From assembly GCF_019216885.1 (NCBI RefSeq), contig NZ_JAAQRC020000002.1, positions 62,001-126,000 on the forward strand: 64,000 nt of DNA, written 5' to 3'. The position numbers and the translations under genes are program-made. This DNA comes from Methylobacterium sp. SyP6R. GTDB lineage: Bacteria; Pseudomonadota; Alphaproteobacteria; Rhizobiales; Beijerinckiaceae. Below, piece after piece: positions 1-64,000 of this stretch (positions within the stretch are counted from its first letter, which is position 1; every line of letters begins with the position of its first letter). A model generated the notes under the pieces. That model ran no database searches, had not been told where the DNA came from, and was given only the letters and a program-made list of their open reading frames with translations.

Positions 1-624
1 CGCCGCATGAGCCGTCTTGCATTGTTTCAAGACTGTCAAAATCAATACCGTGCATAGTCCTGCCACGGGGCAGATGCAAAAAGCATGCAACGTGGGTGCA
101 TCATGCTGGTCCGGCACAGGATGAAGGCTAGTTCCAGCACGGATGTCAGGATACGAAGAAATCGACCGCACCGTAAAATTTTACTTGCCTGTCGGTGCGG
201 TCGAGATGAGGGGTGGAGCGGCCCGCCGATGCGGCCGCCACCGGATTCCGCGCCTGCCGAAGGGGTGCGGCCTCGCCGACCGGCCCTCGGACGAGATTAA
301 TGATAAGTAAAAATGCGTGGGATGCCGGCTGGGCGGCCGATCTCGTCGGTTCTTCCGGAGATGGTTGCCCCCGGTTCGAACGCCTCGCTTCCAGCTGTAG
401 CCTTCGTGTCCGGACAAGGAGTGCGGCCTTATGCCAGGCGATTGTTCCAATTGACAATTTTATGACCGAAGAAGTTTTCGGTTGCTTTGCTGCCGGAGAC
501 GATGAAATTCGCTCCCGGTCGCGCCGTCGACTGGGGGATTTGCTGGTTGACAAAGTGCGCGCCAGGCACTCTAAGTCACAACCGCAAGTGTCCATGTCTT
601 GATCCGTCCCGAAAGGAGTCGGCG
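1..624. other. Intergenic stretch without a recognisable gene
   Basis: No reading frame here resembles a known protein or has convincing codon usage. The stretch holds a 12-bp perfect inverted repeat at 162-204, annotated separately, and ends in the ribosome binding site of the lipocalin-like gene. The left part is less GC-rich than the rest of the window. Confidence 0.5.
162..204. terminator. Perfect 12-bp inverted repeat with AT-rich loop
   Basis: Arms at 162-173 and 193-204 are exact reverse complements. The 19-nt spacer includes the AT-rich part of a second small palindrome (173-184, GTAAAATTTTAC). It could be a terminator for a gene left of the window or an operator; no T-run follows on the plus strand. 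Confidence 0.4.
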
Positions 625-1062
625 ATGACAAAAGGGCTTATTGGTTGTTGGGACCTGATTGCGTGGCAGCGAAAAGATGCCGCCGGGTCCATTACTTATC
701 CGATCGGCGAGCATGCGGTGGGATCTCTGATCTACACCCATGACGGCAACATGGCGGTGCAGATCGCGGCCGCGAACCGGCCGACGATCGATACGGGCGA
801 TCCGCTCAACGGGGGAACGGTGGAGGAGCGGGCCACCGCGTACTCGACCTGCCTTGCCTATTTCGGCACGTTCGAGGTCAACGGGGACGAAGTCGTCCAT
901 CACATCACCGCGAGTCTGTTCCCGGGATGGACGGGGCAGAGACAAGTCCGTCCGTTCACGCTCGTCGACCATATCCTGACTCTGCATACGCCGGTTCAGC
1001 ATCTGCCGTCCGGCGACGTCACGAACGCCCTGAGCTGGTCGAGGCGCGGCCACGTCAAGTAA
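625..1062 (+). CDS. Lipocalin-like domain protein
   Basis: The 145-residue product opens with GCWDLIAWQ and continues with a YPIGEHAVGSLIYTHDGNMAV strand pattern and a C-terminal LTLHTP strand, as in the small lipocalin-like family (PF13924 type) of unknown ligand. There is no signal peptide. The ATG at 625 follows AAAGGAG at 612-618 at good spacing; the longer open frame upstream lacks coding character. It lies about 95 bp before the GH15 gene on the same strand, so it may belong to the same transcript. Such proteins often accompany polyketide or small-molecule enzymes, but nothing here fixes a role. Confidence 0.7.
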   Translation: MTKGLIGCWDLIAWQRKDAAGSITYPIGEHAVGSLIYTHDGNMAVQIAAANRPTIDTGDPLNGGTVEERATAYSTCLAYFGTFEVNGDEVVHHITASLFPGWTGQRQVRPFTLVDHILTLHTPVQHLPSGDVTNALSWSRRGHVK

Positions 1063-1157
1063 GGCGTCGCCGATCCAGGTCGTCTCTCTCGGTAAAATCG
1101 TCGATTAACCGGCTCTCGATTGGCCGGCTGTCGTAAAGCTCGGGACGTCGGCAGGCG

Positions 1158-2588
1158 ATGCCGATTCGGTCCGTCGATCGATGGGGATGCGGCGTGGGAA
1201 CACTCAACCGGACGCGCGCTCAATCGGGCTTGGGCGACGGCGAGGTCGCCAAACCCGCCATAGCGGGCAACGCCGATCTCGACGTCATCGCTCAGCACAT
1301 GTTCGCGCTGATGATGCGCAACGTCACGTCGGCCGGGTACATCATCGTCGAACCGGTCGGCGGTGCGCTCTCGAAGCCCGGTTGCGTGATCGCCTCGCCG
1401 TCCTATCCCCGGATCACGCCAGGCATCGACCAGGATTACGTGTTCCACTGGGTGCGCGACGCCGCCATCACGGCGATCGAGATCGCCGCCGCGCAGGGTC
1501 CGGCGCCGGCGGTCGGCGGCGCGCAGAGCCTGATCGACTACGTCACCTTCTCGCGCCTGTGCCAGGAAAACGTGCAGGAGGCCGCGAAGCGGGACACGCA
1601 GCTGACGCTCGGTCACGCCTGCTTCACCGTCGACGGGCGCCCGCGGCCCTGGAGCGAGCAGAGCGACGGTCCCGCCCTCCAGACCATCGCCGTGATCGGC
1701 GTCTACGACCGGCTCGACGCGCCGACGCGCGCCGTCGCGAACGAACTCATCCGGATCAATCTCGACTATCTCCTCGGGGTCTACCGGCAGGCCACCATGA
1801 ATCTGTGGGAGGAGCACAAGGGGTTGTCGTTCTTTGCCCGCTCGGTGCAGCTCCGCTGCTTCCGGGAGATCGCGGCCAACACGCTCGGCATTCCGGTCCC
1901 GGCGGGGACCGATGCCGCCATCGCGTGGCTGGCCGATGCCCTCGACCGGCACTGGAACGGGACCGCCTACCTCTCCGTCCTGGACGCCGACCCGCCGCTT
2001 GCCGCCGATGCCGGCTACGACTTCAACATCGACGTCATCGGCGCCTGCCTCTACGGCGCGGTCCCGCCGACCGATCCCAGGCTGCTGGCGACCGCCGCGA
2101 AGCTGCGCGCCCAGTGGGCCGATCCGGCCTCGGCGGTGTTCTACCGGATCAACGGGGACGATGCGCGGCGCGGATTCGGGCCGTTGCTCGGCCGCTATCC
2201 CGGCGACATCTACGACGGCAACACCCGCGACGCGGAGCAGGGCGGCCACCCTTGGGCGCTCTGCAGCTGCAACCTCGCCGAGCTCTACTATCGCGTCGCG
2301 AACGCCGTCGATGCCGGCGGGCGGGTTCCCCTGGACGAACTCTCCCGCGACTTCTTCGGCCAGGTCGGTGTCGGGGCCGGCACGGCGGCGGCCCCGGCCG
2401 CGCAGGCGCTCCGGACGGCCGGCGACGCCATCCTGCGTGCCATCGTGTTCCACAGCAACCATCTCGAGCTGAGCGAGCAGTTCGACAATACCAGCGGCTA
2501 CGAGAAGAGCGTTCGGAACCTGACCTGGAGCTACGCCGCCTTCCTCTCCGCGGTGCGCGCCCGGACCGGGCAAGCGGTGGAGGGCTGA
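1158..2588 (+). CDS. Glycoside hydrolase family 15 (glucoamylase-like) protein
   Basis: The 476-residue protein has the (alpha/alpha)6 GH15 signature: DQDYVFHWVRDAA near residue 98, the general-acid region LWEEHKGLSFF (E218/E219), NIDVIGACLYG, the RYPGDIYDG and GGHPWALC segments, and the general-base motif LSEQFD (E440). Family members release glucose from the non-reducing ends of alpha-glucans or alpha-glucosides. No signal peptide or starch-binding domain is visible, so a cytoplasmic small glucoside is a likelier substrate than starch. It is first in a tight run with sugar-dehydrogenase-like genes (3 bp to the next gene), which suggests that it supplies or recognises the sugar they oxidise. 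A start at GTG 1194 is possible. Confidence 0.88.
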   Translation: MPIRSVDRWGCGVGTLNRTRAQSGLGDGEVAKPAIAGNADLDVIAQHMFALMMRNVTSAGYIIVEPVGGALSKPGCVIASPSYPRITPGIDQDYVFHWVRDAAITAIEIAAAQGPAPAVGGAQSLIDYVTFSRLCQENVQEAAKRDTQLTLGHACFTVDGRPRPWSEQSDGPALQTIAVIGVYDRLDAPTRAVANELIRINLDYLLGVYRQATMNLWEEHKGLSFFARSVQLRCFREIAANTLGIPVPAGTDAAIAWLADALDRHWNGTAYLSVLDADPPLAADAGYDFNIDVIGACLYGAVPPTDPRLLATAAKLRAQWADPASAVFYRINGDDARRGFGPLLGRYPGDIYDGNTRDAEQGGHPWALCSCNLAELYYRVANAVDAGGRVPLDELSRDFFGQVGVGAGTAAAPAAQALRTAGDAILRAIVFHSNHLELSEQFDNTSGYEKSVRNLTWSYAAFLSAVRARTGQAVEG

Positions 2589-2591
2589 GCC

Positions 2592-2996
2592 ATGGCGGAC
2601 CGGACCGCGCGCTTCCTCGACCTGTCCGCCCGGCTGACCGGCTGGTCCGTGTTCGACCTCCGGGCGACCGGCATGGCCGAGGCGTATGTCGCCGCCGCCG
2701 ATGCGCGCCTGCCGCCGGGGCTGCTCGACGGCCTGCTCGCCGCGGGGGGCGACGACGACGCGATCATGGACGATGCGCGGCTGGGTCCGCTCGCGCGCAC
2801 CCTGATCCTGCTCTGGTACACGGGGTCGTGGACGGTCGTGCCCGGGGTGCCGGCAACCTCGAAGCCGCCCGCCGGCGTGATCTCGCCCGCCGCCTACCAG
2901 GCCGGCCTGATGTGGCGCGCCGCCGGTGCGCATCCGGCGGGTGCCGAGCCGCAGGGCTACGCAGCCTGGGCGCTGGAGCCGGAGCCGTCGCCATGA
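2592..2996 (+). CDS. Small subunit of a FAD-dependent sugar dehydrogenase (FAD-SLDH family)
   Basis: The 134-residue protein matches the small-subunit family of membrane FAD sorbitol/fructose dehydrogenases: FLDLSARLTGWSVFDLRATGMAEAYV at the start, LARTLILLWYTGSW in the middle, and SPAAYQAGLMWRAAGAHPAGAEPQGYAAW at the end. Classical members have a twin-arginine signal that carries the catalytic subunit out of the cell; this one has none, so the complex probably stays in the cytoplasm. Its stop overlaps the next gene's start (ATGA), which fits a subunit paired with the GMC protein at 2993. A paralogue lies at 7830. Confidence 0.8.
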   Translation: MADRTARFLDLSARLTGWSVFDLRATGMAEAYVAAADARLPPGLLDGLLAAGGDDDAIMDDARLGPLARTLILLWYTGSWTVVPGVPATSKPPAGVISPAAYQAGLMWRAAGAHPAGAEPQGYAAWALEPEPSP

Positions 2997-4822
2997 ACCC
3001 CCCAGACCACTTCGACGTCGTCATCGTGGGCGCGGGCGTGGCCGGCGCGCTCATCGCCGATGCGCTGACCGGCGCCCGTCTGCGCGTGCTGGTCCTGGAA
3101 GCCGGACCGGACACGGTCCGCCGCTTCGACGGCTACACGGATCATCTCCGGCAATTCTATGCCGCCCAGGCCAAGGGCCCGGAATCGCCCTGGACGCCCG
3201 CGAAGGCCGCGCCGCAGGCCGACACGGCCTACCTCAAGCAAATCGACCTTGCTCACCCCGAGACGCCGCAACCAGGCTACTTCATCCAGCGCGGCCCGCA
3301 CCTCTACGGTAGCTCCTATACGCGCCGCTGGGGCGGATCGACCCTGCACTGGCTCGGCGTCTCTCTGCGCATGCTCCCCGAAGACTTCGCGATGCAGTCC
3401 GAGCACGGCGTCGCCCGCGACTGGCCGCTCGGCTACGGCGACGTCGCCCCCTATTACGCCGCGGCCGAACGGGCGATCGGCGTGTCCGGCGACGTCGCGG
3501 AGCAGCGCTATCTCGGGGTCACGTTCGAGGACGGCTACGATTACCCGATGCGCCGGATCCCGCCGAGCTGGTCCGACCGGGAACTGGCCACCGGAATCGA
3601 CGGGCTCGAAGTGACGGTCGGTACGGAGCGGATCAGCCTCAAGGTCCGCGGCTATCCGGCCGCCCGCAACGGCGTGCCGCGGGCCGGCTATCGTCCCCAG
3701 GGCGCGATCGACATCCGCGACCGCGGCGTGCAGGTCGAGCAGAGCCTCGGCGAGCGCTGCGCCGGCAACACCGCCTGCACGCCGATCTGCCCGATCCAGG
3801 CGCGCTACCATGCCGGCAAGACCCTCGCCGGTGCGATCGAGGGCGGCCTTCAGGTGCGCGCGCAGGCGGTCGCCAGCACGATCGTGACCGATCCGGCGGA
3901 CGGGACGGTGCAGCGGATCGAGTACAAGCGCTACGACGACCCGGCCTCGACCGCCTTCACGCCCGCATCGGTGACGGCGCGCGTCTACGTCCTGGCGGCG
4001 CACACGATCGAGAACGCCAAGCTGCTGCTGGCCTCCGGCATCGCCGGGGGCGGGGTCGGCCGGGGCTTGATGGACCATCCGGCGCTCTATGCCTGGGGGT
4101 TGGCGCCCCGGCCGGTCGGCGCCTTCCGGGGGCCGCTCTCGACCTCCGGCATCGAGGATTGCCGCGGCGGCCGCTTCCGCAGCGAGCACGCGGCGTTCCG
4201 CTACGACATCGGCAACGACGGCTGGCGCGCCACCACCGGCGCGCCCGACTCCACCGTGGCCGACGCGGTGCTGAAGCGGGGCCTGTACGGGGCGAAGCTG
4301 CGGGCCGCCCTGACCGACATCCTCCCGCGCCAGGTGCGCCTGTCGCTCGCGGTCGAGCAACTGCCCGACCGCGAGAACCGGATCAGCATCGATCCCGCCC
4401 ATCTCGACCCCATCGGCAACCCGCTGCCGATCATCGACTACCGGATCGACGCCTACACCAAGGCCGGGATGGCGGCCGCCGCGCGGGTGAGCCGCGCGAT
4501 CTTTCGGCGTGCCGGGATCGAGGACCGTACCGGCATCGACGAGAACTGGTTCCCCCCGGTCAGCTTCGAGGGCGAAACCTTCCGCTACCACGGGATGGGC
4601 CACTTCGCCGGCACGCACGCGATGGGGGACGACCCGGCGACTTCCGTCGTCGACCCGTACCAGCGCGTCTGGGGCCATCCCAACCTCTTCGCGGTCGGCG
4701 GCGGCAGCATGGTGACGATGGGCACGTCCAACCCGACGCTCACGATCGCCGCGCTGGCGCTGCGGACCGCCGATCACATCCTCGCCACCTTCAAGCAAGG
4801 GCCCGGCCATGCTGCTGCCTGA
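2993..4822 (+). CDS. GMC-family FAD oxidoreductase, sugar 3-dehydrogenase-like, with Fe-S cysteine triad
   Basis: The 609-residue flavoprotein has an N-terminal Rossmann motif (VVIVGAGVAGA, residues 9-19), a GMC substrate domain and the C-terminal THAMG...NPTLTIAALALR segment with the catalytic His and the FAD-contacting strand. Residues C256, C262 and C266 (RCAGNTACTPIC) have the 6/4 spacing of the [3Fe-4S] ligands of bacterial FAD-glucose and fructose dehydrogenase catalytic subunits. Oxidation of a sugar hydroxyl, perhaps at C3, is inferred. No export signal. It overlaps the preceding small subunit by 4 bp and the second GMC gene by 14 bp. The electron acceptor is not encoded nearby. Confidence 0.85.
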   Translation: MNPPDHFDVVIVGAGVAGALIADALTGARLRVLVLEAGPDTVRRFDGYTDHLRQFYAAQAKGPESPWTPAKAAPQADTAYLKQIDLAHPETPQPGYFIQRGPHLYGSSYTRRWGGSTLHWLGVSLRMLPEDFAMQSEHGVARDWPLGYGDVAPYYAAAERAIGVSGDVAEQRYLGVTFEDGYDYPMRRIPPSWSDRELATGIDGLEVTVGTERISLKVRGYPAARNGVPRAGYRPQGAIDIRDRGVQVEQSLGERCAGNTACTPICPIQARYHAGKTLAGAIEGGLQVRAQAVASTIVTDPADGTVQRIEYKRYDDPASTAFTPASVTARVYVLAAHTIENAKLLLASGIAGGGVGRGLMDHPALYAWGLAPRPVGAFRGPLSTSGIEDCRGGRFRSEHAAFRYDIGNDGWRATTGAPDSTVADAVLKRGLYGAKLRAALTDILPRQVRLSLAVEQLPDRENRISIDPAHLDPIGNPLPIIDYRIDAYTKAGMAAAARVSRAIFRRAGIEDRTGIDENWFPPVSFEGETFRYHGMGHFAGTHAMGDDPATSVVDPYQRVWGHPNLFAVGGGSMVTMGTSNPTLTIAALALRTADHILATFKQGPGHAAA

Positions 4823-6668
4823 CGACGCGTCGAACACCGATCCGACGGCCATCGACGGCGTGACCTTCGACGCCGTGATCGTCGGATCGGGGATCTCCGG
4901 GGCGATCATCGCCAGGCAACTCGCCGAGGCGGGCAAGTCCGTCCTGATCCTGGAGGCCGGCGTCGGCGAGCGCTACGAGGATTACCTCGAACGGTTCTAC
5001 GGCACCGCGTCGAAGGACAACCAATCCCCCTTCGGCCCCAACCCCAACGCGCCGATGCCGCGCAGCGGCGACGTGCACAAGATCACCCCCGGCCGCCCGG
5101 ATACCAGCGCCTACCTGGTCCAGACCGGGCCCTACGGCTCGGACACGACCTATACCCGGGTGCTCGGCGGGACGACGATGCACTGGGAGGGGAAGGTCAT
5201 CCGGATGCTTCCGGAGGACTTCCAGATGCAGACTCTCTACGGAAGAGGTGTCGACTGGCCGATCACCAACGAGGATCTCGAACCCTATTACTGCAAGGCC
5301 GAGCGCGAGATGGGCGTGTCGGCGAACCGCAAGGATACGGAATATCTCGGCACGTATTTCAAAGACCCGGAATACGTCTTCCCGATGCACGGCCTGCCGC
5401 TCTCCTACCTCGACGAGCAGGTCGACAAGGGTATCCGCGGCACGAATGTCGAGCTCTACGGCGAGAGCTTCGCACTCAAGGTCCGACCCTTCCCGCAGGC
5501 GCGCAACGGGATTCCCAATCCGGACTACGACAACAAAAAGGGCTTCGAGCCGGTCCTGGCGGTGAGCGACCACCAGTCCGACATGGGCGGGCGCTGCCAG
5601 GGCAACAACGCCTGCGTCCCGCTCTGCCCGGTCCAGGCGAAGTACAATGCCGGCAAGACCCTCGCGGCCGCGGTGAAGAACGGCCGGGTCCGCATCGTGC
5701 GGCAGGCGGTGGCGTCGCGCGTCCTGGTCGATTCCGATTCCGGCCGGGTCACGGGAATCGAGTTCCAGCATTACAGCGATCCCAAGGTACCGTCGGGCAA
5801 GCGCCACGTCGCCCGGGGCACCCTCTACGTGCTGGCCGCCAACGCGATCGAGAATCCGCGGCTCATGCTGGCCTCGGGCCTTCCCGGCCGCAGCGGGCTG
5901 ATGGGCCGCAACCTGATGGATCACGCCTACCTGCTGAGCTGGGCGGTGATGCCCGAGATCTGCGGCGTGATGCGCGGCACCAACTGCACGGGCGGCATCG
6001 TCGAGCTGCGCGGCGGCAACTTCCGCCGGCACCAGGCCGCCTTCAGCGTCGACATCCACAACGACGGCTGGGGATGGGCCGTCGGCTCGCCCTATTCCGA
6101 CCTGATCGAGCTCGTCGACAACCAGAACAAGTTCGGCGGCGAGCTGCGCCAGGGGCTGATCGACCGCGTGTCGCGCCAGCTGCAGCTCGCCTTCATGATC
6201 GAGGTGATGCCGAACGAGAGCAACCGGGTCAGCGTCGACCCGACCTTCACGGATGCGCTCGGCAACATGCGGCCGATCATCTCCTACAACATTCCGGACT
6301 ACACGATGCGCGGCGCGGCCTATGCGCGCCAGTTCGCCCGGATGGTGTTCCAGCGACTCGGAGCCGCCGACTACACGGCCTACGACCCTGCCGATTACGG
6401 CTACGTTCCCTACGAGGGGGAGGGCTACGTCATCCGCGGCGGCAATCACATCGCCGGCACGCACGTGATGGGCAACGACAAGCATAGCTCCGTCGTCGAC
6501 ACGTATCAGCGCTCCTGGGAGCACGACAACCTGTATCTCGTCGGCGCCGGCAGCATGCCGACCATCGCGACGGCCAACACGACCCTCACCCTCGCCGCGC
6601 TCTGCTTCCGCAGCGCCGGGGCCATGCTGTCCCATCTGGCGACCGGCCAGTACAGGACCGCGGCCTGA
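4809..6668 (+). CDS. Second GMC-family FAD oxidoreductase with Fe-S cysteine triad
   Basis: The 619-residue protein is a diverged paralogue of the preceding one: Rossmann motif AVIVGSGISGA near residue 22, RVLGGTTMHWEGKVIRMLPEDFQM at 118-140, cysteines C263, C269 and C273 (RCQGNNACVPLC) predicted to bind a [3Fe-4S] cluster, and GTHVMG plus TANTTLTLAALCFRSA at the C-terminus. No signal peptide. Two adjacent GMC genes with two small-subunit genes in one operon suggest either two dehydrogenases acting in sequence or a heteromeric complex. Substrate unknown. Confidence 0.85.
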   Translation: MLLPDDASNTDPTAIDGVTFDAVIVGSGISGAIIARQLAEAGKSVLILEAGVGERYEDYLERFYGTASKDNQSPFGPNPNAPMPRSGDVHKITPGRPDTSAYLVQTGPYGSDTTYTRVLGGTTMHWEGKVIRMLPEDFQMQTLYGRGVDWPITNEDLEPYYCKAEREMGVSANRKDTEYLGTYFKDPEYVFPMHGLPLSYLDEQVDKGIRGTNVELYGESFALKVRPFPQARNGIPNPDYDNKKGFEPVLAVSDHQSDMGGRCQGNNACVPLCPVQAKYNAGKTLAAAVKNGRVRIVRQAVASRVLVDSDSGRVTGIEFQHYSDPKVPSGKRHVARGTLYVLAANAIENPRLMLASGLPGRSGLMGRNLMDHAYLLSWAVMPEICGVMRGTNCTGGIVELRGGNFRRHQAAFSVDIHNDGWGWAVGSPYSDLIELVDNQNKFGGELRQGLIDRVSRQLQLAFMIEVMPNESNRVSVDPTFTDALGNMRPIISYNIPDYTMRGAAYARQFARMVFQRLGAADYTAYDPADYGYVPYEGEGYVIRGGNHIAGTHVMGNDKHSSVVDTYQRSWEHDNLYLVGAGSMPTIATANTTLTLAALCFRSAGAMLSHLATGQYRTAA

Positions 6669-6684
6669 CGAAGGAACGCCGATC

Positions 6685-7833
6685 ATGAAATCCAAGCAAG
6701 CCAAGCCGATCACCGACATCGACACGCTTCGATCGTATCTGCACACCGCGATGAAGCTGGAACATGCGACGATCCCGCCCTACCTGACCGCTCTGTACTC
6801 GATCAAGCCCGGCACGAACCCGGATGCCGCCCAGGTGCTGCGTGTGGTGGCGGTCGAGGAAATGCTCCATCTCGTCCTGGCCGCGAACCTCCTCAACGCC
6901 ATCGGCGGCACGCCGCGGGTGACCGCCGACGACTTCGTCCCGTGCTATCCCGCCTTCCTTCCGGACGGCGAGACGGATTTCCGGGTCGGCCTGCAGCCGT
7001 TCTCGCGCGACGCGATCGACACCTTCCTCAAGATCGAGCGACCGCGCCTCGCCCCGGAGCCCGACATGCAGCTCCTGTATCGACCGGAGGTGACGGCCGA
7101 AAGCCGTCATTACATCACGTGCCATCCGACCCAGACGGATTTCGTCTTCTACAGCATCGGCGAATTCTACGACGCGGTCAAAAAAGGATTCTCGAACGTC
7201 TACGCGCAGATGGGTGAGAAAATGTTCTGCGGCGATCCCAGAAGGCAAGTCACGTCCGAGTATTATTATTCGGGCGGCGGCTCGCTGACCCCGGTGACGG
7301 ATCTTAAGAGCGCGGAAACGGCGATCGACCTCATCATCGAGCAGGGCGAGGGCGAGCTGAAGAGCATCTATGGCGACCAGGGCGAGCTGGCGCATTACTA
7401 CCGCTACATGCAGCTGAAATGCGGTCGCTACTTCCAGAAATCCGACGATACCGGCAGGCCTCCGTTCACGCCGACCGGGCCCGCGCTGGATGTGGACTGG
7501 GACGCGGTCTACCCGCTCAAGGCCAATGCCAAGATGACCGATTACGAGCCCGGCTCGGAAGCGGAGGCGGCGGCAAAAGCCTTCAACGACGCCTATCGCG
7601 GCTTCCTGCACTTGCTGCAGCGCGCCTTCACCGGGGAGCCGCAGTTGCTGGAGGGCGGCGTGTCGATGATGTTCGAATTGCGCAACGCGATGAACCGGCT
7701 CATCCGCAATCCGCTCAGCGAGTCTTCGCCGTTCAACGCCGCCCCGACCTTCGAAGTCTGCCCGCACGGACGATCGCAGGGCCAATCCCCCTGCGAACCC
7801 GATGCCGAGCCCCATGTCGAGGAACCGGCATGA
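6685..7833 (+). CDS. Ferritin-like diiron domain protein (VioB/iminophenylpyruvate dimer synthase-type domain)
   Basis: The 382-residue protein begins with a four-helix ferritin-like domain: LRSYLHTAMKLEHATIPPYL (E26), VVAVEEMLHLVLAANLLNAIGG (E58/E59, H62), and further E and H positions around IIEQGEGELKSIYG and GELAHYYRYMQ. This pattern is shared with the N-terminal domain family of VioB and RebD, so a diiron or haem-iron oxygen chemistry is plausible. The violacein-type C-terminal region is absent. AAGGAACG at 6670-6677 is a good ribosome binding site, and the stop overlaps the next start by 4 bp. A ferritin-like oxidase inside a sugar-dehydrogenase operon is unusual. Confidence 0.78.
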   Translation: MKSKQAKPITDIDTLRSYLHTAMKLEHATIPPYLTALYSIKPGTNPDAAQVLRVVAVEEMLHLVLAANLLNAIGGTPRVTADDFVPCYPAFLPDGETDFRVGLQPFSRDAIDTFLKIERPRLAPEPDMQLLYRPEVTAESRHYITCHPTQTDFVFYSIGEFYDAVKKGFSNVYAQMGEKMFCGDPRRQVTSEYYYSGGGSLTPVTDLKSAETAIDLIIEQGEGELKSIYGDQGELAHYYRYMQLKCGRYFQKSDDTGRPPFTPTGPALDVDWDAVYPLKANAKMTDYEPGSEAEAAAKAFNDAYRGFLHLLQRAFTGEPQLLEGGVSMMFELRNAMNRLIRNPLSESSPFNAAPTFEVCPHGRSQGQSPCEPDAEPHVEEPA

Positions 7834-8441
7834 CCGCCTATCTGAACGATTTCCTCGACTTCTCGGTCGAGATGACCTGCTTCACGCGGTTCGAGCTGCT
7901 CGGCACGGGCCAGGCGGAGAACTATGCCGAGGCCGCGCGGGCCGCCTCGGGCGCAGCCTTCGACGAACTCCTGGCGCGCTACGGCACCCTCAAGACCGGT
8001 CCCGATCGCATCGTCGACCTGCGCCACAAGATCCTCGGCGACGAGTATCTCGGCCCGGTCGCCCGCGCGATCATCAAGATGTGGTATATCGGCATCTGGT
8101 ACGAGCTGCCGCGAAGCTGGACGGAGAAGTTCGGCGCCCGCGCCAGCAACACCTCCCGCATGGTCACGCCCGCAGCCTATGCCGAGGGCCTGCTGTGGAC
8201 CGCCATCGGCGCCCATCCGCCGGGAGCCAAGGCGCCGGGCTATGGATCCTGGGCCAGGCCCCCGTCCATTCCGGCCTTCACCTGTTCCCTCGCGGCCTCG
8301 ACGGGTGGCCGCGGAGGCGGGCCCGGCGGTGGGCACGACCCCGGCCCGATGGTGACGCAGGTCCGCGAGGGCCACGTCGCCCCGCATCACGCCCCGAAAT
8401 CGGAACATCCGCCGCCCCATTCCGGAGACTTCCCGAAATGA
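7830..8441 (+). CDS. Second FAD-SLDH-type small subunit with Gly/Pro/His-rich tail
   Basis: Residues 1-150 of this 203-residue protein follow the small-subunit pattern: FLDFSVEMTCFTRFELLGTGQAENY, a VARAIIKMWYIGIWYELP helix, and MVTPAAYAEGLLWTAIGAHPPGAKAPGYGSW. From about residue 155 it continues in a low-complexity tail rich in Gly, Pro and His (GGRGGGPGGG, VAPHHAPKSEHPPPHSG) that its paralogue at 2592 lacks. No twin-arginine signal. The ATG overlaps the ferritin-like gene's stop and the TGA overlaps the next ATG, so it is translationally coupled on both sides. Confidence 0.75.
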   Translation: MTAYLNDFLDFSVEMTCFTRFELLGTGQAENYAEAARAASGAAFDELLARYGTLKTGPDRIVDLRHKILGDEYLGPVARAIIKMWYIGIWYELPRSWTEKFGARASNTSRMVTPAAYAEGLLWTAIGAHPPGAKAPGYGSWARPPSIPAFTCSLAASTGGRGGGPGGGHDPGPMVTQVREGHVAPHHAPKSEHPPPHSGDFPK

Positions 8442-9358
8442 CTGCCCAGCCACCCAAGCTCAAGCGGGACAAGGTCAGGATCGGCGTCACGCCGACACTG
8501 TGGTGGAACGACGATTTCTGGTCGATCGACATCGGCATCACCTTCGGGCAATGCGTCAGCGAGATGGCGCTCGCCGGCTACGAGGGGTGCAGCGTCGGGC
8601 ACAAATACCCGAAGGACCCGTGCGTCCTGAAGGCCGAGCTCGACCTGCGCGGCCTCACGGTCTCCGAACCCTGGGTGAGCACCTATTTCACGATTCCCGA
8701 GGGCCATGCGCAGACGATCGCCACCGTGCGCCAGCAGCTCGATTTCCTCGACGCCGTCGGCGGGCACGATCTGGTGGTGGCGGAGTTCGGCGGTGCCGCC
8801 AACCCCCAGCCGATCGCGGTGTTCGCCAACCGGCCGATCTTCGACGACAGGCAGTGGAAGCACCTGTGCGACGGGCTCAACGAGATCGGCCGCATGGCGA
8901 ACGATCGCGGCAAGCGCCTTTGCTACCACCCGCATATGGGAACGGGGGTCAACGTCGCGGCGGATATCGACCGCCTGATGCATGGCACCGCGCCGGACCT
9001 GGTGCACCTGCTGCTCGATACCGGGCACCTCTATTTCGCCGGCGTCGATCCTCTCCACGTCGCGAACAAGCACGGCAAGCGCATCAAGCACATCCATCTC
9101 AAGAACAACCGCGCCGAGATCGTCGAGCGGGCCCGCACGCAGAACTGGTCGTTCCAGACGGCGGTCGAGAACGGCGTGTTCACCGTGCCGGGCGATCCGG
9201 ACGGGTGCATCGACTTCCCGCCGATCTTCGAAGCGCTTGCCAGACACGATTTCGCCGGCTGGATCGTGGTCGAGGCGGAGCAGGATCCGGCCAAGGCCAA
9301 TCCGCTCCGCTACGCCAGGATGGCCCGCGAATACCTCCGTGCGACGTTGGGGTTCTGA
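8438..9358 (+). CDS. IolE-like sugar isomerase/dehydratase (TIM barrel)
   Basis: The 306-residue protein looks like inosose dehydratase IolE: VRIGVTPTLWWNDD at the start, EMALAGYEGCSVGHKYP, CYHPHMGTGV, LLLDTGHLYFAG, KHIHLKN and the C-terminal WIVVEAEQDPAKANPLRYARMAREYL typical of IolE. Family members bind a divalent metal through Glu, Asp, His and Glu and eliminate water from a keto-cyclitol or isomerise keto-sugars. In this operon a dehydratase or isomerase acting on a 3-keto-sugar made by the GMC enzymes is the natural guess. No other inositol genes are adjacent, so classical inositol breakdown is unlikely. Confidence 0.82.
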   Translation: MTAQPPKLKRDKVRIGVTPTLWWNDDFWSIDIGITFGQCVSEMALAGYEGCSVGHKYPKDPCVLKAELDLRGLTVSEPWVSTYFTIPEGHAQTIATVRQQLDFLDAVGGHDLVVAEFGGAANPQPIAVFANRPIFDDRQWKHLCDGLNEIGRMANDRGKRLCYHPHMGTGVNVAADIDRLMHGTAPDLVHLLLDTGHLYFAGVDPLHVANKHGKRIKHIHLKNNRAEIVERARTQNWSFQTAVENGVFTVPGDPDGCIDFPPIFEALARHDFAGWIVVEAEQDPAKANPLRYARMAREYLRATLGF

Positions 9359-9360
9359 TC

Positions 9361-10359
9361 ATGCCGCATCCCGAGGTCTATCTCAGCTTCTTCATGTTCA
9401 CGGCCGACCTGCGGCCCGACGACGTCGTCTATTCCGAGACGATCATCCGTCACATGCGGGCGCTCCTGGACATGGGCTATGACGGGTTCGATCTGCCGAT
9501 CGCGCCGACGCCGACCCTCGACCACGCGGCGGAGGTCGACAGCTACCGGCGCCTGCGCCGCCGGCTCGCCGCTGCCGGCCTGGACGACCTGCGGATCGCC
9601 ACCAATGTCGGCACGACCCGGACCTTCGATCCGACCTCGCCGTGGAAGGAGCAGCGCGACGCCGCCCTGGCCTATCTCAAGTCGCGGGTCGACATCACCG
9701 TCGCGCTCGGCGGGACGATGCTCGCCGGCCCGATCGTGTTCCCCTACGGCGTCTTCCCCACCACCGACTTCAACGAGCCGCTGTGGAGCGACGCGCTGCA
9801 GACGTGGCTCGCGCCGCGCTACGAACTCGCCGCTCCGGTCCTTCGGGAACTCGCCGACTATGCCGGCGAGCACGGCGTCACGCTGGCGATCGAACCGGTC
9901 GATCACTGGGAAACGCCGGCGCCGAACATGGTGGCGGACGTGATGGACTTCCTCCGGCACGTCTCGAACCCCCGCCTGGGCGTGTGCGTGGACAGCGCGC
10001 ACGTCCTGCTCGGCAGCGACGGACCGGGCGCATTCCGCAATGGCATCGCCGATGCGGTGGCCGAACGCCGGCTTCATTACGTCCACGTGTCGGCCCCCGA
10101 CCGCGGCGTGATCGCCGACAGCTGGATTCCCTGGCGCACGTTCCTGGAGCCGATCGTCCCGCATTATACCGGGCCCTACCTGCTCGAAGTGTTCAACGCC
10201 GTGCCGCCCTTCCTCGGGTCGCTGCGGCAGACACGGCGCAAGTTCTGGATTCCCTGCGAGGATGCTCCCGGCCCCGGCCCGAGCGCCTACGCCGTCGCGG
10301 AGGCGGCCCTCGCCGCCTTCCGCGAGCAAATGTCGGCGCTGGCGGCGGCGACGGGGTGA
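9361..10359 (+). CDS. Sugar phosphate isomerase/epimerase family protein (TIM barrel)
   Basis: The 332-residue protein has AP-endonuclease-2-like TIM-barrel landmarks: DMGYDGFDLPI, GVTLAIEPVDHWETPAPN (metal-binding Glu), LGVCVDSAHVLLG (Asp/His) and LHYVHVSAPDRG, ending in GPYLLEVFNAVPPF (Glu). This is the D-tagatose/D-psicose 3-epimerase superfamily. It starts 2 bp after the previous stop and ends the operon; the repeat at 10408 follows. Epimerisation or isomerisation of the oxidised sugar is inferred from context. Confidence 0.8.
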   Translation: MPHPEVYLSFFMFTADLRPDDVVYSETIIRHMRALLDMGYDGFDLPIAPTPTLDHAAEVDSYRRLRRRLAAAGLDDLRIATNVGTTRTFDPTSPWKEQRDAALAYLKSRVDITVALGGTMLAGPIVFPYGVFPTTDFNEPLWSDALQTWLAPRYELAAPVLRELADYAGEHGVTLAIEPVDHWETPAPNMVADVMDFLRHVSNPRLGVCVDSAHVLLGSDGPGAFRNGIADAVAERRLHYVHVSAPDRGVIADSWIPWRTFLEPIVPHYTGPYLLEVFNAVPPFLGSLRQTRRKFWIPCEDAPGPGPSAYAVAEAALAAFREQMSALAAATG

Positions 10360-10407
10360 GGAGAACGCAGGTCTGCTCGGAGCGCCGCATGATCGCGCCG
10401 CTCCGTG

Positions 10408-10515
10408 CCTAAGCAGATTTCGAAAAAGTGGCTGCCGGTTTTGCGGAAGAAATCTGCGATGAGATAAGGATCTAAGCGGACGAAGCGTTGGCCTGCCAAC
10501 GCAAGTTTGCTTAGG
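10408..10515. repeat. REP-like intergenic element with nested inverted repeats
   Basis: The outer arms CCTAAGCA (10408-10415) and TGCTTAGG (10508-10515) pair exactly, and inside them GCAGATTTC (10413-10421) pairs with GAAATCTGC (10449-10457). The internal text, with AAAGTGGC...CCGGTTTT, resembles dispersed intergenic repeats of alphaproteobacteria. It lies between two converging operons and reaches the permease stop codon, so it may act as a bidirectional terminator. Confidence 0.6.
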
Positions 10516-11281
10516 TCCGGTGAAACAGGCGCCGGTCGAGCCATAGCAGCGCGCCGTTGGCCGCCACCGCCACGATCACCAGCATCAGGATCACGGCGGT
10601 CGTCTGCTGCACGTTGTGCAGGCTGATCCCGTTCACGATCAGGAACCCGAGCCCCTTCTGCGACGCGAACATCTCGCCGACGAGGACGCCGAGCAGCGTG
10701 AGCGAGAAGCCGACCCGCAGGCCCGTGACGATCTCCGGCAGCACCGCGGGGGCGAGCACCGTGCGGATCGTCTCGGCCTGGCTCAGCCGCATCGCCCGGG
10801 CGGTGCGAACCAGCACCGGGTTGATGCCCTTGACCGCCGTGAGGGTGAACAGGGTGATCGGGATCACGCCGTGGATCACCCCGAACGCCACCTTCGCCCC
10901 GAGGCCGAGGCCGAAGATCAGCAGGATCACCGGGTAGAGCGTGACCTTGGGGATCGAGTACAGGCCGGCGAGGATCGGCTCGGCGACCTCCCCGGCGAAG
11001 CGGCGCAGGCCCAGGACCAGCCCGAGCCCGATGCCGAGGGCGGCCGAGATCACGAGGGCGGCCGCGAAGGCGGTGAGCGTCGCGCGCGCATGCGACCAGA
11101 ACCCCGCGGTGGCGGCGAGGCCCGACAGGTGCCGGAGGGCGGCGAGCGGCGAGGCGATCGCCGCGTCGCCGGCATAAGCGTGGAGCGCCTGCCAGAGGCC
11201 GACGAGAACCACGATGGTGATCGCACCGTCGAGGAGGCCTGAGCGGGACGGAGCGGCGGGAAGCGAGGAGGGGGCGCTCAC
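10511..11281 (-). CDS. ABC transporter permease (nitrate/sulfonate/taurine type)
   Basis: The 256-residue membrane protein has about six hydrophobic segments and the SsuC/TauC-type cytoplasmic loop in APAVLPEIVTGLRVGFSLTLLGVLVGEMFASQKGLGFLI. It overlaps the upstream permease by 4 bp and is last in an operon of lyase, binding protein, ATPase and two permeases. Substrate unknown; the PEP-mutase-family enzyme leading the operon suggests an organic acid or phosphonate-like compound rather than a sulfonate. Confidence 0.85.
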   Translation of the reverse strand: MSAPSSLPAAPSRSGLLDGAITIVVLVGLWQALHAYAGDAAIASPLAALRHLSGLAATAGFWSHARATLTAFAAALVISAALGIGLGLVLGLRRFAGEVAEPILAGLYSIPKVTLYPVILLIFGLGLGAKVAFGVIHGVIPITLFTLTAVKGINPVLVRTARAMRLSQAETIRTVLAPAVLPEIVTGLRVGFSLTLLGVLVGEMFASQKGLGFLIVNGISLHNVQQTTAVILMLVIVAVAANGALLWLDRRLFHRT

Positions 11282-12039
11282 GAGCGGATGCGGCGGCGCA
11301 TCAGGCGGCCCTCCCAGGCGTGCAGGGTCATGTTGAGGCCGGTCACCACCACGAGCACGAACAGCATCAGGGAGTACATCGTGCGGTTCTCGAAGCCGTC
11401 ATAGGCATAGGCGATGGCGTGGCCGAGCCCGGCATCGGCTAGGATGAACTCGCCCGCGATGATGCCGATGAAGGCGTAGGCGAGCGCGAGCTTCACGCCG
11501 GTGAGCAGGTAGGGCAGGGCGCTCGGCATCACCACGTGGGCAAGCGTCGAGAGGCGCCCGAGCCGGTGGGCCCGGGCGGTGCGCATCAGCACCCGCGGCA
11601 CCCGGTCGAGACCGTTGAGGGTCGCGAGGATCATCGCCGGCACCCCGAACGCCATGCCGAGCACGATCAGCGGCACGCTGTTGAGGCCGAAGATGGCGAC
11701 GAAGAGCGGGTAGAAGACGAAGGTCGGGATCGCGTAATAGGAGGCGAGCAGCGGGTCGAGACCCTGCCGGATCCGGGGCAGGGCGTGGATCGCGACACCC
11801 AGGGAAAAGCCGATCGCGACCGCGAGCACCACGGCGACCGCCACCGTCGCGAAGGTGCGGGCGATGTCGCCGGTGATCTCGCCCGAGGCGAGCATGGTCC
11901 ACAACGTGGCGATCATCTCGCTCGGCGGGATCAGGGTCAGCGGATCGACGAGGTGCAGTCGGCAGACCGCTTCGAGCAGCAGGACGAAGCCGGCGATCCA
12001 GCCGATCCGGGTCAGGACGATCGCGCGCTCCCGCGTCAT
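11278..12039 (-). CDS. ABC transporter permease (nitrate/sulfonate/taurine type)
   Basis: The 253-residue protein starts at MTRERAIVLTRIGWIAGFVLLL; the ATG at 12039 overlaps the stop of the ATPase gene (ATGA), which favours it over longer upstream frames. It has the permease loop motif (VVMPSALPYLLTGVKLALAYAFIGIIAGEF) and pairs with the next permease to form a heterodimeric channel. Confidence 0.85.
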   Translation of the reverse strand: MTRERAIVLTRIGWIAGFVLLLEAVCRLHLVDPLTLIPPSEMIATLWTMLASGEITGDIARTFATVAVAVVLAVAIGFSLGVAIHALPRIRQGLDPLLASYYAIPTFVFYPLFVAIFGLNSVPLIVLGMAFGVPAMILATLNGLDRVPRVLMRTARAHRLGRLSTLAHVVMPSALPYLLTGVKLALAYAFIGIIAGEFILADAGLGHAIAYAYDGFENRTMYSLMLFVLVVVTGLNMTLHAWEGRLMRRRIRS

Positions 12040-12869
12040 GATGCGCTCGTCTTGCCGATCGCCTTCAGCGATTCCTCGCGCAGGTGCGACCACAGCCGGG
12101 CGGTGACCTGGCCGAAGCGCTCCTCCGCCACGATGCGGCTGTCGCGCTCGCGCGGCCAGCCGGTCTCGACGATCTCGATGAAGCGGCCGGGCCGCGACGA
12201 CATCACGCCGATGCGGTCGGACAGCATCGCCGCCTCGTCGAGGGCGTGGGTGATGAGGAGCACCGTGGCGCCGGTCTCGCGCCACAGCCGCAGGAGCTCG
12301 TCGCCCATCAGCAGGCGCGTCTGCTGGTCGAGCGCCCCGAACGGCTCGTCGAGCAGGATCAGGCGCGGCTGCGTCACCAGCGTGCGGGCGATGCAGACCC
12401 GCTGGCGCATGCCGCCGGAGAGCTGCGCCGGATAGGCTTGCGCGAAGTCGGACAGCCCCATGAAGCCGAGCGCGTAATCGACCCGGCGGGCGATCTCGGC
12501 CGCGTCGGTGCCGGCCCGGCGCAGGCCGAAGGCGACGTTGTCGCGAACCGTGAGCCAGGGGAACGAGGCGTCCTCCTGGAACACGATGCCGATTCCGTCG
12601 GGCACGCCCGCGACCGGGGCGCCCTCGAACGTCATCGTGCCGGCATTCGGCCGCCCGAGGCCGGACAGGACGTCGAGCAGGGTGGACTTGCCGCAGCCGG
12701 ACGGGCCGACGACCGAGAAGAACTCGCCCTTGACGAGGTCGAGGTCGAGGGGCCCGAGCGCGGCGAGCCGGCCGTAGACCCGGGTGACCCCGCGAAGCTC
12801 GGCGTGGATCTCGCGAGCCTGGGCGGGCATCCCGCTGCGTGGATCGGCGCTGAGGGCAACGACGGCCAT
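12036..12869 (-). CDS. ABC transporter ATP-binding protein (SsuB/TauB type)
   Basis: The 277-residue ATPase has Walker A GPSGCGKST (residues 55-63), a Q-loop in GIVFQEDASFPWLTVRDNVAFGL, the signature LSGGMRQR, Walker B LILLDEPFGALD and the H-loop LLITHALDEA. These are typical of importers for nitrate, sulfonate, taurine or related anions. Gene order binding protein, ATPase, permease, permease, all coupled or closely spaced. Confidence 0.88.
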   Translation of the reverse strand: MAVVALSADPRSGMPAQAREIHAELRGVTRVYGRLAALGPLDLDLVKGEFFSVVGPSGCGKSTLLDVLSGLGRPNAGTMTFEGAPVAGVPDGIGIVFQEDASFPWLTVRDNVAFGLRRAGTDAAEIARRVDYALGFMGLSDFAQAYPAQLSGGMRQRVCIARTLVTQPRLILLDEPFGALDQQTRLLMGDELLRLWRETGATVLLITHALDEAAMLSDRIGVMSSRPGRFIEIVETGWPRERDSRIVAEERFGQVTARLWSHLREESLKAIGKTSAS

Positions 12870-12878
12870 CTCAATTCC

Positions 12879-13862
12879 TTACTGCGAGGCCTGGAGGTCT
12901 TTCGGCAGGAAGGACGGATCGACCACCTGACCCCACTCCACCGGCTTCTTGAGGCGGCCGACGAGCTTCATGCCGTCGAGCATGCGGGTCATGTTGTCGT
13001 AGTGCAGGCGGCCGTCGCCGAAATACTCGAAGCCGACGAGTTGCTTGAACACCGCGCGAAACACTTTCGCGTCGCCGCCATAGGCCTTGGCGAGGATGTC
13101 GGCCGCCTCGTCGGGATGGGCCTTGATGTAGGCGACGCCCTCGCGCCGCGCCTCGATCAGCGCGCGCAGCGTGTCGCCGCCGGTCTTCGCGAACTCGGTC
13201 GTGGTGATGCCGACGGTCTGGGTCAGTGCCGGGTTCATGCAGTCCTTGGCCCAGAACGCCGCCTTGACCTTGCCCTGGTTGCCCGACCACAGCGGCTCGC
13301 CCGACATCGCCGCATCGACCGCCCGATTGAGCACCGCCGAGAGGTTGGCGCCGAGATCGCCCGCCGCCACGAGCTGCAGGTCCTTCTGCTCCAGCCCGGC
13401 CTTCTGCAGGCAGTTGAGGATGATCATGTTGGTGACGGAGCCGGGCGCCGTATAGGCGATCTTCTTGCCCTTCATGTCGGCGAGCGAGCCGATCGTGCCG
13501 TCGGGCTGCGTGATCCAGAGGATGTCCTCGACGCTCTCGACGCCGCCGCTGATGATCTTGATCGGCTGGCCGGACTGGATCGCCAGGATGGCGGCCGGCA
13601 GCGCGACCTCGCCGTACGGCACCTCGCCGGCCAGCGTGTTGCGCACCGAGGTGCCACCGCCGGCCGAGGTGAGGAAGCCGGTGATGTCGAGCCCGCGCTT
13701 CTTGAAGAAGCCCTTCTCGAGGGCGACCGCGTAGGGCGCGCCGTAGAAGGCCGAGCCCCAATGCGTGACCGTGATGGTCTCGGCGCGGGCGCCCGCCCCG
13801 GCGAGGCCGGCGCCTGCGAGCAGCAGACCCAAAGCTCCGGCACGCAAGGTTCTCAGGATCAT
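12879..13862 (-). CDS. ABC transporter substrate-binding protein (NMT1/SsuA-like)
   Basis: The 327-residue precursor starts at MILRTLRAGALGLLLAGAGLAG, a signal peptide ending near AGARA, and continues as a periplasmic NMT1/THI5-like binding protein (VALEKGFFKKRGLDI, GKKIAYTAPGSVTNMI). The ATG at 13862 is preceded by AGGGAGA on the minus strand, which makes it preferable to a start nine codons upstream. It delivers the substrate to the two-permease importer downstream. Confidence 0.85.
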   Translation of the reverse strand: MILRTLRAGALGLLLAGAGLAGAGARAETITVTHWGSAFYGAPYAVALEKGFFKKRGLDITGFLTSAGGGTSVRNTLAGEVPYGEVALPAAILAIQSGQPIKIISGGVESVEDILWITQPDGTIGSLADMKGKKIAYTAPGSVTNMIILNCLQKAGLEQKDLQLVAAGDLGANLSAVLNRAVDAAMSGEPLWSGNQGKVKAAFWAKDCMNPALTQTVGITTTEFAKTGGDTLRALIEARREGVAYIKAHPDEAADILAKAYGGDAKVFRAVFKQLVGFEYFGDGRLHYDNMTRMLDGMKLVGRLKKPVEWGQVVDPSFLPKDLQASQ

Positions 13863-13911
13863 TCTCGTCTCTCCCTGTCCGGCCGGCATCGTCGGTGTCG
13901 AGGCGCGCCGC

Positions 13912-14796
13912 CTACTCGGCGGCCGCGGCGCGGGCGGGCTCGTCGCGGAAGCGGGTCCGCAGGCCGTCCCACCGGTCGGCGCCGAGGCGGCGGAAGCGCT
14001 CGCGGATCGCCGGTGCCCCGGCCGAGCCCGGCGGTGCGTTCGTCTCCCTCAGCGTGGCGAGCGCCGCGTCGAAGGCCTCCATGGCGGCACCGAACAGGAG
14101 GCTCGGCAGGATCGCGAGCCGGTAGCCCATCGCTTGCGCCGCCGGCATGTCGATGTCGGGCGTCTTGCCGCCGCGCACCACGTTGAGCAGGCACGGCCCG
14201 GTCACGAGGCGCGGCACCGCCTGCATCTCGTCGAGGGTCTGCGTCGCCTCGACGAAGGCCATGTCGGCGCCGGCGGCGAGGGCGAGGTTGGCGCGCGCCA
14301 CCGCCTCGTCGAAGCCGGCGACCGCCCGGGAATCGGTCCGCGCGATGATGACGAAATCCGTGTCCCGCCGCGCCGCCACCGCGGCGCGGATCTTGGCGAC
14401 GAACTCTTCGCGCGGCACGATCTCCTTGCCGTCGAGATGGCCGCAGCGCTTCGGGCTGACCTGATCCTCGATGTGCAGGCCGGCGACGCCGCGCATCTCG
14501 TATTCGTGCACCGTGCGGGTGACGTTGAGCTCGTTGCCGTAGCCGGTATCGGCATCGGCGATGACCGGGATCTCGACGGAACGCGCGAGGGTGCCGGCAT
14601 TGGCCGCCATCTCGCTCATCGTCACGAGGCCGAAATCCGGATAGCCGAGGGAGGCCGCGGTGCCGGCGCCGGTCATGTAGACCGCCGGAAAGCCCGCCTG
14701 CTCGATGAATTTGGCGGTGATGCCGTCATAGGCGCCGGGCGCGACGATCATCTCCGGGCGCGCGAGGAGCGCGCGCATCTGGCGGGCCTGACCCAT
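13912..14796 (-). CDS. Isocitrate lyase/PEP mutase family enzyme
   Basis: The 294-residue protein has the family active-site text: VAPGAYDGITAKFIEQAGFPAVYMTGAG, IPVIADADTGYGN, GLHIEDQVSPKRCGHLDGKEIVP and IIARTDSRAV. Members include 2-methylisocitrate lyase, dimethylmalate lyase, carboxyvinyl-carboxyphosphonate phosphorylmutase and oxaloacetate decarboxylase; PKRCGH fits the lyase side. It heads the ABC-transporter operon, 87 bp downstream of a candidate GntR operator. A paralogue lies at 20236 in the opposite arm of the same regulon, so both may cleave related C4-C6 2-hydroxy-acids. Confidence 0.82.
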   Translation of the reverse strand: MGQARQMRALLARPEMIVAPGAYDGITAKFIEQAGFPAVYMTGAGTAASLGYPDFGLVTMSEMAANAGTLARSVEIPVIADADTGYGNELNVTRTVHEYEMRGVAGLHIEDQVSPKRCGHLDGKEIVPREEFVAKIRAAVAARRDTDFVIIARTDSRAVAGFDEAVARANLALAAGADMAFVEATQTLDEMQAVPRLVTGPCLLNVVRGGKTPDIDMPAAQAMGYRLAILPSLLFGAAMEAFDAALATLRETNAPPGSAGAPAIRERFRRLGADRWDGLRTRFRDEPARAAAAE

Positions 14797-14882
14797 CCGT
14801 TCCTCCCTGGCCGGGCCTCTCGGCCCGCTGCCCCGTCGCGGGGGCGCACGGCCTATCCGGTCCGCGCTCTGCTTGGATGCAG

Positions 14883-14894
14883 TTGTCCGGACAG
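14883..14894. promoter_or_regulatory. Candidate GntR (HutC-type) operator upstream of the lyase/ABC operon
   Basis: TTGTCCGGACAG at 14883-14894 is an almost perfect 12-bp palindrome, 87 bp upstream of the minus-strand lyase gene. It differs from the sequence at 16004-16015 in two positions. HutC-subfamily GntR proteins recognise palindromes of the GTCTAGAC type, and a HutC-type regulator is encoded at 15181. Confidence 0.55.
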
Positions 14895-14996
14895 GCTACT
14901 CCGTGTTTCGGGTCTGTCAATGGCGATTCGGTGCGGTGTTAGGGCATGAGGGCCGCCGCTGGGACGGCCAGCGCCTCATCAAACAATCCCACCCTC

Positions 14997-15128
14997 GACC
15001 TCATCCTGAGGTGCGGGCGATCGAAGATCGCTGAGCCTCGAAGGAGGGCTCCAGATGCCGCCGTGATCTCTGGAGCCCTCCTTCGAGGTCAGTCCATCTT
15101 CGATGGACTGACGCCTCAGGATGAGGTC
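14997..15128. repeat. Palindromic intergenic repeat, copy 1
   Basis: A 132-bp imperfect palindrome with 15-bp perfect ends (14997-15011 against 15114-15128, CTCATCCTGAGG / CCTCAGGATGAG). Inside, CCTCGAAGGAGGGCTCCAG pairs with CTGGAGCCCTCCTTCGAGG. Copies 2 and 3 lie at 17424 and 29463. The conserved arms and variable tips resemble the abundant palindromic repeats of Rhizobiales. It fills most of the gap between the lyase gene and gntR. Confidence 0.85.
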
Positions 15129-15180
15129 GCGAGGAGGAGGACAGGCTTGCGTCACCGCCGCGTTTCGTGGCGGAACCGCC

Positions 15181-15975
15181 TCACGCCCGCCAATCCCCCC
15201 GCCGGATCCGGGTCGTGTACCGGCATTGCTCGCCGGGGTGCCAGTTCACCGAGGCCAGCATGATGCCGCCGCTGACGTCGTAGTAGCGGCGCACGAAGCG
15301 CATCGCCGGGGCGCCGCGGGGGCGCTTGAGGGCGCGGGCGACCGCGGGCGGCATCGGCTGGGCCGTGATCTCCTGCAACGCCTCCGCGATCACTTCGCCC
15401 GAGCGCGCCTCGACGAGCCCGTAGACCGCACCGCCCACCTCGCGCAGGTCGGTCAGCAGGGGCGCGAACCGGGCATGCACGTAGACGCTGACGAAGCAGA
15501 TCATCGCGTCGCGCCCGGCCGTCCAGCGCACGCCCTCCGCCTTGAGCCAGGACGAGCCGGCGGGGGCCTGCACGAATCCGGCGACCTCCGGGTCGATCTG
15601 GACCATCTCCAGGACCGAGACGTCGAAATGGGTGTCGCGGGCGTATTCGAACATGTCGGCGAGGTCGTCGAAGACCTGCGCGAAGCCCGGATGCGCGGTC
15701 GTCGCGACGACCGTCGAGCCGGCGCCCTGGCGCCGCTCGACCAGCCCCTTCTCGACCAGCTTGCGCAGGGCCTCGCGGATCGTGAACCGGCTCGCCTCGA
15801 AGCGCGCGCAGAGGGCGGTCTCGGTCGGCAGCGTCGAGCCCACCGGGTGCAGGCCGGCGCGGATCTCCTCCTGGAGCGCCCGCGCGATCCGCTCGTTGAG
15901 CGGGCCCGCCTCAGTGCCGCGATCCTGGCCGCGATCCTGGCCGCGCTCCCGCGTCCCCAATGCCCTGCCGGACAA
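15181..15975 (-). CDS. GntR-family (HutC/UTRA) transcriptional regulator
   Basis: The 264-residue protein has an N-terminal winged helix (LNERIARALQEEIRAG, then LPTETALCARFEASRFTIREALRKLVEKGLVERRQGAGSTV) and a C-terminal UTRA ligand-binding domain (ALQEITAQPMPPAVARALKRPRGAPAMRFVRRYYD). It starts at TTG 15975, five bases after a strong GGAGG; no ATG is available before the DNA-binding domain. The start codon lies inside a half operator (CTTGTCCGGCAG read on the minus strand), which suggests autoregulation. It probably controls both the ABC/lyase operon and the CoA-transferase arm. Confidence 0.85.
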   Translation of the reverse strand: MSGRALGTRERGQDRGQDRGTEAGPLNERIARALQEEIRAGLHPVGSTLPTETALCARFEASRFTIREALRKLVEKGLVERRQGAGSTVVATTAHPGFAQVFDDLADMFEYARDTHFDVSVLEMVQIDPEVAGFVQAPAGSSWLKAEGVRWTAGRDAMICFVSVYVHARFAPLLTDLREVGGAVYGLVEARSGEVIAEALQEITAQPMPPAVARALKRPRGAPAMRFVRRYYDVSGGIMLASVNWHPGEQCRYTTRIRRGDWRA

Positions 15976-16003
15976 GATTCCCTCCGAGTCTGCGATCGGC
16001 CAC

Positions 16004-16015
16004 TTGTCCAGACAA
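16004..16015. promoter_or_regulatory. Candidate GntR operator between gntR and the CoA-transferase gene
   Basis: TTGTCCAGACAA, a near-perfect palindrome, lies 41 bp before the CoA-transferase ATG and 29 bp before the gntR start. A second, degenerate site (CTGCCGGACAAG, 15965-15976) overlaps the gntR start codon. The same word occurs upstream of the lyase operon at 14883. Confidence 0.6.
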
Positions 16016-16055
16016 ATTTGCCCGATTAGGCTCTGGCGAACAAGAGGAACGCCCG

Positions 16056-17318
16056 ATGATCCAGACCATAGACCCTGCCGCAGCGCCAGCCCTGTCGGAC
16101 CTGCGCGTCCTCGAGATGGGCCAGCTCCTCGCCGGCCCGTTCTGCGGTCAGCTGCTCGCCGATTTCGGCGCCGAGGTCATCAAGATCGAGCCGCCGGGCG
16201 CCGGCGACCCGATGCGGGAATGGGGCCGCGAGAAGCCGCACGGCCAGTCGCTGTGGTGGCCGGTCATCGCCCGCAACAAGAAATCGATCGAGATCAACGC
16301 CCGCGAGGCGGCGGGCCAGGACCTGATCCGGCAGCTCGTCGCGCGCTCCGACATCCTGATCGAGAACTTCCGGCCCGGCACGATGGAGAAATGGGGGCTC
16401 GGCTACGACGCCCTGTCGGCAATCAACCCGCGGCTCATCATGATCCGCGTCTCCGGCTACGGCCAGACCGGGCCCTACTCCCAGAAGGCCGGCTACGGGG
16501 CGATCGGCGAGGCGATGGGCGGGATGCGCTACGTCGCGGGCGATCCCTCGCACCCGCCGTCGCGCGCCGGCATCTCGATCGGCGACACGCTGGCGGCCAC
16601 CTTCGCCTGCGTCGGCGGGCTGATGGCTTTGCATGCCCGCACCCGCACCGGCCGCGGCCAGGTCGTCGACAGCGCGATCTACGAGGCGGTGCTCGCCGTG
16701 ATGGAGAACCTCGTCACCGAATACGACAAGACCGGCTACATCCGCGAGCGCACCGGCGCGATCCTGCCCAACATCGCGCCCTCGAACGTCTATCCGACGA
16801 AGAGCGGCGTCTACGTGCTGATCGCCGCCAACCAGGACAGCGTGTTCCGGCGCCTTGCCGCGGTGATGGGCCGGCCGGAGCTCGCCACCGATCCGCATTA
16901 TGCCACCCACACCGAGCGCGGGAAGCGCCAGGCCGAGCTCGACGCCCTGATCGCCGCCTGGACGGCCGGCTTCGAGCGCGAGGAACTCGGCCGTATCCTC
17001 GACGAGGCCGGCGTGCCCCGCGGCGACATCTACCGCGCCCCCGAGATGCTGGAGGACGCCCACTTCAAGGCGCGCCAGACCATCGTCGACGTGGCGCATC
17101 CGCTGTTCGGCACCCTCAAGATGCAGAACGTGGCGCCGCGCCTCTCGTCCAATCCGGGCCGGGTGGTCTCTGCCGGGCCGGAACTTGGCCAGCACAATGC
17201 CGAGATTTTCGGCGGGCTCCTCGGCTTGAGCGAGGCGGAGCGGGCGCGGCTGGTCGAGGGCCGGGTGATCGGCGGCACCTGTCTCGACGTCGTCCATGGG
17301 CCGCGAAGCAGAGCTTAA
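16056..17318 (+). CDS. CaiB/BaiF family (type III) CoA-transferase
   Basis: The 420-residue protein has the class III CoA-transferase fold: LRVLEMGQLLAGPFCGQLLADFGAEVIKIEPPGAGDPMREWG, NKKSIEINAREAAG, LIENFRPGTMEKWGLGYDAL, and the GISIGDTLAATFACVGGLMALHAR segment. It transfers CoA, typically from succinyl-CoA, to an organic acid. The ATG at 16056 follows AAGAGGAA. A CoA-transferase followed by an HMG-CoA-lyase-like enzyme suggests activation and cleavage of a branched hydroxy-acid such as citramalate or a related compound. Confidence 0.87.
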   Translation: MIQTIDPAAAPALSDLRVLEMGQLLAGPFCGQLLADFGAEVIKIEPPGAGDPMREWGREKPHGQSLWWPVIARNKKSIEINAREAAGQDLIRQLVARSDILIENFRPGTMEKWGLGYDALSAINPRLIMIRVSGYGQTGPYSQKAGYGAIGEAMGGMRYVAGDPSHPPSRAGISIGDTLAATFACVGGLMALHARTRTGRGQVVDSAIYEAVLAVMENLVTEYDKTGYIRERTGAILPNIAPSNVYPTKSGVYVLIAANQDSVFRRLAAVMGRPELATDPHYATHTERGKRQAELDALIAAWTAGFEREELGRILDEAGVPRGDIYRAPEMLEDAHFKARQTIVDVAHPLFGTLKMQNVAPRLSSNPGRVVSAGPELGQHNAEIFGGLLGLSEAERARLVEGRVIGGTCLDVVHGPRSRA

Positions 17319-17423
17319 GGATCCATCGCCGCCGACACACCAGAATGAAGCTGACGCATCCAGAGCGAGAGTTCGTTTGGTCCGCAATGATAGTCCCGTG
17401 AGAAATTTTCTTCTCCTGTCCAA

Positions 17424-17550
17424 GACCTCATCCTAAGGTGTCAGTCGATTGTAGATCGACTGACCTCGAAGGAGGGCTCCAGTGATCGCGGCGGCTTCTG
17501 GAGCCCTCCTTCGAGGCCTACGCCTCGCTTCGGCACCTCAGGATGAGGTC
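17424..17550. repeat. Palindromic intergenic repeat, copy 2
   Basis: A 127-bp palindromic element with ends at 17424-17438 and 17536-17550 (one mismatch, CTAAGG against CTCAGG) and the same internal CCTCGAAGGAGGGCTCCAG pair as the copies at 14997 and 29463. It lies between the CoA-transferase and lyase genes; the 105 bp before it hold nothing recognisable. Confidence 0.85.
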
Positions 17551-17637
17551 GTGGGCGGGAAGAATCATGCAGGCCCGTTACCGACGACTATGCGTCCACC
17601 GCTGGCGCGCCCCGACCCAAGCATGGAGACGACGACC

Positions 17638-18558
17638 ATGACCACCCCGCGCCCCAAAGCCGTCGACATCGTCGAGGTCGGCCCCCGCGACGGCCTGCAG
17701 AACGACAGCCGCCACCTCTCGACCGACGCCAAGGTCGAGATGATCCGGCGGCTCGCGGGGGCGGGCCTGCGGCGGATCGAGGCCGCGAGCTTCGTCAACC
17801 CGAAACGCGTGCCGCAGATGGCCGATGCCGAGGCGGTGTTGGCCCGCGTCGTCGGCCTGCCGGGGGTCAGCGTCTCCGGCCTCGTCCTCAACGCGCGCGG
17901 CTTCGAGCGGGCGCTGGCGGCGGGGTTGCGCGAGATCAGCTTCGTGGCGGTGGCGACGGACACGATGGCGGCGCGCAACCAGGGCACGACCGCCCGCGGC
18001 CTCGTCGAGACCTGGGCCGGCCTCGGCCAGCGTGCGGAGAAAGCCGGCCTGTTCCGCTCGGTCACGATCGCGGTGGCGTTCGGCTGCCCGTTCGAGGGCG
18101 AGGTGCCGCTCGACCGCGTGATCGCGATCGCCCGGGCGCTGGCGGAGAGCGGCATCGACGAGATCTCGCTCGCCGACACGATCGGCGTCGCGACGCCGCG
18201 GGCGGTCGAGGAGCGTTTCGCCGCCCTGGCGCAGGCGCTGCCCGGCCTGCCGCTGCGGGCGCATTTCCACAACACCCGCAACACCGGCTACGCCAATGCC
18301 GATGCGGCGCTCCGCTCCGGCGTCACGGTGCTGGATTCGAGCCTGGGGGGACTGGGCGGCTGCCCGTTCGCACCGGGCGCCACCGGCAACATCGCCACGG
18401 AAGACCTCGTCTCGATGCTGGAGCGCGACGGCGTCGCGACCGGCATCTCGCTCGAGCATTTGCGCGACGCGACCCTCTGGCTCGAGGGCGAGATGGGGCG
18501 GCGCCTGCCGGGCCACGGCGCCCACGTCACGCCCTGGCCCGCGGTGCTGGCGGCCTGA
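17638..18558 (+). CDS. Hydroxymethylglutaryl-CoA lyase-like protein
   Basis: The 306-residue TIM-barrel lyase has VDIVEVGPRDGLQND at the start, RRIEAASFVNPKRVPQMADAE, LADTIGVATP, LRAHFHNTRNTGYANA (metal His) and the active-site loop GGLGGCPFAPGATGNIATED with its Cys. HMG-CoA lyases and citramalyl-CoA or related acyl-CoA lyases share this fold. The ATG at 17638 follows GGAG at 17626 with good spacing, so the METTT extension is probably not translated. It sits in the arm CoA-transferase, lyase, MFS, PEP-mutase-family lyase. Confidence 0.87.
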   Translation: MTTPRPKAVDIVEVGPRDGLQNDSRHLSTDAKVEMIRRLAGAGLRRIEAASFVNPKRVPQMADAEAVLARVVGLPGVSVSGLVLNARGFERALAAGLREISFVAVATDTMAARNQGTTARGLVETWAGLGQRAEKAGLFRSVTIAVAFGCPFEGEVPLDRVIAIARALAESGIDEISLADTIGVATPRAVEERFAALAQALPGLPLRAHFHNTRNTGYANADAALRSGVTVLDSSLGGLGGCPFAPGATGNIATEDLVSMLERDGVATGISLEHLRDATLWLEGEMGRRLPGHGAHVTPWPAVLAA

Positions 18559-18613
18559 CGACCAGGAACAAGCCCGCGTGACAGCGGCGGCAAGAGGGAA
18601 GGAACCTGAAGAC

Positions 18614-19987
18614 ATGGCACCGACGTTCTCGGCCGGGGCGCGCCTCGACCGCCTGCCGATCTCCGGCTTCCACCGCCGGATCCTGTGGCTGATCGGCGCC
18701 GGGATGTTCTTCGACAGCTTCGACATCTACCTGGCGGGCGGCATCCTCGGCGCCCTCGTCAAGGAGGGCTGGTCGGATCTGAGGCTCAACGCCGCCTTCC
18801 TCTCGGCGACCTTCATCGGGATGGTGATCGGCAGCTTCTCGGCCGGCATCCTCGGCGACCGGTTCGGGCGCCGGTTCACCTACCAGGCGAACCTGATGAT
18901 CTTCGGGCTCGCCTCGCTCGCCGCCGTGCTCGCTCCCGACATGTGGAGCCTGATCGTCTTGCGCTTCTTCATGGGCGTGGGCCTGGGGGCCGAGATCGTG
19001 ATCGGCTACGCGACGATCGGCGAATTCATCCCGCCCGCGCAGCGCGGCCGCTGGGCGGCCTACCTGTCGATCATCACCAACACGGCGCTCTTTGCCGCGA
19101 CCTTGGTCGGCTACCTGGTGATCCCGGCCTTCGGCTGGCGGGCGATGTTCGCCATCGCCGGGTTCGGGGCGCTCGCGGTCTGGTACGCCCGCAAGAGCAT
19201 GCCGGAGAGCCCGCGCTGGCTCGAATCCGTCGGGCGGACCGAGGAGGCCGACCGGGTTCTCGGCCAGATCGAGGCGACCTACGGCGCAAGACTGCCGGCG
19301 CCGCGCCGCGAGGCGGTGGCGGCCCGCCCCGATCCCGGCCTCAAGATCCTGTTCGGGAAGGCCGTGATCCGCCGCACGCTGCTCGCCACCGTCATCAACG
19401 TGATGATCAACGTGTCGATCTACGGCTTCGTCGCCTGGGTGCCGACCTTCCTGGTCCAGCAGGGACTCAGCGTCGGCTCGTCGCTCGGCTACACGACCTT
19501 CATGTCCCTCGGCGGCCCGGTCGGCGCCTGCCTCGGCGCCCTGATCGCCGAGCGCCTCGGCCGGCGCAACGGCCTGACCATCACGTCGCTCATCGCCGCT
19601 CTTCTCGGCGTCGCCTACACCCTCGCGCCGTCGATCGCGGTCGCGACGGCTTTCGGCTTCGGGCTGTTCACCTGCATCTACCTGATGGTGGCGCTCGGCA
19701 TCGCGGCCTACATCCCCGAGCTCTTCCCGACCGAGTACCGCCTGCGCGGCACGGGCGTCGCCAGCACGGCGGGGCGGATCGCCGGCATCTTCATCCCGCA
19801 AGCGGTGGTCTGGCTCTACGCCTCCGGCGGCGTCGTGCCCGTGCTCGCCATGCTGGTCGGCGCCCTGCTGCTGCAGGCCCTCTGCGTCGGCCTGTTCGGC
19901 ATCGAGACCCGCAACCGCAGCCTCGAGGACCTGCGGCCGGATCACGATCCGGCCGTCGCGCCGGCTCCCGCAGCGGTCGAGCGCTGA
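18614..19987 (+). CDS. MFS transporter (aromatic/organic acid:H+ symporter or sugar-porter-like)
   Basis: The 457-residue protein has about 12 membrane segments, the loop 2-3 motif GDRFGRRFTYQANL and the related GALIAERLGRRNGL after helix 8, and an acidic helix-1 motif (GMFFDSFDIYLAGG) as in AAHS/MHS-type organic-acid symporters. The ATG at 18614 is preceded by AAGGAA. Probably imports the acid handled by the adjacent CoA-transferase and lyase. A strong hairpin follows at 20000. Confidence 0.85.
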   Translation: MAPTFSAGARLDRLPISGFHRRILWLIGAGMFFDSFDIYLAGGILGALVKEGWSDLRLNAAFLSATFIGMVIGSFSAGILGDRFGRRFTYQANLMIFGLASLAAVLAPDMWSLIVLRFFMGVGLGAEIVIGYATIGEFIPPAQRGRWAAYLSIITNTALFAATLVGYLVIPAFGWRAMFAIAGFGALAVWYARKSMPESPRWLESVGRTEEADRVLGQIEATYGARLPAPRREAVAARPDPGLKILFGKAVIRRTLLATVINVMINVSIYGFVAWVPTFLVQQGLSVGSSLGYTTFMSLGGPVGACLGALIAERLGRRNGLTITSLIAALLGVAYTLAPSIAVATAFGFGLFTCIYLMVALGIAAYIPELFPTEYRLRGTGVASTAGRIAGIFIPQAVVWLYASGGVVPVLAMLVGALLLQALCVGLFGIETRNRSLEDLRPDHDPAVAPAPAAVER

Positions 19988-19999
19988 TCCGGCATCCCT

Positions 20000-20028
20000 C
20001 GGGCGCGAGGGGGGGAACCTCGCGCCCG
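20000..20028 (+). terminator. GC-rich hairpin after the MFS gene
   Basis: An 11-bp perfect stem (CGGGCGCGAGG / CCTCGCGCCCG) with a 7-nt loop starts 13 bp after the MFS stop. No T-run follows, so it may be a terminator or an RNA-stabilising structure. A weaker pair (CGAGATC / GATCTCG, 20074-20107) lies further on. Confidence 0.55.
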
Positions 20029-20235
20029 GAGCCGTCGCCATGCACGGCGGATCCCGGAACGACCGGGTGAGTTCGAGATCTGGAAAGACAAGAAAAGCAG
20101 GATCTCGATTGGAGACATGATAACGACAGGAAATAGTTCGCCAGTTGTTGCCATTGTGCCGAGGCCGAGAGCCTGAGCCATCGATCGGGACGCTGCGCCC
20201 TGAAACCGCGCCGGCGGGGCGCGATACTGTCGAGG

Positions 20236-21114
20236 ATGACGGAACCGATGCGGGCCACCCAGACCCTGAAGGCGATCCTGGCGCGCCGCGAGGCGGTGAG
20301 CGTGCCCGGAGCTGCCAACGCCCTGTTTGCCCGCGTCGTCGAGGATCTCGGGTTCGAGGCGGTCTACGTGACCGGGGCCGGTCTCGCGAACATGCATCTG
20401 GGGGCGCCGGATATCGGGCTGACCACCGTCACCGAGGTGGCGAGCGCGGTGGCGGCGGTGGCCGATGCCGTGAGCCTGCCGATCGTCGTCGACGCCGATA
20501 CCGGCTTCGGCAACGCCGTGAACATGGTGCGCACCGTGCGCCTGCTGGAGCGGGCGGGGGCCGCCGGCATCCAGATCGAGGACCAGGTCTTTCCAAAGAA
20601 GTGCGGCCACTTCACCGGCAAGGACGTGATCCCGGCCGGCGAGATGGTGCAGAAGGTCAAGGCCGCGGTCGATGCGCGGCGCGACGGCGACCTCCAGATC
20701 ATCGCCCGGACCGACGCCCGGGCGGTAGAGGATCTCGATCGGGCGATCGAGCGGGCGCGGGCCTATATCGAGGCCGGCGCCGACGCGACCTTCGTCGAGG
20801 CGCCGGTCTCGGTCGAGGAACTGGCGCGCATCGCCCGCGACCTGCCGGTGCCGCAGGTCGCCAACATCGTGTTCGGCGGACGCACGCCGGATCCGGGACG
20901 CGAGCGGCTGGCCGGGATGGGCTTCTCGATCGTGCTCTACGCCAACGCCGCACTGCAGGCCGCGCTGAAGGCGTCCTTCGACGTGCTCGGCGCACTCAGG
21001 CGTGACGGCTCGCTCGCCGGTGTCACCGACCGCCTCGCCTCGTTCGAGGAGCGCCAGCGGGCGGTCGATAAGGACGCCTGGGACGCCCGCGAGGCGCGCT
21101 ACCGCATCCCCTGA
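20236..21114 (+). CDS. Isocitrate lyase/PEP mutase family enzyme (second copy)
   Basis: The 292-residue protein has VPGAANALFARVVEDLGFEAVYVTGAGLANM, LPIVVDADTGFGNAVNMVRTV, GIQIEDQVFPKKCGHFTGKDVIP (catalytic KKCGH motif) and IIARTDARAV. It is closely related in layout to the enzyme at 13912. A lyase on a 2-hydroxy dicarboxylate, such as methylisocitrate or dimethylmalate, is likely. The start at 20236 has GAGG immediately before it; ATG 20248 is a reasonable alternative. Confidence 0.82.
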   Translation: MTEPMRATQTLKAILARREAVSVPGAANALFARVVEDLGFEAVYVTGAGLANMHLGAPDIGLTTVTEVASAVAAVADAVSLPIVVDADTGFGNAVNMVRTVRLLERAGAAGIQIEDQVFPKKCGHFTGKDVIPAGEMVQKVKAAVDARRDGDLQIIARTDARAVEDLDRAIERARAYIEAGADATFVEAPVSVEELARIARDLPVPQVANIVFGGRTPDPGRERLAGMGFSIVLYANAALQAALKASFDVLGALRRDGSLAGVTDRLASFEERQRAVDKDAWDAREARYRIP

Positions 21115-21132
21115 GCCCCTGCGGAGCCCGCC

Positions 21133-21852
21133 TCACGGCTCGCCCGCCGCCGTCATGGACACGGAGACCTCGGAGGGCGAGACCTCGATGCGGGCGAGCA
21201 TCGCGGGTTCGAGCGGCCGCCGCGGCAGGAATTCGGGCAGGAACCGTCGCAGATAGGCGATGGTCGCGGCCGTCGCCTCCTGGCGGTATCGCTCCGTGAT
21301 GCATCCATGGCGGCCGTAGGAGAGGGCCCAGACCCCGTCCATCGCCGCGGCGGCAATCTCCAGGTAGGTGACGAAGCCGGGGATCGGCGGCATCTGGAAA
21401 TAGGCCTCGAACATCCGGGCGCGGCTGAGCGCGATGCGGGCATTGCCGGTGATGTCGGCGTTGCGCACCGCCACGCTGACGCCGGCGCCGAGGAACAGCC
21501 GCAGGGCGGCGGGCCGCCCGTTCTGGAACTCGGCGGCGCGACGGTGCTTGCGGTCGAGGAGGTCCTGCCAGGTCTGCGGCTCGGGATCGGTCAGCACCTC
21601 GATCGAGCGCCGGTAGATCTCCTCGTTGAAGCGCAGGGCCAGCGCCTCGAAGGCCGCGTTGCGGTTGGGAAAGAAGTGGTAGACCGAGGGCAGCGGCACG
21701 CCGGAGGCGGCGGCGATGTCGGCCAGGCTGATATCCGCGGCGCTGCGCTCGGCCAGCAGGGTCTCGGTCGCGTCCAGGATGAGGGAGGCCCGCGCCTGGC
21801 CGCGCCGGCGCATCGGCCGGGCGGCCCTTCCGACCATCGGTTCCTGTTCCAT
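21133..21852 (-). CDS. TetR-family transcriptional regulator
   Basis: The 239-residue protein has a basic N-terminus, a TetR helix-turn-helix (ILDATETLLAERSAADISLADIAAASGVPLPSVYHFFPNRNAAFEAL, residues 25-70) and an all-helical ligand domain. It converges on the lyase gene (18-bp gap). Its start could be the second Met at residue 6. Target unknown; the region to the ABC operon (21853-21990) shows no obvious palindrome. Confidence 0.85.
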   Translation of the reverse strand: MEQEPMVGRAARPMRRRGQARASLILDATETLLAERSAADISLADIAAASGVPLPSVYHFFPNRNAAFEALALRFNEEIYRRSIEVLTDPEPQTWQDLLDRKHRRAAEFQNGRPAALRLFLGAGVSVAVRNADITGNARIALSRARMFEAYFQMPPIPGFVTYLEIAAAAMDGVWALSYGRHGCITERYRQEATAATIAYLRRFLPEFLPRRPLEPAMLARIEVSPSEVSVSMTAAGEP

Positions 21853-21990
21853 CGCGGGTCGGTGCGCACCCTGTTCGCCGGGATCCTCCGGCGGGACCCG
21901 ATTGGCTCACCGATTCCGCATCGACGCAAGGGCATCGGCACGGCAAAGGCAAAGGTGAGGGTCGTGCCGTTCCTCGGCCGCCGGACGGGG

Positions 21991-23034
21991 CTACTTCGTC
22001 AGCCACGCCGTCCAGCGCGCGCGCAGCGTCTCACGATTGTCGCCGATCCATTTGAAGTCCGGATCGACGAGCCCGGCGTAATTGGCCGGGTAGGTCGCGA
22101 AGAGCTTCTGCTCGTCCTCCGGCAGGCCGGCAAGGCCTTTGGTGGAGGACGTCGCGTAGCCGACCGTGCGCATGAAGGACGGATGGCTCTCCGACGCCTG
22201 GTAGAAGTAATCGATGAACGTGAGTGCGCCTTTCGGGTTCGGCGCGCCCTTGAGGATCGCGAAGTATCCGGTGTCGCGCAACGCCCCGTCCCAGGCGATG
22301 GCGAAGGGCGCGCCGTCCTTGATCGTGGCGAGCGACCGGCCCGAATAGGACATGGTCATCACCACCTCGCCGTCGCGCATGATCTGCTGGACCTGGTTGC
22401 CGGTCTTCCACCACACGGCGACGGCGGGGCGGATCCGGTCGAGCTTGGCGTAGGCGCGATCGAGGTCGAGGGGAAACAGCCTGTCCTTCGGCACGCCGTC
22501 GGCGAGCAGGGCCACCGCGGGCAACCACCAGTCGCGGTCGCCGGTATCCGGCAGGCCGCGAGGCCCGGGGAAATCCTTGACGTTCCAGAAATCGGCCCAG
22601 CTCTTCGGTGTCCGCCCTCCGAAGGCGGTCTTGTTGTAGGTCAGCACCATGCCGCCGGTGGTGCGCGCCACGCCCTTCGGCTGGCAGGCCCCCGGCAGCG
22701 CGTATTCCTTGACGTGGGCGAGCTCGCCGCAGGGAATGTCCATCAGCATGTCGGCGCGGCTGACGAGGTCGGGCCCGGTCGCCGTGACGATGTCGAACTC
22801 GACCCGCTTCGTCCGCACCATGCCCTCGGCGCGGGCCCACTGGTCCGGCACCTCGATGTCGAAGGGTACGATCTCGGTGCCGGCCGCCTTGGCGAAGGGC
22901 CGGTAGACCAGCTTCTCCAGGGTGTTGCGCATCAGCCCGCCGGTGGTCGCGATCACCACCTCGTCGGCAGCGGCGGGCAGGGCCGTGGCCAGGGTGCCGG
23001 CGAGCGCGGCGGCGACGATCCGTTTCAGCCTCAC
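21991..23034 (-). CDS. ABC transporter extracellular substrate-binding protein (spermidine/putrescine type)
   Basis: The 347-residue precursor has a signal peptide (MRLKRIVAAALAGTLATALPAAA) and a family-1 binding-protein body (DEVVIATTGGLMRNTLEKLVYRPFAKAAGTEIV...GGMVLTYNKTAFGG). GTG start at 23034 behind GGGAGG. It is last in an importer operon of ATPase, permease, permease and binding protein, separated from the permease by a large hairpin. The substrate is probably an organic cation or amine-like compound. Confidence 0.87.
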   Translation of the reverse strand: MRLKRIVAAALAGTLATALPAAADEVVIATTGGLMRNTLEKLVYRPFAKAAGTEIVPFDIEVPDQWARAEGMVRTKRVEFDIVTATGPDLVSRADMLMDIPCGELAHVKEYALPGACQPKGVARTTGGMVLTYNKTAFGGRTPKSWADFWNVKDFPGPRGLPDTGDRDWWLPAVALLADGVPKDRLFPLDLDRAYAKLDRIRPAVAVWWKTGNQVQQIMRDGEVVMTMSYSGRSLATIKDGAPFAIAWDGALRDTGYFAILKGAPNPKGALTFIDYFYQASESHPSFMRTVGYATSSTKGLAGLPEDEQKLFATYPANYAGLVDPDFKWIGDNRETLRARWTAWLTK

Positions 23035-23146
23035 GTGTGACCTCCCGTCGATGCCCGGGCGGGGGAGCCCGGCTTCCTCTCGTACGATTTCCGACTGATC
23101 GCTTCGCGATGCGGAAATCGGCTTCGCTCACGCGCCGCGCGGGATG

Positions 23147-23188
23147 GTGATCCGAAATCCGGAAGTGTTCTTCCGGATTTCGGATCAC
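23147..23188 (-). terminator. 19-bp perfect hairpin overlapping a stop codon
   Basis: 23147-23165 and 23170-23188 are exact reverse complements around a 4-nt loop. The structure includes the TGA of the upstream permease gene and lies before the binding-protein gene. A second, smaller cruciform (GATTTCCG / CGGAAATC, 23086-23119) follows in the same gap. It may be an intra-operon mRNA stabiliser or attenuator rather than a full terminator. Confidence 0.65.
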
Positions 23189-23979
23189 TCCCCTGCCGGT
23201 GCCGCCCTCGTCCGGCCGAGCCGGGCCAGGAGCGCGGCGCCGACCAGGACGGCGACCGACAGGCCGGTCAGCAGCACGGCGATTGCCGGGACGACCGGCG
23301 TCAGGTTCTGCTCGATGTCGTCGAACATCATCCTGGGCAGGGTCTTGTCGCGGATGCCGGCGAGGAAGAAGGCCACGACCGGCTCGTCGAACGAGATGAT
23401 GAAGGCGAAGAGCGCCCCCGACACGACGTTGGGCAGGATCAGCGGCAACGTCACCAGCCGGAAGGCGGTGAAGCGGGGAGCGCCGCAGATCATCGCCGCG
23501 TCCTCGAGCGCCGGATCGACGCTGGCGAGCGCCGCCGTCACGGTGAGCACCACGAACGGCATCGCGATGACGGCATGCGCGAGCACGTAGCCGAGGCGGG
23601 TGCCGCCGAGCCCGATTCTCTGGAAGAACAGGTAGAGCGCCACGGCGAGCGCGATGTGCGGCACCACGATCGGCCCGACGAGGAGGGCCCGGAAGACCGT
23701 GCCGATCGCGCCGGCGCCGCGCAGGAGCGCGTAGGACGCCATGGTGCCGATCGTCGTCGCGAGAAGCGCGGTCGCGGCGGCGATCTCCAGGCTGAAGCGC
23801 AGGGCCCCCATCCAGCGCCGGTCGTCGAAGAACTCGTGGAACCACTGCGTGGTGAAGCCCTTGGGCGGGAAGGCGAGATAGGTCGTCTCGCTGAAGGCCA
23901 TCGGCAGGACGATCAGGATCGGCACCAGCACGAAGGCGAGGATCGCCGCGACCGCCGCGTCGAGGAGGCGCTGCCTCAT
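23185..23979 (-). CDS. ABC transporter permease (PotC-like)
   Basis: The 264-residue membrane protein (MRQRLLDAAVAAILAFVLVPILIVLPMAFSE...) has the permease loop at MICGAPRFTAFRLVTLPLILPNVVSGALFAFIISFDEPVV, as in PotC. The ATG at 23979 overlaps the stop of the partner permease. Confidence 0.87.
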   Translation of the reverse strand: MRQRLLDAAVAAILAFVLVPILIVLPMAFSETTYLAFPPKGFTTQWFHEFFDDRRWMGALRFSLEIAAATALLATTIGTMASYALLRGAGAIGTVFRALLVGPIVVPHIALAVALYLFFQRIGLGGTRLGYVLAHAVIAMPFVVLTVTAALASVDPALEDAAMICGAPRFTAFRLVTLPLILPNVVSGALFAFIISFDEPVVAFFLAGIRDKTLPRMMFDDIEQNLTPVVPAIAVLLTGLSVAVLVGAALLARLGRTRAAPAGE

Positions 23980-24884
23980 GCCCGGGCTCCCATCAGGCGG
24001 TCGAACCGGAACAATCGGCCGAAGGCGAGGGTGATGCCGGTGACGAACAGGGTGAGGACGCCGACCAGCGCCGCGGCGAACGGCCAATCGAGGTTCTCGC
24101 GGATCTGCTGCGAGATCAGAGTGGCGATCATCATCTCCTGCGGCGAGCCGAGGAGCGAGGGGGTGATGAAGTAGCCGAGCGCCGACAGGAATACGAGGAT
24201 GAAGCCGCCGGTCACGCCCGGCAGGGCGAGCGGCAGCGTCACCTCGCGGAAGGCCCGGGCGGGCCCCGCGCCGCAGATCGCGGCGGCCCGGGTCAGGTCG
24301 GGCGGGATATTGCGCAAGGCCCCGTAGATCGGCAGCACCATGAAGGGCATCAGCACGTGGGTCATCGCCACCACCACGGCGCCTTGGGTGTAGAGGAGCT
24401 TGACCGGTGCGTCGGTGAGGCCGAGCCCGGTGAGGAGGCCGTTCACCAGCCCGTTGCGCTGGAGCAGCACCGCCCAGGCGGCGGTACGCACCAGCACCGA
24501 GGACCAGAACGGCAGGAGGATGCAGGCGGTGATCAGCGCAAGCTTCGGTCCCTTGGAGCGCGCCATCAGGGCGGCGACCGGGAAGGCCAGGACCAGGGAC
24601 AGCACGCTCACGAGGAGCGCGACGCGCAGGGTGCGCAGCAGCACCGTGGCGTAGACCGGGTTCTCGAAGACCCGGGCGTACTGGGCGAGCCCCGGCTGCG
24701 GCTCGGTCACCGAGATCGCGAGCAGGCTGAGGAGCGGGTACAGGAAGGCGAGGACGAGCAGCGAGAAGAACGGCAGCATCAGGCCGGAGATCGCCGCCTT
24801 CGACATCCGCCGCCCGCGCGGCTGGAAGAAGCCTGGCCGCAAGAAACCTGGCCGCAAGAAACCTGGCCGCACGACGTCCCTCAT
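23976..24884 (-). CDS. ABC transporter permease (PotB-like) with repeat-encoded N-terminus
   Basis: The 302-residue permease has the loop AAAICGAGPARAFREVTLPLALPGVTGGFILVF and about six membrane segments. The first 26 residues contain RPGFLRPGFLRPGFF, encoded by a 15-bp tandem repeat, before a conventional start-like MSKAAISGLMLPFFSLL. The ATG at 24884 overlaps the ATPase stop (ATGA), supporting translation of the repeat; Met27 (24806) is the alternative. Confidence 0.85.
   Translation of the reverse strand: MRDVVRPGFLRPGFLRPGFFQPRGRRMSKAAISGLMLPFFSLLVLAFLYPLLSLLAISVTEPQPGLAQYARVFENPVYATVLLRTLRVALLVSVLSLVLAFPVAALMARSKGPKLALITACILLPFWSSVLVRTAAWAVLLQRNGLVNGLLTGLGLTDAPVKLLYTQGAVVVAMTHVLMPFMVLPIYGALRNIPPDLTRAAAICGAGPARAFREVTLPLALPGVTGGFILVFLSALGYFITPSLLGSPQEMMIATLISQQIRENLDWPFAAALVGVLTLFVTGITLAFGRLFRFDRLMGARA
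24827..24871 (-). repeat. 15-bp tandem repeat, three copies, in a permease gene
   Basis: Three consecutive 15-bp units (24827-24841, 24842-24856, 24857-24871) differ at one position only. They are in frame and encode a repeated Arg-Pro-Gly-Phe-Leu unit at the N-terminus of the permease. Confidence 0.85.
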
Positions 24885-25996
24885 GACGCCTCCGCCGGAT
24901 AGAGCAGGGCGGCGCCGGGCGGAACGACGAGCCCGACGCGGGTCCCGGGGGCGAGCGCAGACAACTCGGCGCTCGGCACCCGCGCCCGCATCGACGCGCC
25001 GTCGTCGAGCGTCGCGATGACGAGGGTGCCGGCTCCGCCATAGACCACGTCGGTGATCGTGGCCGGCAGGGCGTCCGGCCGGTCGGCGGAGGCGACGCCG
25101 ATCCGCTCCGGCCGCACCGCGAGGATCGCCGGCCCGGCCGGGACGGGCGAGAGTGCGGCCTCCGCGCCCAGGGCCAGCGCCCGGCCGGCGAGGCGGGCCG
25201 CCCGCCCGTCCCAGGTCACGGGAATCCGGTTCATGTCGCCGATGAAGCCGGCCGCGAACAGGGTGGCGGGCCGCTCGTAGAGTTCCCGCGCCGGAGCGAT
25301 CTGCTGCACGCGCCCGGCCCGGAGGATCGCGACCCGGTCGGCCATCGTCAGGGCCTCGCCCTGGTCGTGGGTGACGAACACGATGGTGATCCCGAGCTCG
25401 GCATGCAGCCGCTTGATCTCGATCTGCATCTCCTCGCGCAGGTTCTTGTCGAGGGCCGAGAGCGGCTCGTCCATCAGGAGCACGCGCGGCCGGTAGACGA
25501 TGGCGCGGGCGAGCGCGACGCGCTGCTGCTGGCCGCCCGAGAGCTGGCGCGGCATCCGCGCGCCGAAGCCGGACAGCCGCACCACCTCCAGCGCCGCCTC
25601 GGCCCGGGCGCGCCGCTCGGCCCGGCCGAGCCCGCGCATCTTGAGCGGGAAGGCGACGTTATCGGCCACGCTCAGGTGCGGGAACAGCGTGTAGTGCTGG
25701 AAGACCATGCCGACGTTGCGCCTGTGCGGCGGCAGGCGCGTGCAATCCTCGCCCCCGATCAGGATGCGGCCGGCATCCGGTAGGTCGAAGCCGGCGAGGC
25801 TCATCAGCACGGTCGACTTGCCCGAGCCGGAGGGCCCGAGGAGCGCGATGAACTCGCCCGCGGCGATCTCCAGCGATACGTCGTCGACGGCGACGACCGA
25901 CCCGAAGCGGCGCGTCAGGCCGCGGACGCTGATCGCCGCGCCCGTCGTCGCCGCGGAGGCGCCCGGCCCTCCCGCGATGGCCCCGATGGCGAGCAT
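24881..25996 (-). CDS. ABC transporter ATP-binding protein (PotA-like)
   Basis: The 371-residue ATPase has Walker A GPSGSGKST (54-62), VFQHYTLFPHLSVADNVAFPLKMR, signature LSGGQQQRVALARA, Walker B LLMDEPLSALD, an H-loop THDQGEA and a C-terminal TOBE regulatory domain (ILAVRPERIGVA). The chosen ATG (MLAIGAIAGG) follows GAGAGGGA on the minus strand; an earlier Met at 26029 is possible. First gene of the importer operon, divergent from the aminotransferase gene. Confidence 0.87.
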   Translation of the reverse strand: MLAIGAIAGGPGASAATTGAAISVRGLTRRFGSVVAVDDVSLEIAAGEFIALLGPSGSGKSTVLMSLAGFDLPDAGRILIGGEDCTRLPPHRRNVGMVFQHYTLFPHLSVADNVAFPLKMRGLGRAERRARAEAALEVVRLSGFGARMPRQLSGGQQQRVALARAIVYRPRVLLMDEPLSALDKNLREEMQIEIKRLHAELGITIVFVTHDQGEALTMADRVAILRAGRVQQIAPARELYERPATLFAAGFIGDMNRIPVTWDGRAARLAGRALALGAEAALSPVPAGPAILAVRPERIGVASADRPDALPATITDVVYGGAGTLVIATLDDGASMRARVPSAELSALAPGTRVGLVVPPGAALLYPAEAS

Positions 25997-26376
25997 GCCG
26001 CGTCCCTCTCGGCTGAGGCGATGGGTCATTGAAGCCGAGTTTAGCCGAATTTCAAAGCACGATTTTTGGCGGGCGGCGCCCGTCTGGTGGGCAGCGCCGC
26101 GCAAGATCGCTCCGAGAGTGCAATCGATGTGAAGACGATGCTTTCGGCTCATCGAGCGCAGGACGAGCCGCCGTTTCTGTGTACGGATCGCGGGATCTGT
26201 CTCGGTGGCCCGGGCCGGGGGCCTCCCGTGGCAATGGCCCCCGCCCCGCAGTAATCGAATTTCATATGGCTTTATCGGACCATTTCGCTTGACATGGCCC
26301 GGCATCGGCGGATGCTCGGGCCCACCGATGGCGGCCGTGGAATGCCGGCGACGCCGAGCCGGAAGGATCCTGTCCG
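25997..26376. other. Divergent promoter region, no gene
   Basis: This 380-bp gap separates the minus-strand importer operon from the plus-strand aminotransferase gene. Short AT-rich patches near 26035-26070 and 26255-26290 could hold the two promoters. No clear operator was found. Confidence 0.4.
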
Positions 26377-27624
26377 ATGCCGAGCATGGTCGAGGGACCT
26401 GAGCCGACGGGCGATGCCGGCCTGCGGGCGCGCGCCGCCCGGGTGATCCCGGGCGGGATGTGGGGCCACCAGCGCGCGGCGGCGGTCCCGCGGGGCTATC
26501 CGCAATTCTTCGTCGGCGGGGAGGGCGCCACGGTCGAGGACGCGGACGGGCGCCGCTACATCGACTTCATGTGCGCCTGGGGGCCGATCATCCTCGGCCA
26601 CCGCCATCCGGCGGTGTCGGAGGCGGTCCGGCGCGAGCAGGAGCGCGGCGATTGCCTCGACGGCCCGACGCCGCACGCGGTCGACCTGGCCGAGACCCTG
26701 GTGGCGATGATCCCGCACGCCGACTGGGCGATGTTCCAGAAGAACGGCTCGGACGCGATGACGACCTGCGTGACGCTGGCCCGCGCCGGGACCGGACGCC
26801 GCAAGGTGCTGGCCGCGCGCGGCGCCTATCACGGGGCCGTCCCCTGGTGCTCGCCCTCCCTCGTCGGCGTCACCGCGGAGGACCGCGCCCACCTGGTCCA
26901 CTACCGCTACAACGACGTCGCGAGCCTGGAGGAGGCGGTGGCGCAGGCGGGCGACGACCTCGCGGCGATCCTGGTCTCGGCCTTCCGGCACGATATCGGC
27001 CAGGCGCAGGAACTGCCGACCCGAGCCTTCGCGGCGGCGGCGCGGGCGGCCTGCGACCGGACCGGCGCGGCCCTCGTCGTCGACGACGTGCGGGCGGGAT
27101 TCCGGCTCGATCTCGGCGGCAGCTGGGAACGGGTGGGCGTGCGGCCCGACCTCGCCGGCTATTCCAAGGCGATCGCCAACGGCCAGCCGCTGGCCGCCGT
27201 CACCGGCAGCGATCGCTTCCGCGAGGCCGCGTCGCGCCTCTTCGTCACCGGCTCGTTCTGGTATGCCGGCGCACCGATGGCGGCGGCCGTCGCGACGCTG
27301 AACGAGCTGAAGCGCGTCGACGCCCCCCGGGTGCTGGAGGCCGCAGGCGTCCGCTTCCGCGACGGCCTGATGGAGCAGGCCTCCCGCCACGGCTTTTCCC
27401 TCGACATCACCGGCCCACCGGCGATGCCCGTGATGCTGTTTCGCGACGACCCCGAGGCGGCGCTCGGCGAGGCGTTCTGCCTCGAGGCGCTCCACCGCGG
27501 CGTCTACCTGCACCACCGCCACAACATGTTCCTGTCGCTCGCCCACACGCCGGCGGTGATCGACACGGCGTTGGCGGCGACGGAGGGCGCCTTCCGGGCG
27601 CTCGCCAAGTCTCGGACCGCCTGA
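26377..27624 (+). CDS. Class III aminotransferase (glutamate-1-semialdehyde aminomutase-like)
   Basis: The 415-residue PLP enzyme has VEDADGRRYIDFMCAWGPIILGHRHPAV, KNGSDAMTTCVTLARAGTGRRKVL, RGAYHG, LVVDDVRAGFRLD and the PLP-lysine segment LAGYSKAIANGQPLAAVTG. Fold type I aminotransferases of this group act on amines, beta-amino acids or omega-amino acids. It is divergent from a polyamine-type importer and followed by the formamidase-like gene, so nitrogen compound catabolism is likely. Its stop codon lies in a 17-bp tandem repeat. Confidence 0.85.
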   Translation: MPSMVEGPEPTGDAGLRARAARVIPGGMWGHQRAAAVPRGYPQFFVGGEGATVEDADGRRYIDFMCAWGPIILGHRHPAVSEAVRREQERGDCLDGPTPHAVDLAETLVAMIPHADWAMFQKNGSDAMTTCVTLARAGTGRRKVLAARGAYHGAVPWCSPSLVGVTAEDRAHLVHYRYNDVASLEEAVAQAGDDLAAILVSAFRHDIGQAQELPTRAFAAAARAACDRTGAALVVDDVRAGFRLDLGGSWERVGVRPDLAGYSKAIANGQPLAAVTGSDRFREAASRLFVTGSFWYAGAPMAAAVATLNELKRVDAPRVLEAAGVRFRDGLMEQASRHGFSLDITGPPAMPVMLFRDDPEAALGEAFCLEALHRGVYLHHRHNMFLSLAHTPAVIDTALAATEGAFRALAKSRTA

Positions 27625-27682
27625 GACCCAAGACCGCCTGAGCCCCGAGACTGCCTGAGCCCCGAGACCGTCTGACCCCCGG
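27615..27682 (+). repeat. 17-bp tandem repeat, four copies, spanning a stop codon
   Basis: Units at 27615, 27632, 27649 and 27666 follow the pattern GACYGYCTGA(G/C)(A/C)CCC(A/G)(A/G). The first contains the aminotransferase stop codon and the C-terminal codons; the others fill most of the gap to the next gene. Confidence 0.8.
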
Positions 27683-27714
27683 AACGACGCGATCCCGACG
27701 CGGAGCCGACCGAC

Positions 27715-29391
27715 ATGACGCAGCCCCCCTTCGTCCATCCGGAGAACGGGTCCCACGCGGTCAAGCCCTGGGCGGTGCGCAAAGGGTATGCCGACGAGCA
27801 TTTCCTGTCGGATTACCGCTTCCAGTTCCCGCGCGAGGACCCGGACCTCGCCGAGGTCTTCGTCTGCACCGACCGGATGTCGTTCGATCCGGGCGAGACG
27901 GTGGCGTTCTACGGCTCGACCACCGCCGAGACCTGGTCGATCCAGATCTACCGCGACGGCGTCGCGCCGCAGATGATGCACGAGGCGTTCGACCTGCCCG
28001 GCACCTTCACCAAGACCTCCGAGACCGCCTATCGCGACGGTTGCGACTGGCCGGTGGTCCATACCTGGACGATTCCCGAGGGTGCCCGGTCGGGCCTCTA
28101 CCGCGTGGTCTCGACCTGCCGGCGCCGGGACGGCGAGCGCTTCGTCCAGCATCATTTCGTGGTGGTGCGGCCGACGAAGGCGACGCGGTCGGGCCGCATC
28201 CTCCTGATGCTCGCGACCGGCACCTGGACCGCCTACAACGACTGGGGCGGCGCCAACCATTATTTCGGCACCTGGGGCCCGAACCGGAACGAGGGCTCGC
28301 CGATCCTGAGCCTGAAGCGGCCCTGGACCCGCGGGATGCTCTGGCTGCCTAAGGGCGCGGCCCGCATCACCGTCTCGCCGCTGCCGGACATGAACGACGT
28401 CACCCGCTATCCCTCCAAGGAGTGGGGCTATTCCGGCGGCTGGGGCCAGTACTACGCCGCCGCCGGCTGGGCGCAGTTCGACCGCCACTTCGCCGTCTGG
28501 GCCGAGCGCGAGGGCTACGCCTTCGACATCGTCACCCAGACCGACCTGCACCTGCGGCCCGAGATCCTCGACGAGTATTCCTGCCTCGTGACCTGCGGGC
28601 ACGACGAGTACTGGTCGTGGGAGATGCGCCGGCGCGTGGAGGACTTCGTCGAGCGGGGAGGGGGCTTTGCCCGGTTCGGCGGCAACTTCCTGTGGCAGAT
28701 CCGGCTCGAGGACGAGGGCGCCCGGCAGGTCTGCTGGAAGTTCAAGGCGCCGACCATGGACCCGGTGCGCGACGATCCTTCGCGAAAGCACCTGCTGACG
28801 GCCTCGTGGGAGAGCGGCGGCGTCGCCTGGCCCGGCGCCTCGACGGTCGGCGTCAACGGCTGCCACGGCATGTATGGCAGCTGGGGCGGGTTCGCCCCGC
28901 GGGGGTCGCGCGGCTTCACGGTCTACCGGCCGGAGCACTGGGCCTTCGCCGGCACCGACCTGCGCTACGCCGACGTGTTCGGGGCCGAGGCCGGCATCTT
29001 CGGCTACGAGGTCGACGGGCTCGACTACACCTTCCGGCAGGGCCTGCCCTATCCGGTGCCGGCCCCCGGCGTGCCGGACACCATCGAGATCCTGGCGATG
29101 AGCCCGGCGGTCTTGTTCGAGTACGAGCACGAGGGCGAGGGCACGCGCTATTACGTGCGCGACGGCGACCTCAACGGCCTCGCCGAGCTGGCAGCCGACG
29201 CGTATTCGGTCGCGCGGCGAAAGTTCCAGTACGGGTCGGGCATGCTGGTGGGCATGCCGCGCGGCAAGGGCGAGGTGCTCACCGCCGGTTCCTGCGAGTG
29301 GATCATGGGCCTCACCCGTCACGACCCCTTCACGCAAGCCGTCACCCGCAACGCCCTCGACCGGTTCTCGGGTGGGGGCAGGGGACGCTGA
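27715..29391 (+). CDS. N,N-dimethylformamidase large-subunit-like protein
   Basis: The 558-residue protein matches the C-terminal catalytic part of the dimethylformamidase beta subunit: LATGTWTAYNDWGGANHYFG (Y174), the CGHDEYWSWEMRRRVEDFVERGGGFARFGGNFLWQIR block (H296, E298) and GVNGCHGMYGSWGG. In characterised enzymes a mononuclear iron is held by Tyr, His and Glu, and an H-x-E pair is present here. It is shorter than the roughly 760-residue enzyme, and no small-subunit gene is adjacent, so amide hydrolysis is inferred and the substrate may not be dimethylformamide. Confidence 0.8.
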   Translation: MTQPPFVHPENGSHAVKPWAVRKGYADEHFLSDYRFQFPREDPDLAEVFVCTDRMSFDPGETVAFYGSTTAETWSIQIYRDGVAPQMMHEAFDLPGTFTKTSETAYRDGCDWPVVHTWTIPEGARSGLYRVVSTCRRRDGERFVQHHFVVVRPTKATRSGRILLMLATGTWTAYNDWGGANHYFGTWGPNRNEGSPILSLKRPWTRGMLWLPKGAARITVSPLPDMNDVTRYPSKEWGYSGGWGQYYAAAGWAQFDRHFAVWAEREGYAFDIVTQTDLHLRPEILDEYSCLVTCGHDEYWSWEMRRRVEDFVERGGGFARFGGNFLWQIRLEDEGARQVCWKFKAPTMDPVRDDPSRKHLLTASWESGGVAWPGASTVGVNGCHGMYGSWGGFAPRGSRGFTVYRPEHWAFAGTDLRYADVFGAEAGIFGYEVDGLDYTFRQGLPYPVPAPGVPDTIEILAMSPAVLFEYEHEGEGTRYYVRDGDLNGLAELAADAYSVARRKFQYGSGMLVGMPRGKGEVLTAGSCEWIMGLTRHDPFTQAVTRNALDRFSGGGRGR

Positions 29392-29462
29392 GACGGATGC
29401 CGAGTCGAGACCGTGTCGACTTTGCAGGTGTGGCGGCGCCGGCACGGTTCGTCCTCCCCACG

Positions 29463-29600
29463 GCCTCATCCTGAGGTGTCGGCGATCGGAGATCGCACGC
29501 GACCGACGATCGACTCACCTCGAAGGAGGGTTCCAGAAATCTCCGTGCTCCCTGGAGCCCTCCTTCGAGGCTCACTTCGGTCGCACCTCAGGATGAGGTC
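29463..29600. repeat. Palindromic intergenic repeat, copy 3
   Basis: About 138 bp, with CCTCATCCTGAGG near 29464 pairing with CCTCAGGATGAGG ending near 29598, and the internal CCTCGAAGGAGGG / CCCTCCTTCGAGG pair. Same family as 14997 and 17424; the tips differ. It lies after the formamidase-like gene and may end its transcript. Confidence 0.83.
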
Positions 29601-29668
29601 GGGAATGGGAGCAACAGTGTTTGTGAATCTCGGTACGATCTCAGTCTGTTGAAATAGAGGGTATGCCG

Positions 29669-31456
29669 ATGACGAACGAGGCCGACCCGAACGCCCTCGC
29701 GCAAGCCTGGCTCGATCAGCTCGCAAAACATCTCTCGGCCGACGACGCCTCCGCCGTCGCGGCCCTGTTCGCCCCCGAATGCTGGTGGCGCGACTTCGTC
29801 GCCTTCACCTGGACCATCGCCACGGTCGAGGGCCGGCCGGCGATCCGGGAGCGCGCGGCCGCCACGGCCTCGGGCACGCGAGCCGGGAGCTTCATCCTCG
29901 ACCGCCCGGCTTCCCGCGCCGGCGACACGGTGGAGGCTTGGTTCCGCTTCGAGACGCGGCTGGGGCGCGGCATCGGCCAGGTCCGGCTGGTCGACGGCCT
30001 CGCCCGCACGCTGTTCACGGCCTTGCGCGAGCTGAAGGGATTCGAGGAGCGTCGGGGCCCGACACGCGAGGCCGGCACCGAGCACGGCGCGATCCGCGGC
30101 CGCCGGACCTGGGCCGACCGGCGCGCCGACGACGCGCGCCTCGGCCTCGACCGCCAGCCCTGGTGCCTGATCGTCGGCGGCGGCCAGGGCGGGCTCGGGC
30201 TCGCCGCGCGGCTGAAGCGCCTCGGCGTGCCGACCCTGATCGTCGACGGCTCGGCGAGGCCGGGCGACGCCTGGCGGCGGCGCTACCGCTCGCTCTGCCT
30301 GCACGATCCGGTCTGGTACGACCACATGCCGTACCTGCCCTTTCCCGAGCACTGGCCGATCTACACGCCCAAGGACAAGATGGGCGACTGGCTCGAAGCC
30401 TATGCGTCGATCATGGAGCTGGACGGCTGGTACGCCACCACCTGCCGCTCCGCCGCCTACGACGCGGGACGCGGCGAGTGGACGGTCACGGTCGAGCGCG
30501 AGGGCAGGGTTCTGGACTTGCGCCCCAAGCACCTCGTCCTCGCCACAGGCCTGTCGGGCGTGCCGAACGAGCCGGACTGGCCGGGGATGGAGCGCTTCCG
30601 CGGCACCCTGCACCATTCGAGCCGCCACCCGGGCGGTGCGGGCTTCGCGGGCAAGCGATGCGTCGTGGTGGGGGCGAACAACTCCGCCCACGACATCGCC
30701 GCCGACCTGTGGGAGCACGGCGCCGCGGTCACGATGGTGCAGCGCTCCCCCACGCTGGTGGTGCGGGCCGAGAGCCTCCAGCGCCACGGCCGCCCGCTCT
30801 ATTCCGAGGAGGCGGTCGCCGCCGGGATCGATGCCGACCGGGCGGACCTCATCGCCGCCTCGACGCCCTACGCGCTGCTGCCCGACCTCCTCAAGCCGGT
30901 GATGCGACGCATCCGCGACGAGGATTCGGCGTTCTACGCCGCCCTCGAGAAGGCGGGCTTCCTCCTGACCTTCGGCGAGGACGAGACCGGCATCGGCATG
31001 ATGTATCCGCGCCGGGCATCGGGCTACTACATCGATGTCGGGGCCTCCGGGCTGATCGCCTCGGGCGAGATCCGGCTCGCGAGCGGCCGGGGCGTGAGCC
31101 ACCTGACCGAGGAGGCCGTGGTGCTCGACGACGGCACGGTGCTGCCGGCCGACCTCGTCGTCTCCGCCACCGGCTACGGCCCGATGACCGACTGGGCGGC
31201 GCGGCTGATCTCGCCGGAGGTCGCCGCGCGGGTCGGCCCGTGCTGGGGCATCGGCTCGGGCACGGCGCGCGATCCCGGCCCCTGGCACGGCGAATTGCGC
31301 AACATGTGGACGCCGACCGCGCAGGCAGGGCTGTGGTTCCACGGCGGCAACCTCCAGCAGTCGCGCCACTTCTCGCGCTACCTGGCCCTCCAGTTGAAGG
31401 CGCGCTACGAGGGCCTGCCGGTCGGGCCGCCCTCGCCGAGCGAGGCACGGGCTTGA
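29669..31456 (+). CDS. Flavin-containing monooxygenase with N-terminal SnoaL-like domain
   Basis: The 595-residue protein has an N-terminal NTF2/SnoaL-like region (residues 1-125, with ALFAPECWWRDFVAFTWTIATVEGRPAIRER), then an FAD Rossmann motif (LIVGGGQGGLGLAARLKRLG, about 168-187), an NADPH motif (CVVVGANNSAHDIAADL) and a C-terminal STATGYG-like segment (VVSATGYGP). The architecture is that of FMO/Baeyer-Villiger-like monooxygenases. The ATG at 29669 has better spacing to AGAGGGT than the one at 29663. Probably oxidises a nitrogen or carbonyl compound in the local pathway. Confidence 0.85.
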   Translation: MTNEADPNALAQAWLDQLAKHLSADDASAVAALFAPECWWRDFVAFTWTIATVEGRPAIRERAAATASGTRAGSFILDRPASRAGDTVEAWFRFETRLGRGIGQVRLVDGLARTLFTALRELKGFEERRGPTREAGTEHGAIRGRRTWADRRADDARLGLDRQPWCLIVGGGQGGLGLAARLKRLGVPTLIVDGSARPGDAWRRRYRSLCLHDPVWYDHMPYLPFPEHWPIYTPKDKMGDWLEAYASIMELDGWYATTCRSAAYDAGRGEWTVTVEREGRVLDLRPKHLVLATGLSGVPNEPDWPGMERFRGTLHHSSRHPGGAGFAGKRCVVVGANNSAHDIAADLWEHGAAVTMVQRSPTLVVRAESLQRHGRPLYSEEAVAAGIDADRADLIAASTPYALLPDLLKPVMRRIRDEDSAFYAALEKAGFLLTFGEDETGIGMMYPRRASGYYIDVGASGLIASGEIRLASGRGVSHLTEEAVVLDDGTVLPADLVVSATGYGPMTDWAARLISPEVAARVGPCWGIGSGTARDPGPWHGELRNMWTPTAQAGLWFHGGNLQQSRHFSRYLALQLKARYEGLPVGPPSPSEARA

Positions 31457-31561
31457 GCGCTGCCGGCCGGGGGCATGCCGGCTCTCGAGAGCCCGTTCCT
31501 CGCAGTCCCGCGATGCGTGGCGAGACGGTGCCCCCACAGGTGTGATGTCCCTGTCGCGGAT

Positions 31562-31583
31562 GCGGCGGCGCCCGGGCCGCCGC
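31562..31583. terminator. GC-rich hairpin between convergent genes
   Basis: GCGGCGGC (31562-31569) pairs with GCCGCCGC (31576-31583) around a 6-nt loop between the monooxygenase and cupin genes, which converge. Suitable as a bidirectional terminator, though no T-run is present. Confidence 0.45.
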
Positions 31584-31611
31584 CGTCGCGTCGTGGTCCC
31601 GGCGGGCCGGC

Positions 31612-32076
31612 TCAGGCGCCCGGAACCGAGCCCGGCGGCAGGAAGTCGACCTCGCAGGCGGCGGAGCGGCGCACCACCTCCTCCGGATCGGTGAGGTCGT
31701 GGAGCAGGTCGAACAGCTGCTTCAGCTTGCGCCCCGGGCTCACCCAGAAGATCGCGCGGTTGGGCGTGTCGGTGCGGTTGTAATAGGCGTGCGGCTTGCC
31801 CATCGGCATGCAGACCAGGTCGCCGGCCCGGGCCTGGAGCCACTCCCCGTCGAGATAGAGATCGAAGGTCCCCTCCAGGACGTAGATGAACTCGTCCTGC
31901 GTCGGGTGGATGTGCGGCGGCACGAACGTGCCCGGCGGGTCGTAGGTCTCGAAGGAGAAGGCGCTGTCGCAATTCGCCTTGAACGTATAGGTATGTCCGA
32001 GGATGTTCCACACGGTCCCGTCGATCCCCTCGCCCGACCTCGTGATCCGTGCCGGAAGCGGTCCGTTCTCGCTCAT
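31612..32076 (-). CDS. Cupin domain protein
   Basis: The 154-residue protein has the two cupin motifs: GTFVPPHIHPTQDEFIYVLEG (metal ligands H, H, E) and GDLVCMPMGKPHAYYNRTD (final H). Small single-domain cupins of this kind bind a metal and act as dioxygenases, isomerases or ligand sensors. It is divergent from an AraC-type regulator, which may control it. Confidence 0.82.
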   Translation of the reverse strand: MSENGPLPARITRSGEGIDGTVWNILGHTYTFKANCDSAFSFETYDPPGTFVPPHIHPTQDEFIYVLEGTFDLYLDGEWLQARAGDLVCMPMGKPHAYYNRTDTPNRAIFWVSPGRKLKQLFDLLHDLTDPEEVVRRSAACEVDFLPPGSVPGA

Positions 32077-32194
32077 GTCGTCCTCGCTGTGCTGCGGTTT
32101 CGAAGATTGAATTCGAGGTTGCGCGGATTCTCTTGTGAAGGCCGAGAACCCATGTCGGCCAAGGCGATCCGCCGCGCGCCGGCCCTGTCCACTT

Positions 32195-32221
32195 CACGCA
32201 GAAATCCGATCCACGCAGAAA
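32195..32221. promoter_or_regulatory. Direct repeat in the cupin/AraC divergent promoter region
   Basis: CACGCAGAAA occurs at 32195-32204 and again at 32212-32221, a 17-bp period, between the divergent cupin and AraC genes (32077-32309). AraC-family proteins often bind direct repeats spaced by about two helical turns. Confidence 0.4.
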
Positions 32222-32309
32222 ACGGAGGTCCGGTGGCGGCGGGGCCTTGTGCAGGTTTCGACACGACAGGCATTCTCCCCTCTCGGGTCCGGACGACCGG
32301 TTCTTCGCC

Positions 32310-33356
32310 ATGGACGACGAGACGCCATCCGATCCGCGCATGGTTGCCGATCCGCACATGATCGCGGGAGCCGCCCTGCCGCTGGCGCGCTTCCCCGTCG
32401 TGGCGACGCGGGATCCCGACCTGGCGCGCGAGCAGATCGGGCGGATCTTCTGTCCGCACGGCCTGATCCTCGCCGATCCCGGCACGGCTGCGCGGTTCGA
32501 GGCCCGGCATCATTCCGCGGCCTTCGGCGGCCTGACGATCAACTTCGTCTCCTACGGCGCCCGGGTGGAGATCGATCCGGGCTGCCTCGACCGCTTCTTC
32601 CTGCTCCAGATTCCGCTGGCGGGCTCTGCCCTGGTGCGCAACGGCGCCCACGAGACCCTCGCCGATCGCGGCCGCGCCACCCTGCTCTCGCCGGCCCTGC
32701 CCACCCGCATGGTGTGGGAGGCGGGCTGCCAGAAGCTCATCGTGCTCGTGCCGCGCGGGCTTCTGGAGGAGCACGTCGTCCGGGTGCTCGACCGGGTCCC
32801 GCGCCCGTTCGACTTCGATCCGGCGATCGACCTGCTTCACCCCCGCGGCGCCGCGATCCTGTCCCAGGCCCGGCTGGTCCAGCACCTGGCGGAGAGCCGC
32901 AAGTGGCCGGGCTCCGCGCCCGACGCGGTCGAGCGCGAACTGGCCTCCGCCTTCGTCACGCTGCTCGTCGGCCACATGCTCGAACGCGGCGGGGCCGTGC
33001 CGGCGCAGGCGCAGCGCGTCTCGGTGGCGCCCGCGCATGTCCGGCGGGCCGAGGAGTACATCCGGGCGCATCTCGATTCCGCTCTGAGCCTGCCGCATCT
33101 CGCCGAGAGGGCCGGGAGCAGCATGCGCTCGCTCCAGGACGGTTTCCGGCAGTTCCGCGACAGCACGATCTCCGACTTCATCCTGGCCCAGCGCCTCGAC
33201 CGGTGGCGGGCCCTGATCCTCGCCGCCGACCCGGAGGCGAAGGTGGGCGACCTGGCGCTGGGCGTCGGGCTCAACCATCTCGGCCGCGCCGCGGCGGCCT
33301 ATCGCGACCGCTTCGGCGAGGCCCCGTCCCAGACCCTGCGCAAGCGCCGGGGCTGA
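32310..33356 (+). CDS. AraC-family transcriptional regulator
   Basis: The 348-residue protein has an N-terminal AraC_binding_2-like domain (FGGLTINFVSYGARVEIDPG...FLLQIPLAGSALVRNG) and a C-terminal double helix-turn-helix (VRRAEEYIRAHLDSALSLPHLAERAGSSMRSLQDGFRQF ... KVGDLALGVGLNHLGRAAAAYRDRFGEAPSQTLRKRR). The ATG at 32310 begins MDDETPSD. It converges with the next monooxygenase gene and probably regulates the cupin and neighbouring oxygenase genes. Confidence 0.86.
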   Translation: MDDETPSDPRMVADPHMIAGAALPLARFPVVATRDPDLAREQIGRIFCPHGLILADPGTAARFEARHHSAAFGGLTINFVSYGARVEIDPGCLDRFFLLQIPLAGSALVRNGAHETLADRGRATLLSPALPTRMVWEAGCQKLIVLVPRGLLEEHVVRVLDRVPRPFDFDPAIDLLHPRGAAILSQARLVQHLAESRKWPGSAPDAVERELASAFVTLLVGHMLERGGAVPAQAQRVSVAPAHVRRAEEYIRAHLDSALSLPHLAERAGSSMRSLQDGFRQFRDSTISDFILAQRLDRWRALILAADPEAKVGDLALGVGLNHLGRAAAAYRDRFGEAPSQTLRKRRG

Positions 33357-33364
33357 CGCGCCTG

Positions 33365-34897
33365 TCAGGCGGCCCGGGAGGTCCCGACGCTCCGCAGGCC
33401 CGGCCAGGCGGGCGCGCTCGCCTGGTAGGCGGGAGCGCGGGCGAGGAGACCGGCATAGACCGACGGCCGCAGCGGCGCGAACGTGGCCGCGATCGGATTC
33501 GCCTGGCGGGTCGGCACGCCGATATCGGCGAGCAGGCTGGCGAAGTGGCGGTTGTGGTAGGGCGCGATGCACAGGCCGCCGTAAGCCTTGGCGGAGGGGC
33601 GCTCGGTCTGTCGCCACGCCTTGAGGCGGGCGATCTCGGCCTCCATCTGCGCCCGCGTCGGCTGGCGCGCGAGCTGTCCGTCCATGTAGCGCACCAGCCA
33701 GTGGGCGCCGAGCTCGGCCGAGAGGTTGGTGGCGAAGCTCGAATTGAAGCCGACGAAGCCGAGATCGGGCAGGTCGGGGTTCACCACCCAGCGGTAGAGC
33801 CGGTACTGGCCATCGGCATCGATGAGCTTGGCGCGGTCGGCCGCGTCGAGCACCGGCACGTCCTGGCGCCAGCCGGTCGCCATCACCACGAGGTCGGCCG
33901 GGATGCGCTGCCCGCCGGTGAGCACCGCCTGCGCGCCCTCGTAGGAGGCGATCGTGCCCTGGATCGTCGCGATCCTGCCCTCGGTCACCAGCCTGTAGAA
34001 GCCGGGCGTCTCGACGGCCAGGTTGCAGTGGATGTCGTCCTCGATCCGGGTCTTGGGCGCCAAGCCGTTGCGGCGGAGCTTGAACTGCGCGGTCAGCAGC
34101 GTCTCGAGGGCGCGCCAGTTGGCCCAGACCAGCGGGGCGGCGAGCCTCTGCACCGCGCGCCGCACCGGCCCGGCATCGAAGGGCAGGAACATCGCTTCCG
34201 CCGCGCGGCAATACAGGATCCGCTTGAAGTTGATCAGCCCGCCGAAGAAGTAGGGGATCTTCCAGGTCGGTTCGAGGAACACCACCGTCACGGCGGCGGC
34301 CCCGTGCTTGACCGCGCTCACCGCGACGTCGGTGGCCGATTTCGAGTAGCCCAGGACCACGACCCGTCGGCCGCGGACGGCTCCAGCGTCGGTGTGCTCG
34401 CTCGAATGGAGGATCCGTCCGCCGGCCGCCTCAAACCCCTCGGCGCCCGGATGCACGGGCTTGTTCTTGTGGCTGAACTGGCCGGTGCAGACGGCCACGA
34501 AGTCGTAGGCTTGCGTGCTCGCCGCGCCGTCGGCGCCCGTCGTCGTCACGTCCCAGCCCCGCTCGGTCCGCTTCGCCAGCCGGGTCACCGACTGGCCGGT
34601 GCGGATCAGCGGCAGGAGGCCGAATCGTTCCGCATAGGCGCGCAGATAGGCGAAGACCTGGCCGCCGGACGGCCATTCCGGATAGTCGTCCGGCATCGAC
34701 ATGTCGCCGAAGGCATAGATATCCTTCGGCGTCTGCGTCCTCACGTCGGGATAGGAGCGCGACGGCTCCCACACACCGCCGAGATCCGGGCCGCGCTCGA
34801 TCACCGTGACCCGGTGCCCGCGCTCCCGGAAGGCCTTGGCGGCGGCGAGCCCGCTGATGCCGGATCCGATGACGCACACGTTGGCTTGCGTGACCAT
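33365..34897 (-). CDS. FAD-dependent monooxygenase (FMO/YUCCA-like)
   Basis: The 510-residue flavoprotein begins MVTQANVCVIGSGISGLAAAKAF (FAD motif GSGISG at 11-16) and contains the linker GGVWEPSRSYPDVRTQTPKDIYAF, the NADPH motif VVVLGYSKSATDVAVSAV and LVVMATGWRQDVPV. This is the class B flavin monooxygenase layout. The ATG at 34897 follows GGAGACGG. Second such enzyme within 5 kb of the formamidase-like gene. Confidence 0.86.
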   Translation of the reverse strand: MVTQANVCVIGSGISGLAAAKAFRERGHRVTVIERGPDLGGVWEPSRSYPDVRTQTPKDIYAFGDMSMPDDYPEWPSGGQVFAYLRAYAERFGLLPLIRTGQSVTRLAKRTERGWDVTTTGADGAASTQAYDFVAVCTGQFSHKNKPVHPGAEGFEAAGGRILHSSEHTDAGAVRGRRVVVLGYSKSATDVAVSAVKHGAAAVTVVFLEPTWKIPYFFGGLINFKRILYCRAAEAMFLPFDAGPVRRAVQRLAAPLVWANWRALETLLTAQFKLRRNGLAPKTRIEDDIHCNLAVETPGFYRLVTEGRIATIQGTIASYEGAQAVLTGGQRIPADLVVMATGWRQDVPVLDAADRAKLIDADGQYRLYRWVVNPDLPDLGFVGFNSSFATNLSAELGAHWLVRYMDGQLARQPTRAQMEAEIARLKAWRQTERPSAKAYGGLCIAPYHNRHFASLLADIGVPTRQANPIAATFAPLRPSVYAGLLARAPAYQASAPAWPGLRSVGTSRAA

Positions 34898-35363
34898 GAT
34901 GCCGTCTCCGTCATGGGCGCCCTCCAGGGCGCGCATCGTCCATGCAGGAATTGTCATGTCCGTCGCCGGATCGGGCTATCCCGAACGCGTTCCGATTATC
35001 CACATCGCGCAGGATTGAGACGAAACCTTCTGTAATTGCCGACAATTCGCAATCGGACTTCGCTGGACGGCCATGCTGCGTCGCAATATCTCATGCGCAC
35101 ATGCAATATATGATGCAACTTGCCCACGCGGCGGGCAGAGCGTGCCTGCGTCGCGACCGGGCCCGGTGGCGACGCGACGAAGCCCGGCCTTCGCGAGAGG
35201 ACCGGGCTTCCAGGCGGCCGGGCGGCCGGTCTCGCGTGGGCAGGCTCGGGCGCGCCGGCAGCCGCGTATCGTTGAGCGGGGCCTTCACACGCCCGCAAGG
35301 CCAGCCTCCTCACCCTGCACCGGACCGAACGGTTCCGTCGGGATCTGCGACCCCGGAGGTTCC
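34898..35363. other. Intergenic region with a terminator-like hairpin
   Basis: This 466-bp gap holds no convincing gene. Its left part is less GC-rich and probably carries the promoter of the minus-strand monooxygenase. AAGCCCGG (35180-35187) pairs with CCGGGCTT (35202-35209) and may end the operon that arrives from the right. Confidence 0.45.
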
Positions 35364-36047
35364 CTAGAGGGAACTGCCGCCGCAGATGACCAGGTGCTGC
35401 CCCGTCACCGCGGCCGCTTCGGGCGACAGGAAGTAGGCGACCGCCCCCGCCACCTCCTCGGGCTGGATGAAGCGCCCGAGCGGCGGCCGCTTCGGCGCCA
35501 CGCCGCTGCGCGACGGATCGGTCAGCATCGGCGTCTCGGTCGCCGCAGGGGCGACGACGTTGACGGTGATGCCGCGGGGCATCGCCTCGGCGGCCCACGA
35601 GCGGGCGAGGGCGACGAGGGCCGCCTTCGAGGCCGCGTAGGCACTCCGCCCGGCCGCCCCGGCGGCGGTGCGGCTGCCGATCAGGACGACCCGGCCGCCC
35701 GCTCCCATGCGCGGGACCAGGAGGTCGGCCAGCCGCGTCGCCGCCTCGACATGGAGCCGCCACATCGTGGCGCCGTCCTCGGGATGCAGTTCGCCGAGGC
35801 GGCCGACCCGCAGGAGGCCGGCGGCATGGACGAGGGCGTCGACCCGCAACTCGCCGATCGCGGGCGCGATGGCGTCGAGGTCGGAGAGGTCGAGGGCGAG
35901 GTGGCGGTAGCGCGGATGCGCGCGCTGCCCCTCGCCCCGGCTCACGCCGGTCACCCGCCAGCCATCGGCGAGGAGCCGCGCGACGATCGCGGCACCGATT
36001 CCCGAACTCGCCCCCGTGACGAGGGCGTGGCGCAACGCCTCACTCAC
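35364..36047 (-). CDS. Short-chain dehydrogenase/reductase
   Basis: The 227-residue Rossmann protein has VTGASSGIGAAIVARLL (cofactor motif), VLIGSRTA (catalytic Ser region), YAASKAALVALAR (YxxxK) and ITVNVVAPAATETPM. GTG start at 36047 overlaps the stop of the sialidase-like gene. Last gene of the operon running from 43029; presumably oxidises or reduces a hydroxy intermediate. Confidence 0.87.
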   Translation of the reverse strand: MSEALRHALVTGASSGIGAAIVARLLADGWRVTGVSRGEGQRAHPRYRHLALDLSDLDAIAPAIGELRVDALVHAAGLLRVGRLGELHPEDGATMWRLHVEAATRLADLLVPRMGAGGRVVLIGSRTAAGAAGRSAYAASKAALVALARSWAAEAMPRGITVNVVAPAATETPMLTDPSRSGVAPKRPPLGRFIQPEEVAGAVAYFLSPEAAAVTGQHLVICGGSSL

Positions 36048-37242
36048 CGGCCGACACCCAGGCTTCGCTCACCCGCACGTACTTGATCGCCTGGCGGTGA
36101 TACGTGAAGGCGACGTGGATCGCCCCGTCCGGCGTCTGGGTCACGGAGGGGTAGGACAGCTCCCGGTTCGAGCGGTCGCGCGAGTTGTTGGTCATGCAGT
36201 AGCCGTCGCCGACCTCGAGGTCGCGCCGATGCGGCCAGGTCCGGCCGCCGTCGGGGGAAATCGCCAGCGTCAGCGGCGCCCGGGGCGTGCCCCAGAACGC
36301 CGTGCGCTTGCCCGGATCGGCCGCGGCCGCCGGGGCGGAGGCCGGCGCGGGCTCCTCGTCCTCGATCTCGTCGTAGAGCGAGGCCCGGCGCTCGGTCGCG
36401 GCCTCGGCATTGGTCGCGTTGAAGACCAGCGCCACGTGGCCGTTGGCGAGCAGTGTCGCCTGGACCGACGAGTTGTTGTTCGGGAGTGCCGTCGGCACCG
36501 GCGCCGACCAGGTCTCGCCGCCGTCGGTCGAGCGGCTCTCGTAGATCGAATCGGCCCAGCGGCTGCGGTAGAGCGCCAGCAGCGTGCCGTCGTGGAGGGC
36601 GAGCACGTTCATGTGCACGGCGCCGGTGCTGTCGGGCACCGCGACCTCGCGCCAGGTCCTGCCCTGGTCCGACGAGATCATCACCGCGCTGGTGTCGTCG
36701 TCGCCGACCCACTTGGCGCCGGGTACGCTCGGGCAGTGGAAGATCGGCAGGAGCCAGGTGCCGTCCTTCAGCACCGCCGGCGGCTGGCGCACGAAGGTGC
36801 CGCAGCCCGGCCGCTGCGCGAACAGGGTCTCGATCGGACCCCAGGTCAGGCCGTGATCGTGGGAGATCCGCCGGCGCACCAGGGCGGTGTCCTGGTTGCC
36901 CGACACCTGCGCGGTCCAGATCAGCCAGAGTTCGCCCGTCGGCGCGTTGAACAGGATCGGGTTCTGCTCCGAGCGGGAGGCATCGTCGGAGAGCTTTTGC
37001 GCTTCGGTCCAGGTGTCGCTGCCGGCGGGCAGGCGCGACCCGTAGACCGAGATGTCGGCCATGCCTTCCTGCGTGCCGCCGAACCAGACGCAGGCGAGGT
37101 CGCCGTTCGGCAGCGGCAGGATGTTGGCGGCGTGGTTCTGCACGCACGGGGAGGGGATGAAGGCCTCGCGGCGGAGGGGATCGCCGGCGACCGGCCGGAC
37201 CTCGCCGGTGCGGTCCATCGGTGTCTCGATGGTGTCGAGCAT
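36040..37242 (-). CDS. Sialidase-fold (BNR repeat) protein
   Basis: The 400-residue protein has several Asp-box repeats: SHDHGLTWG, SSDQGRTWR, STDGGETWS and SPDGGRTWP, plus GDLACVWFGGTQEG, all typical of the six-bladed exo-alpha-sialidase superfamily. No signal peptide, so it acts inside the cell. A linker near residues 300-320 is Glu, Pro and Ala-rich. Intracellular members are often not true sialidases; here the neighbours point to acid-sugar or ulosonic-acid metabolism. Confidence 0.82.
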   Translation of the reverse strand: MLDTIETPMDRTGEVRPVAGDPLRREAFIPSPCVQNHAANILPLPNGDLACVWFGGTQEGMADISVYGSRLPAGSDTWTEAQKLSDDASRSEQNPILFNAPTGELWLIWTAQVSGNQDTALVRRRISHDHGLTWGPIETLFAQRPGCGTFVRQPPAVLKDGTWLLPIFHCPSVPGAKWVGDDDTSAVMISSDQGRTWREVAVPDSTGAVHMNVLALHDGTLLALYRSRWADSIYESRSTDGGETWSAPVPTALPNNNSSVQATLLANGHVALVFNATNAEAATERRASLYDEIEDEEPAPASAPAAAADPGKRTAFWGTPRAPLTLAISPDGGRTWPHRRDLEVGDGYCMTNNSRDRSNRELSYPSVTQTPDGAIHVAFTYHRQAIKYVRVSEAWVSAGE

Positions 37243-37258
37243 GGGGGTCTCTCCGGGG

Positions 37259-38698
37259 TCAGGCGGTGGTGGCGGGGCGGGCGGGTTCGGTCTTGGGAGC
37301 CGTTTCCGTGTCGCCCCGCCCGGAGCTGTCGCTCCAGCGGAAGGCGCGCTCGATGCCCATCACGACGAGTGGCGCGAGGGCGGCGATGTACATGTTGTCG
37401 ACGCCGTAGGGATTGCCCAACGCATACCAGATCGTGGTGGCGAGCGCCGAGCCGAGCAGTCCCAGCGTCGCGCCGCGGTTCGAACCGAACCAGGGCAGGT
37501 AGAATCCGACCATCGCGACGATCGAGATCGACAGGCGCAAGGCGCGCGTGAAGAACGACAGCTTCAGGATCTCGGGAATGAAGAACACGAAGACCAGCGG
37601 CACCACGGCGATGACCAGCGAGAACACTCGGGTCATGCGCAGCTCCTGGGCCGGCTCCGGCTTCCAGTACGGCACGTAGAAGTCGCGCACGACCAGCGAC
37701 GCGATGGCGAGCGCCACGGTGCTGACGCTGACGAAGATCGAGGCGACGAGCGAGGTGGTGACGACGCCGGCAAGCAGCGGGTGCATGTTCTTCAAGAAGA
37801 TCGGCAGCGCGTAGAGGCTGTCCATGCTCGGATAGAGCGTCTTCGCGGCCAGGCCGATCAGCGCCAGCACGACCCCGAGCGGCAGGCAGAACGCCGCCGC
37901 GTAGAGCGCCGAGGCCCGGGCCGCCGAGGCGCTCTTCGTCGAGGAGATCGCCTGGACGATGAACTGGGTCGAGAAGATCGCCCCGACCGTGCCGAAGGTC
38001 CAGGCGAAGATCGTCGCCGCGCCGATCTTGCCGTCCCAGGTGAAGTATTCGGGGGGGAGCGCGGCCTGCATCGGGGCGATGCCGCCGGTGGCCGACAGCG
38101 CGACCCACAGGATGATGCCGATGCCCCCGACCTTGATGGCGCTGTGCAGGATCGTCACCCAGGCGACGCCCTTCATCCCGCCGAAGACGTAGTAGAACGT
38201 GCTCACCGCCGCGATGATGCACATCGCGGTCGGAATGTTGACGCGGAGCGCCGTCGAGATCGCGGCCGCACCGCTGACGTAGTTGCCCACGTTCACCAAG
38301 AGCAGGGCGTAGATCATGATGATCGAGACGGTCATCATGGTCGACTTGCCGTATTTCTGCGCGATCGCGGCCGAGATCGTGTACTCGCCCGAATCGTAGA
38401 TCCGGCGGACGATCAGGAGCCCGAACAGCAGGAAGCCGATCGAGGCGCCGAGCACCGACCAGGCGGCGGCGATGCCGGAATTGAACGCTTCCTGCGCGGT
38501 GCCGACCGTCGACTTGGCGCCGACGAATTCCGACATCAGCAGCACGCCGACGACGAGCGCCGGCATCGAGCGCGACGCGGTCATGAACTGGGCGTTGGTG
38601 CGGCTGCGCAGCTTCAGGGTCAGCCAGCCGGTGAACAGGATGTAGGCGACCACCATGACCGCGATGGTCAGGCTCTCGCCCTCGGTGAATTCATGCAT
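37259..38698 (-). CDS. Sodium:solute symporter family transporter
   Basis: The 479-residue membrane protein has about 13 hydrophobic segments and SSS-family landmarks: FMTASRSMPALVVGVLLMSEFVGAKSTVGTAQEAF near the start and VFGGMKGVAWVTILHSAIKVGG. The family imports sugars, carboxylates, sialic acids and similar solutes with sodium. In this operon it is the likely importer of the acid-sugar substrate. Confidence 0.86.
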   Translation of the reverse strand: MHEFTEGESLTIAVMVVAYILFTGWLTLKLRSRTNAQFMTASRSMPALVVGVLLMSEFVGAKSTVGTAQEAFNSGIAAAWSVLGASIGFLLFGLLIVRRIYDSGEYTISAAIAQKYGKSTMMTVSIIMIYALLLVNVGNYVSGAAAISTALRVNIPTAMCIIAAVSTFYYVFGGMKGVAWVTILHSAIKVGGIGIILWVALSATGGIAPMQAALPPEYFTWDGKIGAATIFAWTFGTVGAIFSTQFIVQAISSTKSASAARASALYAAAFCLPLGVVLALIGLAAKTLYPSMDSLYALPIFLKNMHPLLAGVVTTSLVASIFVSVSTVALAIASLVVRDFYVPYWKPEPAQELRMTRVFSLVIAVVPLVFVFFIPEILKLSFFTRALRLSISIVAMVGFYLPWFGSNRGATLGLLGSALATTIWYALGNPYGVDNMYIAALAPLVVMGIERAFRWSDSSGRGDTETAPKTEPARPATTA

Positions 38699-38847
38699 GG
38701 GCGTGTCCTCGGGATGATGCTTTTGTCGATCGATGATTGGCGACCCGCCCCTGTCCGGACGACTGATCCGTCAGCGGACGGAGACCCGAACGGGGGGGGG
38801 CGACAGGCCGGGCCGGCGTCTTCGCGCGCAGTTCCCCGGCGACGTCT

Positions 38848-39765
38848 TCAGGACGCCCGGGCCAGTCCCTCGTTCGTCCCCAGCAGCGCGGCGCGCTCGG
38901 CCTCGGTCAGCGGCATCAGCGGCGGGCGCAGGCGGTGCCAGCCGGCATCGCCGGTGCGCTCCGCCGTCATTGCCTTGAGCGAGGCCATCTGGGCAAAGCG
39001 CGAGGCGCGTTCGCGGGTCGCCACCACGCGTCCTTGCGCCGCCGCGACCGCCTCGGCCTTGGCCGGATCGGCGTAGTGGTCGAAGACGAAGCGCAGGTCG
39101 CGGGCGCAGAGGTTGGTGGTGGCGGTGATGGCCCCGGCCCCGCCGATCTTCAGGAGCGGCAGCATCAGCGGGTCGGCCCCGGCCAGCACCGAGAAGCCCG
39201 GGAAGCGCTCGACCAGCGCCGTCATGTGGGCGAGGTCGCCGGATGAATCCTTGATGCCGGTGACGATGCCGGGGAAGCGCTCGCGCAGGGCCGCGATGAC
39301 GCCGTGGGGGATCGCCACGCCGGACATCTGCGGGATGTGGTAGAGCACCACCCGCAGGCGATCGTCGCCGACGCCTTCGATGATCCGCGAATAGGCCGCG
39401 ACCAGCCCGTCCTCGGAGACGCCCTTGTAGTAGAAGGGCGGCAGCAGCACGACCGTGGTGACGCCGACCGACAGCGCGTGGCGGGTGAGCGCCACGGTCT
39501 CGGGCAACGCCGCGACGCCGGTGCCGGGCATCAATTGCGCGGGCGCGACGCCGCCGGCAAGCGCGGCTTCGAGCAGGCGCATCCGCTCGTCGGCGGAGAA
39601 CGAGTTCGCCTCGCCGGTGGTGCCGAGCAACGCGACGCCGGTGCAGCCCTCGTCGATCAGGTAGCGGCAATGGTCCGTGAAGGCCCGATAATTCGGGTTC
39701 AGGTCCTGGTCGAGGGGCGTGAGGGCGGCGCAGAACACGCCGCGCGGGAAGACGGGATCGATCAT
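38848..39765 (-). CDS. Dihydrodipicolinate synthase/N-acetylneuraminate lyase family aldolase
   Basis: The 305-residue TIM barrel has the carboxylate-binding GTTGE (48-52), the catalytic Tyr in LYHIP (Y142) and the Schiff-base Lys in TGIKDSSGD (K172). Members cleave or form 2-keto-3-deoxy acids. The specificity region does not identify the substrate; an aldolase acting on a keto-deoxy acid sugar fits. ATG at 39765, 14 bp after the previous stop. Confidence 0.86.
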   Translation of the reverse strand: MIDPVFPRGVFCAALTPLDQDLNPNYRAFTDHCRYLIDEGCTGVALLGTTGEANSFSADERMRLLEAALAGGVAPAQLMPGTGVAALPETVALTRHALSVGVTTVVLLPPFYYKGVSEDGLVAAYSRIIEGVGDDRLRVVLYHIPQMSGVAIPHGVIAALRERFPGIVTGIKDSSGDLAHMTALVERFPGFSVLAGADPLMLPLLKIGGAGAITATTNLCARDLRFVFDHYADPAKAEAVAAAQGRVVATRERASRFAQMASLKAMTAERTGDAGWHRLRPPLMPLTEAERAALLGTNEGLARAS

Positions 39766-39779
39766 GGTCTTGGCGCTCC

Positions 39780-40903
39780 TCAGCCGGCGGCGTGGTAGAG
39801 GGCGAGGATCTGCTCTTCGCTGATCTCGCGCGGGTTGTTGTCGAGGAGCCGGCGGATGGCGTGGGCCTCCGCCGCCATGGCGGGCAGATCGCCGGCCGGC
39901 ACCCCGTGCGCCGACAGGCGCATCGCGATGCCGAGATCGGCGCACCAGCGCGTCGTCGCCTCGACCACCGCCGCCTCGTCGTCGCTCTCGGGCAGCCCGA
40001 GCGCCGCCATCACCTGGCGGGTCTTCTCCGGCACCGCGGGCGCGTTGAAGGCCAGCGTGTGGGGGAAGATCACCGCGCAGGCCAGCCCGTGCGGGATGTG
40101 GTGGCGGGTGCCGAGCGGGTACGCGACGGCGTGGCCCGCCGTGGTGTTGACCGGACCGAGGCAGAACCCGCCGTAGAGCGAGGCGAGCGCCAGTCCGGCC
40201 CGGGCCTCGCGGTCGCCCCCGTCGCGCACGGCGCGGGGCAGGAAGCGGCCGACGAGACGGATGCCCTCCAGCGCGTAGAGATCGATCAGCGGGTGGGCCT
40301 TCCTGCTGGTGAAGGCCTCGACGCAATGCGCCATGGCGTCGACGCCGGTGGCGGCGGTGACCGCGGCCGGCACCGTCATGGTGAGGTCGGGGTCGATCAC
40401 CGCGGCGTCGGCCAGCATGAAGCGGCTCTGCACCGCGAGCTTGTTCTGGGTGGCCGGATCGGTGACCAGCGCCCGGGTGCCGCCCTCGCTGCCGGTGCCG
40501 GCGGTGGTCGGGACCAGGATCAGGCCGATGCGGCGGCCCCGCACCTTCTCGGGCCCGACGACCTCGTGCAGGGTCTGGCCGCTGCCCGGCAGCACCGCCA
40601 CGAGCTTGGCGAGATCCATGGCGCTGCCGCCGCCGAAGCCGACGACGATATCCGGATTGGTCTCCTCGGCGAGCGCCAGCGCCCGGTCGAGGTTCGGGAT
40701 GTCGGGCTCGGGCTTGACCTCGCCGAACACCCGTACCTCGCCGGGCAGGTCGAGAGAATCGACCCGGGCTGCGTTGAAGGCGTCGGCGACGACCAGGATG
40801 TTGCGGGCGCCCATCGCGCGGGCGCGGCGGCCGACGGCGGCGACGGTGCCGGAGCCGAAGTCGATGTCCGGGCGGACGATCTCGATGGCGGTGGCGAAGG
40901 GAT

Positions 40904-40907
<4 letters not shown>
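39780..40907 (-). CDS. Iron-containing alcohol dehydrogenase
   Basis: The 375-residue protein has the group III alcohol dehydrogenase motifs GFGGGSAMDLAK, VPTTAGTGSEGGTRALV, and the metal ligands in GVDAMAHCVEAF and GHAVAYPLGTRHHIPHGLACAV. The GTG start overlaps the PdxA stop (GTGA). Oxidises or reduces an aldehyde/alcohol intermediate; maleylacetate reductase-like activity is less likely given the neighbours. Confidence 0.87.
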
Positions 40908-41940
<1,033 letters not shown>

Positions 41941-41944
<4 letters not shown>

Positions 41945-43029
41945 GCGACGGTCCTTTCCGAGATGAATCCGTTCTGGCGCAGGAGGTCGCGCCAGACGGG
42001 GGGCGTGCCGAACGCCCCGGATTTCGAGATGACGGTGGTGCCGTCCCACAGGCCGCCGCGCATGCGGGAGCGGGGCAGGCCCGGGGCGACCTGGCCGGTG
42101 ACGACGAGGCCCTCGGTGCGAAGCGCCAGGCACAGGGCCTTCAGGGTCTCGCCCCCGGCGACGATCAGGGTGCCGGGCGGGGGCAAGGCGCGGGCGAGGC
42201 GCCCGAAGGCGGCGGCGATGCGCTCGGCGGCCTCATCCCGGGCGAGCCCTGCGGGCAGCGAGAGGCTCACGAGGGCAGCGTCGTCCGTTGCCAGCCGGTC
42301 GGCGACGACGCCGGTCGGGGTGGTCTCGTCCAGCACGAGCCGGTGCTCGGGGCAGTGTGCGAGCTGGTTCTCGGTCTCGGGCCGGTCCGAGCCGAACAGG
42401 CCGAGGACCGGGCCGTGCAGGCGCGCATCGCCGGGCGCGGGCGCCCGGCGGGCGAGCGCCCCGGCGAGGCCGCCGCTGCCGCACCACAGGACCGGCGCGC
42501 CGTGGGCGAGCGCTGCGATGCGGTCGAGGTCGCCGTCCTCCGCCGCGTCGTAGACCGCGACGCCCGGGACGAGCCCGTCCGCGACCGCGGCGCGGCGGGC
42601 CGGCACGCCGGCCGCGCGCAGGGTCTCGGCGATATCGCCGGAGACCGGTTCCCAGCCGGACCCCGTGCGGGCGACCTGCCGGCCGTCGCGGGTGACGCGG
42701 CCCTGGTAGGGGAAGGCCGGCGCGACGATCACGGGACGCCCGTCGCCGAGGCAGGCGGCGAGCTCCGCCGCCCAGGGGCCGCGCAGCAGGCTGTCGAGCT
42801 TCTTGAAGGCGAGATCGGCGCCGGCGAACATCGGGGCGGCGGACGCGACGACCCGGGCCGCGTCCGGCACCTCCCGCTCGCGCGTGCCGGTATCGAGGGC
42901 GAGGCTGCCGCGCGCCGGCAGGGCCCCGCCGATCCACGCGGCCTCGATCGGCCCGACGAGGCCGGTGAAGCCGGCGGCGGTGTCGAGGGTGCCGGTAAGG
43001 TCGTCGGCGATGAGGCGCAGAATCGGCAT
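41941..43029 (-). CDS. Four-carbon acid-sugar kinase (DUF1537 family)
   Basis: The 362-residue kinase starts MPILRLIADDLTGTLDTAAGF (substrate domain DDLTG) and has the C-terminal nucleotide domain LIVAGGETLKALCLALRTEGLVVTGQVAPGLPRSRM and GTTVISKSGAFG. The family phosphorylates D-threonate, D-erythronate or related acids at O4. At 362 residues it is shorter than the usual 400-430. First gene of the seven-gene operon ending at 35364. Confidence 0.82.
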
Positions 43030-43224
43030 CGGGCTCACGCGCGGCCGGCTGCCCGGATGCCGGCCCGACTGATGCCGAGCTTGGTGGACAACATGACAAC
43101 TGTGCGGACCACCCCGGACCGCCGGGCATGCCACAAGACGGTCCGGGTCGTGCTTGCGTCCCTCGTCCCCCCGGCACCGGTCATGTCATCCTCCCCGTCG
43201 GCGCCATCACAGGTGCCGCATTTG

Positions 43225-43239
43225 TTGTAAACTTGTTAT
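43225..43239. promoter_or_regulatory. AT-rich candidate operator upstream of the kinase operon
   Basis: TTGTAAACTTGTTAT lies in the 330-bp divergent region between the kinase operon (minus) and the GNAT gene (plus). A similar TTGTAAA...TTGTTA sequence occurs upstream of the FCD-GntR gene at 44755. The spacing differs by 2 bp, so the match is suggestive only. Confidence 0.35.
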
Positions 43240-43359
43240 GTGGTACGGGAGGTCGTGCGGACTTGTCAAGCGGTCGTCACGAGGCGATGGCAGCCTGATG
43301 CCGCGCGGCAGGCGACGAGGCCCGCATCCGGCGAGGGGCGGCATCGGATCGAGGTCACC

Positions 43360-43869
43360 ATGACGGGCTTCCATCTGCCCCCTGCGGACGGCGACGCTCG
43401 CCTCGCGCGGCTGCGGCTCATCTCCGCGCAGGCCCGCGAGCGCTACAGGTCCATCCCGGCGCTCGCTGGCGTGGCCGACGCACCGCCCCTCACGGAGGCG
43501 CGGTTCGCGGCGTGCCGGGTGCAGATCGCAGTCGACGACGCGAGCGGCGAGATCGTCGGCTTTGCCGCCACGCGCCTCCTCGACGGCCTGCTCTACCTCG
43601 ACAACATCTCCGTCGAGGCCGATGCGTCGGGGAGGGGGATCGGGACGGCGCTGCTCGACGACGTCCGCGCGCGGGCCGTGCGCGTCAATGCCCCGGCGGT
43701 GACGCTGACGACGTTCCGGGAACCGGCCTGGAACGGGCCCTGGTTCCGCCGGCACGGCTTCCGGCCGATGCCGCCCGAGCGGATCGGTCCGGGATTGCGG
43801 GCGGTCACGGATCGGCAGGGCCGGACCTTCGATCCGGGCACGCGCGAGACCTTGTGGCGGCCGGCGTGA
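43360..43869 (+). CDS. GNAT-family N-acetyltransferase
   Basis: The 169-residue protein has the acetyl-CoA loop in LYLDNISVEADASGRGIGTALLDDVRARA (R/Q-x-x-G-x-G/A type) and the C-terminal TFREPAWNGPWFRRHGFRPM. The ATG at 43360 (MTGFHLPP) follows GAGG. It sits alone on the plus strand between the kinase operon and its regulator; target unknown. Confidence 0.83.
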   Translation: MTGFHLPPADGDARLARLRLISAQARERYRSIPALAGVADAPPLTEARFAACRVQIAVDDASGEIVGFAATRLLDGLLYLDNISVEADASGRGIGTALLDDVRARAVRVNAPAVTLTTFREPAWNGPWFRRHGFRPMPPERIGPGLRAVTDRQGRTFDPGTRETLWRPA

Positions 43870-43924
43870 CGGGGGTTCGGATCGCCGTCACGCCAGCGCA
43901 TTCCTCCCGTCCGCCTATCGGTCG

Positions 43925-44671
43925 TCACAGAGACAGATCGAGCATCCGCCCCTCGAACAGCCGGTCGCGCGAGGAGCAGATGTGGCGGTGCATCCGGTCG
44001 CGGGCGGTCTCGGCATCGCCGTCGCGGATCGCCGCGAAGATGGCGCGATGCTCGTCGAGCACGCCCTGGAGACCGGAATTCGGCCCGAGCAGGGCCAGGC
44101 CGTGAATCTTCATGCCCACCGCGATGTGCGATTGCAGGGCCTGGAGCGACGCGCCGTAATAGTGGTTGTTCGAGGCTTCCGCGATGGCGAGGTGGAAGGC
44201 GAAGTCGGCGTCGTCGCGGTGCTGCTGCTGGCGCGTCGCGGTATTCATCAGGTCGAGGGCGGTGGCGATGCGCTCCAGCGCCGGGCCGTTGCGGCGGAGC
44301 GCGGCGTAGCGGGCGGCCTCGGGCTCGATGGTGAGGCGGAACTCGTAGCAGCGCTGGATGTCGGCAATGCTCTCGACCGGGGCGTAGCCGAGCGCCGGGG
44401 CCCGGCTCTTGCCGCGCACGAAGCTGCCGGCGCCCTGGCGGGACACGATGATGCTCTCCCGCCGCAGCCGCTCCAGGGCGGCGCGGACCACCGGGCGCGA
44501 GACCTTGTAGCGCGACGCCAGCTCGTTCTCGCTCGGCAGCTTCTGGTTCTCGCCGTAGGTGCCGCCTGCGATCTCGGTGAGCAGGCCGTGATAGACGCCG
44601 TCGGCCAGGCCTGACGGCCGGGCGGCACCGTCCGGCACGGCGTCGACGACACCCTGAACTACCGAATGCAT
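43925..44671 (-). CDS. GntR-family (FCD) transcriptional regulator
   Basis: The 248-residue protein has a winged helix (GVYHGLLTEIAGGTYGENQKLPSENELASRYKVSRPVVRAALERLRRESIIVSRQGAGSFV) and an FCD effector domain (YEFRLTIEPEAARYAALRR, DADFAFHLAIAEASNNHYY, LDEHRAIFAAIRDGD). The ATG at 44671 follows AAGGGACC. It probably controls the acid-sugar operon; FCD regulators usually sense carboxylic or sugar acids. Confidence 0.85.
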   Translation of the reverse strand: MHSVVQGVVDAVPDGAARPSGLADGVYHGLLTEIAGGTYGENQKLPSENELASRYKVSRPVVRAALERLRRESIIVSRQGAGSFVRGKSRAPALGYAPVESIADIQRCYEFRLTIEPEAARYAALRRNGPALERIATALDLMNTATRQQQHRDDADFAFHLAIAEASNNHYYGASLQALQSHIAVGMKIHGLALLGPNSGLQGVLDEHRAIFAAIRDGDAETARDRMHRHICSSRDRLFEGRMLDLSL

Positions 44672-44754
44672 GAGGTCCCTTGGCTCCCCGATGCGGCCGG
44701 ACCGGCCCACCACCTCGCGACAAGTATGGCGCGATCCCTGGTTCGGGCGCAAGC

Positions 44755-44771
44755 TTGTAAAATGTTGTTAG
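44755..44771. promoter_or_regulatory. AT-rich candidate operator upstream of the FCD regulator
   Basis: TTGTAAAATGTTGTTAG, 84 bp upstream of the FCD regulator, resembles the sequence at 43225. Possible autoregulatory site. Confidence 0.3.
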
Positions 44772-45087
44772 GGCCCAACCGGTAGGCTTTTCGCCATGCC
44801 GCGCGTGCGCGCCGACGCCCCGGACATGTCCCCGGATCGCCGGAGTGCGCGCGAGGAGCGGCATCCGTCGGCTGCGCAGGAAACAAGCGGTCGAGGGCGG
44901 GTTCGACGAGGAATATCGGTGTTCGTGTCGCTCAAGAGCCCGCATGAGCCTGCGACAGTCGGCGATACGGATGCCGTCCTCCGCCGCCTCGATCGCGCTG
45001 GCGTGCTCTGGAACGGCGGCGATCGCGGCCGTTCGCGCCTCGCAGCGAGCGCGAGAGGATGTCGCGCTCACCAGCTTCGATAATGCG
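44772..45087. other. Intergenic region, possible gene debris
   Basis: The 316-bp stretch has open frames on both strands but none resembles a known family or has a clear start. It may contain debris of a small regulatory gene; nothing can be assigned. Confidence 0.3.
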
Positions 45088-46263
45088 TCAACGAAGGCTC
45101 ATTCGAGCAGACGCGGGATGGCCGGGAACCTTGAATCGTTTTCCTGTATCAGTAATTTCGGTACCATCGACGCGCAAGATGGAAAAATCTTGATCGAGGT
45201 AGTTCCCAACCAGCAAATACCGTCCATCGGGCGTGAACACGGCAGCTTCTGGAAGTCCGCCAACCTCAATTTCTTTGATTTTGCTCAAATTTTTTCCATC
45301 TATCTTCAAGATATCAATGTTACCATTTTTGTTATAGAAGTATGATTTTTTGTTTGAATTCGATCCCCTTAATATGACAGCGACTGCGACATCTCCCTTC
45401 GGGCTGATGGCTAGCCCCTCAGGGCCATCCCCAACCACGACGCGATCCGTTATGCGAGGCGGACTTGCCTCAAGATCGACCACGCTCACCGTATCGACGC
45501 TTCCATCCGATGCGCCGGAATTGCCGTTATCCGCTGTAATAGCAATCTTACCATTAGGTGAGACCGCGACATTGTACGGCCATTGTCCCGTTGGAAGATC
45601 AACCTTATTATAGGTTACCTTTCCATTATCCGATATTTCGAGAATGGAAATTTTGTGATTAGGAAATTTTACTGCGACGGCTCTACGACCGTCAGGTGTG
45701 AACGCCACATGAGAAACAACATCTCCCATCGGCACCGTATCCACCAGCTTCACCTCCTTGCCACGGATTGAGAGTACCGCCACTGAGTTGTCACCGCGGT
45801 TGGCAATCAGGGCCATGTCTCCTTTCGGGTTGATGTCCAAACCGGAAGGCATTTTTCCGACGTCTATAGTCGTCAAAAGCTTTGGAGGATTGGCCTCAAG
45901 ATCGATGACATACACCTTGTTATCGGGCACTTGTTTTAAATTGGCGCCATCTTTCAGCACATCGATGGAATCGGCCACAAGAGCGAGAGTTCCTGATGGA
46001 TTGATGGCAACGTTCACAGGTGGGCCTACGACGGAGTTTTTCAGGGGAAGGCTCGCGATAATTTTAGGGTCTTCCGGATTTGCAAGATCGACGATCAGGA
46101 CACTGTCTTTTCCTGGTGGGGATAAAACCAGCTTCCCTTCATCGTCCCAAATTGCCTTCTCGTCGTTTCCGACGATCATGTACGGGCTAGACGAAGCACC
46201 CCCACACATCGCAAGCAGGGAGCCTCCAATAATACCCGCCAGAGCTGCACATCGCCCGATCAT
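45088..46263 (-). CDS. YVTN-type beta-propeller lipoprotein, low-GC
   Basis: The 391-residue protein has a signal sequence with a lipobox-like LLAMC and at least six repeats of the type VAINPSGTLALVAD, GLDINPKGDMALIAN, HVAFTPDGRRAVAV, NVAVSPNGKIAITAD, GLAISPKGDVAVAV and AAVFTPDGRYLLVGN, a seven-bladed propeller. The ATG follows AGGAGGG. Base composition is much lower in G+C than any neighbour (some 60-base lines are near 30 percent), with AT-ending codons such as aaa and aat, which indicates recent transfer. Function unknown; mxaE in the mxa operon is also a propeller. Confidence 0.82.
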   Translation of the reverse strand: MIGRCAALAGIIGGSLLAMCGGASSSPYMIVGNDEKAIWDDEGKLVLSPPGKDSVLIVDLANPEDPKIIASLPLKNSVVGPPVNVAINPSGTLALVADSIDVLKDGANLKQVPDNKVYVIDLEANPPKLLTTIDVGKMPSGLDINPKGDMALIANRGDNSVAVLSIRGKEVKLVDTVPMGDVVSHVAFTPDGRRAVAVKFPNHKISILEISDNGKVTYNKVDLPTGQWPYNVAVSPNGKIAITADNGNSGASDGSVDTVSVVDLEASPPRITDRVVVGDGPEGLAISPKGDVAVAVILRGSNSNKKSYFYNKNGNIDILKIDGKNLSKIKEIEVGGLPEAAVFTPDGRYLLVGNYLDQDFSILRVDGTEITDTGKRFKVPGHPASARMSLR

Positions 46264-46421
46264 GTTCCCTCCTGCATTTTTATTGTCGCCAGACTAGCGG
46301 GAGCAGGGAGGCCTTGCCAAGGGCAGCGGCCTCATCATGTAGCGTCTCACGGGCGGTGATGGTCCACGGTTGCCATGACGTTGCGGGTCACCTCGCCCAT
46401 GTCCCACCCCGGTCGCTCGCC

Positions 46422-46868
46422 GACATCTGGCAGGTCTGGTTCGGCTATGCTGCCCATGACGAGGCGCAGCTGCGCGGGGCGCTCAAGGAGGCCTGCCGCA
46501 CGGCCGACCTCGTCGGGACTCCCCGGGCGGAGCCAGAGGTCGACTGCGAGTTCGGCCGCGTCGCCGCGCTCCTGCCGCGGGAGGATTTCGTCACGCCGGC
46601 CACCGTGCTCTGGCATGCCGGCATGCATCTCGGTCTCCAGCGGGAGGGCCTCTATCCCGCCCTGCTGGCGGGCCTGCCCCGGATCGACGTGATCGGTGCG
46701 CGCGACCTCACGCAGGCGCTGCCCGCCCTCTACGGCGTGGGCCCGGTCGAGCGGTTGCCCATACCGCCGGAAATGGCCCATTCCGATCTGCCGGAGGCGA
46801 AGAAGGCCGCGCAGGTCGCGGCCGACACCCATCTCGCCGCCCGCTTCCCCGCCCTGATGGAGCGGGAA
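46422..46868 (+). pseudogene. Remnant resembling a GT-D-fold glycosyltransferase
   Basis: In one frame the text ADLVGTPRA, TPATVLWHAGMHLGLQREGLYPALLAGLPRIDVIGARDLTQALPALYGVGPVERLPIPPEMAH and ARFPALMERE reads like the C-terminal part of proteins I associate with GT-D-fold glycosyltransferases. No proper start, N-terminal domain or natural end is present; the frame runs straight into antisense of another gene fragment. Family assignment is from memory and uncertain; the decayed status is clearer. Confidence 0.45.
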
Positions 46869-46896
46869 TCGCCGACGCGCGGGAGAGCCGCCCGCA

Positions 46897-47041
46897 GCAG
46901 CGGGCGCGAGGCGATCCAGAAATGTTCCTTGTCCCGGATCACGCACGGGAAGCCGCGCGCGACCAGATCGTGGAACTCGCGCGGATGCAGGGGGCGGCGA
47001 GCCCGGAACACGACGCTGCGGATGCCATATGCCTCGGTTTC
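46897..47041 (-). pseudogene. Fragment of a CobW-type GTPase C-terminal domain
   Basis: The minus strand encodes EAYGIRSVVFRARRPLHPREFHDLVARGFPCVIRDKEHFWIASRP, the typical start of the CobW C-terminal domain (YGI..FV+RARRPFHP..F, G+IR.KGFFW+A.R). The GTPase domain is missing and the rest is replaced by unrelated sequence, so this is a remnant of a metal-chaperone gene. Confidence 0.55.
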
Positions 47042-47083
47042 CTGCCCTTGTTCGCCGTTGGGACGGTGAGGCCGCGCGACCAT

Positions 47084-48030
47084 TGCCAGCGCCGGGCAGG
47101 CGCGGTCCGCGAATGAAAGGCCGCCCCGGCGAGTAGCTTGGGAAAGTAGCTTGGCACAGCGCGTCGCCCTCGAAGGCCTGCGCGCGAACGAACGTTACGA
47201 TGCGGTGGCGCATCAGCAGTCACCGCATCTTACACCTCACCGAAGGGATAGAACTGAGCGCACACGATGGTATGACGGTCGAGCCAGCGGCCTATGCACT
47301 GGCATGGATATTTCCCGAAGTATCGAAAATTAAAATAATAGCAGTCATAAACATATTTTCTACGTTGATAAAAATAAGTTTTAATATATAGATCTCATAT
47401 ATACATAACAAATACATAATATTTCACGGTTTATCGTGATTTATGGTATGAATTATTTTGACACATTGTGGTATTTGCGATTTTTGCACTGTGTGGACAT
47501 AGGCGCTACTAAACGAGAAGTGTGAGTCTAAAAATAGATAGTAACCGGGTATCTAGGCACCCTTTGCCGTACTAAGTCAATAGCCCTCAAGTCTCCGCAA
47601 TCACGTTTTGCTGAAAAATTCGCTCAAGGTCGGTCGTAATGCGGTCATTGCTGCGCCGCAAAAACTGGAGATGAGGCAATATACAAATTATAAAATCAAA
47701 TACTTGATAAGATAATAAGTTTCTTATTTATATCTTGTAATATATCTGAATTCGCATTTGCACTAAGAATAAGATCCATTCCGTTTGCCGCATTGTCCCG
47801 AAACATACGAACACCAGACGGAAGACATTCAGGTTTGTCGATGCTAACGTAACTGCGGTGAGTGAAGGTAATAAGTTCCTTATAAGAGAGCGAAGTGAGA
47901 GTTATATAAGACCAAACTAAGAGAGATTGGTCGTGATCTCACTCGCTTGCCGTTCCTCATCACGCGAACACGTTCGGACTCGCGGCCCGGGTGCCGCAGA
48001 GACGTGAAACGCTGACCGGAGACGCAGAGC
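47084..48030. other. AT-rich region upstream of mxaF, no gene
   Basis: About 950 bp before mxaF hold no gene. From 47330 to 47900 the sequence is strongly AT-rich, in contrast to the rest of the window. It contains a candidate mxaF promoter (47822) and a small inverted repeat (GACCAA 47910-47915 / TTGGTC 47927-47932). The mxaF transcript probably has a leader of 150-200 nt. The ribosome binding site GGAGA is at 48018-48022. Confidence 0.55.
47822..47850 (+). promoter_or_regulatory. Candidate mxaF promoter
   Basis: AAGACA at 47822-47827, 17 bp and TAACGT at 47845-47850 resemble the mxaF-type promoter known from Methylobacterium (-35 AAGACA, -10 near TAGAAA). The -35 match is exact, the -10 weak. 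It lies about 180 bp before the mxaF ATG. Confidence 0.4.
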
Positions 48031-49905
48031 ATGGGTAAGTTCGTGAATTCCGTTTCGGTGGCCGCGCTGCTGGCGCTGGCCCCGCTCGCGGTGCCGCACG
48101 CCGCACTCGCCAACGACAAGCTCGACGAGTTGTCGAAGAGCGACGAAAACTGGGTGATGCCGGGGAAGAACTACGACTCCGACAACTACAGCAAGCTGAC
48201 GCAGATCAACGACAAGAACGTCAAGAACCTGAAGGTCTCCTGGCAGTTCTCGACCGGTCTGCTCAACGGCCATGAGGGCGCACCGCTCGTCGTCGACGGC
48301 AAGATGTACGTCCACACCTCGTTCCCGAACAACACCTTCGCGCTCGGTCTCGACGATCCGGGCAAGATCCTGTGGCAGGACAAGCCGAAGCAGAACCCGG
48401 CCGCGCGCTCGGTGGCCTGCTGCGACCTCGTCAATCGCGGCCTCGCCTATTGGCCGGGTGACGGGAAGACCCCGCCGTTGATCCTCAAGACCCTGCTCGA
48501 CGGCCACGTCGCGGCGCTCAACGCCCAGACCGGCGAGACGGTGTGGAAGATCGAGAATTCCGACATCAAGATGGGGTCGACGCTCACGATCGCGCCCTAC
48601 GTGGTCAAGGACAAGGTCATCATCGGCTCGTCGGGTGCCGAACTCGGCGTGCGCGGCTACCTCACCGCCTACGACGTGAAGACCGGCGAGCAGAAGTGGC
48701 GCGCCTACGCCACGGGCCCGGATCCCGACCTGCTGCTGGCCAAGGACTTCAACATCCACAACGCCCATTACGGCCAGAAGGGCCTCGGCACCTCGACCTG
48801 GGAGGGCGACGCCTGGAAGATCGGCGGCGGCACCAACTGGGGCTGGTACGCCTACGACCCGGGCACCAACCTGATCTACTTCGGCACCGGCAACCCGGCG
48901 CCGTGGAACGAGACGATGCGGCCGGGCGACAACAAGTGGACGATGACGATCTTCGGTCGCGACGCCGATACCGGTGAGGCCAAGTTCGGCTACCAGAAGA
49001 CGCCGCACGACGAGTGGGATTATGCCGGCGTCAACGTGATGATGTTGTCGACCCAGAAGGATCTCGCCGGCAAGGAGCGCAAGCTCCTGACCCACCCGGA
49101 CCGCAACGGCATCGTCTACACCCTCGACCGCACCAACGGCGACCTCGTCTCGGCCCACAAGATCGACGACACCGTCAACGTCTTCAAGACCGTCGACCTG
49201 AAGTCCGGCCTGCCGGTGCGCGATCCGGAATACGGCACCCGGATGGACCACCTCGCCAAGGACATCTGTCCCTCGGCGATGGGCTACCACAATCAGGGCC
49301 ACGATTCCTATGACCCGAATCGCAAGCTCTTCTTCATGGGCATCAACCACATCTGCATGGATTGGGAGCCCTTCATGCTGCCCTACCGGGCCGGCCAGTT
49401 CTTCGTCGGTGCGACGCTGAACATGTATCCGGGCCCGAAGGGCGACCGCCAGAACGCCGAGGGGCTGGGTCAGATCAAGGCCTACGACGCCATCACCGGC
49501 AAGTTCAAATGGGAGAAGATGGAGCGCTTCGCGGTCTGGGGCGGCACAATGGCGACGGCCGGCAATCTGGTCTTCTACGGAACGCTGGACGGCTACATCA
49601 AGGCGCGCAACTCCGACACCGGCGAGCTGCTCTGGAAGTCGAAGCTGCCGTCGGGTGCCATCGGCTACCCGGTGACCTACAGCCACAAGGGCACGCAATA
49701 CGTCGCGATCTACTACGGCGTCGGCGGCTGGCCGGGCGTCGGCCTCGTCTTCGACCTCCAGGATCCGACCGCCGGCCTCGGTGCCGTCGGCGCCTTCAAG
49801 AAGCTCGCCAACTACACCCAGATGGGTGGCGGCGTGACGGTGTTCTCCCTCGACGGCAAGGGTCCCTACGACGACCCGAATGTCGGCGAGTACTCGGCGA
49901 ACTGA
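48031..49905 (+). CDS. mxaF: Methanol dehydrogenase large subunit (PQQ- and Ca-dependent)
   Basis: The 624-residue precursor has a signal peptide ending near AALA and an eight-bladed PQQ propeller. The vicinal disulfide C130-C131 ([10 protein letters not shown]) and the catalytic Asp in HDEWDYAG (D330) are present. Residue 332 is Ala, where lanthanide-type XoxF has Asp, so this is the calcium enzyme. It oxidises methanol to formaldehyde in the periplasm as an alpha2beta2 complex with MxaI and passes electrons to MxaG. Length and sequence match Methylobacterium MxaF closely. A perfect hairpin follows the stop. Confidence 0.98.
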
Positions 49906-49917
49906 GCCGTCGACTCC

Positions 49918-49943
49918 CGCTCCTCCCCACTTGGGGAGGAGCG
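49918..49943 (+). terminator. 12-bp perfect hairpin between mxaF and mxaJ
   Basis: CGCTCCTCCCCA (49918-49929) pairs with TGGGGAGGAGCG (49932-49943) across a 2-nt spacer, 13 bp after the mxaF stop. No T-run follows, so it is more likely a 3'-end stabiliser or partial terminator that lets mxaF exceed the downstream genes. Confidence 0.7.
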
Positions 49944-49975
49944 ACCCGCTGCCTCTCGTGACAACGGATCCGATC

Positions 49976-50890
49976 ATGTTGAGATCGCTCGGACTTCTGC
50001 GCCGGTCCCTCCTCTCTGCGACGCTCGCCGCCGCCGGCCTGACCACCCCGGCCATCGCGCAGACGATCACCCAGACACCCTCCGCCCAGACACCCTCGGC
50101 CCAGGCGCCCGCCGCGGCTCCGGCGCGCCCAGACGACACCGTCCTGCGGGTCTGCGCTGCGACTCAGCCGCCGCTGTCGCTCAAGGACGGCACCGGCCTC
50201 GAGAACCGCATCGCCGGTGCGGTCGCCGAGGCGATGGGGCGCAAGGTGCAGTTCGTGTGGTCGGACAAGCCCGCGATCTATCTGGTGCGCGACTTCCTCG
50301 ACAAGAAGCTCTGCGATGTCGTCGCCGGGCTCGATACCGGCGATCCGCGGGTGCTGACGACCAAGCCCTATTACCGCAGCGGCTACGTCTTCGTGACGCG
50401 GGTGCAGGACGGGCTCGACCTCACGTCCTGGTCCGATCCGCGCCTCAAGGACGTGAACCACGTCGCGGTGCCGTTCGGCTCACCGAGCGAGGCGATGCTG
50501 AAGAACATCGGGCGCTACGAGGAGGACATGGCCTACCTCTACTCGCTCGTGAACTTCCGCTCGCCGCGCAACCAATATACCCAGATCGATCCCGCCCGCC
50601 TCGTCGGCGAGGTCGCGAGCGGCAAGGCCGAGGTCGCAGCCCCCTTCGCCCCGGATGTCGCCCGCTTCGTCAAGGCATCGACCGTGCCGTTGCGCATGAC
50701 CCTGGTGGCGGACGACGCCGCCCGCAGCGACGGCCAGAAGGTCGCCATGCGCTTCGACCAGTCGATGGGCGTGCGCCGCGGCGACGACGCGTTGCTCGCG
50801 GCCCTCGATCAGGCCCTCGTGAAGGCGCGCCCGGCGATCGAGGCGATCCTGAAGGACGAGGGCGTGCCGACGGTTCCGACCGGCTCCTGA
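49976..50890 (+). CDS. mxaJ: Methanol oxidation protein MxaJ, periplasmic
   Basis: The 304-residue precursor starts MLRSLGLLRRSLLSATLAAAGLTTPAIAQ, a signal peptide, followed by a short Thr/Gln/Ala-rich linker with a repeated QTPSAQ and a family-3 solute-binding fold (VLRVCAATQPPLSLKDGTGLENRIAGAVAEAMG). MxaJ is required for active methanol dehydrogenase and may help assembly; its exact role is unsettled. Position between mxaF and mxaG is canonical. Confidence 0.93.
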   Translation: MLRSLGLLRRSLLSATLAAAGLTTPAIAQTITQTPSAQTPSAQAPAAAPARPDDTVLRVCAATQPPLSLKDGTGLENRIAGAVAEAMGRKVQFVWSDKPAIYLVRDFLDKKLCDVVAGLDTGDPRVLTTKPYYRSGYVFVTRVQDGLDLTSWSDPRLKDVNHVAVPFGSPSEAMLKNIGRYEEDMAYLYSLVNFRSPRNQYTQIDPARLVGEVASGKAEVAAPFAPDVARFVKASTVPLRMTLVADDAARSDGQKVAMRFDQSMGVRRGDDALLAALDQALVKARPAIEAILKDEGVPTVPTGS

Positions 50891-50953
50891 CATTTCCCGA
50901 CCCCCTCTTTGGCGGACCGCCGGGCGCGGTCCCTCGACTTGAAGCGAGCGTTC

Positions 50954-51550
50954 ATGATCCAGCGTAGGACCGCCCTCGGCGCCAGTCTCGGGCTCGTCAT
51001 CCTCATCGCCGGCCTCGGTGCCCTGCCGCGCGCCACCACGGCGCAGAGCAGTGCCGTCGATCTGCGCAACGTCGTCACCGGCGAGAAGCTCGACTTGAGC
51101 GACGTGCTGCCGGAGGGCAAGGACACGCCCGGCGTGAAGCAGTTCCTCGCCACCGGCCACAACCCCTACATCACCGATGCGAGCTGCCTGAAGAAGGGCG
51201 AGCAGACCTTTCTCGCCGCCTGCTCCGGCTGTCACGGCCACATCGGCGAGGGCAAGATCGGCCCCGGCCTCGCCGACAATTACTGGACATATCCCCAGAA
51301 CACGACCGATGCCGGTCTGTTCTCGACGGTGTTCGGCGGCGCCAACGGTCAGATGGGGCCGCACAACGAGAGCCTGACCCTCGACGACATGCTCCAGGTC
51401 ACCGCCTGGGTCCGTCACCTCTACACGGGACCGGTCAAGGACGCCGAGTGGCTGAACGACGAGCAGAAGAAGAAGTACACCCCCTACAAGCTCGGCGAGA
51501 CTTTCCCCGATGATCCGCCCGGGATGTGCGCCAAGAGCGGCAAGTCCTGA
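50954..51550 (+). CDS. mxaG: Cytochrome cL, electron acceptor of methanol dehydrogenase
   Basis: The 198-residue precursor has a signal peptide (MIQRRTALGASLGLVILIAGLGALPRATTA), one haem site C90-SG-C93-H94 and a Met ligand in GQMGPHN (M134). It is the specific acceptor for MxaFI in the periplasm and passes electrons to a class I cytochrome c. The ATG at 50954 is chosen over TTG 50909, which would place charged residues before the signal peptide. Confidence 0.95.
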   Translation: MIQRRTALGASLGLVILIAGLGALPRATTAQSSAVDLRNVVTGEKLDLSDVLPEGKDTPGVKQFLATGHNPYITDASCLKKGEQTFLAACSGCHGHIGEGKIGPGLADNYWTYPQNTTDAGLFSTVFGGANGQMGPHNESLTLDDMLQVTAWVRHLYTGPVKDAEWLNDEQKKKYTPYKLGETFPDDPPGMCAKSGKS

Positions 51551-51561
51551 CGGCGTCCGAT

Positions 51562-51585
51562 CCCGAGCCGCGGTCGCGGCTCGGG
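51562..51585 (+). terminator. 11-bp perfect hairpin between mxaG and mxaI
   Basis: CCCGAGCCGCG (51562-51572) pairs with CGCGGCTCGGG (51575-51585), 11 bp after the mxaG stop. Like the hairpin after mxaF it lacks a T-run. Confidence 0.65.
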
Positions 51586-51648
51586 GTGCCACCGCCGGAT
51601 CCGTGCCCCGGCCCCCGCCTCGAACACGATGACGATAGGAGGAACACC

Positions 51649-51939
51649 ATGCGCCTGACCCTCGCCGCCGCGACCCTCGCCCTGCTCGCCGGAGCGGCCG
51701 TTCCCGCGCTCGCCTATGACGGGACGAAGTGCAAGGCCGCCGGCGATTGCTGGGAGCCCAAGCCCGGCTTCCCCGACAAGATCGCCGGGACGAAGTACGA
51801 TCCCAAGCACGATCCCAAGGAGCTGAACAAGCAAGCCGCCTCCATCCAGGCGATGGAGGAGCGCAACAAGAAGCGCGTCGAGAACTTCAAGAAGACCGGC
51901 AAGTGGGAATACGACGTCAGCAAGATCGCGGCGCAGTAA
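51649..51939 (+). CDS. mxaI: Methanol dehydrogenase small (beta) subunit
   Basis: The 96-residue precursor has a signal peptide ending in PALA, then YDGTKCKAAGDCWEPKPGFPDKI with the two Cys of the disulfide and a Lys-rich C-terminal helix (NKQAASIQAMEERNKKRVENFKK) that lies along MxaF. The ATG at 51649 follows AGGAGG at 51637-51642, one of the strongest ribosome binding sites in the window. Length and sequence are canonical. Confidence 0.97.
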   Translation: MRLTLAAATLALLAGAAVPALAYDGTKCKAAGDCWEPKPGFPDKIAGTKYDPKHDPKELNKQAASIQAMEERNKKRVENFKKTGKWEYDVSKIAAQ

Positions 51940-51949
51940 CTTCCCATCC

Positions 51950-51973
51950 GCGCGGCGCCGTCGCGCGCCGCGC
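51950..51973 (+). terminator. Hairpin after mxaI
   Basis: GCGCGGCGC (51950-51958) pairs with GCGCCGCGC (51965-51973) with a 6-nt loop, 11 bp after the mxaI stop. It separates the abundant structural genes from the maturation genes and may reduce read-through. Confidence 0.6.
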
Positions 51974-52012
51974 TCCCCCCTGCCCGCGACAGTCCCGGAG
52001 TCGTCGATCCGC

Positions 52013-53062
52013 ATGAACCCGATCCGGCCGGCCGATGCGGCCCCGACCGACTGGCGCCAAATCGCCGACTGGCGCCCAATCGCCCTGCGCTTCGAAGCGG
52101 AGATCGCCAAGGCGGTGATCGGCCAGCACAGGGCGATCCGGCTCGTCACCATCGCGATCTTCGCCCGCGGCCACGTGCTGCTAGAGGGCGATGTCGGCGT
52201 CGGGAAGACCACCCTGCTGCGGGCGGTGGCGAGGGCGCTCGGCGGCGCCTACGAGCGCGTCGAGGGCACGGTCGACATGATGCCGGCCGACCTCATCTAC
52301 CATACCTACCTCGCGGAGGATGGAAGGCCACGGATCGAGCCCGGCCCGGTGCTGCGCCGGTCCGAAGACCTCTCGGTGTTCTTCTTCAACGAGATCAACC
52401 GCGCGCGGCCCCAGGTCCATTCCCTGCTCCTGCGGCTGATGGCCGAGCGCAGCGTGTCGGCCTTCAACCGCGAGTACCGGTTTCCCCGTCTCCAGGTCTT
52501 CGCCGACCGCAACCGGGTCGAGCGCGAAGAGACCTTCGAATTGCCGGCGGCGGCCCGCGACCGGTTCCTGATGGAGATCGGCATGGAGGCGCCGACCGAT
52601 CCGGGCATGCGCCGTCGCCTCGCCTTCGATCCGCTCTTCCACGACACCGATGCGCTGATCGAAGAGGTCGCCCCGGACGTGATCGACCAGGCGTCGGTCG
52701 CCGGCATCGCGGCGGCGATCCAGCACGGCATTCATGCGAGCCCGGCGCTCGAGGACTACGTCGTCCGGCTATGGTCGGCGATCCGGGAGCCGGGGCGGGC
52801 CGGTATCACCCTGCCGGACGTCGCCATGGACGCCCTGGTCCAGGGCGGGGCGAGCCCGCGCGGCATCGCCTTCCTGATCCGCGCCGCCCGGGTCCGGGCC
52901 TGGCTCGAGGGCCGCGACATGCTGCTGCCCGAGGATCTGCGCGCGGTCTTTCCCGAGACGATGGCGCACCGGATCTTCCTCGAACCGGTCTACGAGATGC
53001 GCCGGGAGCAGATCGTGCCGGCCCTGTGCCGGGCGGTGCTCGATACGGTGCCGGCGCCGTGA
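52013..53062 (+). CDS. mxaR: MoxR-type AAA+ ATPase
   Basis: The 349-residue ATPase has Walker A GDVGVGKTT (59-67), Walker B VFFFNEINRA (from about 122) and the MoxR lid region (VVRLWSAIREPGRAGITLPD). It acts in the cytoplasm with the VWA proteins MxaS, MxaC and MxaL in activating methanol dehydrogenase. Near the N-terminus an 18-bp sequence is duplicated (52051-52068, 52069-52086), giving DWRQIA/DWRPIA. The stop overlaps the mxaS start. Confidence 0.94.
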   Translation: MNPIRPADAAPTDWRQIADWRPIALRFEAEIAKAVIGQHRAIRLVTIAIFARGHVLLEGDVGVGKTTLLRAVARALGGAYERVEGTVDMMPADLIYHTYLAEDGRPRIEPGPVLRRSEDLSVFFFNEINRARPQVHSLLLRLMAERSVSAFNREYRFPRLQVFADRNRVEREETFELPAAARDRFLMEIGMEAPTDPGMRRRLAFDPLFHDTDALIEEVAPDVIDQASVAGIAAAIQHGIHASPALEDYVVRLWSAIREPGRAGITLPDVAMDALVQGGASPRGIAFLIRAARVRAWLEGRDMLLPEDLRAVFPETMAHRIFLEPVYEMRREQIVPALCRAVLDTVPAP

Positions 53063-53901
53063 CCGGGGACATCCTCTACCGCCTGCGCGGCCCTGCCGCC
53101 GGTCCGGGCCCCGGCGCCCACCGCTCGCGCGAGATCGGTGGCATCGGCGTCTTTCGCGACCAGGTGCCGTTCTGGCGCCACCCCGATGCCCGCCGCATCG
53201 ATTTGCGGGCGACCCTGCGCGACCCGTTCGAGGGCGTCGTGGTGCGCCGGTTCGAGGAGCGCCGGGCGCTGGAGGTCTGGGTGCTCCTCGATGTCTCGGC
53301 CTCGATGCGCTTCCGGGGCGAGGGCGATGCCTGGGCCCTGGCGACGGAACTCTGCATCGCGCTCGCCCGCTCGGCGACCCGGATCGGCGACGCCTTCGGG
53401 CTCATCGGCTGCGGTGCCGGGCCGGACCTGATGCTGCCGGCCTCGCGCCGGCGCGGCACCGCCGACGCCGTCGCGGACAGGCTCGCGGCGATCCGGCCCC
53501 GGGGGACGAGCGCCGACGGACTCCTCACGGCGGCCGCGTTCCTCGCGGGCCGGCGCAAGCTCGTGATGGTGGTCTCGGATTTCCGCCTGCCCGAGGCACT
53601 GATCGGCGCCGTGTTCGAACGGCTCCAGGGCCACGACGTGGTTCCTGTCGCGGTCGAGGATGGCGCTCTCGAGGAGGGCCTGCCGGCCTTCGGGCTGATC
53701 GAGCTGGAGGACTTGGAGGGCGGCGGACGACGGCGGGTGCTGATGCGGCCTTCGCTGCGCACGCGCTGGCTCGCCCGCGAGGCCGAGCGACGGGAGGCCT
53801 TTCGCCGCCTCGCCCTCCGGCACGGAAGGCCGCCCTACCGCTTGGCGGACCGCTTCGACGGCGACGATTTCTCCCGCCACCTGCTCGGGACCGCCGCATG
53901 A
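53059..53901 (+). CDS. mxaS: MxaS, DUF58/VWA-like maturation protein
   Basis: The 280-residue protein starts at GTG overlapping the mxaR TGA (GTGA). It has the DUF58 layout with RDQVPFWRHPDARRIDLRATLRDPFEGVVVRRFEE and a VWA-type metal site DVSASM (78-83). MoxR ATPase and DUF58 partners act together as chaperone-like pairs; MxaS is needed for Ca insertion or assembly. Confidence 0.92.
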   Translation: MTGDILYRLRGPAAGPGPGAHRSREIGGIGVFRDQVPFWRHPDARRIDLRATLRDPFEGVVVRRFEERRALEVWVLLDVSASMRFRGEGDAWALATELCIALARSATRIGDAFGLIGCGAGPDLMLPASRRRGTADAVADRLAAIRPRGTSADGLLTAAAFLAGRRKLVMVVSDFRLPEALIGAVFERLQGHDVVPVAVEDGALEEGLPAFGLIELEDLEGGGRRRVLMRPSLRTRWLAREAERREAFRRLALRHGRPPYRLADRFDGDDFSRHLLGTAA

Positions 53902-54884
53902 GGACGCGCGCGGTCAAGCCGCGATGGGTCGCGCGGGAGGTCAGGGTCGTGGTGATGGCCGGACTCCTGTCCGTTTGCCTGCCATTGCCGGCCGAGGCTC
54001 AGATCGGGTCGGTGGTGGTGCGCTCTGCGCGGCCGTTCGGGCTCTTCGTCGGCGACCGTTTCGGCGCCACGGTCGAAATCGAGGCCGCGGACGGCTTCTC
54101 GCCGCAAGCCGCCTCGCTGCCGAAGCCGGGGCCGCTGACCTACTGGCTCGACCTCACTCACGTTGCGGTCGCGCCCGGGCCGGCGCGGGACGGAAACCGG
54201 CTCTGGCGCCTGTCGCTCACGTACCAGACCTTCTACGCCGCCCTCGACGTGCGCCGCCTCGACGTGCCGGCCTTCACCGTGACCTTCGCCAGCGAGGCTC
54301 CGCGGGCGACGACCAGCGCCGTCGCCGAGGTGCCGAGCTGGCCGATCAGCGTGTCGCCCTTGCGCGAGATCCAGCCACCGCCGGTCGCCGATCCGGTCGA
54401 GTATCTCCGGCCCGAGAGCCCGAATCCCCGCCGTGATCCGGCTTTGCCCCTTGCGCTCGCCTGGGCCTTCGCGGCTTTGAGCCTCGCGGGCCTTCTGGCT
54501 CTCGCCCGCGACCGGGCATGGTGGCCGTTCCGGCACCGGCCGGCCCGGGCCTTCGCGGCGGCCTGGCGGCAGATCCGCCGCCTTATGACCCGCCGCGACG
54601 CCGAGGCCGCCTATCGCGAGGCGTTGCTGGCGCTCCATCGCGGCCTCGACCGCACGGACGGCCGGCGGGTGATGGGTGAGGATCTGGCAGGCTTCCTCGT
54701 CCGGCATCCCGCCTACGCCGCCCTGGCCCAACCGCTCGACCGGTTCTTCCGGGCCTCCCGCGAGGTCTTCTTCGGCCGCGATCCGTCGGTGGCCCAGCGC
54801 GACTGGCCGTTGCCCGACCTCGTCGCGACCGCCCGCCGCCTCGCCGCGGCGGAGCGGGCGGCGCATGCGGACGGACAGTCATGA
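53898..54884 (+). CDS. mxaA: MxaA, membrane-anchored methanol oxidation protein
   Basis: The 328-residue protein has an N-terminal hydrophobic signal (VVVMAGLLSVCLPLPAEA), a periplasmic domain (VVRSARPFGLFVGDRFGATVEI) and one membrane helix (LALAWAFAALSLAGLLALARD) followed by a cytoplasmic tail with conserved AALAQPLDRFFRASREVFF. MxaA is needed for calcium insertion in methanol dehydrogenase. Overlaps mxaS and mxaC by 4 bp each. Confidence 0.92.
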   Translation: MRTRAVKPRWVAREVRVVVMAGLLSVCLPLPAEAQIGSVVVRSARPFGLFVGDRFGATVEIEAADGFSPQAASLPKPGPLTYWLDLTHVAVAPGPARDGNRLWRLSLTYQTFYAALDVRRLDVPAFTVTFASEAPRATTSAVAEVPSWPISVSPLREIQPPPVADPVEYLRPESPNPRRDPALPLALAWAFAALSLAGLLALARDRAWWPFRHRPARAFAAAWRQIRRLMTRRDAEAAYREALLALHRGLDRTDGRRVMGEDLAGFLVRHPAYAALAQPLDRFFRASREVFFGRDPSVAQRDWPLPDLVATARRLAAAERAAHADGQS

Positions 54885-55939
54885 CCGCTTCCCTGATGGC
54901 TCTCTTCGGCCGCTTCGGGGTGACGGCCCCGGCCTGGCTGTGGCTGCTCCCGCTGGCGCTGCTGCCGCTCGCCGCGTCCGCGCAGACGCGCATTCCGGTG
55001 CCCGCCCTCGCCATGGTCCCGGCCGACGGGCTGTCGCGCCTCGTCGATGCGGCGCTGACGCTCGCCGGCATGGCGGCGATCGGGTTCCTGGTCCTCGCTC
55101 TCGCCGGGCCGCACCTCGTCGGCGAGAGCCTGGTGCGGACGGGGGAGGGGGCGCAAATCTCGCTCCTCATCGACCGCAGCGGCAGCATGAACGAGACCTT
55201 CGCCGGCAGGCAGCCGTCCGGGCCCGAGGAGTCGAAGGCCGCCGCCTCGCGGCGGATCCTCGAAGGGTTCGTCGGCCGCCGGGCGCACGATCTCGTCGCG
55301 GTCTCGGCGTTTTCGACCTCGCCGATGGCGGTGCTGCCGATGACCGACCGCCACGACGCCGTGCGGGCGGCGATCCGGGCGATCGACCGTCCGGGCCTGG
55401 AGGCGACCAACGTCGCCCGCGGCCTCGGCCTGGCCCTGGCGCAGTTCGGCGCGAGCGCGCCGCAGGCCGCGCGCGTGCTGCTGCTCGTCTCCGACGGGGC
55501 GGCGGTCATCGACCGGCGCGTCCAGCCCCTCCTGCGGGAGGAATTCGCGAAGATTCATCCGACCCTGTACTGGCTCTTCCTGCGCACGGCCGGCTCGCCG
55601 GGCCTCGCCGACCGTCCGGCGGGCGAGGACACGCCGCAGGCAGCGCCCGAGCGTCATCTCGACCTGTTCTTCAAGAGTCTCGGCGTGCCCTACCGCGCCT
55701 TCGAGGCCGAGAGCGCGCAGGCGGTCGAGGAGGCGATCCGCGAGATCGACCGCCAGGAGCGTAAACCCATCTCCTACACCGAGCGGCGTCCGCAGCGCGA
55801 TCTCGCCGGGTTCGCCTACGGCCTCGCCGCCTTGGCCATGGGGCTGCTCCTGGGGGCCAAGCTCGCCGAGACCGGGTTGGCAACCCGAACGTCCGCGTCC
55901 CGCCCGGCGGCCTCCCGCGAGACCAGGCGCGCCGCATGA
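54881..55939 (+). CDS. mxaC: MxaC, VWA-domain membrane protein
   Basis: The 352-residue protein has two N-terminal hydrophobic segments (AWLWLLPLALLPLAASA and MAAIGFLVLALAGPHLV), a VWA domain with MIDAS DRSGSMN (98-104) and a C-terminal membrane helix (FAYGLAALAMGLLLGAKLAE). This is a BatA-like arrangement working with MxaR and MxaL. Start ATGA-coupled to mxaA. Confidence 0.93.
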   Translation: MTASLMALFGRFGVTAPAWLWLLPLALLPLAASAQTRIPVPALAMVPADGLSRLVDAALTLAGMAAIGFLVLALAGPHLVGESLVRTGEGAQISLLIDRSGSMNETFAGRQPSGPEESKAAASRRILEGFVGRRAHDLVAVSAFSTSPMAVLPMTDRHDAVRAAIRAIDRPGLEATNVARGLGLALAQFGASAPQAARVLLLVSDGAAVIDRRVQPLLREEFAKIHPTLYWLFLRTAGSPGLADRPAGEDTPQAAPERHLDLFFKSLGVPYRAFEAESAQAVEEAIREIDRQERKPISYTERRPQRDLAGFAYGLAALAMGLLLGAKLAETGLATRTSASRPAASRETRRAA

Positions 55940-56535
55940 CCGCCACCCGTCCTTCCCTCGCGCGCGTCCTGCGGCGGGCTTGGGGGCCGGTTCGACCGGT
56001 CCTGCTCGCCGCACTGCCGCTCGCCGGCGCGGCAGGCGCGCTCGCCTGCGCCGGCCTCGCATGGCGCGAGATGAGCGCCAACCACGCCATCGCGGCGCTC
56101 GAGGCCGGCCACGATCGTCCCGTCGCCGCCGATGCCGTTCCGGAACTAATGCTGGCCCGCATCCGGTTCCTCGCCGCCCGCGAACGCCTCGACGAGGCCG
56201 AGCCGCTGATCGCCGCCCTCGACGGCAGTGGCTCGCCGGCCCTGCGCGCGCTGGCGCAGATCGCGTTGGGCAACGCGCGGCTGCGGCAGGCCTTCGCCAA
56301 GCTGGAGGCGGGCGACCTGGAGCCGGCAACCCCGCTCGTCGGGCTCGCCCGGCAGGCCTATCGCCGCGCGCTGACGCTCCGGCCCGAGGCCTGGGACGCC
56401 AAGTTCAACCTCGACGTCGCCTCGCGCCTCGTGCGCGACTTCCCCGAGCGCGGGCGCGAGCAGGGCGAGGAGATGCCCGCCGACCCGAAGAAGATCTGGA
56501 CCGACATCCCGGGCCAGCCGCGGGGGCTGCCGTGA
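55936..56535 (+). CDS. mxaK: MxaK, methanol oxidation protein
   Basis: The 199-residue protein has one N-terminal membrane helix (VLLAALPLAGAAGALACAGLAW) and a helical, TPR-like periplasmic part (LARIRFLAARERLDEAEPLIAALDG...ALAQIALGNARLRQAFAKLEAGD). Like BatE-type partners it probably scaffolds MxaC and MxaL. ATGA overlap with mxaC. Confidence 0.9.
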   Translation: MTATRPSLARVLRRAWGPVRPVLLAALPLAGAAGALACAGLAWREMSANHAIAALEAGHDRPVAADAVPELMLARIRFLAARERLDEAEPLIAALDGSGSPALRALAQIALGNARLRQAFAKLEAGDLEPATPLVGLARQAYRRALTLRPEAWDAKFNLDVASRLVRDFPERGREQGEEMPADPKKIWTDIPGQPRGLP

Positions 56536-57527
56536 TCCCGGCTCCCGTCGCACGGCTCGCCGCCGACACCCGCGGCCGGTGGCTCGCCGGGGCGTTCGCC
56601 CTCACGGCGCTGACAGGCGTCGCGCCGCACCTCTCCGTCACGGGGCAGCGCGTCGAGGCCGTGGTGGTGATCGACATCACCGGCAGCATGAACACCCGCG
56701 ACGAGCGCCTTCAAGGAAAGCCGGTGAGCCGGCTCGACAAGGCCAAGGCGACCTTGCGGGACCTCGCGGCGTCTCTCCCTTGCGGCTCGCGCCTCGGTCT
56801 CGGTCTGTTCGCCGAGCGGCGCACCTTCCTGCTGTTCGAGCCGATCGAGACCTGCGCCGATTTCGCCGCCCTCGACGGCGCCCTCGCGGGTCTCGACTGG
56901 CGCATGGGCTGGGAGGGCGACAGCCGGGTCGCCGCGGGCCTGTTCCGGGCGATCGGGCTGGCGGCGGATCTCGGCAGCGACCTCGTCTTCGTCACCGATG
57001 GCCACGAGGCGCCGCCTCTGCCGGCCCGCGGCGGTCCCGCCTTCGAGGGCAAGCCCGGCGCGGTGCGCGGGCTGATCGTCGGCGCCGGCGGCCATGCCCC
57101 GTCGCCGATCCCGCGCTACGACGATCGCGGCCGCGAGATCGGCTTCTACGGCGCCGCCGACGTGCCGCACGAGAACCGGTTCGGCCCGCCGCCGCCGGAT
57201 GCGGAGACCCGCGAGGGCTACAACCCGCGCAACGCCCCCTTCGGCGCCAGTGCCGCTCCCGGCCAGGAGCACCTGTCCTCGGTGCGGGAATCCTACCTGC
57301 GCCGGCTCGCGGCCGAGACCGGCCTCGCCTACGCGCCCCTCGACGCGCCGGGGGGCCTCGCGGGCGCCCTCACGGCGGCGGCGACGCCGCGGACGCGCCC
57401 GGTCCGGCTCGACCTGCGTCCTCTCCTCGGCGGGGCGGCGCTCGCCGCCCTCCTCGTCCTGTTCGGTCTCCTGCCCTGGCACGCCCGCCTGCGCGAGACC
57501 GTCTCCCGCCTTCGTCACGGAGCGTAA
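56532..57527 (+). CDS. mxaL: MxaL, VWA-domain membrane protein
   Basis: The 331-residue protein starts at GTG overlapping the mxaK stop. It has an N-terminal hydrophobic region, a VWA domain with the metal site DITGSMNTRD (from D48) and a C-terminal membrane helix (LLGGAALAALLVLFGLLPW). A BatB-like partner of MxaC in calcium insertion. Confidence 0.92.
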   Translation: MIPAPVARLAADTRGRWLAGAFALTALTGVAPHLSVTGQRVEAVVVIDITGSMNTRDERLQGKPVSRLDKAKATLRDLAASLPCGSRLGLGLFAERRTFLLFEPIETCADFAALDGALAGLDWRMGWEGDSRVAAGLFRAIGLAADLGSDLVFVTDGHEAPPLPARGGPAFEGKPGAVRGLIVGAGGHAPSPIPRYDDRGREIGFYGAADVPHENRFGPPPPDAETREGYNPRNAPFGASAAPGQEHLSSVRESYLRRLAAETGLAYAPLDAPGGLAGALTAAATPRTRPVRLDLRPLLGGAALAALLVLFGLLPWHARLRETVSRLRHGA

Positions 57528-57530
57528 AGC

Positions 57531-58082
57531 ATGCGTCGGTTCCACGATTCCCTGTTCGGCGGCCTCCTCGTCGCGGCGACGTTCGGCCTTGCGACGGCGG
57601 CGCTCGCCCACGGGCCGACCCCGCAGAAGATCGAGGCCACGGTCACCATCGCGGCCCCACCCGACAAGGTCTGGGCGGTCGCCGGCAACTTCGCGGGGAT
57701 CGCCGGCTGGAACCCCCTCGTCGCGAGCGGCACGAGCAAAGGCGACGGCACCAAGAATGGCGACACCCGGACCTTGACGCTCAAGAACGGCGGCGTCCTG
57801 CACGAGAGCCTCGACGAATACGACGCGGCCCGGCGCAGCTACTCGTACCGTCTCGACGATCCCGACCTGAAGGCCCTGCCGGTCTCGTCCTACTCGGCGA
57901 CCCTGACGGTGACGCCGGAGGGGGCGGGCAGCAAGGTGTCGTGGTTCGGGCGCTTCTACCGCGGCGATACCGGCAACGAGCCGCCGGAGGAGCTGAGCGA
58001 TGCGGCCGGCCGGGCTACCATGAAGGCCTATCTCGAGGCGGGGCTCGCCGGGCTGAAGGCCAAGGTGGAGGGCGGCCCGTGA
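57531..58082 (+). CDS. mxaD: MxaD, periplasmic START/SRPBCC-like protein
   Basis: The 183-residue precursor has a signal peptide ending in ALA and a polyketide-cyclase/START-like domain (VTIAAPPDKVWAVAGNFAGIAGWNPLVASGTSKG). MxaD enhances the interaction of methanol dehydrogenase with cytochrome cL in Methylobacterium. Canonical position after mxaL. Confidence 0.92.
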   Translation: MRRFHDSLFGGLLVAATFGLATAALAHGPTPQKIEATVTIAAPPDKVWAVAGNFAGIAGWNPLVASGTSKGDGTKNGDTRTLTLKNGGVLHESLDEYDAARRSYSYRLDDPDLKALPVSSYSATLTVTPEGAGSKVSWFGRFYRGDTGNEPPEELSDAAGRATMKAYLEAGLAGLKAKVEGGP

Positions 58083-59017
58083 GGGCGCTCCTCCTCACCG
58101 TACTCCTCTCCATGCCGTCCTTCGGGCCAACCGCTCTCGCGGCCGAGATCTACGTCGCGAGCCAGGATGGCGGGGTGGTGTCTCGCATCGATCCCGCTGC
58201 CCCCCGGGTCATCGCCACGATCCCGGTCGGGCCCGGCCCGGCGGGGCTCGCGGCGGGGCCGGGAGGACGGGTCTACGTCACCCATCCCGACCACAAGGCG
58301 ATCTCGGTGATCGACGGTCCCGCCGGACGGGTGATCGCCCGCCTGGACCATCCGGGCTCGCCCTTCGGCATCGCCGCCGCGCCCGACGGATCCGCACTCT
58401 ACGTCGGCGACTGGCGCCGGGGCGAGGTGGTGCGGCGCGATCCCAGGACCGGCGAGGCCGCCGGCCCGGCCGTGCCGGTCCCCGATCCCGCCGGTCTCGT
58501 CCTCGACCGCACCGGCGCCCGCCTCTACGTCGCCGACCGCGAGCATCGCCGGGTCGTCGCGATCGACACGGCCGGGATGCGGGTGAGCGGCACCGCGGCC
58601 ACCGGCGACGGGCCGTTCGCCGTGGCGCTGGGCCCCGACGGAGAGCGGCTCTACGTGGCGAACGTGCGCAGCAACGACCTCACCGTCATCGACGCCCGGA
58701 CGCTCGCCCACATCGCCACCGTGCCGGTCGGGGCGATGCCCTACGGCGTTGCCGTGACGGTGGACGGGCGCACGGTCGTGGTGAGCCGCCAGCATGCCGG
58801 CAGCGTCGCCCTTGTGTCGGCCGACCGCCTGGCACCGGACGGCGAGGTCGCGGTCGGCCGTTACCCCGAGGGTGTGCTGGCCCTCGAGGACGGCCGCGTC
58901 GCCGTCGCCAACTGGTTCTCGGGCGATCTCTCCCTCGTCGATCCGCGCTCGCGCCGGGAACTGGCGCGGCTGCCCCTGGCGGACGGCCCCCGCGGCCTCG
59001 CGGTCTCCCTCCGATGA
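58079..59017 (+). CDS. mxaE: MxaE, periplasmic YVTN beta-propeller protein
   Basis: The 312-residue protein starts at GTG overlapping the mxaD stop. After a signal peptide (LLTVLLSMPSFGPTALA) it has repeated blades: EIYVASQDGGVVSRID, GRVYVTHPDHKAISVID, SALYVGDWRRGEVVRRD, ARLYVADREHRRVVAID, ERLYVANVRSNDLTVID. The symbol rests on position between mxaD and mxaH; MxaE has no established biochemical role. Confidence 0.8.
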   Translation: MRALLLTVLLSMPSFGPTALAAEIYVASQDGGVVSRIDPAAPRVIATIPVGPGPAGLAAGPGGRVYVTHPDHKAISVIDGPAGRVIARLDHPGSPFGIAAAPDGSALYVGDWRRGEVVRRDPRTGEAAGPAVPVPDPAGLVLDRTGARLYVADREHRRVVAIDTAGMRVSGTAATGDGPFAVALGPDGERLYVANVRSNDLTVIDARTLAHIATVPVGAMPYGVAVTVDGRTVVVSRQHAGSVALVSADRLAPDGEVAVGRYPEGVLALEDGRVAVANWFSGDLSLVDPRSRRELARLPLADGPRGLAVSLR

Positions 59018-59559
59018 ATCCCGGATCGGCCGCCGGCAGGGGAGTCCATCTGGGCTCCGCCGCCCTCGTCCTCGTGGTGCTGGCGGCGTGCGGCGACGAG
59101 CCGGCCCGGGAGGAAGCCCGCGACGAGCCTCCTGCCGCCATCGTCGCCCGTCGCGACGACGGCGCCCGCTCCGACTGGCTGACGCCGGACGACCGCACCG
59201 ATCCCGCCCGCTGGCTCGCTGCCCGCGCCGCCGGGCGGACGTTGCCGCCGGGCGATGCGGCCGTGGCGAGCCTGCAGGCGGCCCTGGTGCGGGCCCGGCC
59301 GCACTTCATCGAGGATCCGCGCATGATCGCCAACCGCACGGCGCAGGTGGCCGGCATGATGGCGAACGCGCCGGCGCCCGACACCTTGATCGCCGGGCTG
59401 ACGACGGTCGCGGCTCCCACCGGGCGTCGGCAACTCTACGGCAGCCTGTGCCAGCAATACCTGACCCTGCGGGCCGGCGGAGCCGACCATGACGCGGCCC
59501 TCGATCGCCTTCGGATGAGTTACGCGGCGCAAGCCACCGGCGTGCCGGTGGCCCGGTGA
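59014..59559 (+). CDS. mxaH: MxaH, lipoprotein of the methanol oxidation cluster
   Basis: The 181-residue protein has a lipobox LAAC near residue 26 followed by an acidic linker (GDEPAREEARDEPP) and a helical domain with ARPHFIEDPRMIANRTAQVAGM and LYGSLCQQYL. Probably anchored to a membrane facing the periplasm. Assigned by position; function unknown. ATGA overlap with mxaE. Confidence 0.8.
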   Translation: MNPGSAAGRGVHLGSAALVLVVLAACGDEPAREEARDEPPAAIVARRDDGARSDWLTPDDRTDPARWLAARAAGRTLPPGDAAVASLQAALVRARPHFIEDPRMIANRTAQVAGMMANAPAPDTLIAGLTTVAAPTGRRQLYGSLCQQYLTLRAGGADHDAALDRLRMSYAAQATGVPVAR

Positions 59560-59614
59560 CCGATCGGCATGCGGGTCGGATGTCTGCCCATCGAGCACAA
59601 GGGAGATGAACGCC

Positions 59615-60091
59615 ATGCCCGACAGCAGCGTCCTCGTCGTCGACGATCACCCTGTCATTCTAAGGGCTTGCGGCATGGTGTTCGAGGAAGCCCTTGCGGC
59701 CGTCTACTGCGCGAGCGATGTCGAAGAAGGCTATCGCTGCTTCGTTGCGAACCGGCCCGCCGTCGTCGTGGCGGACCTGACGTATCGCGACGGCTCCCTC
59801 TCCGGGCTCTGGCTGATCGCGCGCATCCGCGCCCTCGCGCCGGAGACGCGCATTCTCGTATTCAGCATGCACGATGATCCGACCGTCGTCGCCCGAGCCC
59901 TGGCCGCCGGGGCGGCCACCGACCTGCTGGCGGCCTTCCATCGGGTGCGCGCGGGGATGGTGTCGATCGACCATCGCCTCGCCGTCGCGCGACGAGAGGC
60001 GGTGCCACATCGGTTCCGCCAAGATGTCCGCCAAGATATCCGTAACGATATCCACCAAGATACCCGCCACCACCTATGGAGCCTGTCTTGA
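59615..60091 (+). CDS. mxaB: MxaB-like response regulator, truncated (no DNA-binding domain)
   Basis: The 158-residue protein has a receiver domain: acidic pair in VVDDHP, phospho-acceptor Asp in VVVADLTYRDG and the Ser in ILVFSMHDD. After ALAAGAA the usual GYVLK stretch with the conserved Lys is missing and the text jumps to TDLLAAFHRVRAGMVSIDHRLAVARR. The LuxR-type helix-turn-helix expected in MxaB is absent; instead a 12-bp tandem repeat encodes RQDV/RQDI/RNDI/HQDT. The ATG at 59615 has good spacing to AAGGGAG. The protein is unlikely to bind DNA and may be decayed. Confidence 0.75.
   Translation: MPDSSVLVVDDHPVILRACGMVFEEALAAVYCASDVEEGYRCFVANRPAVVVADLTYRDGSLSGLWLIARIRALAPETRILVFSMHDDPTVVARALAAGAATDLLAAFHRVRAGMVSIDHRLAVARREAVPHRFRQDVRQDIRNDIHQDTRHHLWSLS
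60016..60063 (+). repeat. 12-bp tandem repeat, four copies, at the end of mxaB
   Basis: Units at 60016, 60028, 60040 and 60052 follow CCGCCAAGATAT with a few changes. They are in frame and encode the charged C-terminal tail of the truncated MxaB. Confidence 0.85.
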
Positions 60092-60441
60092 TCCTCCATG
60101 CCATTTCGTTGTTCGCTCTCGTGCTCACGGCGGCCGAGGCCGCCGACGGCGTGAGTCCAGCCGACAAGGTCGCGGTCAGCAATGACGCCGTCAAGCTCGC
60201 CGGGTTGGTCCGGTTCGTGGCCGAATCCTGTCCCGGCACGAAGCCCGACTACGCCCGGTTCCGCGAGGTGGTGGAGCGGCTCGGCACCGATCTCGCGGCT
60301 TTGTCCCACGGCGAGGCGCTGATCCGCTCGGCCGCCTACACCCAGGCCTACCAGAAGGACCCGGAGGCGAGCTGCCGGCGGGCGCAGGAGAGTTTCGGTC
60401 CGAACGGAACGGTGGTGCCGGGCCTGCTTGGTCCTGGCTGA
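60076..60441 (+). CDS. Small exported protein of unknown function
   Basis: The 121-residue protein begins with a signal peptide (MEPVLILHAISLFALVLTAAEA) and has two Cys (AESCPGTKPDY and EASCRRAQESFG) that could form a disulfide. It overlaps the end of mxaB in another frame and is the last plus-strand gene of the mxa block. I do not recognise the family. Confidence 0.65.
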   Translation: MEPVLILHAISLFALVLTAAEAADGVSPADKVAVSNDAVKLAGLVRFVAESCPGTKPDYARFREVVERLGTDLAALSHGEALIRSAAYTQAYQKDPEASCRRAQESFGPNGTVVPGLLGPG

Positions 60442-60454
60442 TCGTGCCGACCGG

Positions 60455-61261
60455 TCACCGGGTGCGGAGGACTGCATCGCGCAGGGCATCGACGAGGGCG
60501 CCCTCGAGCAGCAGGGCCGAGCCGTAATGGAACTCGCCGTCGTAGGGGCGGCGGGAGTTCATCGACAGGGACGCGCTGTGCATCGCGATCAGGCTGCCAC
60601 CGGCATCGAACAGCCCGGAGCCGGATCCGCCATAGCCGTTGTTGCAATCGTGCCGGGCCTGCCGGATGCCGTCCTCGCCCGGCGGGTCGATCTGCCGGAT
60701 GGCGCAGGCCTCGAGGCTGGTCGCGCTGCCGAAATTCTCGTGGCCGGCCGGCGAGACCATCGTCACCGTGATGGCCCCGCTCCCCGTTCGCAGCCCACCC
60801 GCTGCGTCCGGGATCGGCTGCGCGACCGCTGCCGTGACCGGCTCCTTGAGGTGGAGCAGCGCCCAGTCATCCGTGATGTGCAGCGCCTCCGCGCCGGGCC
60901 GGACCCCGAGTTGCAGGCTGTCCGGCTCGAAATCGTAGTTGCGGCCGGCGATCTGGAAGAAGCAATCCGCCACCGCGCGGGTGACCTCGAGCCGCCGGCT
61001 CCGGAAATTGTGGGCGTTGAGCATGACGACCCGCGGCCCTGCGATCAGCCAGGCGGCGGCGGCCCGCTTCGGCACGCCCGAGGCATCCCGGCAGAAGAGG
61101 ATTCCTGCACCGGGGAACCTGGCGAAATCCGCGCCGGTCATGGCCCGACGGCCATCCTGCGGATAGAGCGCGGCCAGCCTTCCATCGCCGGCCGCCGCCG
61201 GTCCGGACAGGGCGGTGCCGACCGCTACCGCAGCCAAGATGCATCGTCCCGAATGGGGCAT
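60455..61261 (-). CDS. Trypsin-like serine protease, exported
   Basis: The 268-residue precursor has a signal peptide ending in GPAAAG and a chymotrypsin-fold triad: His in MLNAHNF (H84), Asp in DDWALLHL (D132) and Ser in GYGGSGSGLFD (S213). Cys pairs are present. It converges on the small exported gene with a 13-bp gap. A periplasmic or secreted protease; no link to methanol oxidation is shown beyond position. Confidence 0.85.
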   Translation of the reverse strand: MPHSGRCILAAVAVGTALSGPAAAGDGRLAALYPQDGRRAMTGADFARFPGAGILFCRDASGVPKRAAAAWLIAGPRVVMLNAHNFRSRRLEVTRAVADCFFQIAGRNYDFEPDSLQLGVRPGAEALHITDDWALLHLKEPVTAAVAQPIPDAAGGLRTGSGAITVTMVSPAGHENFGSATSLEACAIRQIDPPGEDGIRQARHDCNNGYGGSGSGLFDAGGSLIAMHSASLSMNSRRPYDGEFHYGSALLLEGALVDALRDAVLRTR

Positions 61262-61482
61262 GGCCGTGACCGCCTCGAAGTCTTTCCCAAAATCTGGCGC
61301 CGAGATATCCCAGCCCAGCCGACGCCAATGAAGAATGCCCGGTGCCGAAGCGTCAACCGGGAGCAGTGACGCGGAGCGGCGGAATCACTCGTCGGACAGC
61401 AGGTTTCTGACGTGCGCGACCCGCTCGGCAGCTGGGAGCATGCGGGTGTCGATCGCAACCTGCTGGATGAGGAACTGGCCGG

Positions 61483-62082
61483 TGATCCTCCCTCGGTTTC
61501 GCGGACACCTCTGATACGCTCGTTTCGGGCGGGGAGGGTGTTTGATGGCGAAGAGGCGACGCGAGTTCCAACCAGGCCTGGCTGGCAGACATCAACCGAC
61601 CTGCCCACGGCAAAAAGGGTGGCTCTACCTGGCTGCCGTCCTTGATCCCGCCACTCGCAAGATCGTCGGCTGGTCGATGCGCGACCACATGCGGACCGAG
61701 TTGACATCGGCCGCTTCGATGATGGCCACCCAACGGCAGCGCCCCTCTGCCGGGCTCATCTGTCATTCGGATCGTGGCAGCCAGTCCGCGGCGGAGGCTT
61801 ACCGCAGGCAACTCGCCGATCTTCGGGCGATGCCATCCGTGAGCCGCGCCGGCTGCTGCTCCGACGATGCTCCGATGGAGAGCTTCTTCCACACCCTCAA
61901 GGTCGACCTCGTCCATCAGCGACGATGGGCGACCCGCGATGACCCTCGCCGCGACCTGTTCGCCTACATCGAGGGCTACGACAATCGACAGCGCCTCCAC
62001 TCGGCTCTCGGCGACATCACGCCCGAGCAGGCCGGGCGGAACGCAGGCTAACCCCCGTATCCGCGCAAACGGGGGAGGATCA
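61483..62082. mobile_element. Decayed IS3-family element with terminal inverted repeats
   Basis: The left end (TGATCCTCCCTCGGTTTCGC, from 61483) and the right end (ending GGGAGGATCA at 62082) are inverted repeats of about 28 bp with a few mismatches, and begin with TGA and end with TCA as in IS3 elements. Between them lies a short transposase remnant, so most of the roughly 1.2-kb element is deleted. No target duplication is visible. Confidence 0.75.
61545..62051 (+). pseudogene. IS3-family transposase remnant (internal deletion and frameshifts)
   Basis: An orfA-like start (MAKRRREF, 61545) is joined directly to the DDE core of orfB (WLADI...GWLYLAAVLDPATRKIVGWSM, ICHSDRGSQSAA, HQRRWATRDDPRRDLFAYIEGYDNRQRLHSALGDITPEQ). 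Two single-base insertions, near 61594 and in the A-run at 61612-61616, split the WLADI-TDLPTAK-GWLYL stretch across three frames. The element cannot move by itself. Confidence 0.85.
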
Positions 62083-62266
62083 TCCCTCCCGCTGCGCTGC
62101 GTCGTGGCCGCGCAGCCGAGGGTCAGCCTTGGCGCAGGAGGCGGGCGGTCGCTTGCGCTGGATCAAGGCCGGACCTGCCCGCGCGCCCATGCTGGTAGCG
62201 GAGCGGTACGGCGCTACGCCTCCGCACATTTTCCGCATGCCGCTGCCAGCGTCCGGAGAACCCCGC

Positions 62267-63064
62267 ATGTACGCCCAGATCCGCGCTCGTGAGATCATGT
62301 CGCGGCAGGTCGCCTGCATCCCCGCCGACGCGACCGTCGCCCAGGCCATCGACCTGATGATGGACCGGCGGATCAGCGCGCTGCCGGTCACGGACCGGGA
62401 CGGGCAGCTCGTCGGCATCATCAGCGAGGGCGACCTCCTGCGTCGGAGCGAACTCGGCACCGAGCGGGAGCGACCGCGCTGGCTGCAATACCTGCTCAGC
62501 CCCGGACGACTGTCCGCCGAGTATGCTCGTGCCTACGGCAGGCGGGTCGACGAGGTCATGACCCGGGAGGTGGTCACGGTCGGCAAGGACGCCTCTCTCG
62601 CCGAGATCGTCGCCCTGATGGAACGCCACCAAGTCAAGCGCCTGCCGGTGCTGTGCACGGGCCGTATGGTCGGTATTGTTGCCCGCGCCGACGTCGTTCG
62701 GGCGCTGGCCGAGGCGATGCGGGCCCCCACCTCCGCCGCACCGCGCAGAGACGCCGCCATCCGCTGCGACATCCTGGCCGAGTTCGTGCGCGTGCCGTGC
62801 ATCCCCGCTGCGCAGATTTCGGTCATGGTCCTCGATGGCGTGGTCGACCTCGCGGGAGCCATCACCGACGAGAGGGAGCGCAGCGCCGTGCACGCCGCGG
62901 TCGGAACCGTGCCGGGCGTGACCGGCCTGCACGACCACCTGATCCTGATCGAGCCGCTCTCGGGCGAGGTCATCTTCGTGCCGGACGAGGCGGCGCGGCA
63001 AGAGATCCAACAAGAGGTGCGCCCAGGAGAAGCGGCGCCAGCGGCCAATGCGTCCACCGCCTGA
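62267..63064 (+). CDS. CBS-domain pair plus BON-domain protein
   Basis: The 265-residue protein has two CBS domains (REIMSRQVACIPADATVAQAIDLMMDRRISALPVTD...GIISEGDLLRR; VDEVMTREVVTVGKDASLAEIVALMERHQVKRLPV...GIVARADVVRAL) and a C-terminal BON domain (ISVMVLDGVVDLAGAITDERERSAVHAAVGTVPGV). The ATG at 62267 follows GGAGAA at 62255-62260 and is preferred to the longer frame, which enters the IS flank. Probably an adenylate-sensing stress protein. Confidence 0.87.
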   Translation: MYAQIRAREIMSRQVACIPADATVAQAIDLMMDRRISALPVTDRDGQLVGIISEGDLLRRSELGTERERPRWLQYLLSPGRLSAEYARAYGRRVDEVMTREVVTVGKDASLAEIVALMERHQVKRLPVLCTGRMVGIVARADVVRALAEAMRAPTSAAPRRDAAIRCDILAEFVRVPCIPAAQISVMVLDGVVDLAGAITDERERSAVHAAVGTVPGVTGLHDHLILIEPLSGEVIFVPDEAARQEIQQEVRPGEAAPAANASTA

Positions 63065-63098
63065 TCGTCCCACCGGTGCGGGAGCGCAGCCCACGACC

Positions 63099-64000
63099 GT
63101 GACCTCTCTTTCCGCGCCTCCTCTTACCGCGGCCACGCCCGTTGCGGAGAGCCCGGCACCCGCTGGCATCGCTCCGGGGCAGGCGCTCGTTCCCGCACCG
63201 CAGGCAGTCCTGCCGGCCGGCCGGACGGGCAGGCGGCACGGCATCTGGTTCGGGCTGCTCGCGGCCCTCCTGATCGGGGTAGCGGCCGGCTTCGCCTGGT
63301 GGCGCGTTTGCCCACCCGCACTGCCGCCGGGCTTCGCACAGGGAAACGGGCGGCTCGAGGCCGACGAGATCGACATCGACACCAAGTTCGCCGGCCGCAT
63401 CGCCCGGCTTCTGGTCGACGAGGGCGACATGGTGCGGGCTGGCCAAATCGTCGCCGTCATGGACACTCGCGACCTTCAGGAGCAGGAGAGCCAGGCCGAG
63501 GCTCTGGCGGGGCAGGCCGAGCGCACGGTCGAGGAAGCCGGCAAGATCCTCGCCCAGCAGGAGCGAGCGGTGCTCGCCGGCGAGGCCGCAGTGTCACAGG
63601 CCCGGCGGAGCGTCGAGGAGGCGAACGCCAATCTCGAACAGGCGCGGACTGTGGCGCGCCTGGCGCAGCAGGAACTCGCTCGCACCGGCGCCCTCGTCAC
63701 GCGAGGCTTTGCCACGCGCCAGACGCTCGACACCCGCCAGCAGGCCCTGGACGGTGCCATTGCGGCACAAGGCGCCGCTACCGCGAGAGTCGGGGCCGCC
63801 GACCAAGCGCTACTCGCCGCCCGCCACGCGGCCGACGGGGCCGCGGCCGCCCGCGACGCGGCTGCTGCCCGGGTCGGCGCCGTCCAGCACGCCCGGGACG
63901 CTGCACGCCACAACGTCGAGTACGTGCGTGTCAACATCGCGGACAATTCCCTGACCGCTCCTCGCGACGGGCCGATCCAGTACCGCATCGCGAATGTCGG
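63099..64000 (+). CDS. HlyD-family membrane fusion protein (partial, runs off the window)
   Basis: The frame starts at GTG 63099, has one membrane helix (GIWFGLLAALLIGVAAGFAWW), a biotinyl-lipoyl-like segment (RIARLLVDEGDMVRAGQIVAVMD) and a long Ala-rich coiled coil ending in YVRVNIADNSLTAPRDGPIQY. This is the periplasmic adaptor of an efflux pump; an ABC-2 or MFS partner is expected to the right. The C-terminus lies outside the window. Confidence 0.85.
   Translation, partial: MTSLSAPPLTAATPVAESPAPAGIAPGQALVPAPQAVLPAGRTGRRHGIWFGLLAALLIGVAAGFAWWRVCPPALPPGFAQGNGRLEADEIDIDTKFAGRIARLLVDEGDMVRAGQIVAVMDTRDLQEQESQAEALAGQAERTVEEAGKILAQQERAVLAGEAAVSQARRSVEEANANLEQARTVARLAQQELARTGALVTRGFATRQTLDTRQQALDGAIAAQGAATARVGAADQALLAARHAADGAAAARDAAAARVGAVQHARDAARHNVEYVRVNIADNSLTAPRDGPIQYRIANV

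Follow-up and report, generated by a model that had tools for sequence, protein, structure and literature searches.

A conserved bacterial gene set joining a GMC dehydrogenase to a ferritin-like protein, and a tentative route from alpha-glucans to a dehydrated keto-sugar

Our results show that an operon of Methylobacterium sp. SyP6R belongs to a gene set that is found again in many bacteria from soil, plants and the sea. We analysed a stretch of 64,000 nucleotides (the window), which holds the operon near its start (Table 1). A scan with the gene for the ferritin-like protein (FER) returned 423 relatives, and the best 80 loci were kept for all counts below. FER was the sole criterion for choosing these 80 loci, and 73 of them combine the GMC2 dehydrogenase, FER, a small subunit and the IolE-like protein. 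Hence, the gene set is more than a chance association, and this conservation rules out both a chance array and wrong gene calls. As to function, we tentatively read the operon, with somewhat less than even confidence, as a cytoplasmic route from an alpha-glucan or alpha-glucoside to a dehydrated keto-sugar (a cortalcerone-like dihydropyranone).

Table 1. Features of the gene set, in window coordinates
Feature	Position	Strand	Remarks
Lipocalin_5 gene	625-1062	+	PF13924, E 3.1e-30 (scan on the longer ORF 487-1062)
GH15	1158-2588	+	Pfam PF00723, E 1.7e-33
Small subunit 1 (SSU1)	2592-2996	+	38% identity with small subunit 2 over 139 aa
GMC1	2993-4822	+	PF05199 (GMC_oxred_C), E 8.7e-21; second GMC copy
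GMC2	4809-6668	+	GMC_oxred_C, E 5.9e-17; conserved core enzyme
FER, ferritin-like protein	6685-7833	+	PF12902, E 4.8e-66
Small subunit 2 (SSU2), partner of GMC2	7830-8441	+	Directly 3' of FER
IolE-like dehydratase	8438-9358	+	AP_endonuc_2, E 1.1e-28
ISO, xylose-isomerase-like TIM barrel	9361-10359	+	AP_endonuc_2, E 2.4e-28

Eight genes fill positions 1158-10359, separated by gaps of 3, -4, -14, 16, -4, -4 and 2 bp. This range of -14 to +16 bp bears out the tight, same-strand arrangement described in the first-pass annotation. Its list of eight genes is correct as far as it goes, but it missed a ninth gene of the set, lipocalin_5, which ends 95 bp before GH15. Lipocalin and GMC1 are found in the identical 12 of the 80 loci and in no others. 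The ABC/NMT1 and PEP-mutase-like genes that follow (10511-14796) were considered as operon members and rejected, as they are of different families and on the opposite strand (the ABC genes at 10511-12869 lie on the other strand from the operon). Cytochrome families are matched by none of the nine genes in Pfam (two small proteins match no family), and transporter or kinase families are absent from the Pfam matches of the window operon, in agreement with the earlier remark that the operon holds neither cytochrome nor transporter. No signal or Tat peptide was seen in the operon's proteins by a simple scan of hydropathy and RR motifs, which is not a trained predictor; by this test the sugar pathway is probably cytoplasmic, as first proposed. 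The outline first proposed, in which hydrolysis is followed by oxidation through GMC enzymes, dehydration of the IolE type and isomerisation by a TIM barrel, is supported.

Gene counts are tblastn best matches of at least 40% identity (at least 30% for small subunits), and the 80 loci include many near-duplicates from Rhizobium or Streptomyces as well as some cut contigs (locus L070 begins inside the cluster). GMC2 is found in 79 loci, at most 400 bp upstream of FER and on the same strand; a small subunit is found in 77, in 73 of them just downstream of FER, and the IolE-like gene in 74. All eight named genes are present in nine. The core genes are spread over six phyla, so the neighbourhood on whose conservation the first-pass annotation had staked its proposal is conserved far beyond close relatives. 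Among the literature matches listed, none gives an account of the gene set, which agrees with its having been called undescribed-looking; the PF12902 literature gave no lead.

The distribution is patchy. FER is found in two of 119 genomes and, within the host's phylum, in nine of 398; both counts include the host. FER matches, remote ones included, occur in 169 plasmid records. The phylum survey scored the top three or four candidates per genome at cut-offs of E 1e-60 and 1e-20. Four of the 398 genomes have a GMC of 55% identity or more, and in every one FER is adjacent; three of the nine FER-bearing genomes are without such a GMC, and genome G293 has both genes on different contigs. FER is missing from 11 of 17 phylum genomes with a GMC (remoter, at most 42%). 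The host genome holds a second, remote triad of small subunit, GMC and FER, and in locus L011 a FER comes after both GMC genes in turn. GMC and FER also occur without IolE, both in genomes G274 (78% complete) and G497 and in six of the 80 loci, of which three look decayed and others are truncated. This suggests that the GMC-FER triad has other uses and counts against the pathway that we favour. Sister loci also carry a heme-binding protein of the FMP type; a search of this genome for it, without a positive control, found none. Its relatives occur in all 12 GMC1 loci at any identity and in 11 at 40% or more (two representatives were named by NCBIfam).

The closest solved relatives of GMC2 are glucose dehydrogenase (PDB 6a2u, E 5.1e-75) and fructose dehydrogenase (FDH; 7w2j, E 2.6e-58). 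Three cysteines (C263, C269 and C273) are present in all 88 homologues, and H547 and N590 in 87, with one gap. GMC1, 43% identical to GMC2, keeps both the cysteine triad and the His/Asn pair. We take the cysteine motif to be of the [3Fe-4S] type and the His/Asn pair to be catalytic. Judged by sequence, GMC1 and GMC2 belong to the FAD/[3Fe-4S]-type dehydrogenases, with which they share catalytic subunit family, cysteine motif and His/Asn pair. Pyranose oxidases, by contrast, reach only E 1.7e-13 against GMC2 in the PDB, and both proteins fall below the cut-off of the pyranose-oxidase model (GMC1 61.7 and GMC2 61.3 of 544.9 bits). Glucose and fructose dehydrogenases oxidise C1 and C5. That GMC2 is nearer to them than to pyranose oxidases speaks against the pathway that we favour.

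Neither small subunit has a Pfam match of its own. The SSU1 family matches PF12318 weakly (E no worse than 1 for four of 22 members, the best being 0.01) and the FDH small subunit by profile at E 0.47, while the best solved fold for SSU2 is the FDH small subunit 8jej_B, again weak (E 0.12, fold search). SSU1 may thus be a partner of the GMC dehydrogenase resembling the small subunits of FAD-SLDH and FDH, and a small-subunit-like gene would be a further, weak likeness to 6a2u and 7w2j. Unlike those systems, the operon has FER alongside, no cytochrome c gene and no visible Tat peptide on its small subunits: a simple scan of SSU1 and SSU2 for a Tat-bearing small subunit found neither an RR motif nor a hydrophobic N-terminus, and the RR motif matched in one of ten SSU1 homologues.

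In FER, residues E26, E59, E118, E222 and H237 are present in 84 of 84 homologues, and H62 in 81, with Asp in the other three. The predicted model is helical (pLDDT 87), with the conserved glutamates and histidines on a bundle of helices; its best fold match is 3hl1, CC_0557 of C. vibrioides. FER is probably a dimetal partner of the GMC dehydrogenase, metal binding being suggested by these residues. It shares domain family and fold with VioB-type PF12902 proteins and CC_0557, so the earlier term "VioB-type" is right at the level of PF12902. It is wrong at the level of VioB itself: FER is free-standing, with 382 aa, and reaches 16.6 of 1250 bits in the VioB equivalog model (TIGR04492), and we therefore rejected a VioB-type indole chemistry. 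A PDB sequence search with FER yielded no molecular function. FER has 4,486 homologues counted for a single query, of which 120 were listed; alignment A1 consists of the window FER and 17 of these, and alignments A2 and A3 of 22 and 21 chosen rows.

GH15 was first regarded as an odd part of the operon. It aligns with the glucoamylase 1agm (PDB, E 7.2e-26) including the WEE and SEQ motifs, its domain contains both catalytic glutamates, and E218, E219 and E440 are at least 97% conserved among 54 homologues; the catalytic roles are those of the Aspergillus enzyme, which we assume to carry over. GH15 is hence a putative glucoamylase-type alpha-glucosidase, whose substrate may be an alpha-glucan or alpha-glucoside. 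GH15 fills this slot in 50 of the 80 loci and a debranching or GH63-like enzyme in 19, one locus having both; in 12 loci no hydrolase was recognised. The recognised hydrolases (68 loci) are all of the alpha-glucan type, with representatives scanned and the rest assigned by similarity; domain scans of the GH63-like, debranching, AUDH, MBL, TPP and heme-binding families likewise covered representatives. On these matches GH15 is no anomaly, but one of several alpha-glucan-type hydrolases that occupy the slot.

The IolE-like protein passes the IolE equivalog model TIGR04379 (349.8 bits, cut-off 290), and among its PDB relatives the solved IolE proteins lead by a wide margin (9zmu, E 1.8e-64; a second at 1.7e-62). 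E116, D194, H220 and E281, at least 97% conserved among 79 homologues, are taken, by analogy, as putative metal ligands. Passing the inosose-dehydratase model is a second point against our pathway, and an inositol-type route is a live rival. One could argue that the GMC enzyme oxidises inositol, or a glucosyl-cyclitol deglucosylated by GH15, to an inosose, which IolE dehydrates, with ISO acting like IolI/IolO and a TPP enzyme, present in other clusters, acting last. ISO does match the IolO model, weakly (34.7 of 300 bits, with psicose epimerase ahead at 39.8), and 41 of the 80 loci contain an MBL as well as a TPP gene. Unlike in myo-inositol catabolism, the neighbours here are GMC/FER genes and alpha-glucan hydrolases; the operon's Pfam matches include no iol neighbours, and the host genome has no other IolE above the TIGR04379 cut-off. 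We consider this route unlikely, for the following reasons. First, in a tree the operon IolEs stand apart from 15 other rows that pass the IolE model (13 from genomes, two from the PDB), although the split is almost unsupported (37/0) and the main operon group does not include four operon rows of the Nocardioides type. The tree omits L128, whose stretch contains a stop, L134, which is short, and L105, which is this window, and its 22 non-operon rows include seven distant ones below the IolE cut-off. Second, Rhizobium genome G093 has a further IolE above the cut-off besides its operon copy. Third, decarboxylases are the closest matches of the single TPP enzyme examined (PDC, E 5.8e-70), and IolD does not appear in the top 25 of its 52 family matches. 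Finally, debranching enzymes, GH63-like enzymes and the AUDH described below all fit poorly with a cyclitol substrate.

ISO is probably a keto-sugar isomerase, as its match to PDB 2qw5 (E 2e-114) suggests. Relatives of AUDH (aldos-2-ulose dehydratase) occur in 11 of the 80 loci, all without ISO. Overall, 57 loci have ISO, 11 AUDH, none both and 12 neither (Fisher p 1.3e-7, a value overstated by the phylogenetic non-independence of the loci). All 68 loci with one or the other carry IolE. The remaining 12 count against the pathway that we favour; four of them hold a remote TIM barrel (23-28%). Seven AUDH loci are from Bacteroidota and one each from Planctomycetota, Alphaproteobacteria, Gammaproteobacteria and Actinomycetota. 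The query, a protein of locus L059 (PF22301, E 1.4e-49), aligns to only the first 431 residues of fungal AUDH (PDB 4a7k, residues 20-431 of 900, E 2.6e-61), that is, to the beta-propeller half. The propeller may be functionally equivalent to ISO. AUDH acts on 2-keto sugars. It has no match in the 64-kb window or in the host genome, the latter by a search without its own positive control, with a tool that detected ISO and IolE.

Because AUDH replaces the isomerase in these 11 loci, the data compare best with the fungal route that leads through glucosone (2-keto) to cortalcerone, and not with the 3-keto-sugar frame of the first-pass annotation. The fungal route (PMC7910265) consists of pyranose 2-oxidase and aldos-2-ulose dehydratase/isomerase; some wood-rot fungi make a small antibiotic in this way. 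AUDH is counted among the cupin dehydratases (PMC4795551). Both systems would join sugar oxidation by a GMC-superfamily enzyme to dehydration and isomerisation, and the sister bacterial clusters bear the AUDH propeller. Unlike in the fungi, oxidation here falls to a dehydrogenase of the [3Fe-4S] type that comes with a small subunit and a ferritin-like partner, and an IolE-like enzyme would replace the cupin half. With a different oxidase and no AUDH found here, the operon may work like the fungal route but is not a member of it. Among the pathway-literature matches listed, none mentions glucosone.

Under the pathway that we favour, GH15, whose motifs are present, would free glucose. GMC2 with SSU2 would then turn it into glucosone by oxidation at C2; the enzyme family and its cofactor motifs are seen in the sequence, and the C2 position is proposed because AUDH is associated in sister clusters. 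As AUDH was not found in the host genome, this chemistry is transferred from those clusters. GMC1 with SSU1 may carry out a second oxidation in this variant. FER, as a dimetal protein, would replace the cytochrome c subunits of related systems and either pass electrons to O2 or remove peroxide; its association with GMC and its conserved residues are observed, and its role as electron outlet or peroxide remover is what we infer from them. The IolE-like enzyme would remove C3-H and C4-OH to give a 4-deoxy-2,3-diulose, the same kind of dehydration that IolE performs on inosose and AUDH on glucosone. ISO would convert the diulose to the pyranone, a slot that the AUDH propeller would fill in other genomes. 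The end product is probably a small secreted metabolite, not food. The lipocalin, MBL and TPP genes are left unexplained by this pathway.

One could also argue for oxidation at C3, followed by elimination and hydration by the TIM barrels. GMC enzymes carry out C3 oxidation in known systems, and C-glycoside and 3-keto-glycoside pathways pair GMC with AP_endonuc_2 TIM barrels, as the operon does. The solved relative of the IolE-like protein next after IolE is 2-hydroxy-3-keto-glucal hydratase (8ro4), nearest among the members of those pathways. However, at E 3.6e-8 this match is about 56 orders of magnitude weaker than that to IolE, AUDH by its name and chemistry takes 2-keto sugars, and elimination of a glycosidic bond is superfluous if GH15 releases glucose upstream. 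A 3-keto pathway thus seems very unlikely.

Another possibility is that the operon serves ordinary catabolism and feeds glycogen or maltodextrin into central metabolism by an oxidative route without phosphorylation, with no secreted metabolite. The debranching, GH63-like and GH15 enzymes are of the glycogen type, and where MBL and the TPP decarboxylase-like enzyme are present (41 loci) they could complete the breakdown. Such a route is hard to reconcile with the patchy distribution of FER, its matches on plasmid records, the lack of transporter and kinase families in the window operon and the quorum-sensing genes raiIR, which adjoin 11 of the 80 loci, all Rhizobium. We regard it as quite unlikely. 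Our favoured pathway can also be extended to a widespread, horizontally spread route to cortalcerone-type pyranone signals or antibiotics, linked to quorum sensing in rhizobia, in which GMC electrons pass to FER as terminal oxidase and IolE and isomerase reinvent fungal AUDH. In this extended form, the proposal is rather doubtful.

A few soluble enzymes would suffice to test the pathway. If it is true, then bacteria have an independent counterpart of a fungal antibiotic-type sugar pathway, with core genes in six phyla, and a GMC sugar dehydrogenase that operates without a cytochrome subunit. The large PF12902 group to which FER belongs would gain a function. In rhizobia, the operon would provide candidate targets for the RaiIR quorum sensor, whose regulated genes were called unidentified in 2014 (PMC4149787).

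The eight-gene operon proposed in the first-pass annotation is borne out, at exactly the positions given there. Its genes encode, in order, a GH15 hydrolase, a small subunit, two GMC-type dehydrogenases (GMC1 and GMC2), a ferritin-like protein (FER, family PF12902), a second small subunit, an IolE-like protein and a xylose-isomerase-like TIM-barrel protein (ISO), with spacings of 3, -4, -14, 16, -4, -4 and 2 bp. The window is G000:C2:62001-126000, on a contig of 742,825 bp in a genome of 7.5 Mb.

Coordinates of features around the operon and in related loci (G000, host genome; C2, contig of the window; L numbers, stretches around FER relatives)
Feature	Coordinates or loci	Strand	Remark
Eight-gene operon	window:1158-10359	+	
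lipocalin_5 gene	window:625-1062		ninth gene, 95 bp ahead of GH15
Hydantoinase A and B genes	G000:C2:58049-61773 (L096:8049-11773)	opposite	just ahead of the window
ABC transporter and NMT1/THI5-like binding protein genes	within window:10511-14796	-	facing the operon
PEP-mutase/isocitrate-lyase-like gene	within window:10511-14796	-	facing the operon
Second small subunit-GMC-FER triad of the host	G000:C2:729248-731867 (L094:9191-12234)		remote (26-39% identity)
Two more PF12902 matches of the host	G000:C2:582895-594171 (L091)		33-40% identical to FER; one has an internal TGA
GMC-FER-small subunit-GMC, Magnetococcales	L090:639-6199		without IolE in a 6.4 kb contig stretch
543-residue ORF	L074:6510-8141		between GH63-like gene and GMC2; no Pfam match; groups with ORFs from 3 other loci
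raiI/raiR-adjoining loci	L013, L017, L027, L028, L033-L035, L037, L046, L052, L085		type B

Both GMC proteins belong with the FAD-dependent [3Fe-4S] glucose/fructose dehydrogenases, and GMC2 matches PDB entries 6a2u (E 5.1e-75) and 7w2j (E 2.6e-58). C263, C269 and C273, which we take from the Burkholderia enzyme to be the [3Fe-4S] cluster ligands, are present in 88/88 GMC2-type homologues, and H547/N590 in 87/88, the remaining one having a gap. The two small proteins form a homologous pair (38% identity). As a family they match FAD-SLDH weakly (4/22 members, best E 0.01); a profile comparison reaches the small subunit of fructose dehydrogenase at E 0.47, and a predicted-fold comparison at E 0.12. 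Since three weak signals agree, we read the two proteins, with moderate confidence, as cytoplasmic versions of this type of small subunit. No signal or Tat peptide was seen when the window proteins were put through a simple scan for hydropathy and RR motifs, and their sole hydrophobic N-terminal stretches are the FAD-binding motifs of the GMCs; among homologues, RR matches occur in 1/10 for the first small subunit and 1/66 for ISO.

The GH15 protein is similar to the glucoamylases of fungi (1agm, E 7.2e-26), and its E218, E219 and E440 are each at least 97% conserved among 54 homologues. The IolE-like protein scores above the IolE equivalog cut-off. In a tree the operon IolEs fall on one side of a branch, but this split has almost no support (37/0), and four Nocardioides-type operon rows lie outside the main operon group. 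ISO matches PDB 2qw5 (E 2e-114), itself named merely as a xylose-isomerase-like TIM barrel.

FER was matched in only 2/119 genomes, the host itself and a second member of its order, and the gene set is therefore patchy. The second genome, G093, agrees in this region with Rhizobium ecuadorense L013, the IolE being identical, and this places the host in the Pseudomonadota. A profile scan of genome contigs with FER gave 423 relatives, of which the best 80 were kept. In 79/80 of these loci GMC2 precedes FER on the same strand by no more than 400 bp, the sole other locus (L070) beginning at a contig end. A small subunit is found in 77 loci, IolE in 74, ISO in 57, GH15 in 50, an MBL hydrolase in 42, a TPP enzyme in 41, a GH63-like enzyme in 18, and a debranching enzyme, GMC1 and a lipocalin in 12 each. 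All eight operon genes occur together in nine (L011, L012, L014, L015, L018, L022, L038, L053, L058), and on a Pararhizobium plasmid (L099) these eight and the lipocalin gene keep the order of the window, with a heme-binding protein encoded after them. GMC and FER occur without IolE in 6/80 loci (L066, L068, L069, L071, L086, L090), some of which are truncated or have their GMC in pieces, and also in genomes G274 and G497. In L068, L069 and L071, all Rhizobium leguminosarum, GMC2 matches in pieces and neither small subunit nor IolE follows FER; these clusters look decayed.

FER is more strongly associated with GMC than with the other operon genes. The host's second triad has no IolE match within the surrounding 20 kb, and in L011 each GMC has a FER behind it. 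Among 398 genomes of the host's phylum, all four with a GMC of at least 55% identity have FER adjoining, as does G497 with a GMC at 45%. An exclusive tie is counted against by G293, where the two are on separate contigs, by the 11/17 GMC genomes that lack FER and whose GMCs are all remoter (at most 42%), and by 3/9 FER genomes without such a GMC. Around the other two PF12902 matches of the host, 20 kb contain no GMC match. In FER, E26, E59, E118, E222 and H237 are present in 84/84 homologues and H62 in 81/84, a set that would fit a dimetal site. Its predicted model (pLDDT 87) is closest to 3hl1 of Caulobacter. Known [3Fe-4S] GMC relatives have a cytochrome subunit, whereas this operon has none. 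Because FER tracks GMC and this subunit is absent, FER may have an electron or peroxide role beside GMC.

The loci fall into three layouts. Type A, that of the window, runs lipocalin, GH15, small subunit, GMC1, GMC2, FER, small subunit, IolE, ISO; GH15 is present in 9/12 such loci and a heme-binding FMP-type protein, not found in the host genome, in 12/12 at any identity. Type B consists of GH15, GMC2, FER, small subunit, IolE, ISO, MBL and TPP, and GMC1 occurs with TPP or MBL in 0/12 loci. Type C contains GMC2, FER, a small subunit, a relative of fungal aldos-2-ulose dehydratase (AUDH) and IolE in varying order, with a GH63-like enzyme in 11/11 AUDH loci and a debranching enzyme in 8/11.

The quorum-sensing genes raiI and raiR are found about 4-6 kb upstream of FER, with other genes between, in 11/80 loci, every one of them from Rhizobium. 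The relation is one of adjacency, not regulation. One source states that raiIR-regulated genes were unidentified at the time (PMC4149787). Excerpts of others tie R. etli raiI to a nodulation effect and R. leguminosarum Rai to no other phenotype (PMC5977203), or mention nodule number and growth (PMC4125696). A 2026 study describes a context, seen on 51 plasmids, in which raiI/raiR accompany dadR and alanine genes, its available text mentioning neither GMC nor glycoside hydrolase (PMC13133039).

The type C layout offers the main clue to the pathway. Its 421-residue protein in L059 is PF22301, the AUDH propeller domain, and its alignment with the fungal enzyme, which has 900 residues, covers only residues 20-431 of the latter (E 2.6e-61). 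ISO is present in 57 of the 80 loci, AUDH in 11, both in none and neither in 12, a mutual exclusion whose Fisher values ignore the relatedness of the loci; IolE is present in all 68 loci with either. The AUDH gene of L039 is on the opposite strand, and a search of the host genome found no AUDH. IolE on inosose and AUDH on glucosone carry out analogous alpha,beta-dehydrations, each giving a 1,2-dione. AUDH is counted among the few characterised cupin dehydratases (PMC4795551). Because ISO and AUDH exclude each other, IolE is constant, AUDH is a cupin dehydratase and the alignment falls before residue 431, we infer that IolE takes the place of the dehydratase half, and that the propeller half represents the isomerase function, which is the task of ISO in types A and B.

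Among the papers listed in searches on PF12902, AUDH, cortalcerone, anhydrofructose or the gene set itself, no title or abstract start described the cluster, most subscription papers being outside the scope of these searches. In fungi, glucosone is converted to cortalcerone, proposed to be antibacterial (PMC7910265). From the comparison with AUDH and glucosone, the GMC product would be at the 2-keto level and the operon hydrolases would supply glucose. Counting against this reading are the loci and genomes that have GMC and FER but no IolE, the failure to find an AUDH in the host, and the poorly supported place of the operon IolEs in the tree. We rate the operon route as one that would work like the fungal glucosone-cortalcerone route, by analogy and not as a member of it.
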